Virus record (IMG/VR): IMGVR_UViG_3300042691_007835 | Location: 1-24,869 of that record | DNA length: 24,869 nucleotides | Source of the DNA: a virus | Strand: one strand, 5' to 3' | Shown: piece after piece, positions 1 through 24,869 of the stretch | Numbering within the stretch: position 1 is the stretch's first letter | Layout: every line of letters starts with the position of its first letter | Notes under the pieces: model-generated | What the model was told of the DNA's origin: nothing | Seen by the model: the letters and a program-made list of their open reading frames with translations, nothing else | The model's database searches: none | Program-made: the position numbers and the translations under genes

Positions 1-208
1 TGTCGCCTTGTGTAAAGAACCTAAATATGTTTGTAAGAAATAGTTTTTCTTCTGCTGTTAGTTTCTTTTTCCAATCTTTTACGTCTTCAGCCATTGGCAC
101 TTCTGTATGTAACCAATGCGCTTGCTCATGTTTTAACCATGCTTCATAAGCCCATGGATAGTTAAATGGTTTGAAATGATTTCGTGTATCTGTTAATTTA
201 TCTGACAT
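1..208 (-). CDS. nrdB: Ribonucleotide reductase small (beta) subunit, N-terminal part
   Basis: The reading frame starts with ATG at 208 and runs off the left edge, so only about 69 residues are visible. They include KPFNYPWAYEAWLKHEQAHW followed by EVPMAEDVKDW and LTAEEKLFLTNIFRFF, the typical N-terminal region of class Ia NrdB, where the long helices of the ferritin-like fold begin. The family forms the diiron-tyrosyl radical that is passed to NrdA for reduction of ribonucleotides to deoxyribonucleotides. The iron ligands and radical tyrosine lie outside the window. The start is one base after the stop of the upstream nuclease gene (TAA-A-ATG), so it is probably translationally coupled. NrdA lies three genes upstream in the same direction. 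Confidence 0.9.
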   Translation of the reverse strand, partial: MSDKLTDTRNHFKPFNYPWAYEAWLKHEQAHWLHTEVPMAEDVKDWKKKLTAEEKLFLTNIFRFFTQGD

Positions 209-209
209 T

Positions 210-956
210 TTAGAATTCTTTCAGTTTTAGTTTAGTTTTTTCAGCGGAGTTATTTGCTAATAAAGGTGAGAAATTAATACCAGTCTTTTGTTCAATTAAT
301 TCTACTGATACTGAATAGTTATCTATAAGTTTTGGATCAAGCTTCTCGTTGATGAATAGATATGCAATTTGTTTACCTGTTTTTGGGTCAATCACAATCT
401 TATATACATGAGATGGAATAGCAACTTTATTCATCATCTTTGGTTGACCTTCAAATAATGCACCTGTGATAACATATACTTCACCTTTAACTTGCGCCCA
501 ATATCTTACATTCTCTTCAAGATATTTCCAAATACCACGATTATTACCTGGCACTTGTGGCATCATGTTAGTTAAATAAAAAGATTCAGACATAGCTTGA
601 GCATCAAAAGTCATATCAGCTGCTGGAGCAACATGCCCGCGATCAAATCCCATACCAGTATAATCTGCTAATGTTTGTCTATGTTGAGCTGGTACTTCTG
701 GATCTTCTCTAAAATCATCTTTACGTGGAGCATTCTTTACTAAATGATCTACAGTTACATGTTCAACTACATAATGAGCAACCTTAGTATTATAGTTATA
801 GTTAACTGCATAACCAATACGACAAAGATACTGGTTATTACCTTCAGCTTTAACTGGTGCGCCTTGCCATACATGTTGTTTACACTTATCATCTATTGGA
901 TTTGCAAATGAGATACTTGCAAATGCTAATAAAACTATTGCTAATAACTTTTTCAT
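210..956 (-). CDS. Secreted DNA/RNA non-specific endonuclease (NUC1/Serratia nuclease family)
   Basis: This 248-residue protein has a clear signal peptide (MKKLLAIVLLAFASISFA, probable cleavage before NPID), so export to the periplasm or outside is expected. The catalytic signature DRGH is at residues 105-108 (His108 as general base). It is followed by the conserved Asn region LTNMMPQ (Asn130), Asn138-Asn139 and acidic residues near 147-148, matching the beta-beta-alpha-metal nuclease family. Its start overlaps the stop of the preceding 64-residue gene (ATGA), and its own stop is one base before nrdB, so it sits inside the ribonucleotide reductase operon. The family cleaves single- and double-stranded DNA and RNA with Mg2+. 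An inferred role is salvage of nucleic acid or destruction of competing extracellular DNA. Alternative: a virion- or lysis-linked nuclease. Confidence 0.9.
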   Translation of the reverse strand: MKKLLAIVLLAFASISFANPIDDKCKQHVWQGAPVKAEGNNQYLCRIGYAVNYNYNTKVAHYVVEHVTVDHLVKNAPRKDDFREDPEVPAQHRQTLADYTGMGFDRGHVAPAADMTFDAQAMSESFYLTNMMPQVPGNNRGIWKYLEENVRYWAQVKGEVYVITGALFEGQPKMMNKVAIPSHVYKIVIDPKTGKQIAYLFINEKLDPKLIDNYSVSVELIEQKTGINFSPLLANNSAEKTKLKLKEF

Positions 957-1147
957 TGATTTTCCGTTTCTAAGTAAATATTACAATCACTTACTGTAAT
1001 ATCGGTTATTTTTATGTTTTTATCACCTATCTTTACAAAGATATGAGGTTCCATGTGTTTCTTTTTAACTGATGCTGAATCATTATTTGATAAAAATATA
1101 TTACGACCAGCATCTTTTAGTTTTTTTAACATACCTTCAAGTTGCAT
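953..1147 (-). CDS. Small hypothetical protein in the nrd operon
   Basis: A 64-residue protein of unknown function lying between nrdA and the secreted nuclease. The start is supported by an AAGGA ribosome binding site about seven bases upstream, which overlaps the end of nrdA, and the stop overlaps the nuclease start as ATGA. The N-terminal third is basic and helical (LKKLKDAGRN), and the C-terminal half is predicted beta-rich (IFVKIGDKNIKITDITV). I see no signal peptide, membrane segment or cysteine motif, and there is no resemblance to thioredoxin or glutaredoxin, which are common at this position. The coupled overlaps on both sides are the main reason to call it real. Confidence 0.65.
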   Translation of the reverse strand: MQLEGMLKKLKDAGRNIFLSNNDSASVKKKHMEPHIFVKIGDKNIKITDITVSDCNIYLETENQ

Positions 1148-1150
1148 TTT

Positions 1151-2941
1151 TTATCCTTCACATGCTAAACATGTATCTCCATCAGTCATAGCTTTAAGAT
1201 CGATCTCAGCAATAACTTCACGTTCAATACGTTTAGATACTTTGTCTGCTTTAGCGATCTTATCAGAACGACAGTAGTACATAGTTTTAAGTTTTTGTTT
1301 CCATGCCATAAAATGAACAGCATGTACATATTTAATATGACTGTCAGGTCTAAAGAATACGTTTAGACTTTGCGCTTGATCAATATATTCTTGGCGATCT
1401 GCCGCATGTTGAACAACCCATCGCTGATCAATTTCCATAGAAGTTTTAAACACGTCTTTACCCCATTGGTCAAGAATATCATCATCCAAATGTTGTACTG
1501 AACCATCATTAGCGATAATCGAACTCCAAACGTCATCATACTTATCACCAGCTTTCTCCTTTATAATCTTATCTAGATATTGATTCTTATGTAGATGTGA
1601 TCCACTTAAAGTATCTTGTCTATAAGCATTTGCTCTAAATGGTTCTATTGATGGGGAAGTATTACCCATAAGGATAGAAGAGCTAGCATTGGGAGCGATA
1701 GCCATAAGATGAGAAAAACGATTTCCAGTACCTTTGGCATCAGGGGCTTCTCCTCGCTCTCTTCCAAGATGGATATTTGCTTTGTCAAGAGATTTTCGTA
1801 CATGTGAGAATATTTGCTTGTTAAGTCCTGTAGCCATCGCGGACTCCCACGGAGTATTCCTTCGCTGCAATAAAGCATGCCAACCAAGAGCACCAATCCC
1901 AATGCTACGCTCGCGATAAGCAGAGAACTTAGCACGATGAATACTATCAGGAGCATTGTCGATAAAATATTGAAGAACATTATCAAGCATTTCTGCAACA
2001 TCTTTAAGAAATAAACTGTCATTTTTCCAATCATCATAATACTCCAAATTTAATGAAGATAAACAGCAAACTGCAGTTCTCTTCTCGTTAGTAGGTAAAA
2101 TAATCTCTGAACATAGATTTGACTGATGTACTTTTAATCCTTTATCCTTTAACCATTTTGGTAATTTTCTGTTAGACTCATCGATGAAATGAAGATATGG
2201 TTCTCCAGTTGTCATACGTAGTTCTAATAGTTTTTGCCATAATTCTTTTGCTGATACTACTTCTGTGACTACACCTGAATGCGGATCTTTTAGTTCCCAA
2301 GAATCATCAGCATGCTCATCAATCATACACTTTTCAATAATCTCCATGAATGCATCTGGAATATTAACACCATGATGTAAGTTCAAGCAACGCATGTTTT
2401 GGTCACCTGTAGGCTTACGCATTTCTAAAAACATTAAAATGTCAGGATGTGAAATATCCAAGTAAGCAGCATAAGAGCCGCGACGAGTACGGCCTTGACG
2501 ATAAGCCAAGCTAGAAGCATCATACATTTTAAGATGAGGCATAACACCAGTAGACTTGTCATCAGCAGACCTGATCCCAAAGCCAATCCCAACACCGCCC
2601 CCAAGCATAGATAACCAATTAGTTTCACTTAAGTTTTCCACAAGCCCTTCAGCTGTGTCCTCAATAAAGTTCAAAAAGCAGGAAATTGGTAATCCTCGCT
2701 TGGATCTACCAAATGATAGTATAGGAGTAGCATATGACAACCAATGCTTGCTACTATAATCATATAATCTTTGTGCGTGAAATTTATCTGATGCAAATTG
2801 ACTTGATACGTAGGCAAATCTTTCTTGAGGACTTTGTTCTTCTTCAGTCATATAAGATTCTCTTAATCTTATTAGACCTAACTCGTCAAACAAAGAATCA
2901 CGAGAATAATCTACCTTAATTCCATGAATTAATTCATTCAT
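1151..2941 (-). CDS. nrdA: Ribonucleoside-diphosphate reductase large (alpha) subunit, class Ia
   Basis: This 596-residue protein carries the full catalytic set of NrdA. The first redox cysteine is Cys88 in ISCFLNF, the thiyl-radical site is NLCSEI (Asn275, Cys277, Glu279), and the partner cysteine is in AVCCLSSLNL (292-293). The radical-transfer tyrosine pair TMYY is at 555-556, and the C-terminal thioredoxin-accessible pair is CLAC (592, 595). It is shorter than the roughly 760 residues of E. coli NrdA mainly because the N-terminal ATP-cone is absent, so overall activity regulation by dATP is probably lost; this is typical of some phage reductases. The ATG at 2941 has a strong AAGGTGG ribosome binding site seven bases upstream. 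It supplies dNTPs for phage replication together with nrdB at the left edge. Confidence 0.97.
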   Translation of the reverse strand: MNELIHGIKVDYSRDSLFDELGLIRLRESYMTEEEQSPQERFAYVSSQFASDKFHAQRLYDYSSKHWLSYATPILSFGRSKRGLPISCFLNFIEDTAEGLVENLSETNWLSMLGGGVGIGFGIRSADDKSTGVMPHLKMYDASSLAYRQGRTRRGSYAAYLDISHPDILMFLEMRKPTGDQNMRCLNLHHGVNIPDAFMEIIEKCMIDEHADDSWELKDPHSGVVTEVVSAKELWQKLLELRMTTGEPYLHFIDESNRKLPKWLKDKGLKVHQSNLCSEIILPTNEKRTAVCCLSSLNLEYYDDWKNDSLFLKDVAEMLDNVLQYFIDNAPDSIHRAKFSAYRERSIGIGALGWHALLQRRNTPWESAMATGLNKQIFSHVRKSLDKANIHLGRERGEAPDAKGTGNRFSHLMAIAPNASSSILMGNTSPSIEPFRANAYRQDTLSGSHLHKNQYLDKIIKEKAGDKYDDVWSSIIANDGSVQHLDDDILDQWGKDVFKTSMEIDQRWVVQHAADRQEYIDQAQSLNVFFRPDSHIKYVHAVHFMAWKQKLKTMYYCRSDKIAKADKVSKRIEREVIAEIDLKAMTDGDTCLACEG

Positions 2942-2952
2942 TCAATTCCACC

Positions 2953-4020
2953 TTATTCTAAAAAACTTGTTAATGTAGCGCCAGCACAAACACCGCTTGC
3001 TTGTTGGGTATTTACCCTGGCAATCTTTCGTTTTGAGATCAAATGAGGATTTGCTTTGAGCCAACAGTAAACTCCGTATTGGCAAAGACCTACCTCAGTA
3101 CCATACACTTTCATATTGTGTTGGTCATGTTCAAATACTTTCAACTCTCCAACATTGTAGTTGTGAAAGAACGGATGAATATTTATTCTCTCAAATAGTC
3201 TCTCTTGGTTATCTCTTAACCAAACTACCATGTCAGCATAAGGAAATTTCTTACCTGTCCATTTATCAAATATATGCTCTAATGATTCTCTGGCGCCAGG
3301 TCCTGGCGCACAGAAAGATTCATCATGATGAAACTTAAGGTATGGATTAACTGAGTTTGAAGTTGCACAGTGATACCCATAATATTCTCCTATTCCTGGT
3401 TTAGAAGTAAGAATATCATACATTGCCTTAAGAGAGTTAGCATTCTCTATAATATTATCTATAGTACCGTCGGCAGTCCAACTTGCAATCCATTCTATAA
3501 TATCTGAAAGAGAAGCTTGTCTGTTAGGATCATTATACTTGACCCTACAATAGTTTCTAGCCGCAGTTTGAATAGAAGTATGAAGCTCAGTAGTACCGTA
3601 GAACTTTTGTTTTTGTTGCCTACCTATATCTATATATCTTTTTATTTCGTTCAAATAGTCAATATCTCCCTTGGCTATTCGTTCAAAATCTACGTGAGCT
3701 TGCTTAACATCTGATATACCAGTAACCAATCCATGGATACCACGAGCTCCATAGAAGTGTGATATAATAGTATTACCTATCTTATTAGGCATAGATAAAG
3801 TCGGAACTGTAACGATATTCTCAATGATATATCTCATTCGATCATCTTGTAGAATATTGAAACCAAAGTATTCGACATCAGCATTAAGGGCTGGATCTAC
3901 TGTGTCATCATTAACATATTCATCTCTCAGCCCAAACTGCCATTCAGTTCTTTCATTAACCTTTACAAGAAAATGTTCGAAGTCCTTGAACTTATCTATG
4001 TTGAGATACTTCTCATACAT
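2953..4020 (-). CDS. Thymine pyrophosphorylase-like DNA hypermodification protein (HhH/glycosylase-type helical fold)
   Basis: This 355-residue protein resembles the alpha-glutamyl/putrescinyl thymine pyrophosphorylase group (the helical domain also found with 5-hydroxymethyl-dU kinases). The supporting segments are FGFNILQDDRMRYIIENI (53-70), the helix-hairpin-helix-like KPGIGEYYGYHCATSNS (207-223), and HHDESFCAPGPGA (231-243), with Asp233 in the position where a catalytic Asp would be expected. Members act on phosphorylated hydroxymethyl-pyrimidines in DNA and attach amino acids or polyamines. The start overlaps the stop of the HAD gene by eight bases, and the myo-inositol-phosphate synthase gene lies just before that. 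Family assignment is from remembered motifs, so the exact substrate is unknown. No hydroxymethylase or DNA kinase is present in this window. Confidence 0.6.
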   Translation of the reverse strand: MYEKYLNIDKFKDFEHFLVKVNERTEWQFGLRDEYVNDDTVDPALNADVEYFGFNILQDDRMRYIIENIVTVPTLSMPNKIGNTIISHFYGARGIHGLVTGISDVKQAHVDFERIAKGDIDYLNEIKRYIDIGRQQKQKFYGTTELHTSIQTAARNYCRVKYNDPNRQASLSDIIEWIASWTADGTIDNIIENANSLKAMYDILTSKPGIGEYYGYHCATSNSVNPYLKFHHDESFCAPGPGARESLEHIFDKWTGKKFPYADMVVWLRDNQERLFERINIHPFFHNYNVGELKVFEHDQHNMKVYGTEVGLCQYGVYCWLKANPHLISKRKIARVNTQQASGVCAGATLTSFLE

Positions 4021-4387
4021 GTCTCATATTTTCCTTATTAGTCAAGTCATGAGAAAGATGAACTATATTAATCCATGGACAAAGTCTCTTGATCTCAGTT
4101 ATCTGAATTGGATCATCTTCAAAATGAATTTCAATATTAAATCCATCATCTTTAAGTCTATTAAGAGTATTTGCCTTATGAACACCTGATCCTTCTCTAG
4201 ATTTCTCATCGAACTTTAGAGGATTAAAGAAAACTGGATTATTAATACCTGCTTCATGAAGCATCTGTCTAGTTTCAGGTTCTTCCTCAAAAGATCTGCC
4301 TGTAATGATAATATCGTCAGGACCTGGTCTAACACCGATCAGGCCTTTACGAATATAAATTACTCCATCAATATCAAATGTATTCAT
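4013..4387 (-). CDS. Small HAD-superfamily phosphatase
   Basis: A compact 124-residue HAD fold with no obvious cap domain. Motif I is FDIDGV (nucleophile Asp5, acid/base Asp7), motif II is IITGRS (27-32), motif III is probably Lys71, and motif IV is FEDDPIQ (89-95). The family removes phosphate from small metabolites or nucleic-acid ends. Its start overlaps the last base of the inositol-phosphate synthase stop codon (TAATG), and its stop overlaps the pyrophosphorylase-like gene by eight bases, so the three are translated together. One inferred role is dephosphorylation of inositol phosphate made by the upstream enzyme; action on a phosphorylated DNA base or nucleotide is an alternative. Confidence 0.8.
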   Translation of the reverse strand: MNTFDIDGVIYIRKGLIGVRPGPDDIIITGRSFEEEPETRQMLHEAGINNPVFFNPLKFDEKSREGSGVHKANTLNRLKDDGFNIEIHFEDDPIQITEIKRLCPWINIVHLSHDLTNKENMRHV

Positions 4388-5664
4388 TATGAGTAGTCAT
4401 TCTTTCCTTTTTGGAATGTGTATGGAAGATTCTTAGCTTTTGGTTTGTTAGCTTTAAGTTGTGGTTCTGTCATAGGTGTTACAATACGACGAGATAAAGC
4501 GTCACATTCAAATTTAGCGTCTTCCATCTTCATTTGTAATGGAGGAGTCTTTTGTGTAATATGACTTGCACCACGTAAGAAACCAACGATACCTAATTCA
4601 GAAGCAACTTTACAGAATCTAATTGCAGAGATAACAACTGAACCAGAGTTTGGAGAATCTTGTACAGATAATCTTGCGGTTAGTTCATATCGAGCTCCTG
4701 CAAATCCATAAGCAACGATATCTAAATTGGCGATCTTATTATCTGAACCTACATAAGTACCACCTGGTTTTTGTAAAACAGTTAATGAAGGGCCAGCATA
4801 TAATGTCATACCATCGATAGATTCGTTACGAACGATATTCTGTCCTTTCAATACGTTCTCTTTAGAGATATGTTTAGATTCTAATCGATATTCTTTTGCC
4901 ATATTCAAAAAGTCTGTATTTGCTGTACGACCAGTTCTAATAGTTTCTTGACCTTGTGTAGTACCTGCAGCCATGTTCATTTGAATATGTTGTGTAACCA
5001 TTAATCCAGAATCTAGCATTGCGGCTTGTAAAACTTCAGATAATCTTGAAGCACCAAATCCAGATCTCATATCAGATCCAACAATACTTAAACCTGCATC
5101 AATAAATCTTTGTTCAACTTCTTGTGCTTCCTCAGTCGCAATGAATGTAGGAATACAGTTAACAAAATGACAACCAGCTTTAATTGCAGCATCGATATAG
5201 AATTTAGATGCTTCATGAGAACCAACTGGTAGATAATTAATGACAACGTCAACTTTATGATATTGTAATAATTGAACTACGCGATCAAATGATTCTGCAG
5301 GAATAGCTCCAGTTCTAAATGAAACTTCTTCTGGATAATCCAACATATGTGGAGCAATACCATCAAGTTCTGGGCCTGAATAAACAATAGCATCTGGATG
5401 TACACATGCATCTGTGATTGCAAATACATGATCCATTGCACAATTTGGTTTTGCTCTTAATGCATCTTTTAATGAATGATTTACTTTACGAATATCCACA
5501 TCAAAACCGCAAACGAATTCAATATCATTTACAGTATATCCACCGATGTCTGGATACATTAAACCTACTTTGTCGTCTGGGTTTTCAATATAGTATTGAA
5601 TACCTTCAACGAGAGATTTGGCGCAGGAACCTACACCAACAATTGCTACTTTAATTTTTGACAT
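4387..5664 (-). CDS. ino1: myo-Inositol-1-phosphate synthase (actinobacterial/archaeal type)
   Basis: This 425-residue protein matches the family that converts glucose-6-phosphate to myo-inositol-1-phosphate using bound NAD. Visible features are the Rossmann start VAIVGVGSCAKSLVEGI (6-22), IGGYTVNDIEFVCGFDVD, the catalytic-domain segment GSDMRSGFGASRLSEVL (around 200), and the C-terminal SPNSGSVVISAIRF. The order and length fit the short bacterial/archaeal enzymes rather than eukaryotic Ino1. The start has a textbook AAAGGAG site. It is an uncommon auxiliary metabolic gene for a T4-like phage. Because it is fused by overlaps to a HAD phosphatase and a DNA-hypermodification-like protein, inositol may feed DNA modification; altered host lipid or osmolyte synthesis is an alternative. 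Confidence 0.88.
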   Translation of the reverse strand: MSKIKVAIVGVGSCAKSLVEGIQYYIENPDDKVGLMYPDIGGYTVNDIEFVCGFDVDIRKVNHSLKDALRAKPNCAMDHVFAITDACVHPDAIVYSGPELDGIAPHMLDYPEEVSFRTGAIPAESFDRVVQLLQYHKVDVVINYLPVGSHEASKFYIDAAIKAGCHFVNCIPTFIATEEAQEVEQRFIDAGLSIVGSDMRSGFGASRLSEVLQAAMLDSGLMVTQHIQMNMAAGTTQGQETIRTGRTANTDFLNMAKEYRLESKHISKENVLKGQNIVRNESIDGMTLYAGPSLTVLQKPGGTYVGSDNKIANLDIVAYGFAGARYELTARLSVQDSPNSGSVVISAIRFCKVASELGIVGFLRGASHITQKTPPLQMKMEDAKFECDALSRRIVTPMTEPQLKANKPKAKNLPYTFQKGKNDYS

Positions 5665-5706
5665 TATAGTCTCCTTTATATCAGTTTATTTGAAGGTCAA
5701 ATTTGG

Positions 5707-5720
5707 CTTGGTTTCCCAAG
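5707..5720 (-). other. GNRA-loop hairpin between SGNH-like gene and ino1
   Basis: In the 65-base gap before ino1 the transcript can form CTTGG-GAAA-CCAAG, a five-pair stem capped by a GAAA (GNRA) tetraloop, with GGTC/GACC able to close a wider structure around it. There is no U-run directly after, so it is not a convincing terminator. It could be an RNA-stability or processing element in the ino1 leader. Confidence 0.35.
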
Positions 5721-5729
5721 AGTAGGACC

Positions 5730-6761
5730 TTATTCAAAAAATGATTCCAATGATGATTTTGTATCTACTTCGTTTGGTTCGTTTGTCCAATAATTCCAAC
5801 GATGGAACTTTGGAGCCAAGTGAACCGACTTGGGTCTTTCCATATATGTCTGCATGAAAGCTAATGGACTTACTGTATACCATTCTATTGGCCATTCATA
5901 CACAGACCATTTATTACGACTACACATCTCAATAATCTTAGATCCCATATAATCCATGATTTGAGTTCTTTCTTGTTGAGTACCATAGAACGGAGTACCT
6001 TCATAATATCCAGTCTTTGGTAATCTACGAGATTCATCTTCTATAGGTAGAGGACATACAACCTCTACGTTTTCTATATTTAAATCTTTAATTTGTTTCT
6101 CATACTCTGTAATAAGTATATCTACTGCAGCTTTAGGATTTGATTCTCTCATAAGATGATGACGAATATCTATATTGCCGTAATAGATGGTGATATTATT
6201 TATAGTGTCCGGATCAATACCTTGATCAATTATTTCTTTTTTAATTGTTTTCTTTAGTACACCAGCAAGTGTTCTTGCATCCTTGCGAATAACATTATAA
6301 CCTCTTTGATATACAGAAAATGCATGGCTATCTCCAATAACTAATCCATCCGATTCTAGTGGATGAATAATAGAAGTAATGGTTTTACATTTTGCTGATA
6401 CAGCATCCCAATTAACATTACGCCAGTAGTCATCACACGATTTTAATCTACCTTTACAAAGTTCTCCGTAATCAGGCATATCTATATCAAGAGATATTAG
6501 ATTAGTTTTAGTATTAATAAGTCTTTCATAGAACTTGGCAGATTCTTGAGTTGCTCCACCAAATAAATTTAATGAACCTTGAAATTCCATTCCATGATAT
6601 AAGAATACTGTATCATAATCATCCCAGGATTCTCCATGTAATACTTTTACTTCTTGTCCAAGAGCATCAGATATTTGACAAGCTTTTAAATGAGCCCATC
6701 CAGCTTTATGAGAATATTCTGAATCTGTTAATTTACCACCGATAAAATCTATTGCTAACAT
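5730..6761 (-). CDS. SGNH/GDSL-hydrolase-like phage protein
   Basis: About 343 residues. Counting from the GTG at 6770, the key signature is LVIGDSHAFSVYQRG with Ser148 in the block I GDS motif, and YYGNIDIRHH (197-206), which resembles the block III G-x-N-D segment with a nearby His pair. A typical C-terminal DxxH pair is not obvious, so catalytic activity is uncertain. The family includes esterases, acyl hydrolases and carbohydrate deacetylases. I prefer ATG at 6761 because GGAAAA lies just upstream; a GTG at 6770 is in frame but has no ribosome binding site. The start overlaps the primase stop (ATGTTAG). It sits between primase and ino1, so a role with the nearby modification-like genes is possible but unproved. 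Confidence 0.6.
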   Translation of the reverse strand: MLAIDFIGGKLTDSEYSHKAGWAHLKACQISDALGQEVKVLHGESWDDYDTVFLYHGMEFQGSLNLFGGATQESAKFYERLINTKTNLISLDIDMPDYGELCKGRLKSCDDYWRNVNWDAVSAKCKTITSIIHPLESDGLVIGDSHAFSVYQRGYNVIRKDARTLAGVLKKTIKKEIIDQGIDPDTINNITIYYGNIDIRHHLMRESNPKAAVDILITEYEKQIKDLNIENVEVVCPLPIEDESRRLPKTGYYEGTPFYGTQQERTQIMDYMGSKIIEMCSRNKWSVYEWPIEWYTVSPLAFMQTYMERPKSVHLAPKFHRWNYWTNEPNEVDTKSSLESFFE

Positions 6762-7774
6762 TTTTTCCACTCAGTAAATTTAAGTTTAGCTTCCATTCCG
6801 GAGAACGTATTGGTATTTATGGTTTCTATAATTTGATGTATTGATTTACCAGCCATAACCATCTCATTAATATCTTTTTCATGTGTAGTATCTGGCCATA
6901 GACATACAGAATAATCTTCATTAATAAGTTTCTCAATATACTTGCATATCTCTTTAGATCTTGGTTCATTATCCATAACCAAAGTAGCATTAGTCTTTAT
7001 ACCTTGAGTAAATGGAATATCAAATCCTGCTCCACCAATAGCAACTGAATTAGGTAGGAATATAGAATCTATAGGACCTTCGACTACATAAACGCGTTTT
7101 GAATAATCAAGTCGATCCATACCAAATACTTTCTCTTCTTTTTCATCTAGTCTGATAGTAATATATTTTGGCTGTTCAGATCCAAATGCTCTACCTTGAT
7201 ACATGAATACTTTACCATGATTATTAAAGAAAGGAATAACAAGTCGTGGAGTATCATTTTCTACATTTGTAAATTGATACTTAATACTATTACTCCATGT
7301 CTTAAATTTTGGGGCAAAATAAAGTAGATCCCATTTATCTGCTGGAATCTTTCTCTTAATAATATACTGTTTTGCTGGATGTTCTAGATCAAGAGAATCA
7401 ATTCTTTGTAACTTATCTAATATAGAATCATAAAGAATAGGTTCAGGATTAACTTCTATAGCAGTATCCTCAAACTTAACATGATCGTTATGTTTTGAAG
7501 TATTCTCTTTATATCTCTCAAGAACGTACTCGTTGTAGAGTAGTGGATCTAAGTGTTTGATTAGATTGCCAATATTCGATGAAAAACCACAGTTATGGCA
7601 CTTATACACTAGTCTCTGTTGGTTTTTGAATATAAAGCCACGGGCCTTCAACGGGTTCTTCTTAGAGTCACCGCAGATAGGGCAACTGAAGTTCCAATAG
7701 TAGTCCGATTTCTTTTTAAAGTTTCTGAGTTTGTAGGAGATCTGCCCTACGAATCTAGCGTCGATGTATAACAT
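6755..7774 (-). CDS. 61: DNA primase, T4 gp61-like
   Basis: A 339-residue primase with the two expected modules. The N-terminal zinc-binding domain has CPIC (Cys31, Cys34) and CHNC (Cys59, Cys62). The Toprim catalytic core has VYVVEGPIDS (Glu230, Asp234), the metal-binding LVMDNEPR (Asp266, Glu268) and KDINE (Asp299). Length and layout match T4 gp61, the subunit that makes RNA primers in complex with the gp41 helicase, whose homologue is at the right edge of this window. The preceding 50-base gap is AT-rich with a TATAAT-like hexamer 8 bases before the ATG but no convincing -35 element. The ATG has no strong ribosome binding site. Confidence 0.93.
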   Translation of the reverse strand: MLYIDARFVGQISYKLRNFKKKSDYYWNFSCPICGDSKKNPLKARGFIFKNQQRLVYKCHNCGFSSNIGNLIKHLDPLLYNEYVLERYKENTSKHNDHVKFEDTAIEVNPEPILYDSILDKLQRIDSLDLEHPAKQYIIKRKIPADKWDLLYFAPKFKTWSNSIKYQFTNVENDTPRLVIPFFNNHGKVFMYQGRAFGSEQPKYITIRLDEKEEKVFGMDRLDYSKRVYVVEGPIDSIFLPNSVAIGGAGFDIPFTQGIKTNATLVMDNEPRSKEICKYIEKLINEDYSVCLWPDTTHEKDINEMVMAGKSIHQIIETINTNTFSGMEAKLKFTEWKKC

Positions 7775-7825
7775 ATAGTATAATTATATCTCAAATAGTA
7801 ATTAAAGTACATTAATTTTATTATA

Positions 7826-8353
7826 TTAGTCACTTATCTTTCCATCATCTAAAGTAATATCCCATAGTTCTTCTACACTATGAAACATATGATTCAATTT
7901 GGTGGTATCATATCCATACTTTTCTAAGTGATCTAAAATTAGATGATTATAAGCAGGAGCAGCTTCAGCATGATGTTTATGATGACGATAAAAACTATGT
8001 AATCTAAAATGACCGCTTGCATGTTTGGTACTAAGTGCTAATACTGCGCATGCACTATCACATTGATCTAAACTATACCAATAGACATGACCATGCTGAT
8101 ATAATGTGTCCATACAATCAAATAAGTCATGACTAGTACCTCCTCTGCTTGAAGCATAAAAGTTTATAGTTTGACCTGGATGAGTTTTGACAATACGAAT
8201 AATTTCATCATACTCATCTCGATCTAAGTGACCTTGAACTTTATAATCATGGTCTCGTATTTGCTTTACACCTATTTCTGTAGCACATCCTTGGATGATC
8301 ATGAAACTGATCATAGTGATTATTTTTAATGCATGATTACTTATAAAGTACAT
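7826..8353 (-). CDS. Lipoprotein with ClpP/crotonase-like serine protease domain
   Basis: This 175-residue protein has a lipoprotein signal (hydrophobic 9-20, lipobox IQGC with Cys23), so it should be anchored in a membrane facing the periplasm. The rest resembles periplasmic ClpP-like proteins (COG3904-type): NFYASSRGGTSHDLFDCMD corresponds to the SxGG segment, CDSACAVLALS gives a probable nucleophile Ser100, and HFRLHSFYRHH gives a probable catalytic His119. Its start overlaps the groES stop (TAATG). Possible roles are processing or degradation of envelope proteins or an entry-blocking function in superinfection exclusion. The fold call is from motif pattern only, and the third catalytic residue is not identified. 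Confidence 0.65.
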   Translation of the reverse strand: MYFISNHALKIITMISFMIIQGCATEIGVKQIRDHDYKVQGHLDRDEYDEIIRIVKTHPGQTINFYASSRGGTSHDLFDCMDTLYQHGHVYWYSLDQCDSACAVLALSTKHASGHFRLHSFYRHHKHHAEAAPAYNHLILDHLEKYGYDTTKLNHMFHSVEELWDITLDDGKISD

Positions 8354-8619
8354 TAATCTTCTAATACAGCTACAATATGTTCTTCTAAAACCATTACACG
8401 CTGGGCTCCATCTACAGTTACAACAGCAGCTTTATTCCATTCTAATAATACTTTATCATCAACCTTTACTTCAGTAACTTCAGGACCAATAGCTAGAACC
8501 TTACCTGATCTAGATTCTCCTCCAGCATCTCTACCTTCAATAATGATACCTGAAGACGTAGTGTTTTCTCTTTTAATTTCAGCAATAAGAACTTTCTTGC
8601 CTAATGGGCGAACTGACAT
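8353..8619 (-). CDS. groES: GroES-family co-chaperonin (functional analogue of T4 gp31)
   Basis: At 88 residues it has the length and pattern of Cpn10. It starts MSVRPLGKKVLI, has a mobile-loop segment ENTTSSGIII that docks to GroEL, then SRSGKVLAIGPE, the DKVLLEW strand and the C-terminal strand HIVAVLED. It is a closer match to true bacterial GroES than to the diverged T4 gp31. The expected role is as lid for host GroEL, allowing folding of the phage major capsid protein. The ATG has an AAGGAA ribosome binding site, and it is followed by the coupled ClpP-like lipoprotein gene. Confidence 0.95.
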   Translation of the reverse strand: MSVRPLGKKVLIAEIKRENTTSSGIIIEGRDAGGESRSGKVLAIGPEVTEVKVDDKVLLEWNKAAVVTVDGAQRVMVLEEHIVAVLED

Positions 8620-8628
8620 AATATTTCC

Positions 8629-8859
8629 TTAAATGAACCATCTATATATTCCCCATAAATCTATGAGAATAAATGATAAGTTATGATAGAAGAGGGGTTT
8701 ATCCTTTGCAATAAAGAATACGTATATAGCTATAGAATGGGCTGTTAGGAATGCAAAGAATCCTAGCTTTCCAAAGCTAACATTTGAACTAAGCAATAAA
8801 GCCCCAAGAGTAAATAGTGTGGTCATGACCCACTTCAAAGGGACAATATGTTTATTCAT
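8629..8859 (-). CDS. Small hydrophobic membrane protein
   Basis: A 76-residue protein with about three membrane segments (roughly 10-25, 29-51 and 59-74) and a short basic N-terminus. The C-terminal NLSFILIDLWGIYRWFI resembles terminal segments of small PnuC- or PQ-loop-like transporters, but the protein is too short to assign. No ribosome binding site precedes the ATG; instead a promoter-like TTTACT-17-TATAAT places the transcript start at or next to the ATG, so it may be leaderless. An inner-membrane location is inferred. Being two genes from the spanin/XhlA group, a holin-like function is conceivable but unproved. Confidence 0.6.
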   Translation of the reverse strand: MNKHIVPLKWVMTTLFTLGALLLSSNVSFGKLGFFAFLTAHSIAIYVFFIAKDKPLFYHNLSFILIDLWGIYRWFI

Positions 8860-8865
8860 AATAAA

Positions 8866-8894
8866 ATTATAATATAGAATTAAATTAAAGTAAA
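8866..8894 (-). promoter_or_regulatory. Sigma70-like promoter before the small membrane protein
   Basis: TATAAT at 8866-8871 is preceded by TTTACT at 8889-8894 with a 17-base spacer, on the minus strand, in the 39-base gap after the SpeD-family gene. The predicted start would fall at the ATG at 8859. In AT-rich DNA such matches occur by chance, so support is moderate. Confidence 0.4.
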
Positions 8895-8898
8895 ATTA

Positions 8899-9267
8899 TT
8901 AACCAGCTTGTCTGGTTAGATAGTTTGCTCGGATCTTTTTAGGTGAGAATGAATCATTGATAGTTTTGATTACATCTATGTTATCAAATTGCTTGCACGA
9001 GAACACATCTATGTAAACATCACCAGTTGAATCGATGAAGTGTGCTACTATACTTGATGTTACAATAACTTGGATAGCTGTAAATCCAGCTTTATCTGGA
9101 AACTCTGCGGCTGTGTATTCGATACGTGGTTCACCAATTGGTTCCATGTCAATAGCTTTGACCAAACCAGTGATCCAATTATAAACATTATCATAACTCT
9201 TGATGCTATCAACATTACACGCATGACAATCTAATATTAAATGGTAACCCCAAAATTCATTTTGCAT
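8899..9267 (-). CDS. speD: SpeD-family (S-adenosylmethionine decarboxylase-like) pyruvoyl enzyme
   Basis: This 122-residue protein has the short prokaryotic SpeD layout: GYHLILDCHAC near the N-terminus, then AIQVIVTSSIVAHFID and GDVYIDVFSC. Ser71, His76 and Cys91 keep the same spacing as the pyruvoyl-forming Ser63, processing His68 and catalytic Cys83 of the Thermotoga enzyme. The residue before the self-cleavage serine is Thr70 instead of Glu, and the usual HTWPE stretch is HFIDS. The family normally makes decarboxylated S-adenosylmethionine for spermidine synthesis; some phage homologues are known to have become ornithine or arginine decarboxylases. Substrate is therefore open. The ATG shares a base region with the preceding gene's stop, indicating coupling. 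Confidence 0.82.
   Translation of the reverse strand: MQNEFWGYHLILDCHACNVDSIKSYDNVYNWITGLVKAIDMEPIGEPRIEYTAAEFPDKAGFTAIQVIVTSSIVAHFIDSTGDVYIDVFSCKQFDNIDVIKTINDSFSPKKIRANYLTRQAG
8900..8918 (-). terminator. Weak terminator-like hairpin at the end of the SpeD-family gene
   Basis: The minus strand reads TAACCAG-ACAAG-CTGGTTA, a seven-pair stem overlapping the last codons and stop of the gene, followed by the U-rich ATAATTTTACTTT. The stem is only partly GC and the U-run is interrupted, so any termination would be partial. Confidence 0.35.
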
Positions 9268-9977
9268 TATAAACTCAAAGCTTGATCTTGCTCTGTCCTC
9301 TGATAGTTGGATAATTTATCTAAGTAACCTTGATTACGTAGCTCTTTAAATACAAGGTTTTCGAATGAGAATTCTCCGCCTTTTTTAATTGCTGCACCAC
9401 GCATGTCGCGTAGCTTTTCTTTGAAGTGTTTGACTGAATCTAAATCAATATGACCTTTAATCATGTCATCGATCATCTTCATGTAGAACTTAACTTTTTT
9501 CTTAAGGTATGGATCCTTTAACATGTCATCACCAATAAATTCTGGTTTGGCGATCCATTCATCTTTAGTTAATGAATAGACTCCTTGTTGTTTTGGGTAT
9601 GCCACTGATACGTCTTGAGCGTATGGTTCTAATCCATATCCAAGTATAGTTATCTTATGTGACATCGTCCACATTTGTTTCTTATCTTGTAGATAATCAT
9701 CAAGTAATGGATTATCTTTTGCTATTAAAGATTTATCAACAACCAGATGTACGTCAAGATCAGACATATCAGTATAGTTGTAATTAGCATTTCCTCCGAG
9801 AAGGATAACTTCTTTAACAGCTGACTTAGGTATTTTAGCATATTCTCTCCATACTTCAGCAAACTGTAATAATTTAGCTCTGACTTCTGGTTTTAATTCA
9901 AAATCATTCCAGAGCTTTGGATTTAGCTCTTTATGATATTGCAACTGAAGTTTTAATTCTTTTAAAGTAACTTTCAT
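9267..9977 (-). CDS. Pol-beta-like nucleotidyltransferase domain protein
   Basis: The central motif is LLGGNANYNYTDMSDLDVHL (59-78), a G-G/N...S-D-x-D pattern with metal-binding Asp73 and Asp75, as in the minimal/pol-beta nucleotidyltransferase fold. A later segment PYAQDVSVAYPKQQGVYSL (117-135) matches a conserved part of this phage family that follows the active site, though its expected third acid is less clear. The C-terminal third is helical and basic. The family could transfer a nucleotide to RNA, protein or a small molecule; the target is unknown. Its start overlaps the stop of its neighbour as ATGA. It is unlike the HxGH-type nucleotidyltransferases elsewhere in the window. Confidence 0.78.
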   Translation of the reverse strand: MKVTLKELKLQLQYHKELNPKLWNDFELKPEVRAKLLQFAEVWREYAKIPKSAVKEVILLGGNANYNYTDMSDLDVHLVVDKSLIAKDNPLLDDYLQDKKQMWTMSHKITILGYGLEPYAQDVSVAYPKQQGVYSLTKDEWIAKPEFIGDDMLKDPYLKKKVKFYMKMIDDMIKGHIDLDSVKHFKEKLRDMRGAAIKKGGEFSFENLVFKELRNQGYLDKLSNYQRTEQDQALSL

Positions 9978-10357
9978 TTATATAACTTATTAACTAGGTA
10001 TCCAATAGCAATTGCACCACCAATAACTAACCAACGCCATACTTCTAACACTCTTACACGAGCATCAAGACCTTTAAGTTTCTCTTCGATAGCAGATTGT
10101 ATCTTAGCATGACCCTCTACACTATTCTGCATAGATTGGTCTAACTTTTTATTGATCTCTTTAGCTATATTGTCCATCTTAGTATGTATATCTCTTATAT
10201 CATCTTCGTTGCGCACAGTGTCTTTCTCTATTGTGTTTATTCGAGTATCATGTACTGCGAGCAATCTACTTACATTATTACTAACTTCAGTAAGCTTATC
10301 AATCGATACGTCAAGCTTTTCAACTATACGTTCTAATTGTTCAAAATCATTTGCCAT
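9974..10357 (-). CDS. XhlA-like coiled-coil membrane protein, candidate lysis accessory
   Basis: This 127-residue protein has a long heptad-like helical region (about 5-105, rich in Asp/Glu/Lys with regular Ile/Leu/Val) and a single C-terminal membrane segment WRWLVIGGAIAIGYLV (107-122) ending in a basic tail. This layout matches the XhlA/hemolysin group found in phage lysis modules. It directly follows the Rz/Rz1 pair and overlaps the Rz gene by 11 bases, which supports a lysis or membrane-remodelling role. No holin with several membrane spans or endolysin is found beside it, so it could also anchor another phage factor to the inner membrane. Confidence 0.65.
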   Translation of the reverse strand: MANDFEQLERIVEKLDVSIDKLTEVSNNVSRLLAVHDTRINTIEKDTVRNEDDIRDIHTKMDNIAKEINKKLDQSMQNSVEGHAKIQSAIEEKLKGLDARVRVLEVWRWLVIGGAIAIGYLVNKLYK

Positions 10358-10952
10358 TATAGATTCTTTCCTGTGAACTAACCCAATCTTGTAAAGCTTT
10401 TAATCTTTCACTTAACTGATGATAGTTATTATAATTGATTGTTATTGTTTCTCCGATGGTAGAGAGTTTAGTTCCACTGGCGGTTCCATCAACTCCTTGG
10501 GTGGAGTCGGGAACTTCATTTTTTGCGGCAGAATCGTGGAGCAAGATAAAAGACTTAGGGACAACGCAGTTAGCGTCAGCATCCTTAGTGATAAATTTAG
10601 GTACTTCCTTAATGATAACATCACCTTTCTCCTTGATTACTTTTGTTTTTGTTACGTATTTAGTTACTATTTGTTTTGACTTCTTTTCAGATAATGCAAC
10701 TTTACGATCCATATCTGCTTTTAATTTTGCTGCTTCAGCACGCCATCTCATTTCAGTACCATATCCACCATATAGATAAACACTAGCTATAAGTAGAATA
10801 GTTCCTACTGTTCTCATTAGCATTCCCCATCCTCTAATTAATGGTAGAAATACTGTAAAAGTGCCAAAAACAAACAGAGCTGCTCCTATACCCATAATGG
10901 ATAGGATAAACCCATATATAACGCTATCTGGTATGAGACTTAATAACCACAT
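10347..10952 (-). CDS. Rz: Rz-like inner-membrane spanin
   Basis: A 201-residue protein with two hydrophobic segments (about 11-39 and 44-62) followed by a charged helical periplasmic part (KLKADMDRKVALSEKKSK) and the Rz-like segment around CVVPKSFILLHDSAA (129-143). Classical inner spanins have one N-terminal span, so the extra one is unusual; internal Met44 or Met46 would give a single-span form. The strongest support is that a typical Rz1 lipoprotein is encoded within codons 111-170 in another frame. Rz and Rz1 together bridge the periplasm and fuse inner and outer membranes in the last step of lysis of Gram-negative hosts. The start shares its A with the previous stop (TAATG). Confidence 0.82.
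   Translation of the reverse strand: MWLLSLIPDSVIYGFILSIMGIGAALFVFGTFTVFLPLIRGWGMLMRTVGTILLIASVYLYGGYGTEMRWRAEAAKLKADMDRKVALSEKKSKQIVTKYVTKTKVIKEKGDVIIKEVPKFITKDADANCVVPKSFILLHDSAAKNEVPDSTQGVDGTASGTKLSTIGETITINYNNYHQLSERLKALQDWVSSQERIYNGK
10442..10621 (-). CDS. Rz1: Rz1-like outer-membrane spanin lipoprotein, embedded in Rz
   Basis: Although it lies fully inside the Rz-like gene in a different frame, it has all hallmarks of Rz1. It has a basic start (MLSLRKYLNLSLR), a hydrophobic stretch ending in the lipobox LLSC, and a short proline-rich mature part (FPTPPKELMEPPVELNSLP). The ATG at 10621 has an excellent AAGGAG ribosome binding site about nine bases upstream; a GTG one codon earlier is in frame but less likely. 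About 59 residues. Lipidation and sorting to the outer membrane are expected, where it binds the C-terminus of the inner spanin. The nested arrangement is the same as in phage lambda. Confidence 0.88.
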   Translation of the reverse strand: MLSLRKYLNLSLRMLTLTALSLSLLSCSTILPQKMKFPTPPKELMEPPVELNSLPSEKQ

Positions 10953-11521
10953 TATTGCATTGGTGTAGCACGTCTTGCTAGTCCAGCGACTGGCCCTGCG
11001 GCTACATTACCTTTCTTATATTTTTCAATGTCTTTCTTTTTAACAACTGGACCACCTGAATCTATGGTAGTACCAGTAACACCAGCGGTAGAACTAACGG
11101 GAGCTCCACCAACGGCGCCCCCATCTTCGTCTAATTCTTTTTTAATTTTCTCAACAAGAATGGTTTCTTCAATTAATACAACATCAGAATCCATTATCTT
11201 ATTAAACTTATCTTCCATTAAAGCTATTGAACGATCATTCTTTTCGTAATACTCTTTAATTAGAAAATACGCCGCAACAAGACTCTTTAACTTATTTTCC
11301 CCTCCAGGCAGTTTGTTGATAATCTTCTTCATATTGAAGACTAATCGATGTAAATAGGTATATGCACTTTTCTGTTCTTCAGTTTCGAACTTAGAAGGCT
11401 TTATGAGGTTTCTACCCTTGTTATCGACGATACCTAACTTATAGGCATCAGTGTCTACAATTGGTTTTACCAACATAGAGAGTACTCTGTAAGCTATTAA
11501 ATTATCTATTACTTGTGACAT
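10952..11521 (-). CDS. Conserved phage protein of unknown function
   Basis: This 189-residue protein has a helical N-terminal domain including LVKPIVDTDAYKLGI, a segment TYLHRLVFNMKKIINKLPGG, and LVAAYFLIKEYY. A low-complexity Gly/Ala/Thr/Pro tail (129-189) ends RRATPMQ. I recognise the pattern from marine T4-like phages, where it is unnamed. There is no signal peptide or membrane span. It overlaps the next gene (Rz) and the previous gene by single-base stop/start sharing, so the three are coupled. The flexible tail could be a linker or an assembly arm in a virion protein; this is only a guess. Confidence 0.7.
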   Translation of the reverse strand: MSQVIDNLIAYRVLSMLVKPIVDTDAYKLGIVDNKGRNLIKPSKFETEEQKSAYTYLHRLVFNMKKIINKLPGGENKLKSLVAAYFLIKEYYEKNDRSIALMEDKFNKIMDSDVVLIEETILVEKIKKELDEDGGAVGGAPVSSTAGVTGTTIDSGGPVVKKKDIEKYKKGNVAAGPVAGLARRATPMQ

Positions 11522-11898
11522 TAAATCTTCCTAAGTATCTTAATAATATACTCATCTAGTTTAACTCTAGATAATTTTATGTTATATTGAGGCAATTCTT
11601 CAGGCATCCTATTAAGAAAAACTAAAAATGTTACTAATGTATCCCAATATTCTTTTTCTATCTTAAAGAATAACATATTTGTAGCGTTATCACCAAAAAT
11701 ATTGTAGATAACTATAAGATGATTTAAAATTAAATTCTCTTTTAAGTCACATTCATTTTTATATCTACTAAAAAGTTTCTTTAGATATAAGAACCTTTTC
11801 AAGTCATCATTAAATTCCTCAATGCTATAACATTGACTATTATCATAATGATGCATTGCATAGGTTAAAAAATTATCTTCTGTCAACAATTGATTCAT
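11521..11898 (-). CDS. Conserved phage protein (DUF7207-like), function unknown
   Basis: This 125-residue protein has the pattern of a small helical family common in marine T4-like phages: FLTYAMHHYDNSQC, EEFNDDLKRFLYLKKLFSRY, LILNHLIVIYNIFG, MLFFKIEKEYWDTL and FLVFLNRMPEELP. No catalytic motif is evident. It is the first gene after a terminator and has no exact late promoter in front, so it probably depends on read-through or an unrecognised promoter. Its stop shares a base with the next start. Family number is from memory; function is unknown. Confidence 0.7.
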   Translation of the reverse strand: MNQLLTEDNFLTYAMHHYDNSQCYSIEEFNDDLKRFLYLKKLFSRYKNECDLKENLILNHLIVIYNIFGDNATNMLFFKIEKEYWDTLVTFLVFLNRMPEELPQYNIKLSRVKLDEYIIKILRKI

Positions 11899-11901
11899 AT
11901 T

Positions 11902-11930
11902 AAAAGAGGGGGAGTTTCCTCCCCATCTCT
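11902..11930 (-). terminator. Rho-independent terminator after the Ig-domain protein
   Basis: The minus strand forms GGGGAG-GAAA-CTCCCC (11909-11924), six GC-rich pairs with a GNRA loop. AGAG/CTCT can extend the stem across a small bulge, and TTTTAAT follows. It lies directly after the stop of the highly structured virion gene and probably ends the late block. Confidence 0.75.
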
Positions 11931-11931
11931 A

Positions 11932-12852
11932 TTAAGCAGTTACTGTCAATGTTGCTGCTGTTGTTGTAACATCTGTGTTACCAGTTGTAGCACCGACCAC
12001 GCAACGATATTTATCACCATTGCTGTCTGCTGTACCAGAAGCTGCAACTTGTGTAGCACCTGTTGTGTAGCTAGCTGTTGTACCACCTGTACCGCGTGTT
12101 ACGTTAGCCCATGCACCAGCACCACCTTCTTGTACTTGCCATTGATATGTTAATGAACCAGCACCAGTGATTGCAGCAACTACTGAGAATGTTGCAGTTG
12201 CAGGCTCAACTACTGTAGCATTAGATGGTTGTGTTGTAATAGAAACTGTAGCATCAACAACAACTGCATCGTCAGCAGCATCACCAGTTGTAGCTTGTAA
12301 CTTATCTGATTGACCACCTAAAGCAATTAAACATTCTGCGTGATGATATACTGAACCATCAGCATTTGTTCCTGATCTGTATAACCACCAACCTGGGCTC
12401 TTAAGACCACGTGCTTTGTTTTCTGGTTGTTGTGCTTCATTAACGTCAACAAAGTATAGATCCATACCATTATTGATATGATCTCCATTACCTGGAGCTG
12501 TTGATTCGTTACCTTCAGCATTGCGTTGTAAGAACTGAGCAGCATTACCTGTGCCAGTTAAATCAACAAAGTTGGTACCAGCTTTGGCATTAGCTTCTGT
12601 ATCTGATAGTTTGAATACACCAGAAACAGCTGTTTGATAAGCATAGTAAGTATTACCTGATGTTAAACCACCAAGAGTAGTACCACCATTTGCATTATAT
12701 ACTACACCATCACCTGTTGCAAAATCTGTATTTGAACCACGTAAGTCGATAGTATTGTCTGTTATATTAACAGCAGCAGTACCGAAATACGCTTTTCTTG
12801 TGATATACTTTGGCGAAGCCGCTAAAGTATCTAATTTTCCCCATAAAGCCAT
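11932..12852 (-). CDS. Virion structural protein with C-terminal Ig-like domain
   Basis: This 306-residue protein starts MALWGKLDTLAASPKYIT, as do many virion proteins of marine T4-like phages. The first 200 residues are rich in beta structure (LGGLTSGNTYYAYQ, SPGWWLYRS). Residues about 203-306 form an Ig-like domain: VSITTQPSNATVVEPATATF, then the core Trp in LTYQWQVQ, the Tyr-Cys pair KYRCVV and the closing strand AATLTV. Such domains decorate capsids or tails and bind carbohydrate or host surfaces weakly. A strong TAAGGAG site and its own terminator suggest high expression. It is a candidate head-decoration or tail-surface protein; Hoc-like function is inference. Confidence 0.8.
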   Translation of the reverse strand: MALWGKLDTLAASPKYITRKAYFGTAAVNITDNTIDLRGSNTDFATGDGVVYNANGGTTLGGLTSGNTYYAYQTAVSGVFKLSDTEANAKAGTNFVDLTGTGNAAQFLQRNAEGNESTAPGNGDHINNGMDLYFVDVNEAQQPENKARGLKSPGWWLYRSGTNADGSVYHHAECLIALGGQSDKLQATTGDAADDAVVVDATVSITTQPSNATVVEPATATFSVVAAITGAGSLTYQWQVQEGGAGAWANVTRGTGGTTASYTTGATQVAASGTADSNGDKYRCVVGATTGNTDVTTTAATLTVTA

Positions 12853-12859
12853 TTTAATT

Positions 12860-12881
12860 ACTCCTTAAATTTTTATTTATT
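12860..12881 (-). promoter_or_regulatory. Strong ribosome binding site and near-consensus late promoter for the Ig-domain protein
   Basis: TTAAGGAGT at 12860-12868 is an almost complete anti-16S match seven bases before the ATG. Just upstream, 12874-12881 reads AATAAATA, one base from the late octamer TATAAATA and at a plausible distance from the gene. The ribosome site is convincing; the promoter is tentative. Confidence 0.5.
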
Positions 12882-15474
12882 TGTTACGGTTTGGCAAATG
12901 TAGGCTGTGAACTGGAATACCGCCGTCTTCTCGTCCATTACCCTTTTGTCTAGCGCCTGATTTAGATCCACTTGGTCTGCCGCGTCCACGCTTCTCTTGT
13001 TTTTCATCATCTTTTTTCTCATCACCTTCATCATCTTTTTGAGCTTGACCACCATATGACGTACCTTTATGAGTAGTAATATGAGGGTGGCTCGTATCTG
13101 CTTTATAATCTTTATCATAAGCTGATTTATTAGCTGCTCTTAATTTTTGTGCATCTCTTAGATCATCAAGTTTACCTTCATCCATAACAGCTAATGTAGC
13201 ATTTACATATGACATAGCATGGTTATCTTCTGAAACATGTTCTACTTCTTCTTTAGCTAACTTGTCTGCAGCTTTATTAAGACCAGCGACTCGTTTAACA
13301 TTTTTGTTTAAAGCTTTTTGCATGCTAGGTTCGTTGTAATTAGAACCAGATGCATCCATCGCTCTATCAATTCTAACTTCTCGTTTTGTTATATCAGCAG
13401 AAGCTTTCTTAACATATGAACCTAGAGTCTTTTTATCTAACTCTTCGATTTGTTCTACTTCTTCTTTAGAAAGTTGTTGTGTTTTCTTAAGAGCTTGTCC
13501 AGCTAAATTAGCAGCTTTACCAGAACCTTCTTTATTAGATGAAGTTTTTTTCCAATCACCTTCATGCGACCAAGATTTAACTTTACCTGAAGCATCTTTC
13601 TCAACCTTATCTACAGCTTCATTAGCAACTTGCTGTGCAGTTTTATGACCAGCAATTACAGCAAGTTCTTTACCACTAATGCCATGTTCTTTACCTACTG
13701 CATCGTAATCTGCAGGAGTAAATTGTTTATGGCTTGAATAACCTTTCTTATCAGCATGATGCATCATTGAAGTATGAATGTCTTTCATCTTACCTTCATC
13801 GATCTGTACGTCTTCCTTAGTTAATTTCTTAACTGCAGTTGCAATACCATCTTCGCGTTTCCATGCTTTTGACTTATATTTTTTAGATAATCTATCAAGA
13901 GCACTCTTTAAACCTGGGTTACGTTTACGTTCTGCAGAATTTGCATAATCTTTAGAGATCATACCATGAATACGTGATGATTTAGCAGCTTTAGGAATAT
14001 AAGAAGCTAATGTATCTTTTGAGATTTCATCAATAGGTTCTACTTCTTCTTTTTGTACTTTAACTGGGTATGTCTTACCTTTGAACTCAAACTCTTTTTT
14101 ACCAGCTTTATGAGCAGAGTGTGCAGCCATACGAAGACCTGATTCGTCCATGTCATCTTCATCCATGCACTTCTTAGCTTCATTGCGAAGTTTCTCAAAG
14201 TCATCTGCATCAAGCTTACCGTTTTTATTTTTGTCAAGCTTATGCTGATTGCCTTTTAGTTCTTCTTTCTTCATGCTTCCATATTTACCTTCTTTTAAGA
14301 AGTCATTGAAATTTAACATAGTTACCCCTTCTTTAATTTTTTTAAATTTTTTCCATTTCTCATCGTAAACTTCGCCTTCTTTAACTTCTTTCTTTTCTGG
14401 CTCTGGTTTCTTTTCAACTGGTTTATTTTGGCCAGTGAAAGCTCTTTGAGCTACTTCTCTATTCTTTAAGAATGTAGCAATAATCTTATGACCTCTAGAT
14501 TCTTCTATTTCTAATTGTTCTTTAAAGTCTTTAACAGTCTTTTTCTTTTGTGTTAAAGGAATAGGCGGATTTAATACCTTTTTCTTATCAACAACATCTG
14601 TGCCGATGCCTTTATATTCTACAGCTTCTTTAGCTAATTTAGATACTGCCGTATCAATACCAGCAGAACGTTTAAGATATTTGGTTTTGCCTTTTGTATA
14701 AGTAGGATCAGTACCTGCACTTAATCCAGGTCTCTTAGAACTTGCAAGTTGATGGCCAAGATCATTTGCAGTCATTGCATTATCTTTATGAGCTTTCTTA
14801 ATATAAGAAGCTAAAGTGTTTTTAGAGATTTCATCAATCTGAACTTCTTCTACTTGTTCTTGAGAATTTTTAAGGTCTTGATCTGATGGAGCTCCTTTGC
14901 TACCTGGTTTTCTCATGCGTTCGCCAGATCCAGCTGCTATTCTTTTTCGTTTAGCATGGATATTTGCCCACAAACCTTTTTTACCTTCTTCTAGTTCTAC
15001 TTCCTCTTTAACTTTTTGTTTTTTCTTTTTAGCTTCAAGTTCTTGTTGTTGCTGTTCTAATTCTTTTTGATTATGTTCAGCTGCTTGGCGATCATCTTCC
15101 TCTTGGCTTTCAGTAAACTTTTCTACATCTGATGCACGTGTTGCATGAGATTTTCTATGAGAATGTTTTGATCTTCCATATTTTTTAACAAAATCGTCTG
15201 ATGATAAGTTATCTAAATCATCTTCCTCTTTTTTAGTTAAGAAAGCTTCTTCTAAATCACCTTTAATATCTGTTGACATACTTGGAGATACAAATGCTGC
15301 TTCATTCTTTTTAGAATAGTATGCGGCAAGAGCCATTTGGCGTCGTTTAGCCATAGATTTACCAGCAAATTGTGGATTATCTGAATGAACGAAATCATGG
15401 ATCCATTTAGCTGCTGGATCCTTTTTAGTTAAAACTTCATCTATCTGAGTTCTAATATCTTTTAATGACTTCAT
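12877..15474 (-). CDS. Large modular repeat protein, probable processed head-core/internal protein
   Basis: An 865-residue, very charged protein. Modules in order: N-terminal DPAAKWIHDFVHSDNP and RRQMALAAYYSKKN (19-56); a Gln/Lys/Glu-rich coiled region (120-160); three related repeats starting at about 208, 476 and 671; and an internal T4-leader-like MLNFNDFLKEG (386-396). An EF-hand loop (Asp414 to Asp425) and a C-terminal AT-hook-like RGRGRPSGSKSGAR (829-841) follow. Five sites fit the T4 prohead protease rule Leu/Ile-x-Glu before Ala/Gly/Ser (after 76, 163, 325, 395 and 560). This suggests a head-core polyprotein cut during capsid maturation, with DNA-binding pieces left inside. It follows Dps by one base and precedes the Ig-domain virion gene. 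Unknown family as a whole. Confidence 0.7.
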   Translation of the reverse strand: MKSLKDIRTQIDEVLTKKDPAAKWIHDFVHSDNPQFAGKSMAKRRQMALAAYYSKKNEAAFVSPSMSTDIKGDLEEAFLTKKEEDDLDNLSSDDFVKKYGRSKHSHRKSHATRASDVEKFTESQEEDDRQAAEHNQKELEQQQQELEAKKKKQKVKEEVELEEGKKGLWANIHAKRKRIAAGSGERMRKPGSKGAPSDQDLKNSQEQVEEVQIDEISKNTLASYIKKAHKDNAMTANDLGHQLASSKRPGLSAGTDPTYTKGKTKYLKRSAGIDTAVSKLAKEAVEYKGIGTDVVDKKKVLNPPIPLTQKKKTVKDFKEQLEIEESRGHKIIATFLKNREVAQRAFTGQNKPVEKKPEPEKKEVKEGEVYDEKWKKFKKIKEGVTMLNFNDFLKEGKYGSMKKEELKGNQHKLDKNKNGKLDADDFEKLRNEAKKCMDEDDMDESGLRMAAHSAHKAGKKEFEFKGKTYPVKVQKEEVEPIDEISKDTLASYIPKAAKSSRIHGMISKDYANSAERKRNPGLKSALDRLSKKYKSKAWKREDGIATAVKKLTKEDVQIDEGKMKDIHTSMMHHADKKGYSSHKQFTPADYDAVGKEHGISGKELAVIAGHKTAQQVANEAVDKVEKDASGKVKSWSHEGDWKKTSSNKEGSGKAANLAGQALKKTQQLSKEEVEQIEELDKKTLGSYVKKASADITKREVRIDRAMDASGSNYNEPSMQKALNKNVKRVAGLNKAADKLAKEEVEHVSEDNHAMSYVNATLAVMDEGKLDDLRDAQKLRAANKSAYDKDYKADTSHPHITTHKGTSYGGQAQKDDEGDEKKDDEKQEKRGRGRPSGSKSGARQKGNGREDGGIPVHSLHLPNRNK
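13240..13464 (-). repeat. Repeat unit 3 in the head-core-like protein
   Basis: Residues 671-745. It opens EEVEQIEELDKKTLGSYVKK and closes KRVAGLNKAADKLAKEEVEH. It is the most diverged of the three units but keeps the order: acidic lead, I-x-E, TLxSY, basic middle, hydrophobic helix ending KLAKEEV. Confidence 0.75.
13807..14049 (-). repeat. Repeat unit 2 in the head-core-like protein
   Basis: Residues 476-556. It opens KEEVEPIDEISKDTLASYIP and closes KREDGIATAVKKLTKEDV, followed directly by IDEG, a possible prohead protease site. The variable middle (about 35 residues) is basic and differs from unit 1. Confidence 0.8.
14608..14853 (-). repeat. Repeat unit 1 in the head-core-like protein
   Basis: Residues 208-289. 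It opens VEEVQIDEISKNTLASYIKK and closes KRSAGIDTAVSKLAKEAVEY. It shares the IDEISKxTLASYIxKA start and the GIxTAVxKLxKE end with unit 2 and, more loosely, unit 3. Confidence 0.8.
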
Positions 15475-15475
15475 A

Positions 15476-15925
15476 CTAATCTCCGAGTTTCTTTAAATAT
15501 GATTTAATCATCCATTCATGTTTCTTATGAATAGACATACGATCAGCTGCAAAGTTTGCTAAGCCTTGTTGTTTTTGTTTTGTTGCTTCGTCAAATAATT
15601 TACTTAGACTATCTAAAGTCTGAGCATTTGCTTCTAGTAAATTCATGAGCATCTCATGCACTGATCCAGGTAATGATGAATCTTCTGAAAACGTTTTATA
15701 GTTATACATCTCCATTAAACTAATAGGAGCATACGCATCTAGTTTTCTAATCTCTTCAGCTAAAGGATCTACTGCACCATGTAGATCTATGTATAAATCT
15801 CCAAAGAATGTATGAAATTCATTAAATAACATTCCTTCAACATTCCAATGGTAACTATGAGATTTAAAGTACATGGTAAATGTGTTACCAATTGCTATTT
15901 TAAGTGTTGCTAATAATTTGTCCAT
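15476..15925 (-). CDS. dps: Dps/ferritin-like DNA-protection protein
   Basis: This 149-residue protein matches the four-helix Dps family. SHSYHWNVEG (22-31) contains the ferroxidase-site His, FHTFFGDLYIDLHGAVDPLAEEIRKLD follows with the metal-binding Asp/Glu set, and the C-terminal helix HKKHEWMIKSYLKKL ends the fold. Dps forms a 12-subunit shell that oxidises iron with peroxide and can bind DNA. The gene lies between two large head-associated genes, one base before the repeat polyprotein. An inferred role is protection of phage DNA against oxidative damage in the cell or in the virion. A late-like AATAAATA just before the ATG is too close to be its promoter. Confidence 0.88.
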   Translation of the reverse strand: MDKLLATLKIAIGNTFTMYFKSHSYHWNVEGMLFNEFHTFFGDLYIDLHGAVDPLAEEIRKLDAYAPISLMEMYNYKTFSEDSSLPGSVHEMLMNLLEANAQTLDSLSKLFDEATKQKQQGLANFAADRMSIHKKHEWMIKSYLKKLGD

Positions 15926-15932
15926 GTATTAT

Positions 15933-17726
15933 TTATTCCTTCTTTAATCTATAGTTAACCAAGTCTGAAGCAGTTACATCAACATTCTCTTTCTTTGTTT
16001 TTTCATAGAAAGCTGAGAAACTAAGATCTTTAGTTCTTTGAACTCCTTTTGGATCTTTCTTTGGAACTAAATTAGGTGGTATAGTTTTAATTTTTTTAGC
16101 TACATCATCACCGATGCCGTCGCCAATCTCTCCACCATGACCTTCAGTAAATGTTACAGCAAATTCTTCATCCATTAGATCACCAGCAATAAATCCTTCT
16201 TTTTGCATCTTAGCTTTAATCTTAGCAACTTGTGCTTGATGATACTTAACTTTTTCATCATCTCCTGCTTTATTTGCTGCTAAAGCTTTTTCTGTATGTT
16301 TATCTGCTTGTTTTTTAAGATCTGCTGATTCAGTTGCGTATTGAACCTTTTGTCTACGTAAATGGTCTCTTGTTGCTAGTGTATGACCATTTTTAGTTTG
16401 TGTTTCAAATGGCCAATCTTGAAGATCATCAATCTGCTGACTAATATTTGGTTCGATAGGAGTTTTATCAAATTTAGTATCTTTAACAAAACCAGGTTGT
16501 ACTTTACCTAACTTCATAAACTCTTGATATGTCATAGCTGAACGTTTAATATTCTCATTATCATGTTTACTTTCTTCAATAGTTTCTTCTACAAGTTCAT
16601 CAAGCTGTTTCTTATGTTTTTCCCAAGATTCAGAATGTTGTGTAAATATACCAAGTTTAGATAAAGCTTCTTTTGCTTTAATATGAGCAATCTTAATATG
16701 TTTATTACTTACCATTTGATCATGACCTTTATTATTATTAGGTTCATTGATCTTTAAATAAGTATCGGTTGTCTTAATAGCGTTAAGCATAGCAACTGGA
16801 TCTTTAATTTCTCCAGCTAAAGATAACTTAAATGCTTTTGATGTTTCTGGGCAGCAATGGAAATGACTTGTTGTATATCCTTTATAGGATACTTGCGGAT
16901 TATGATCTTCTTTAACTTCCTCAGGTACACAATTAGGAACTTGTTTACCGTTCTTTTTCTTCATTCCTATCTGTTTATAATTTTTCCAGCATGCTTCTAC
17001 TAGACTTACATCTTTAATCCATTTACGATGAAGCTCACCTGATTTATCTACAACTACTAGATAATTAGAACCTCTATCCATAATCTCATATTGATGACCA
17101 GCCGATTCAACAATATCTCCAATATGATAGATCTCGCCTTTAAAGTATTTGTCTCTTAATTGGTCGATATTGAACTTAAGTTCTTCTTTAAGAACTTCAA
17201 GACCTGCTACTTGTCTCATCTCATTCATCATTCGACGAGCGTCAATATCTCTTATAGATGAAGGTAACTGAAGCTTAAATGCTTGATAGTCACCCTTAGT
17301 CATGTATGATCTGATCTTATTATTATCTGGATTTTGTTCGCCTGTAGAAACTACCTGGACTGATTCAAATAATTTGCTAGTAATAGCCTTTTCAAATGTT
17401 TTAACTTTATCTTCTGAAGTAACTATAACAACATTCTTATATCTATTTTTTAACTTAGATACTTCCTCAACTAGATGGTCTTCATTGATACTTGTAAAGT
17501 TAAGCTTATTAAACATAAGCTCAAGAAAGTGGATCTTCCTGTCAACAGGAAGAGTATTCTGTTCTTCGGTAACGTAGATGACATGATCAGCATTATGACT
17601 ATGCACTAGTTTTTCAACCAGTTTGAAAGCCATCTCATGCATGACTGTAGGAGGATTGAAGCTGCCGACTGACATTACTACTGTCTTAGAAGGCAACTCT
17701 TTTATTAGTTGTCTGTAGTTCTTCAT
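15933..17726 (-). CDS. HxGH-type nucleotidyltransferase fused to modular virion-protein segments
   Basis: A 597-residue mosaic. Residues about 14-175 form a cytidylyltransferase/NMN-adenylyltransferase-like domain, with GSFNPPTVMH at 21-30 for nucleotide binding and DIDARRMMNEMR in place of the usual C-terminal ISxTxxR motif. After it come an SH3/KOW-like stretch (196-240, FKGEIYHIGDIVE, MDRGSNYLVVVD), CWKNYKQIGMKKKNGKQVPN (246-265) and the YKGYTTSHFHCCPE segment (281-294). Helical charged tails follow. The later modules resemble those of marine phage virion proteins. The N-terminus MKNYRQLIKEL is a leader-like sequence in T4 capsid-targeting register, so the enzyme may be carried inside the head. 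A late promoter lies 35 bases upstream. Substrate is unknown. Confidence 0.72.
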   Translation of the reverse strand: MKNYRQLIKELPSKTVVMSVGSFNPPTVMHEMAFKLVEKLVHSHNADHVIYVTEEQNTLPVDRKIHFLELMFNKLNFTSINEDHLVEEVSKLKNRYKNVVIVTSEDKVKTFEKAITSKLFESVQVVSTGEQNPDNNKIRSYMTKGDYQAFKLQLPSSIRDIDARRMMNEMRQVAGLEVLKEELKFNIDQLRDKYFKGEIYHIGDIVESAGHQYEIMDRGSNYLVVVDKSGELHRKWIKDVSLVEACWKNYKQIGMKKKNGKQVPNCVPEEVKEDHNPQVSYKGYTTSHFHCCPETSKAFKLSLAGEIKDPVAMLNAIKTTDTYLKINEPNNNKGHDQMVSNKHIKIAHIKAKEALSKLGIFTQHSESWEKHKKQLDELVEETIEESKHDNENIKRSAMTYQEFMKLGKVQPGFVKDTKFDKTPIEPNISQQIDDLQDWPFETQTKNGHTLATRDHLRRQKVQYATESADLKKQADKHTEKALAANKAGDDEKVKYHQAQVAKIKAKMQKEGFIAGDLMDEEFAVTFTEGHGGEIGDGIGDDVAKKIKTIPPNLVPKKDPKGVQRTKDLSFSAFYEKTKKENVDVTASDLVNYRLKKE

Positions 17727-17760
17727 GTTATTCCATCTATAAATTATTGTCTTATAATAT

Positions 17761-17768
17761 TATTTATA
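17761..17768 (-). promoter_or_regulatory. T4-type late promoter (TATAAATA)
   Basis: An exact TATAAATA octamer on the minus strand, 35 bases before the ATG of the 597-residue gene and overlapping the last codons of the preceding small gene. T4-like late transcription uses this element with a gp55-type sigma factor, and the position is right for a short leader. Confidence 0.75.
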
Positions 17769-18000
17769 CAGCCGAGAGTATCACTTTTGTAATATTTACT
17801 ACCCAACGAGAAGTAACTTCATCTCCAGCTAATTCATCATTTGCTTGTACGTCACCAATTTGAGTTACCAAGTCTTTGAATTCTGCTTCTGTTAAGATAC
17901 CATCATTATATTGCTCTGTAATATCATGTAACTGTTGAGCTAAGGCTCCTTTAATACCAGGTTCTGACATTGCTTCTCTTAGTTCGTTTAATACTGACAT
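17764..18000 (-). CDS. Small protein of the late block, function unknown
   Basis: A 78-residue mostly helical, acidic protein. The middle ITEQYNDGILTEAEFKDLV resembles a SHOCT-like or half EF-hand motif, and the C-terminus is hydrophobic (WVVNITKVILSAV). The N-terminus MSVLNELREA contains Leu-x-Glu before Ala at 7-10, which fits the prohead protease rule, but it lacks the aromatic residues of the clearer leaders. It starts one base after the lipoprotein gene ends. Probably a virion or assembly protein by context only. Confidence 0.6.
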   Translation of the reverse strand: MSVLNELREAMSEPGIKGALAQQLHDITEQYNDGILTEAEFKDLVTQIGDVQANDELAGDEVTSRWVVNITKVILSAV

Positions 18001-18001
18001 T

Positions 18002-18352
18002 TTAGCGTCCTTTCCATGCTTTCTCTATGACCTGAACACGGGTCTTTTGTAATTTTAAGGTGGCTTCACAATATGGTATTGATCCGTCCCTTGCCTTTTG
18101 AATCGCAAAGTATAGTTCCTCAATATTTTTAGCTTGTGGGTCTGCTCTAAACTCTGTATACATGTTCAACCATCTAAGGTCGTCAACAGTTGACTGCCAT
18201 CTTGGGAAGTCTTTTGTTGCTCCACAGGTTAAAGTCTCCATCTTCTGTTTAATGTCTATAAGCTTAGCAGCTTCTGCTGGATCATGCGGTACTGGTAGGA
18301 TGAAGCTGCAACCAGTTAAAAGTATTGCTGCTATAAGTGTTAATTTTTTCAT
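18002..18352 (-). CDS. Small lipoprotein in the structural block
   Basis: About 116 residues, beginning MKKLTLIAAILLTGC with the lipobox LTGC (Cys15). I place the start at 18352 because AGGAG sits six bases upstream and the signal peptide then begins correctly; an in-frame ATG at 18379 would add nine polar residues before it. The mature part is helical with two cysteines (one in LTCGATKDFPRW, one in IPYCEATL). Ser at +2 after the lipid cysteine suggests outer-membrane sorting. Late phage lipoproteins often block receptors or entry of other phages; that role here is inference. Confidence 0.75.
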   Translation of the reverse strand: MKKLTLIAAILLTGCSFILPVPHDPAEAAKLIDIKQKMETLTCGATKDFPRWQSTVDDLRWLNMYTEFRADPQAKNIEELYFAIQKARDGSIPYCEATLKLQKTRVQVIEKAWKGR

Positions 18353-18360
18353 AATATCTC

Positions 18361-19689
18361 CTATGTTAATTCTTCCCAATTTATTGAAGCTACTACATTA
18401 GGGTTACCTGTAGTGGTAGTAGATGCCACAAGAATAAATTCATAATATGTTTTTGGACTAGTCAGTGTATTTCTTTCTAATTGGAAAGCAAAAGGGAATT
18501 GATCAGTACTTGGTGCAGCTACTGATTGATTTGACGATATAACATAACCTTGTTCATATACAAATTGTGTTGATGTTATACCCGTTGCTGTTAAATTATA
18601 CTCAACTGAACTGTCTGAACCAGCGTCAACCCATGTTCCACCTGTAGTTATACCTTGTATAAGATTCCATCTAATGTTTGCGGCTGATAATGGAGCTAAT
18701 GAAAAGTTTTTAGGTAAAACTATACCACCGTCTCTACCAGCTTTTAAACGTATACTTAATATAGGATATTCCGTATTGGCTGCAGCCAATGTATAAGTAG
18801 AATTTAATAAGTGACCAATTGCTTTTGGTCGTCCTCTTAACTCGAATCCACCTTCAGATATAACAGTTGTACAAATTTGTCTAAATGTACTTGAACTTGC
18901 TGTTGTTCCAGTGTTAGTAATTTCCCATCTTACTGGTAAACAAGAAGATCCCATATATGTAGTAGCTAGAGGTACGCCTGTTGAGATCTCAGTATTTGCA
19001 TTATGGAATGTATGACAATGAATGAATTCACCATTAATTACAAATCCGCATCTAACTGAACCAACGCCTAACCATTCTATATCAAACCATAATATTTGTG
19101 TTCTATCTAAATCTAATGCGCCAAATGTATTTACGTTCCAATCGGCTTGAGCAATCTTACGTTCTACTGGAGAACCATTAGCTGAACTTGATCTTAGCAC
19201 AAAATATGCAGTGCCATTACTTCTTTCTAGATATAAACCATTTTCTAGGTTAAAATAACCAACACGTTGTCTTAAGTTAGTTTTGTCTGGATTCATACTA
19301 AATGTAGTAAGAATTTGCAAACTTTTACCTGGTTGATATGCAAATACTCTACTAGTTTCTCTAATAATAGAATCTCCATTTGTAGTACCAATAGACATTG
19401 TTAGTGAACTAGAATTTGAGTCATGAGTTACTGTAGCTGTTCCAGATGTTTGTGTAGATATATGTGCGTTATCTGAGTACTTCATTGACAAATCAAACAA
19501 CGTAAATGGGTTTGACGTTCTTAATCTTCCAAAAGCATCTGACTGTGTTGGTGCAAAGAAACTGGTATCTGATGTTCCAGTAACATATATTGGATTAGCA
19601 TCTGAGTTAACCGTAGTATTTTTAGATACTGGAATTGGATTTCCAATATCATTCTTAATCTCTTGATTGTTAGTAAATAAGTACGTCAT
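18361..19689 (-). CDS. Virion surface/fibre-like structural protein
   Basis: This 442-residue, beta-rich, Ser/Thr/Asn-rich protein has no signal peptide. The segment SDAFGRLRTSNPFTLFDLSM (49-68) is a hallmark of a widespread phage structural protein family. A jelly-roll-like middle follows (ILWFDIEWLGVGSVRCGFVI, HCHTFHNAN), and a C-terminal part ends with TYYEFILVAS. The family is usually found with baseplate or tail-fibre genes and may be a receptor-binding or adaptor protein. Its start overlaps the stop of the neighbouring structural gene as ATGA, so the two are likely partners in one structure. Confidence 0.7.
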   Translation of the reverse strand: MTYLFTNNQEIKNDIGNPIPVSKNTTVNSDANPIYVTGTSDTSFFAPTQSDAFGRLRTSNPFTLFDLSMKYSDNAHISTQTSGTATVTHDSNSSSLTMSIGTTNGDSIIRETSRVFAYQPGKSLQILTTFSMNPDKTNLRQRVGYFNLENGLYLERSNGTAYFVLRSSSANGSPVERKIAQADWNVNTFGALDLDRTQILWFDIEWLGVGSVRCGFVINGEFIHCHTFHNANTEISTGVPLATTYMGSSCLPVRWEITNTGTTASSSTFRQICTTVISEGGFELRGRPKAIGHLLNSTYTLAAANTEYPILSIRLKAGRDGGIVLPKNFSLAPLSAANIRWNLIQGITTGGTWVDAGSDSSVEYNLTATGITSTQFVYEQGYVISSNQSVAAPSTDQFPFAFQLERNTLTSPKTYYEFILVASTTTTGNPNVVASINWEELT

Positions 19690-20489
19690 ACTATTCTCCA
19701 GCCATTTCTATAAATCATTTGAATGGCTCCGTTATTAATTTGAATTATAAATCCACCTGCATCATTGTCAACTGTTCCTAATACTGTTATAGGATTTGTC
19801 TCAGCATCTCCATCTTCATCTTTAATAATCAACATTCTTCCTGAATTTGCGGATGCCGGCAATGTAATAGTTACTGGCCCAGCATAGTTAACACCAATAT
19901 AAAAGTCATTATCATCTACGGTATATGTTGATGTAGTAACTTGTGTCGTATTATAAACAACCTCATATGGATTGATTTCATCGAATACGAACTTCTTGTC
20001 TGCTTCAGAATACTTTAACCAACGACCATCAGCGATCGTATCTCTTTTGACGTCATCTAACCATCTGAGATTTACTTCACCGCCTCCTGGTCCAGTTGCT
20101 GCGATCCTACCGATAGCTTGTTCCAAGAACTTCATTTTTAATCTAATAGCTTCTATATCTTTAGAAACTAGGTCAGGATTAGGTTGTTGGAATGATTTAT
20201 CTTTTAAGTATTTATTGACGTCATCGGTTACCTGTTTTTCTTTTACTTCAGGTGTATGAATGACTGGTTGATATGGAATCTCTTCAGTAATGATTTGCTC
20301 TGTAGATTCCTTCGACTCTTCAAGTTTGTCTACTTGCTTTTGTAGTACAGAAAGTTCTTCAAAGAGTTTTTGTAAATCAGATTTTGCATGCTGTTTTACT
20401 TCCTTAAGTTTTTTACCCTTAGGATCGTTCTCTTCATAATGTTTCTTACCTTCGGCAAGAACCTTAAATAGTTCATTAAGATCTGACAA
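19686..20489 (-). CDS. Coiled-coil structural protein with C-terminal fibre-like domain (TTG start)
   Basis: A 267-residue protein. Residues 1-70 and 105-130 are helical/coiled, IRLKMKFLEQAIGRIAATGPGGG leads into LRWLDDVKRDTIADGRWLKY, and the last 90 residues are a beta domain (TYTVDDNDFYIGVNYAGPVT, GRMLIIKDEDGD, MIYRNGWRI) frequent in phage fibre proteins. The start codon is TTG, with AAGGAAG seven bases upstream and no early in-frame ATG, directly abutting the previous stop (TAA-TTG), so translation must be coupled. The N-terminus MSDLNELFKVLAEG has Leu-x-Glu-Gly at 11-14, a weak match to a processing site. Confidence 0.72.
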   Translation of the reverse strand: MSDLNELFKVLAEGKKHYEENDPKGKKLKEVKQHAKSDLQKLFEELSVLQKQVDKLEESKESTEQIITEEIPYQPVIHTPEVKEKQVTDDVNKYLKDKSFQQPNPDLVSKDIEAIRLKMKFLEQAIGRIAATGPGGGEVNLRWLDDVKRDTIADGRWLKYSEADKKFVFDEINPYEVVYNTTQVTTSTYTVDDNDFYIGVNYAGPVTITLPASANSGRMLIIKDEDGDAETNPITVLGTVDNDAGGFIIQINNGAIQMIYRNGWRIV

Positions 20490-21119
20490 TTATTTACTTC
20501 CTTGATGTACGTCATGCATGAGTTCTTTTGCGTGTTTATCTGAAACATGCTCTGGAACTCCTTTACGGAATTCATGAAAATTTCCAGCATGTGCATGTTC
20601 TCTTTGCTTAGTTCCTGAAACTCCACTAGTACCTTCAGCATCTGGATCACGATGACCAGCAGAATGAACAGTTATCTTCTTAAAGTTGTAATGCCCGTGC
20701 CCTGACTTTTGGCCATTATACTTATGTAATAATGAATGCATCTCTTTTTTACGATCAGAGCCAACAACTACATGAAGATGTGTTACACCTTTCTTATGCA
20801 ATTCAGCAGCATGATGTAATATAGTTGGATGTTCTGAAGATGATGACTTAAAGCTAGTCTTTGGAGAATATCTCTTTAGATGCTTAAGCTTTTGCGCTGC
20901 AGTTAAAGGATTCTTTTTCTTATCTTGAGAATGACTTGTAACTACAGTATGGTCTGCTTTATGTTTATCAGCAACATCATGAACCTTATGGATAACTTGC
21001 ATATGACCTGTAGTCGGTGGATTCATACGACCAAAAGCTAGGACATGATGCTTATCCGAACCATGTCCTTTTTCGTCTTTATCTTCTTTGATATATTCTT
21101 TAAAGTTTAGCAATTCCAT
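20490..21119 (-). CDS. HxGH-type nucleotidyltransferase with capsid-targeting-like leader
   Basis: A 209-residue His/Lys-rich protein. The cytidylyltransferase-like fold is shown by LAFGRMNPPTTGHM (27-40, ATP/CTP binding), VVVGSDR (117-123) and SGVSGTKQREHA (165-176, equivalent to the ISxTxxR motif). Such enzymes join a nucleotide to NMN, pantetheine phosphate or related acceptors; the substrate here is unknown. The N-terminus MELLNFKEYIKED has the aromatic-x-x-aromatic-Ile-x-Glu pattern of the T4 capsid-targeting sequence, followed by KDEKGHGSDK, nearly identical to the linker of the ligase-like protein. Its start lies inside the DUF6321-like gene. Probably packaged in the head together with its neighbours. 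Confidence 0.75.
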   Translation of the reverse strand: MELLNFKEYIKEDKDEKGHGSDKHHVLAFGRMNPPTTGHMQVIHKVHDVADKHKADHTVVTSHSQDKKKNPLTAAQKLKHLKRYSPKTSFKSSSSEHPTILHHAAELHKKGVTHLHVVVGSDRKKEMHSLLHKYNGQKSGHGHYNFKKITVHSAGHRDPDAEGTSGVSGTKQREHAHAGNFHEFRKGVPEHVSDKHAKELMHDVHQGSK

Positions 21120-21394
21120 TTTCTTAATGCCTTATTAATGCGTGAATCAGGATCTCTTGCTGTTTTAGCTGATGTTAGTCTCTTTTTCATTCCACCCATA
21201 CGAGCACAGAATGATTTACGACGATTTGCAGCTTTACTACCTTTCTTTAATTTTGAAGGTTTAGTAGTAACAGCAGTTTGAAGATTTCCGCCTGTCTTTC
21301 TATTATAGGCATCTACTCCTTTCTGTGTCATACCACCTGAAGGACTAAAATGACCCTTCTTATCTTCTTCGAGATATTCTTTAAATGTAAGCAT
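21107..21394 (-). CDS. Small basic DUF6321-like protein with capsid-targeting-like leader
   Basis: 95 residues. The leader MLTFKEYLEED is followed by a basic domain: GGMTQKGVDAYNRKTG, KAANRRKSFCARMGGMKKR, and DPDSRINKALRKWNC at the end. This matches a small phage family I know as DUF6321, of unknown function; the conserved Cys pair and Arg/Lys content suggest nucleic-acid or metal binding. It starts at the last base of the ligase-like gene's stop (TAATG) and overlaps the nucleotidyltransferase gene by 13 bases. The leader is the cleanest match in the set to T4 internal protein leaders, so head packaging is inferred. Confidence 0.75.
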   Translation of the reverse strand: MLTFKEYLEEDKKGHFSPSGGMTQKGVDAYNRKTGGNLQTAVTTKPSKLKKGSKAANRRKSFCARMGGMKKRLTSAKTARDPDSRINKALRKWNC

Positions 21395-22578
21395 TATCGA
21401 TTCCTTAATAAATTAGCTCTACTAAATTCTTGTCTGTTAACAAGTTTAGTTGGAGCACCTTTGTGATTAACTACAAATCCTTCTGGGTTTGCTTCTTGAT
21501 TATCAATATGATGACTTAAACCACCATGATGTTGATTCAAAGTATTTACTAAGACATCTTTAGCCTTAGCAATGTGTTGATGCATTTTAAATAGGTTATC
21601 ATAATATTCTTTATTTTTTTGAATATGATTAACGTGTTCTTCTGCTTCGGCATGTTTTACATTAGCAGCTTTTGCTGTTTTAAGTTTACTTGCGGCTGCC
21701 TTAGCTTTGTCTAGAATGTGTTGTTGTAGACCTCTTGCTGAAGGTTTTTCTCCCTTACGAACGGTCTGATTAATATAAGTTACCATATGGCCACCCTCAC
21801 CTTGATGAGGTTCAGTTAATGGATACATCATTTTACCATGTTCGTCATGAATCTTTTTAGCAGCATCAATATGTTTTTGGAATTGAATTTGATTTACTTT
21901 AGAATAATCAGTTGTTGATGTATCATGTTCTGCTGTCTTATGCCATACGTCATCATTTTGTCTGAACTTATGCTCAATAGTAGGACTTGCCTTCATATCT
22001 TCTATGTTATTACCATGATATTGTTGATGAACAACTACACCAACTTTAGCATTTTTAATCTTGTTGGCATCTTGGCCATGAGCAGTATAGGTAATAGTAT
22101 TTGGTTTAAATGAAGCTGATCCTTCTGGATTATGTACTACATCACCATGACTAAACATTAAGTCTCCTTGGTACACGCCCTTTTTAGGTGTTACTTTTGG
22201 TAAATGTTCTAATGCATGATAAAGTTTAGCTGCAAGTTCTGGCTTATCTCCATGATGTAATTTAATGTCATCCACAGTATGATTGATCTTAGGATTCTTA
22301 TTAAATGCTGATTTTGTAGCTACAAAGAACTTACCAGTCTTTGGATGATGTCCAAAAACTATAGCTGGAGATCCATCATACTTCATAGTTAAACCTGAAT
22401 CTTTTTTACCAGACTTAATATGTTCATGAGCTTGTGTTAAAGCTCCAACTGTATGCTCGAATCCTTTTTTACCATGTAGTAATGGTCTATCCTCAGGATG
22501 ATGGATATGTTTTAACTTGTCAGAACCATGTCCTAACTCATCTTTTTCTTCTGTTAAAAAATCTATAAATGTTTTCAT
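21394..22578 (-). CDS. Ligase-superfamily (KxDG) nucleotidyltransferase with capsid-targeting-like leader
   Basis: A 394-residue protein with the marks of covalent nucleotidyltransferases. TMKYDGSPAIVFG (64-76) has the adenylation Lys66 in a KxDG motif, FFVATKSAFNK is motif III-like, VYQGDLMF (135-142) resembles the conserved GxL/M strand, PEGFVV (365-370) is motif IV and TKLV (377-380) is a motif V-like lysine. Members are DNA or RNA ligases and capping enzymes that transfer AMP or GMP. It is His-rich. The leader MKTFIDFLTEE is almost the same as that of T4 internal proteins, and the following KDELGHGSDK linker is shared with the nucleotidyltransferase two genes downstream. It may seal or cap nucleic acid early in infection after injection. 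Confidence 0.75.
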   Translation of the reverse strand: MKTFIDFLTEEKDELGHGSDKLKHIHHPEDRPLLHGKKGFEHTVGALTQAHEHIKSGKKDSGLTMKYDGSPAIVFGHHPKTGKFFVATKSAFNKNPKINHTVDDIKLHHGDKPELAAKLYHALEHLPKVTPKKGVYQGDLMFSHGDVVHNPEGSASFKPNTITYTAHGQDANKIKNAKVGVVVHQQYHGNNIEDMKASPTIEHKFRQNDDVWHKTAEHDTSTTDYSKVNQIQFQKHIDAAKKIHDEHGKMMYPLTEPHQGEGGHMVTYINQTVRKGEKPSARGLQQHILDKAKAAASKLKTAKAANVKHAEAEEHVNHIQKNKEYYDNLFKMHQHIAKAKDVLVNTLNQHHGGLSHHIDNQEANPEGFVVNHKGAPTKLVNRQEFSRANLLRNR

Positions 22579-23186
22579 TTTATTTGTGTAACCGTTCCGT
22601 CTGAATGGGCATGAAATGCCTCAAATTTAATCATAGGGAATAAGTATTGTAGTTTTAAGAATTCCTTAAGATTATTTATGCTATCGTCGAATAGCCTTAC
22701 CTTTGAGAATTGCTTGGTATCTAGATAGTTCTTAATGATGATAGCTTTCTTGAATGCTGGAATAAACTGACCAGCTATCTTACCGGCTCGTTCTACTCTT
22801 ACCTTATCGATATCGAATCCATACTTTCTAAATGTATCTAGGAATCTTTCTCTATCATCAAAGTCGTTTCTAGCTGTAACAATAACCACTTTAGAATTTG
22901 GATGTGATGCTGTATTCTTAACTATAGATTTAGCTTTGGCAAACATCTTCTTAATTGGAGTAGCTTCTCTGTAGAACTTCTCAGCATCAGCAAACTCGCT
23001 GAAGTCTTCAGTTTCACCTGGTTTTAGTTGGTAGGAGTTGAACTCTGATGTGGTAAGGGAGTGAATTACCTTACCTTTCTTTTTGATTAGTATCTTAGCG
23101 GTAGTGTGGAAGAGAGTGTCATCGATATCGAATATTGTAAGTCCACCATCTTTGTATTGCTTTGCATATTCTTTAAATTTGAGCAT
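22575..23186 (-). CDS. HAD-superfamily phosphatase in the internal-protein operon
   Basis: About 203 residues. HAD motifs are clear: motif I TIFDIDDTLFH (two Asp), motif II VVIVTARND, motif III a Lys in AFKKAIII, and motif IV VRLFDDS. Length and order match a phosphatase family common in marine phages; polynucleotide-end or small-molecule phosphate is a likely substrate. I choose ATG at 23186 because GGAAAAG lies just before it and the product then starts MLKFKEYAKQ like its neighbours; an in-frame ATG at 23195 is possible. The leader lacks the Leu-x-Glu cleavage site, having Ala and Gln instead. It overlaps the ligase-like gene as ATGA, suggesting the two act together, for example in end healing and sealing. 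Confidence 0.8.
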   Translation of the reverse strand: MLKFKEYAKQYKDGGLTIFDIDDTLFHTTAKILIKKKGKVIHSLTTSEFNSYQLKPGETEDFSEFADAEKFYREATPIKKMFAKAKSIVKNTASHPNSKVVIVTARNDFDDRERFLDTFRKYGFDIDKVRVERAGKIAGQFIPAFKKAIIIKNYLDTKQFSKVRLFDDSINNLKEFLKLQYLFPMIKFEAFHAHSDGTVTQIK

Positions 23187-23205
23187 CTTTTCCATCTATA
23201 GTTAT

Positions 23206-23234
23206 ATTATACTATACTTCCGATTTATTGTAAA
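23206..23234 (-). promoter_or_regulatory. Sigma70-like promoter before the internal-protein operon
   Basis: TATAAT at 23206-23211 and TTTACA at 23229-23234 with an ideal 17-base spacer, on the minus strand, directly before the HAD gene. The predicted transcript starts near 23199. It could give host-polymerase expression of this operon early in infection, besides late read-through. Confidence 0.55.
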
Positions 23235-23243
23235 CAAGTTTTT

Positions 23244-23270
23244 TGTAACAGAATTGTAACAGGATGTAAC
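23244..23270. repeat. Three TGTAAC iterons upstream of the promoter
   Basis: TGTAAC occurs at 23244-23249, 23255-23260 and 23265-23270, spaced 11 and 10 bases, i.e. one helical turn, just upstream of the -35 element. A fourth, partial copy (TGTAAA) is the -35 itself. Same-face spacing suggests an activator or repressor site. Confidence 0.45.
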
Positions 23271-24473
23271 CTATTTTAACAATTCCTTCTTAATCTGGGT
23301 GATCCTAGTCTTATCATTACTTTTTATTGCTTTGTATATATCATTAAACTTTTTAGTGTATCCCTGAACCACGGCGTTATTAGGCCATATCACCGCTCTA
23401 ACATTTGCATATCCGGCTTGATTGAGTCCTTGTTGCTCAGACTTAATCAAGAACATAGCTGGGGCGTATATTCCAAGCTCTTTAAGATTAAATGGCTTCT
23501 TAGATTTCAATAATGCTGGGTTCACAGTAGTGTGATAGGAACCCTTTAGTTCAAATACATTAAGACTCTTATTTTTAACTGGAATGAAACCTATATCTCC
23601 ATCAATAAGGATCGAACAGTTATCTAAACCAACTTTACCTGACTTATAGTCCTTGCCAAACATAACGGTATTGGCGACTGATTCATCATTAATCAGATCT
23701 GCAAAGTTAGAACCTTTTTTAAGCTTGTTAAAGTCATATCTTTTTTGAGAATCTTTTTTAACTCCAAGTGCTTCCATTACTTCATCAACCTTTTTAAGAA
23801 AGGTTTCTATAGCTTTATACTTTGCAGCATCTTTTCTATCTTTAATACCTAAATCAGACGAGAAGCCTCCATACTGTTGGAAGTCTCCTGGTTTAGAACC
23901 TTTCTTATGAGATACAAATACAACATTTTCTTTCTTGTATTTGAATACCATATCTGCTTTAGGTCTACCAGAGACTTGATCAAAGTCATCAACTTCATAG
24001 ACATGATCTCCAACTTTAAGTCGAACTGAGCCGTATTCCTTAATCAGTTTCTTTAATGCATCCTTTGTCTGTACGACTTGTTCAGATTCAACTGCTTCTG
24101 TTTTATCTGATTCAGATTTTACTCGATCTGGATATTTAAGTAGCCAATGAGCAGATACTAAAACAACCATATTCTCTTTTGAGATATTCAATGGAATAAT
24201 AAATGGGTCATACACCGCTTTGGCAGATCCTTTTGTAAAGGATGTCTTAAAACCAGTCGAGAATCCAGGAATAGATTTAACTGAACTCTTTCCTATTCTA
24301 AAAGCAACGCTCTTAGAAAAGATATAACATGTAACTGCACTGTTGTCTGAAAGGACATTAGATAATTTAGCCAATTCTGGATTGGCTACAAATACCTCTA
24401 AAAGTTTAGTTTTGACCTTAGTCACTGATCTCTGAGCAGCAACTATGTCTAATTCATTTTCGAATTTTGCCAT
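23271..24473 (-). CDS. Late protein with PD-(D/E)xK-like features, function uncertain
   Basis: This 400-residue soluble protein has no signal peptide. Residues 168-205 read SGRPKADMVFKYKK then VVFVSHKKGSKP and FQQYGGFS. This resembles the catalytic core of restriction-endonuclease-like folds (Asp174, then x-x-K at Lys190), but Ser/His replaces the usual acidic residue, so activity may be altered or lost. A later segment (FELKGSYHTT, 310-320) is another E-x-K. It is the first gene of the late block, directly behind an exact late promoter and GGA ribosome site. Possible roles are a nuclease acting on DNA ends or branched DNA, or a structural derivative of one. The family is not one I can name. 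Confidence 0.6.
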   Translation of the reverse strand: MAKFENELDIVAAQRSVTKVKTKLLEVFVANPELAKLSNVLSDNSAVTCYIFSKSVAFRIGKSSVKSIPGFSTGFKTSFTKGSAKAVYDPFIIPLNISKENMVVLVSAHWLLKYPDRVKSESDKTEAVESEQVVQTKDALKKLIKEYGSVRLKVGDHVYEVDDFDQVSGRPKADMVFKYKKENVVFVSHKKGSKPGDFQQYGGFSSDLGIKDRKDAAKYKAIETFLKKVDEVMEALGVKKDSQKRYDFNKLKKGSNFADLINDESVANTVMFGKDYKSGKVGLDNCSILIDGDIGFIPVKNKSLNVFELKGSYHTTVNPALLKSKKPFNLKELGIYAPAMFLIKSEQQGLNQAGYANVRAVIWPNNAVVQGYTKKFNDIYKAIKSNDKTRITQIKKELLK

Positions 24474-24504
24474 TATTATCCATCAATAATTGTTACTTAT
24501 CCAT

Positions 24505-24512
24505 TATTTATA
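24505..24512 (-). promoter_or_regulatory. T4-type late promoter (TATAAATA)
   Basis: An exact TATAAATA on the minus strand, 31 bases before the ATG of the 400-residue gene and immediately downstream of the helicase terminator. It fits a new late transcription unit starting here. Confidence 0.8.
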
Positions 24513-24516
24513 TAAT

Positions 24517-24539
24517 AAAAAAGGGAGCCGAAGCTCCCT
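24517..24539 (-). terminator. cUUCGg-loop rho-independent terminator after the helicase gene
   Basis: The minus strand reads AGGGAGC-TTCG-GCTCCCT followed by TTTTT, a seven-pair GC-rich stem with the very stable cUUCGg tetraloop. It begins five bases after the helicase stop and should end that transcript efficiently. Confidence 0.92.
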
Positions 24540-24543
24540 ATTC

Positions 24544-24869
24544 TTAAAACTTAAACCCTTCCGTCGTCAGTCGTTTACCTATCGGACTGGCGTCAAAGAC
24601 TGGTTTATCATCTTGCCCTGAGTCTGCAATATTATTCTGAGCAGAGATCTCTACATCGTACAACTTCATCTTAGATCTATCTACACCGATGACGAATCGT
24701 TTGTAATAAGATGGATCATTATATCGATTCTTTAATTGTTTAACCATGATCTGGCCAAGTTCTTCAAGTTCTTCGGTAGAGATAAGTGCTAGCATTAAGT
24801 CAACTGTTGCTGGCAAACCAAAGGATTCGGATGTGTCTTCTAGACCCGGGTCGGAATTCGTAAAACCGG
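24544..24869 (-). CDS. 41: Replicative DNA helicase (T4 gp41/DnaB-like), C-terminal part
   Basis: The frame is open to the right edge, so the 5' part is missing; about 108 residues are seen. The sequence GFTNSDPGLEDTSESFGLPA followed by LMLALISTEEL, GQIMVKQLKNRYNDP and KRFVIGVDRSKMKLYDVE is the end of the RecA-like SF4 helicase core (after the Walker B region; KNRYN is the conserved Lys/Arg-finger strand). A short tail ends GKRLTTEGFKF. The protein unwinds DNA at the phage fork with the gp61-like primase found at 6755-7774. A TTG at 24816 is in frame but is not the real start, because conserved sequence continues upstream of it. Confidence 0.85.
   Translation of the reverse strand, partial: GFTNSDPGLEDTSESFGLPATVDLMLALISTEELEELGQIMVKQLKNRYNDPSYYKRFVIGVDRSKMKLYDVEISAQNNIADSGQDDKPVFDASPIGKRLTTEGFKF

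Follow-up and report, generated by a model that had tools for sequence, protein, structure and literature searches.

We judge P0001, an 865-aa open reading frame from a virus fragment, to be a new modular variant of the T4-type core and internal head proteins. In a T4-like aquatic phage, it probably belongs to the prohead core or to the internal proteins of the head, and its modules are probably cut apart. P0001 lies in a 24,869-base IMG/VR fragment, the whole of which was analysed and is called the window here. The initial annotation had placed an 865-residue ORF at 12877-15474; the ORF is present, and its strand, which had not been given, is the minus strand. The plus strand over 12877-15474 is packed with stops. 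P0001 is a mosaic of approximately 12 modules of 30-90 aa, of which the following could be delimited.

12877..15474, minus strand: P0001, the 865-aa mosaic ORF (pI 9.3, net charge +29)
15304..15450, minus strand: module A (residues 9-57, KKDPAAKWIHDFVHSDNPQFAGKS...ALAAYY)
14863..14985, minus strand: module B (residues 164-204, GKKGLWANIHAKRKRIAAGSGERMRKPGSKGAP...; phrog_16028, E 8.7e-19)
14623..14853, minus strand: repeat C1 (residues 208-284, 77 aa; domain E 4e-20)
14401..14523, minus strand: module S (residues 318-358, ESRGHKIIATFLKNREVAQRAFTGQN; in at least 9 ORFs)
14173..14265, minus strand: EF-hand-like module (residues 404-434, GNQHKLDKNKNGKLDADDF; in at least 38 ORFs)
14053..14154, minus strand: module K (residues 441-474, GLRMAAHSAHKAGKKEFEFKGKTYPVKV; in at least 37 ORFs)
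13810..14052, minus strand: repeat C2 (residues 475-555, 81 aa; domain E 3e-19)
13615..13809, minus strand: module M (residues 556-620; in at least 28 ORFs)
13468..13614, minus strand: module W (residues 621-669, DASGKVKSWSHEGDWKKTSS...; in at least 38 ORFs)
13246..13467, minus strand: repeat C3 (residues 670-743, 74 aa; domain E 2e-22)
12952..12993, minus strand: AT-hook-like KRGRGRPSGSKSGA (approximately residues 828-841; from sequence)

The three repeats that had first been noticed in P0001 were re-examined with a C-repeat profile made from other phages only, with the window sequences left out. This independent profile found exactly three copies (74-81 aa) in P0001, and none with E <1 in 500 shuffles of it. 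The fronts of C1, C2, and C3 read IDEISKNTLASYIKKA, IDEISKDTLASYIPKA, and IEELDKKTLGSYVKKA, and their ends GIDTAVSKLAKE, GIATAVKKLTKE, and GLNKAADKLAKE; the three repeats thus stood, but the shared front IDEISKxTLASYIKKA proposed for them does not hold for the third copy (IEELDKKTLGSYVKKA). Self-BLAST of P0001 gave no off-diagonal match, and a profile was required to detect the repeats. Modelled with 48 family members, the C repeat is predicted by AlphaFold2 to be a two-helix hairpin (pLDDT 77); no structure is predicted for its first eleven residues, among them the IEE/IDE stretch. A structure search with this model returned generic helical hairpins only, none at E <0.001.

The single-sequence AlphaFold2 prediction of P0001 as a whole resembles beads on a string, with a pLDDT below 50 in 483 of the 865 residues and low-confidence linkers around most of the predicted protease sites. 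Module M is the best-predicted domain (helical, pLDDT approximately 90). Searches of P0001 against Pfam, PHROGs, and NCBIfam assigned no function. Its likeness to EF-hands and AT-hooks is weak or was judged by eye, and EF-hand Pfam models match P0001 only under their cut-off. The homologue in locus L002 has EKRGRGRPAGSKSGARV as its C-terminal end. Two sets of structural matches obtained with VIA-align for the full model were discarded: the first (Z ≤6.5) follows one long helix, residues 113-187, and the second consists of homeodomain-like three-helix matches of residues 548-612 with a Z of 3-4, too low to trust.

The initial annotation was right about the repeat and missed the larger point, namely that the repeat is one of approximately 12 shuffled modules. 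A collection scan with a five-row C profile gave at least 218 confirmed loci, of which 80 were kept, and the family sample comprised 133 viral sources, i.e. the window and 132 loci. The profile search in other phages that had been suggested was run on these sources and found at least 118 ORFs (99 of them non-redundant) with 1-6 C repeats. IMG/VR relatives match different parts of P0001, in differing order. Among the matches listed, 1039 ORF pairs match each other in two or more separate stretches; 419 of these pairs (40%) are non-collinear, and P0001 modules are found again, reordered, in more than 100 phage ORFs. Module A occurs in at least 63 ORFs of related loci, 30 of which lack the C repeat, and module B in at least 29. 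The family is widespread in aquatic phages and has no name so far; a literature search that left most subscription papers outside its reach found no description of such a family. The domain mosaicism set out in the main text of PMC10684548 is alike in that protein fragments are shuffled among non-homologous contexts. Internal or core head proteins are not among the mosaic classes named there, and prohead and internal-protein terms are absent from that main text.

The relatives occupy two genomic homes. In the first, C-repeat ORFs lie near the portal gene gp20 (at least 29 loci, median 163 b) and the protease gene gp21 (at least 24 loci, median 401 b); the gene order there runs gp20, mosaic, gp21, gp22-like, gp23. 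Module A ORFs share this gp20-gp21 placement and are directly upstream of gp21 in loci L005-L009, L013, L014, and L016. In T4, the same slot holds gp67 and gp68, and the T4 record describes gp67 as 'prohead core protein, precursor to internal peptides'. In Synechococcus phage BUCT-ZZ01, the portal gene is directly followed by an ORF that begins like gp67 (phrog_1064 'prohead', a weak match at E 0.003) and ends in a C repeat; the phrog_1064 matches in ORFs of L066 and L013 are weak as well. In the second home, which is that of the window, C-repeat ORFs stand beside Dps (at least 20 loci, median gap 3.5 b), with a nucleotidyltransferase adjoining in at least 48 loci and a phrog_613 head protein in at least 15. 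Module B is also a stand-alone small ORF in T7-like cyanophages, located in the scaffold/capsid gene interval in S-RIP2 and S-B28 and directly after the capsid gene in P-SCSP1u.

Given that relatives are situated between gp20 and gp21, that one of them begins like gp67 and ends in a C repeat, and that T4 gp22, gp67, and gp68 undergo degradation (PMC9958956), P0001 could be a pure scaffold or core protein like these three, fully degraded, with its peptides leaving the head and nothing retained or injected. We regard this as unlikely. With the canonical T4-type prohead-protease site defined as [LI]xE|[AGS], [LI]xE[AGS] occurs 1.11 times per 100 aa in gp22-like scaffolds, 0.69 times in P0001, 0.15 times in enzymes and tail proteins, and 0.36 times in all mosaics, one third of the gp22-like value. 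Furthermore, many mosaics, P0001 included, lie outside the head operon, and finished virions contain module-related proteins, although residual scaffold is likewise detected in finished virions. P0001 also differs from the individual T4 core proteins. T4 gp67 (80 aa, acidic) and gp68 (141 aa) contain none of its modules, whereas P0001 is an 865-aa mosaic whose gene lies between Dps and phrog_613, not between gp20 and gp21; the PHROGs search gave no match between P0001 and phrog_1064 (gp67). It resembles the gp22 scaffold in its multiple [LI]xE|[AGS] sites and in the core-type placement of its relatives, but gp22-like scaffolds have threefold the site density of mosaics and are positioned after gp21. 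No sequence in common between gp22 and P0001 was found, and P0001 has neither of the gp22-family traits, a gene directly after gp21 and a very high site density.

The occurrence of module-related proteins in virus particles was assessed in two cultured phages, S-CREM2 (Table 3 of PMC10665884) and S-SCSM1 ('virion protein' labels of MK867354; PMC9602691), whose ORFs were matched against the library of mosaic ORFs. For S-SCSM1, 48 records are labelled virion protein here and 45 detected proteins are reported in PMC9602691. All of the module-related ORFs of the two phages (10/10) are virion proteins, compared with 87/488 of the others (P 5e-8); the link of these ten to the mosaics runs through modules of the wider set and not through the C repeat, and two of them are nucleotidyltransferases matched via the enzyme domain. 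The other matches include S-CREM2 gp160 (7 peptides) and gp137 and S-SCSM1 ORF29, ORF89, ORF92, and ORF93; ORF92 directly follows a nucleotidyltransferase gene, the position of the 1006-aa P-TIM68 mosaic (AIR93496.1), in which a C repeat and an A-like module are present. Since its relatives are found in capsid-assembly genes or in virus particles, P0001 is most likely in the phage head, and its own packaging there is very probable. The earlier proposal of a head scaffold or internal protein is thereby strongly supported, via relatives in the gp67/gp68 slot and the ten virion proteins. A non-virion role, in which P0001 would be an intracellular multi-motif hub that binds host or replication proteins, would accord with the EF-hand-like and AT-hook-like motifs and with the RNR, primase, and Dps genes among the neighbours. 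It is highly improbable, given the module-related ORFs in virions and the presence of module B and A/C ORFs within the head-gene blocks of quite different phages.

In transcription order, the genes ahead of P0001 encode a 400-aa protein, a HAD-like protein, the DUF6267 protein, the 95-aa protein, and one nucleotidyltransferase. Next come structural ORFs, phrog_1645 among them, a further nucleotidyltransferase with fused modules, the Dps-like gene, and P0001 itself, and then the phrog_613 head protein and, farther on, primase and ribonucleotide reductase genes. The neighbours that bear on P0001 are listed below.

21394..22578, minus strand: DUF6267 protein, targeting-like N-terminus MKTFIDFLTEE (Pfam 5.1e-97)
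21107..21394, minus strand: 95-aa ORF, targeting-like N-terminus MLTFKEYLEED
20490..21119, minus strand: nucleotidyltransferase, targeting-like N-terminus MELLNFKEYIKED
15933..17726, minus strand: nucleotidyltransferase with fused shuffled modules (CWKNYKQIGMKKKNGKQVPNCVPEE etc.; phrog_3041/395, phrog_9737, phrog_26930, phrog_4808)
15476..15925, minus strand: Dps-like ferritin gene, upstream of P0001 (Pfam Ferritin 3.1e-22)
11932..12852, minus strand: head protein phrog_613, downstream of P0001 (E 2.9e-36)
9267..9977, minus strand: nucleotidyltransferase-like ORF similar to gp156 of S-CREM2, which is a virion protein detected by 6 peptides, as judged by eye from the common stretch GGNANYNYT...SDxDxHLVVDK

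S-CREM2, S-SCSM1, and S-SM1 have homologues of the nucleotidyltransferase at 20490..21119 among their virion proteins. No gp20, gp21, or gp23 gene and no PF03420 prohead protease was found within the 24.9-kb window fragment. Nearly all large related contigs have the protease: PF03420 is above the family cut-off in eight of the nine related records >100 kb, and the ninth has a sub-threshold match only. In L130, a 160-kb record, the window-type arrangement and a PF03420 protease occur together.

The classic capsid-targeting sequence is MKTYQEFIAE|A, the N-terminus of T4 IPII and IPIII. A targeting pattern with the shape of this T4 leader, picked once some of the N-termini concerned had been inspected, was scored at ORF starts. 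In approximately 89% of T4, the pattern picks ipII, ipIII, and gp61.1. Targeting-like N-termini were found in 93 of 1621 ORFs of the related loci listed (2.6 expected) and in three ORFs of the window, all of them P0001 neighbours (0.12 expected). S-CREM2 has five such ORFs (0.57 expected), including a SAM hydrolase, a kinase, and a cytidylyltransferase, and all five are virion proteins. S-CREM2 is not an independent test of the leaders, because the pattern was set after some N-termini had been viewed; the excess in related loci is the stronger point.

P0001 contains the following predicted prohead-protease sites.

15247..15249, minus strand: LEE|A, after residue 76, in a low-pLDDT linker
14986..14988, minus strand: LEE|G, after residue 163, immediately ahead of module B
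14500..14502, minus strand: IEE|S, after residue 325
14329..14331, minus strand: IKE|G, after residue 382
14290..14292, minus strand: LKE|G, after residue 395, closing an internal targeting-like element
13795..13797, minus strand: IDE|G, after residue 560, at the C2/module M boundary

All five sites listed by the initial annotation are among them, but its count was one short, as IKE|G after residue 382 had been overlooked. P0001 has six canonical sites, whereas its shuffled versions have 1.66 on average (P=0.0065). When the P1' rule was dropped, [LI]xE was not enriched in P0001 (10 vs 7.4 by shuffling, P=0.20). The I-D-E or I-E-E with which the repeats begin had also been pointed out; their P1' residue is Ile or Leu, outside the site consensus, and IDE|I and IEE|L at the C-repeat starts, being non-canonical, were left uncounted. 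Leu after [LI]xE is favoured 4-fold in mosaics. Since this preference mirrors the C start and P1' in the gp23 propeptides of related phages is mostly A, G, S, or T, the repeat starts do not qualify. Across the mosaics, raw site enrichment is moderate (1.94 vs 1.54 in other ORFs), and the reversed motif gave no comparable difference (1.07 vs 1.17). Across the family, sites lie nearer to module edges than other Glu residues do (0.444 vs a permuted mean of 0.325), and none of 5000 permutations was as extreme. Of the 25 gp23 cases from the same phages, 16 carry the same site in the propeptide, between residues 40 and 80, compared with a background of 0.9%.

Given the site density, the module-edge placement, and the gp23 propeptide sites, cutting of P0001 at the predicted sites is rather likely. 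The claim that the protein is chopped during maturation gains circumstantial support from this evidence, and the C-repeat junctions speak against it. Of the seven predicted pieces five are basic, in keeping with the proposal that each piece carries a small basic domain; the exceptions are the acidic pieces 77-163 (net -6) and 383-395 (13 residues, net -1). Module B is also found in T7-like phages; therefore, not all modules need be protease substrates. Alternatively, P0001 might be an internal head protein that stays uncut from packaging to ejection, as T4 Alt or internal proteins do once a short leader is lost, its modules being fused effector or DNA-binding domains and its linkers merely acidic spacers. 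T4 internal proteins shed just a short N-terminal peptide (PMC9958956), targeting-like N-termini are frequent in the same loci, and the junctions of the C repeats do not form canonical sites, all of which would suit an uncut protein. The enrichment of sites in P0001, their clustering at module edges across the family, and an internal targeting-like element with its own LKE|G site in the middle of the protein make this alternative improbable.

This element is the following.

14290..14319, minus strand: capsid-targeting-like MLNFNDFLKE|G, internal (residues 386-395)

In locus L011, the equivalent of P0001 is split into two ORFs with a one-base overlap, and the downstream ORF starts with MLKFNDYLKEAK. 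Its counterpart in P0001, MLNFNDFLKEGK, is internal, at residue 386. Because the L011 counterpart opens a separate ORF, the element is a former ORF start, and comparison of the two sequences indicates that two genes were joined into P0001. The N-terminus of P0001 itself (MKSLKDIRTQIDEVL) does not fit the targeting pattern, and only the internal copy does. T4 IPI-IPIII and Alt have a capsid-targeting leader (MKTYQEFIAE|A in T4), and cyanophage cargo has similar leaders, e.g. MKNFSSFLTE|A. P0001 resembles these proteins in the kind of leader, in the type of predicted site, and in the virion location of its relatives. The differences are that its leader-like element lies inside the chain, that IPI-IPIII are several-fold shorter, and that several cuts are predicted for P0001, where the T4 internal proteins have a single one close to the N-terminus. 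By strict membership, P0001 is neither gp67/gp68, because of the wrong slot and the lack of homology, nor a classic internal protein, because it has no N-terminal leader.

The preferred reading, in which P0001 is a core or internal head protein with separable modules, may be pictured as follows. P0001 would be a chain of small interchangeable modules, most of them helical or basic, with flexible acidic linkers between them, and would join the prohead core during co-assembly. A gp21-type prohead protease would then cut some of the linkers at [LI]xE|[AGS]. Those pieces that are basic, the AT-hook-like tail among them, might remain with the packaged DNA and possibly be ejected along with it, or they might exit as spent core peptides. 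That the pieces bind DNA or are injected is conceivable but somewhat doubtful. T4 IPI and IPIII are precedents, as injected internal proteins relevant to host range (PMC9391042). A bolder and rather improbable version would make P0001 a capsid cargo polyprotein, whose interchangeable modules are packed into the head, set free by the prohead protease, and injected together with the DNA; in many aquatic T4-like phages, this rapidly reshuffled mixture would serve in anti-defence or take-over.

The findings would assign many of the 'hypothetical proteins' that abundant aquatic phages encode to a single location, the head interior. A targeting-like leader together with shuffled modules may offer a simple sequence rule for predicting capsid cargo. 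If the pieces are injected, the family would represent a modular delivery system that evolves by shuffling.

N-termini resembling the capsid-targeting sequence of T4 were found on three adjoining ORFs of the window, as follows.

21394-22578, DUF6267 ORF
21107-21394, 95-aa ORF
20490-21119, nucleotidyltransferase

The related loci repeat the same kinds of ORF with targeting-like starts, and on account of this recurrence DUF6267 is predicted, from sequence, to be capsid cargo.

Targeting-like sequences were also present in virion-detected proteins of the cultured cyanophage S-CREM2 (OR473000), encoded at the following positions.

3837-5081
7704-10313
10310-10546
10579-12846
107301-108014
124608-125468

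Five of these proteins (a SAM hydrolase, gp13, a kinase, gp136 and the cytidylyltransferase) have a targeting-like N-terminus of the T4 type, and in a sixth, Cas9, the motif LRFASFMAEA occupies residues 17-26. All six look like true capsid cargo, a status left open in the S-CREM2 paper (PMC10665884). Another virion-detected S-CREM2 protein, the nucleotidyltransferase-like gp156, is similar to the product of window ORF 9267-9977, whose counterparts in the related loci L003 and L114 lie about 2.9 kb from the mosaic gene (the ORF of shuffled modules, 865 aa long in the window). In most of 20 loci, the mosaic gene is directly adjoined by a Dps-like gene (window 15476-15925), the product of which is a DNA-binding ferritin.

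Two database labels deserve comment. In S-B28 (MK016662), a 49-aa ORF between the scaffold and capsid genes (23978-24127) consists of mosaic module B alone; it is labelled a ribonucleotide reductase subunit, a name that is probably wrong. The record of Limnohabitans phage DC33 (PQ492659), at 39 kb the size of a double-stranded phage, has Inoviridae in its taxonomy line, which is likely a misclassification.

In T4 itself, the gene 61.1 product (AF158101 18966-19130) starts with MKTFKEFIKEDMVAG, matching the capsid-targeting pattern; gp61.1 is possibly an internal head protein that has been overlooked.

Follow-up and report, generated by a model that had tools for sequence, protein, structure and literature searches.

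The window analysed here is a 24,869-nt (24.9-kb) fragment of an aquatic T4 relative (IMG/VR record IMGVR_UViG_3300042691_007835) in which five unrelated proteins carry versions of one ten-residue leader (Table 1). The initial annotation had placed these five leaders in a common register, and all of them are present where it reported them, as is the degenerate MLKFKEYAKQ on the HAD protein. It had also given MKTYQEFIAE as the start of T4 internal proteins II and III (IPII and IPIII), and both called T4 genes do begin in this way. Mutational mapping of the IPIII leader, a capsid-targeting sequence (CTS), assigned targeting to residues 4 and 7 and found residues 8 and 10 to be required for processing (PMC9026906). 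All five window leaders have an aromatic or hydrophobic residue at 4 and 7 (Leu7 in MKNYRQLIKE) followed by the processing residues (L/I)xE, that is Leu/Ile 8 and Glu 10. The latter are absent from the HAD protein, several orthologues of which have an intact leader (MLKFKEYITE, MLNFKEYIKE, MKSFKTFIAE). The initial annotation missed two leaders of other lengths that end in (L/I)xE: MKSLKDIRTQIDE on the 865-aa ORF, whose counterparts in relatives read ..QINE-V, MKSYKDMINE-V, ..RLDE-I and ..QLDE-V, and a less certain one, MKVTLKE on a 236-aa protein. A third candidate, the N-terminus MSDLNELFKVLAE of a 267-aa protein, was excluded because that protein matches a tail-fibre family.

Table 1. Leaders in the window and the genes that carry them.
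Feature	Positions	Strand	Remarks
Degenerate leader MLKFKEYAKQ, HAD protein	23157-23186	-	positions 4 and 7 (targeting) kept; 8 and 10 (processing) lost: Ala8, Gln10
HAD protein	22575-23195	-	degenerate leader MLKFKEYAKQ
Leader MKTFIDFLTE, DUF6267 (RNA/DNA-ligase-like) protein	22549-22578	-	in 42/42 distinct leaders of homologues the four functional positions keep their class
DUF6267 protein, 394 aa	21394-22578	-	KxDG motif; ligase-like nucleotidyltransferase fold predicted; residues 1-22 (leader and linker) disordered
Leader MLTFKEYLEE, DUF6321 protein	21365-21394	-	on the 95-aa protein
DUF6321 protein, 95 aa	21107-21394	-	carries leader MLTFKEYLEE
Leader of 209-aa protein, ME-LLNFKEYIKE (ATG) or MLNFKEYIKE (TTG at 21113)	21084-21119 (LLNFKEYIKE, 21113-21084)	-	all 17 homologues, those of S-SM1, S-SCSM1 and S-CREM2 among them, keep Glu12
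Cytidylyl/NMN-adenylyltransferase-like protein, 209 aa	20490-21119	-	GRMNPPTTGH; homologue of T4-GC190, a virion-detected protein
Leader MKNYRQLIKE, nucleotidyltransferase fusion	17697-17726	-	MKNYRQLIKE or MKNYRQLIRE retained in several relatives
Nucleotidyltransferase fusion, 597 aa	15933-17726	-	carries leader MKNYRQLIKE
13-residue N-terminal leader MKSLKDIRTQIDE, 865-aa ORF	15436-15474	-	(I/L)xE then V/I retained in relatives
Leader MLNFNDFLKE, residue 386 of 865-aa ORF	14290-14319	-	in relatives, opens a second, separate gene
Repeat-rich ORF, 865 aa	12877-15474	-	N-terminal MKSLKDIRTQIDE and inner MLNFNDFLKE
Possible short leader MKVTLKE ahead of LKLQLQYH, 236-aa protein	9957-9977	-	homologue S-CREM2 ORF156 (MKKLISE-LKLTLQTH) virion-detected
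Nucleotidyltransferase-like protein, 236 aa	9267-9977	-	possible leader MKVTLKE

Two of the leaders had been described as out of place. That of the 209-aa protein was said to be shifted by two residues; the leader stands, but the shift probably vanishes, as 10 of the 11 distinct relatives have TTG as codon 3 of this gene and one has CTG, with AAGGA about 7 nt upstream of it in most of them, and initiation at the TTG would give MLNFKEYIKE in exact register. Likewise, the supposed internal start in the 865-aa ORF does carry a leader, but, judged from the gene order of relatives, MLNFNDFLKE opens a second gene that has become joined to the preceding one. In at least six relatives the upstream gene ends right at MLKFNDYLKE or MLKFNDFLKE, its stop codon meeting the new start (as in TAATG); in the window that stop has been removed by a short change, and AAGGGG lies 5 nt before the inner ATG. 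The idea that surplus (L/I)xE sites reflect multiple cleavage of the 865-aa protein was dropped, since 10 sites against 7.4 expected is not significant; the 907-aa protein of a 160-kb relative (G001) has 12 against 5.8 expected (7/1000 shuffles).

The regularity of the leader exceeds chance, as the initial annotation had judged. Of the 31 window genes, 3 fit the strict pattern M..[FYW]..[FYWLMIV][LI].E, against 0.01 expected by composition (Poisson about 2e-7), a count that leaves out the 209-aa start and the internal 865-aa start. As a positive control, the pattern matches IPII and IPIII alone among 250 T4 genes, and a looser pattern adds gp24, another gp21-cleaved protein. In a set of 16 sequences, of which 15 are whole or long phage genomes, 26/3154 gene starts fit the strict pattern, compared with 3/12,319 Met positions inside genes (Fisher 2e-15). 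In retrieved loci, which were picked near tagged genes, 180/1901 starts and 5/9279 internal Mets fit it. Alignment across related phages tells the same story: in 42 distinct DUF6267 leaders position 4 is always F, 7 always F/Y, 8 always L/I and 10 always E, while neighbouring positions vary. That four positions stay fixed while the free ones range widely indicates that selection is active. A leader of just ten residues, first noticed after the fact, invites the suspicion of a chance resemblance among short N-termini, but the pattern tested was set beforehand by the T4 work, and the DUF6267 constraint together with the counts at starts and internal Mets refutes this explanation, to which I give practically no weight.

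Related contigs contain 191 distinct tagged proteins, whose bodies make up 21 (single linkage) to 34 families. The 160-kb relative has five strict matches among 197 genes, all inside a single cluster of 12 kb that is homologous to the window, and the highest number of tagged families per contig is six, on a 12-kb contig (L011) where the cluster lies between uvsX/gp41 and the gp61 primase. The DUF6267 orthologues of Syn33, S-CRM01 and XG4 are without the leader. Thus, a leader found on at least 21 unrelated bodies and missing from some orthologues behaves as a detachable tag. Furthermore, the window leaders fit the description of CTS propeptides, which are about 10-19 residues long and stand ahead of an otherwise complete protein, because orthologues occur with and without them and because they are disordered outside the fold.

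The tagged proteins themselves are diverse. In the DUF6267 protein K66, D68 and G69 of motif I (KxDG) of the ATP-dependent RNA/DNA ligase superfamily are invariant in 29 homologues, and VIA-align comparison of its predicted structure places ligases in the top rows (best Z 9.2 over 182 residues; Foldseek E above 0.1, so that Foldseek alone gave no significant match). The 209-aa protein has the signature GRxNPPTxGH, with G30, R31, N33-P35, G38 and H39 invariant, and NadD/NMNAT structures rank first for its predicted structure (Foldseek E 9e-5); by signature and modelled fold it is a member of the NadD/NMNAT nucleotidylyltransferase superfamily. Sequence searches of solved structures gave nothing useful for DUF6267 and, for the family of the 209-aa protein, a single weak match; a search for an NMNAT homologue in S-TIM5 and S-CBWM1 returned no match, and PADLOC gave weak matches only. 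Two of the tagged proteins, the DUF6321 protein of 95 aa and the repeat-rich one of 865 aa, are not recognisable enzymes. The original proposal that a set of enzymes is packaged and injected is partly supported: that the leaders are of T4 type and mark capsid cargo is well supported, and injection is a prediction.

In the predicted structures of the 209-aa and 394-aa proteins, folded from alignments of the window and IMG/VR loci only, the leader is disordered and outside the folded domains; AlphaFold places short helices at residues 6-11 and 4-15, respectively. Such helices, and the position of many tagged genes among replication genes (uvsX/gp41 to gp61 primase), are what one might expect if the leader were an amphipathic helix that docks to the replisome, membrane or RNA polymerase with neither packaging nor cleavage. 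However, docking does not need an invariant Glu 10 with Leu/Ile 8, the register is that of IPIII, and tagged homologues occur in purified virions of three cyanophages (S-SM1, S-SCSM1 and S-CREM2); I regard docking as unlikely.

The detection in virions comes from published proteomes. Homologues of the window 209-aa enzyme are among the proteins detected in the virions of S-SM1 (T4-GC190, leader MKKFSAFLNE), S-SCSM1 (an NMNAT, MKSFLQFLKE) and S-CREM2 (a cytidylyltransferase, MKNFSSFLTE). S-CREM2 virions also yielded a SAM hydrolase (MKDFDSFLEE), a kinase (VKRFDAFLTE, from a GTG start) and ORF13 (MKDLHSFLTE). S-CREM2 ORF175 (MNWLKNYLIE) was not detected, and the loosely matching S-SCSM1_30 (MKTFKQFMSE) is not flagged as a virion protein. 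When the S-CREM2 morphogenesis blocks are left aside, 4 of 5 proteins with a leader were detected against 9 of 154 others (Fisher 1.3e-4), and over the whole genome leader proteins are enriched among those detected at Fisher 0.012. An S-CRM01 protein with leader MISFDQFLSE is annotated as a kinase and probably corresponds to the virion kinase of PMC10665884. The authors of the proteomes caution that CsCl purification may carry along abundant proteins, and in the parts available they mention no leader or targeting signal and do not decide whether the proteins are truly encapsidated. If the detected proteins were simply co-purified from infected cells, the leader could be a functionless relic of domain shuffling, and the slight excess in within-contig leader likeness at free positions (0.278 against 0.231 expected) could come from shared 5'-end descent. 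I consider this quite improbable, given that positions 4, 7, 8 and 10 are fixed while free positions vary widely, that tagged proteins are over-represented in the non-structural part of what was detected in S-CREM2, and that the HAD family displays what leader decay looks like.

A gp21-type protease, which the initial annotation had suggested seeking, is found in related genomes but not in the window, a 24.9-kb fragment for which this negative result carries little information. Among the related IMG/VR contigs I identified the protease (peptidase family S77) in the four longest ones (G001-G004); it is also present in HTVC008M and in eight further records including T4, plus S-SCSM1 and S-SM1. 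S-CBWM1, a no-protease control, has no strict matches, whereas S-TIM5 has two though S77 was not detected there; thus, this control is half clean. In HTVC008M and XG4 gp21 is present and a strict leader was not found.

Taken together, the IPIII register, the conservation of four positions, the gp21 of relatives and the virion-detected homologues of three cyanophages give good support to capsid cargo, and I conclude that the leaders are very probably T4-type capsid-targeting sequences that mark head cargo for processing by the protease and delivery to the host. By analogy with T4, residues 4 and 7 would bind the prohead scaffold core during head assembly, so that tagged proteins are built into the prohead; gp21 would then cut after (Leu/Ile)-x-Glu, normally at residue 10, and free the mature proteins inside the head to enter the next host with the DNA. 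I found no report in the literature of new virion N-termini right after the Glu. The presumed cargo comprises the RNA/DNA-ligase-like DUF6267 protein, two NMN-adenylyltransferase-like proteins, the repeat-rich protein and the DUF6321 protein, with the HAD phosphatase-like protein added in some relatives, and it may act early in infection, for example on RNA repair or NAD. Because a T4-type leader sits on unrelated enzymes and tagged proteins appear in the virion proteomes of relatives, the source phage probably brings a set of finished enzymes with it into the infected cell.

More broadly, I lean, with some reserve, towards a general modular cargo system in aquatic T4-like phages, in which a portable leader is gained, lost and regained over more than 20 unrelated families and each phage injects its own kit before phage gene expression. 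The families concerned include ligase-like, NMNAT-like, HAD phosphatase, SAM hydrolase, kinase and possibly Cas9-like nuclease proteins. If this is true, the leader would predict injected effectors from sequence alone, as secretion signals do for secreted proteins; early effectors would be predictable for abundant aquatic phages known from metagenomic contigs, many annotated as hypothetical only, and the head-carried early functions indicated are RNA repair or NAD chemistry. Cyanophage proteomes repeatedly hold cytidylyl/NMN-transferases and kinases that their authors could not tell from contaminants. A T4-type leader on these enzymes offers a straightforward explanation that can be tested, and what was puzzling in the proteomes becomes a rule that can be read from sequence.

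Among known systems, the gp21-cut CTS of T4 IPI, IPII and IPIII is likewise an N-terminal leader of about ten residues with aromatics at 4 and 7, Leu/Ile at 8 and Glu at 10; IPII and IPIII share an identical leader on differing mature parts, and the S77 protease occurs in genomes related to the window. However, T4 tags small basic proteins, whereas the window and its relatives tag ligase-like, NMNAT-like, DUF6321 and repeat proteins, and in relatives the tagged genes lie together between uvsX/gp41 and the gp61 primase. T4 Alt, a gp21-cut ADP-ribosyltransferase that is packaged and injected, is also an enzyme delivered with DNA, but it is a single enzyme outside the families tagged here. The ejection or inner-body proteins of the giant phages phiKZ and SPN3US have propeptides cut by a gp21-like protease after a short Glu-ending motif (PMC9026906), a likeness drawn from their description. 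The virion cytidylyl/NMN-transferases and kinases of S-SM1, S-SCSM1, S-CREM2 and S-CRM01 include the family of the 209-aa protein and have the same leader; the accessible published accounts give no targeting signal for them.

The five leaders described in the initial annotation are all present: MLTFKEYLEE (95-aa DUF6321 protein), MKTFIDFLTE (394-aa DUF6267 protein), MLNFNDFLKE (within an 865-aa ORF), MKNYRQLIKE (597-aa protein) and LLNFKEYIKE (209-aa protein). In the T4 internal protein IPIII, whose leader is identical to that of IPII, entry into the prohead core depends on residues 4 and 7 and processing on residues 8 and 10, the cut follows L/I-x-E, and Asp at position 10 permits targeting but not processing (PMC9026906). 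The pattern I tested was set beforehand by this T4 work and run as a strict regular expression (M..[FYW]..[FYWLMIV][LI].E) on automatically called genes. It finds exactly IPII and IPIII among 250 T4 genes; a looser form adds gp24, likewise a substrate of the prohead protease gp21. Three of the 31 window genes match the strict form versus 0.01 expected, bearing out the earlier judgement that the likeness was too regular for chance, as do five of 197 genes in the 160-kb relative G001, all in the cluster at 49-61 kb that is homologous to the window. Pooled over 16 sequences, matches number 26 at 3154 gene starts versus 3 at 12,319 internal Met positions. The leader observation is confirmed and strengthened.

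Alignment across relatives points the same way. The 80 DUF6267 homologues gave 42 distinct N-termini, all with Phe at position 4, Phe/Tyr at 7, Leu/Ile at 8 and Glu at 10; positions 2, 3, 5, 6 and 9 vary. The leader Glu is likewise invariant in 17 sequences of the 209-aa family (including the cyanophages S-SM1, S-SCSM1 and S-CREM2), as are the GRxNPPTxGH residues. AlphaFold places leader and linker outside the well-folded domains (residues 1-22 of the DUF6267 protein, 1-19 of the 209-aa protein; pLDDT <50). The four leader positions are under selection.

Two starts needed revision. The 209-aa protein has its leader, but the two-residue shift first ascribed to it disappears with a TTG start, which gives MLNFKEYIKE in register; 10 of 11 distinct relatives carry TTG at codon 3, mostly with AAGGA 7 nt upstream, and initiation at TTG is most likely. 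MLNFNDFLKE does lie within the 865-aa ORF, but relatives begin a separate gene there, their upstream gene stopping right at the second leader (for example ...YDEKWKKFNFKKNTKGAK-stop, TAATG). In the window a short change, which may be either a natural fusion or an assembly slip, abolished that stop, and the ATG is preceded at 5 nt by AAGGGG. A longer leader of its own, MKSLKDIRTQIDE, heads the upstream half; in it (I/L)xE followed by Val/Ile is kept across all relatives seen. The window's 236-aa protein has MKVTLKE ahead of LKLQLQYH, and its S-CREM2 homologue (MKKLISE-LKLTLQTH) is among the proteins detected in virions.

The leader is a detachable tag. The fetched contigs and genomes hold 191 distinct proteins with the strict leader. 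Single-linkage clustering of the protein bodies gives 21 families, or 34 when only the first 140 residues behind the leader are compared; 21 is the safer count, because some tagged proteins are joined by shared modules such as DUF6321. One contig (L011) carries six tagged families. DUF6267 has the leader in the window, G001, another long relative (G002), DLP6, C48C1 (one residue later) and Melnitz, and lacks it in Syn33, S-CRM01 and XG4. Leaders in the HAD family may be intact (MLKFKEYITE, MLNFKEYIKE, MKSFKTFIAE, MKNFKNFITE) or absent; the window's MLKFKEYAKQ, rightly called degenerate, and MKTFKQHLDD of G002, with Asp at 10, largely keep the targeting positions and have no cleavage site.

A module, CWKNYKQIGMKKKNGKQVPNCVPEE, recurs with variants in many otherwise unrelated tagged proteins at IMG/VR loci, in some families right behind the leader. 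The 597-aa protein also contains AMTYQEFMKLG, like the T4 leader MKTYQEF but without a cleavage site, perhaps a fusion relic. Among L001-L317 contigs having at least two tagged families, with relatedness not fully controlled, leaders of different families within one contig are slightly more alike at free positions (0.278 vs 0.231 expected, 0/2000 permutations), a pattern that could reflect a leader dialect particular to each phage group.

Coordinates of features in the window and in comparison phages
Feature	Sequence	Positions	Remark
5-hmdU DNA kinase helical-domain protein (PF18723)	window	2953-4020	adjoins PF01658 gene
Myo-inositol-1-phosphate synthase-like protein (PF01658)	window	4387-5664	adjoins PF18723 gene
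Dps-type ferritin-like protein	window	15476-15925	
AMTYQEFMKLG in 597-aa protein	window	16506-16535	residue 398
CWKNYKQIGMKKKNGKQVPNCVPEE module in 597-aa protein	window	16917-16991	residues 246-270
S-PM2 split DUF6267 and T4-GC190	L178	6785-8564	
S-SCSM1 ORF93	L323	6511-6720	69 aa
S-TIM5 strict match MKIYSNFLLE	L364	1036-2154	beside virion structural genes
S-TIM5 strict match MFDYVEFINE	L365	744-1205	

The window, an entire 24,869-base IMG/VR record, is a fragment of a T4-like phage. Related phages keep the order uvsX/gp41, DUF6267, cytidylyltransferase, then gp61 primase and nrdA, with which the window agrees where the two overlap. The annotated phage collection held no close relative (a single 111-base stretch at ~82%); IMG/VR held many, including a 4.3-kb contig identical (100%) to residues 1-361 of the DUF6267 protein and others matching it at 59-71%. 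The PF18723 and PF01658 neighbours suggest a hypermodified thymine in the phage DNA. The Dps-type gene lies between two tagged genes, itself without leader. Related phages encode an S77 (gp21-type) protease. Counting against the capsid-targeting reading, S-TIM5 has two strict matches and no detected S77 protease; HTVC008M and XG4 encode the protease yet have no strict leader.

Tagged homologues are found in cyanophage virions in published proteomes. In purified S-SM1 virions gp21 was accompanied by the cytidylyltransferase T4-GC190 (PMC3037559), which begins MKKFSAFLNE; S-SCSM1 virions contain an NMNAT (PMC9602691) that begins MKSFLQFLKE and is a homologue (35.9% over 184 residues, E 2e-32) of the 209-aa protein in the window. 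The 52 proteins detected in S-CREM2 virions (PMC10665884) include a SAM hydrolase (MKDFDSFLEE), a kinase (VKRFDAFLTE, GTG start), a cytidylyltransferase (MKNFSSFLTE), ORF13 (MKDLHSFLTE) and a Cas9-like nuclease in whose annotated sequence LRFASFMAE starts at residue 17. Detection covered 4/5 loose matches among this phage's 218 proteins (Fisher 0.012) and, outside head and tail blocks whose limits I chose, 4/5 versus 9/154 others (Fisher 1.3e-4). The kinase found in S-CRM01 virions (PMC10665884) is probably the kinase-annotated protein starting MISFDQFLSE. Also against the capsid-targeting reading, S-SCSM1 and S-CREM2 each have one protein with a loose leader that went undetected in virions. 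S-PM2 has DUF6267 split, its C-terminal part in frame with T4-GC190, which is thus leaderless; T4-GC190 was not detected in S-PM2 virions, weak evidence because the same proteome also failed to show gp21 and further genuine virion proteins. The S-SCSM1 virion protein ORF93 has a leader-like RTFKEFLEYIE at its C terminus.

As to cargo, invariant KxDG and EGxV...K residues, and RNA and DNA ligases as best structural neighbours of the predicted core (VIA-align Z up to 9.2), make a ligase-like DUF6267 likely but not proven, Foldseek being not significant. The 209-aa model has a NadD/NMNAT fold (Foldseek E 9e-5), and the HAD protein weakly matches a polynucleotide-kinase PHROG. A ligase-like, HAD phosphatase and NMNAT-like set would be suited to repairing RNA or replenishing NAD as infection begins.

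This analysis establishes the leader, its register, constraint and modularity, the protease in relatives and the virion detection of tagged homologues. The capsid-targeting reading first proposed is supported by the IPIII register, the constraint, the protease and the tagged virion homologues, and targeting of the window proteins is well supported by sequence and by their homologues' detection in virions. The leader would bind the scaffold core, cleavage would follow its Glu, and the tagged proteins would be injected and act early in infection. The available portions of PMC3037559, PMC9602691 and PMC10665884 make no mention of a targeting leader, and a full-text search on cyanophages and capsid targeting, with subscription journals largely outside coverage, returned only a T4 review. 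The leader would account for virion-associated enzymes reported, but left unexplained, in cyanophages. The mechanism itself is T4's and already known; what is new is the broad, modular use of the T4 leader on enzymes in aquatic T4-like phages.
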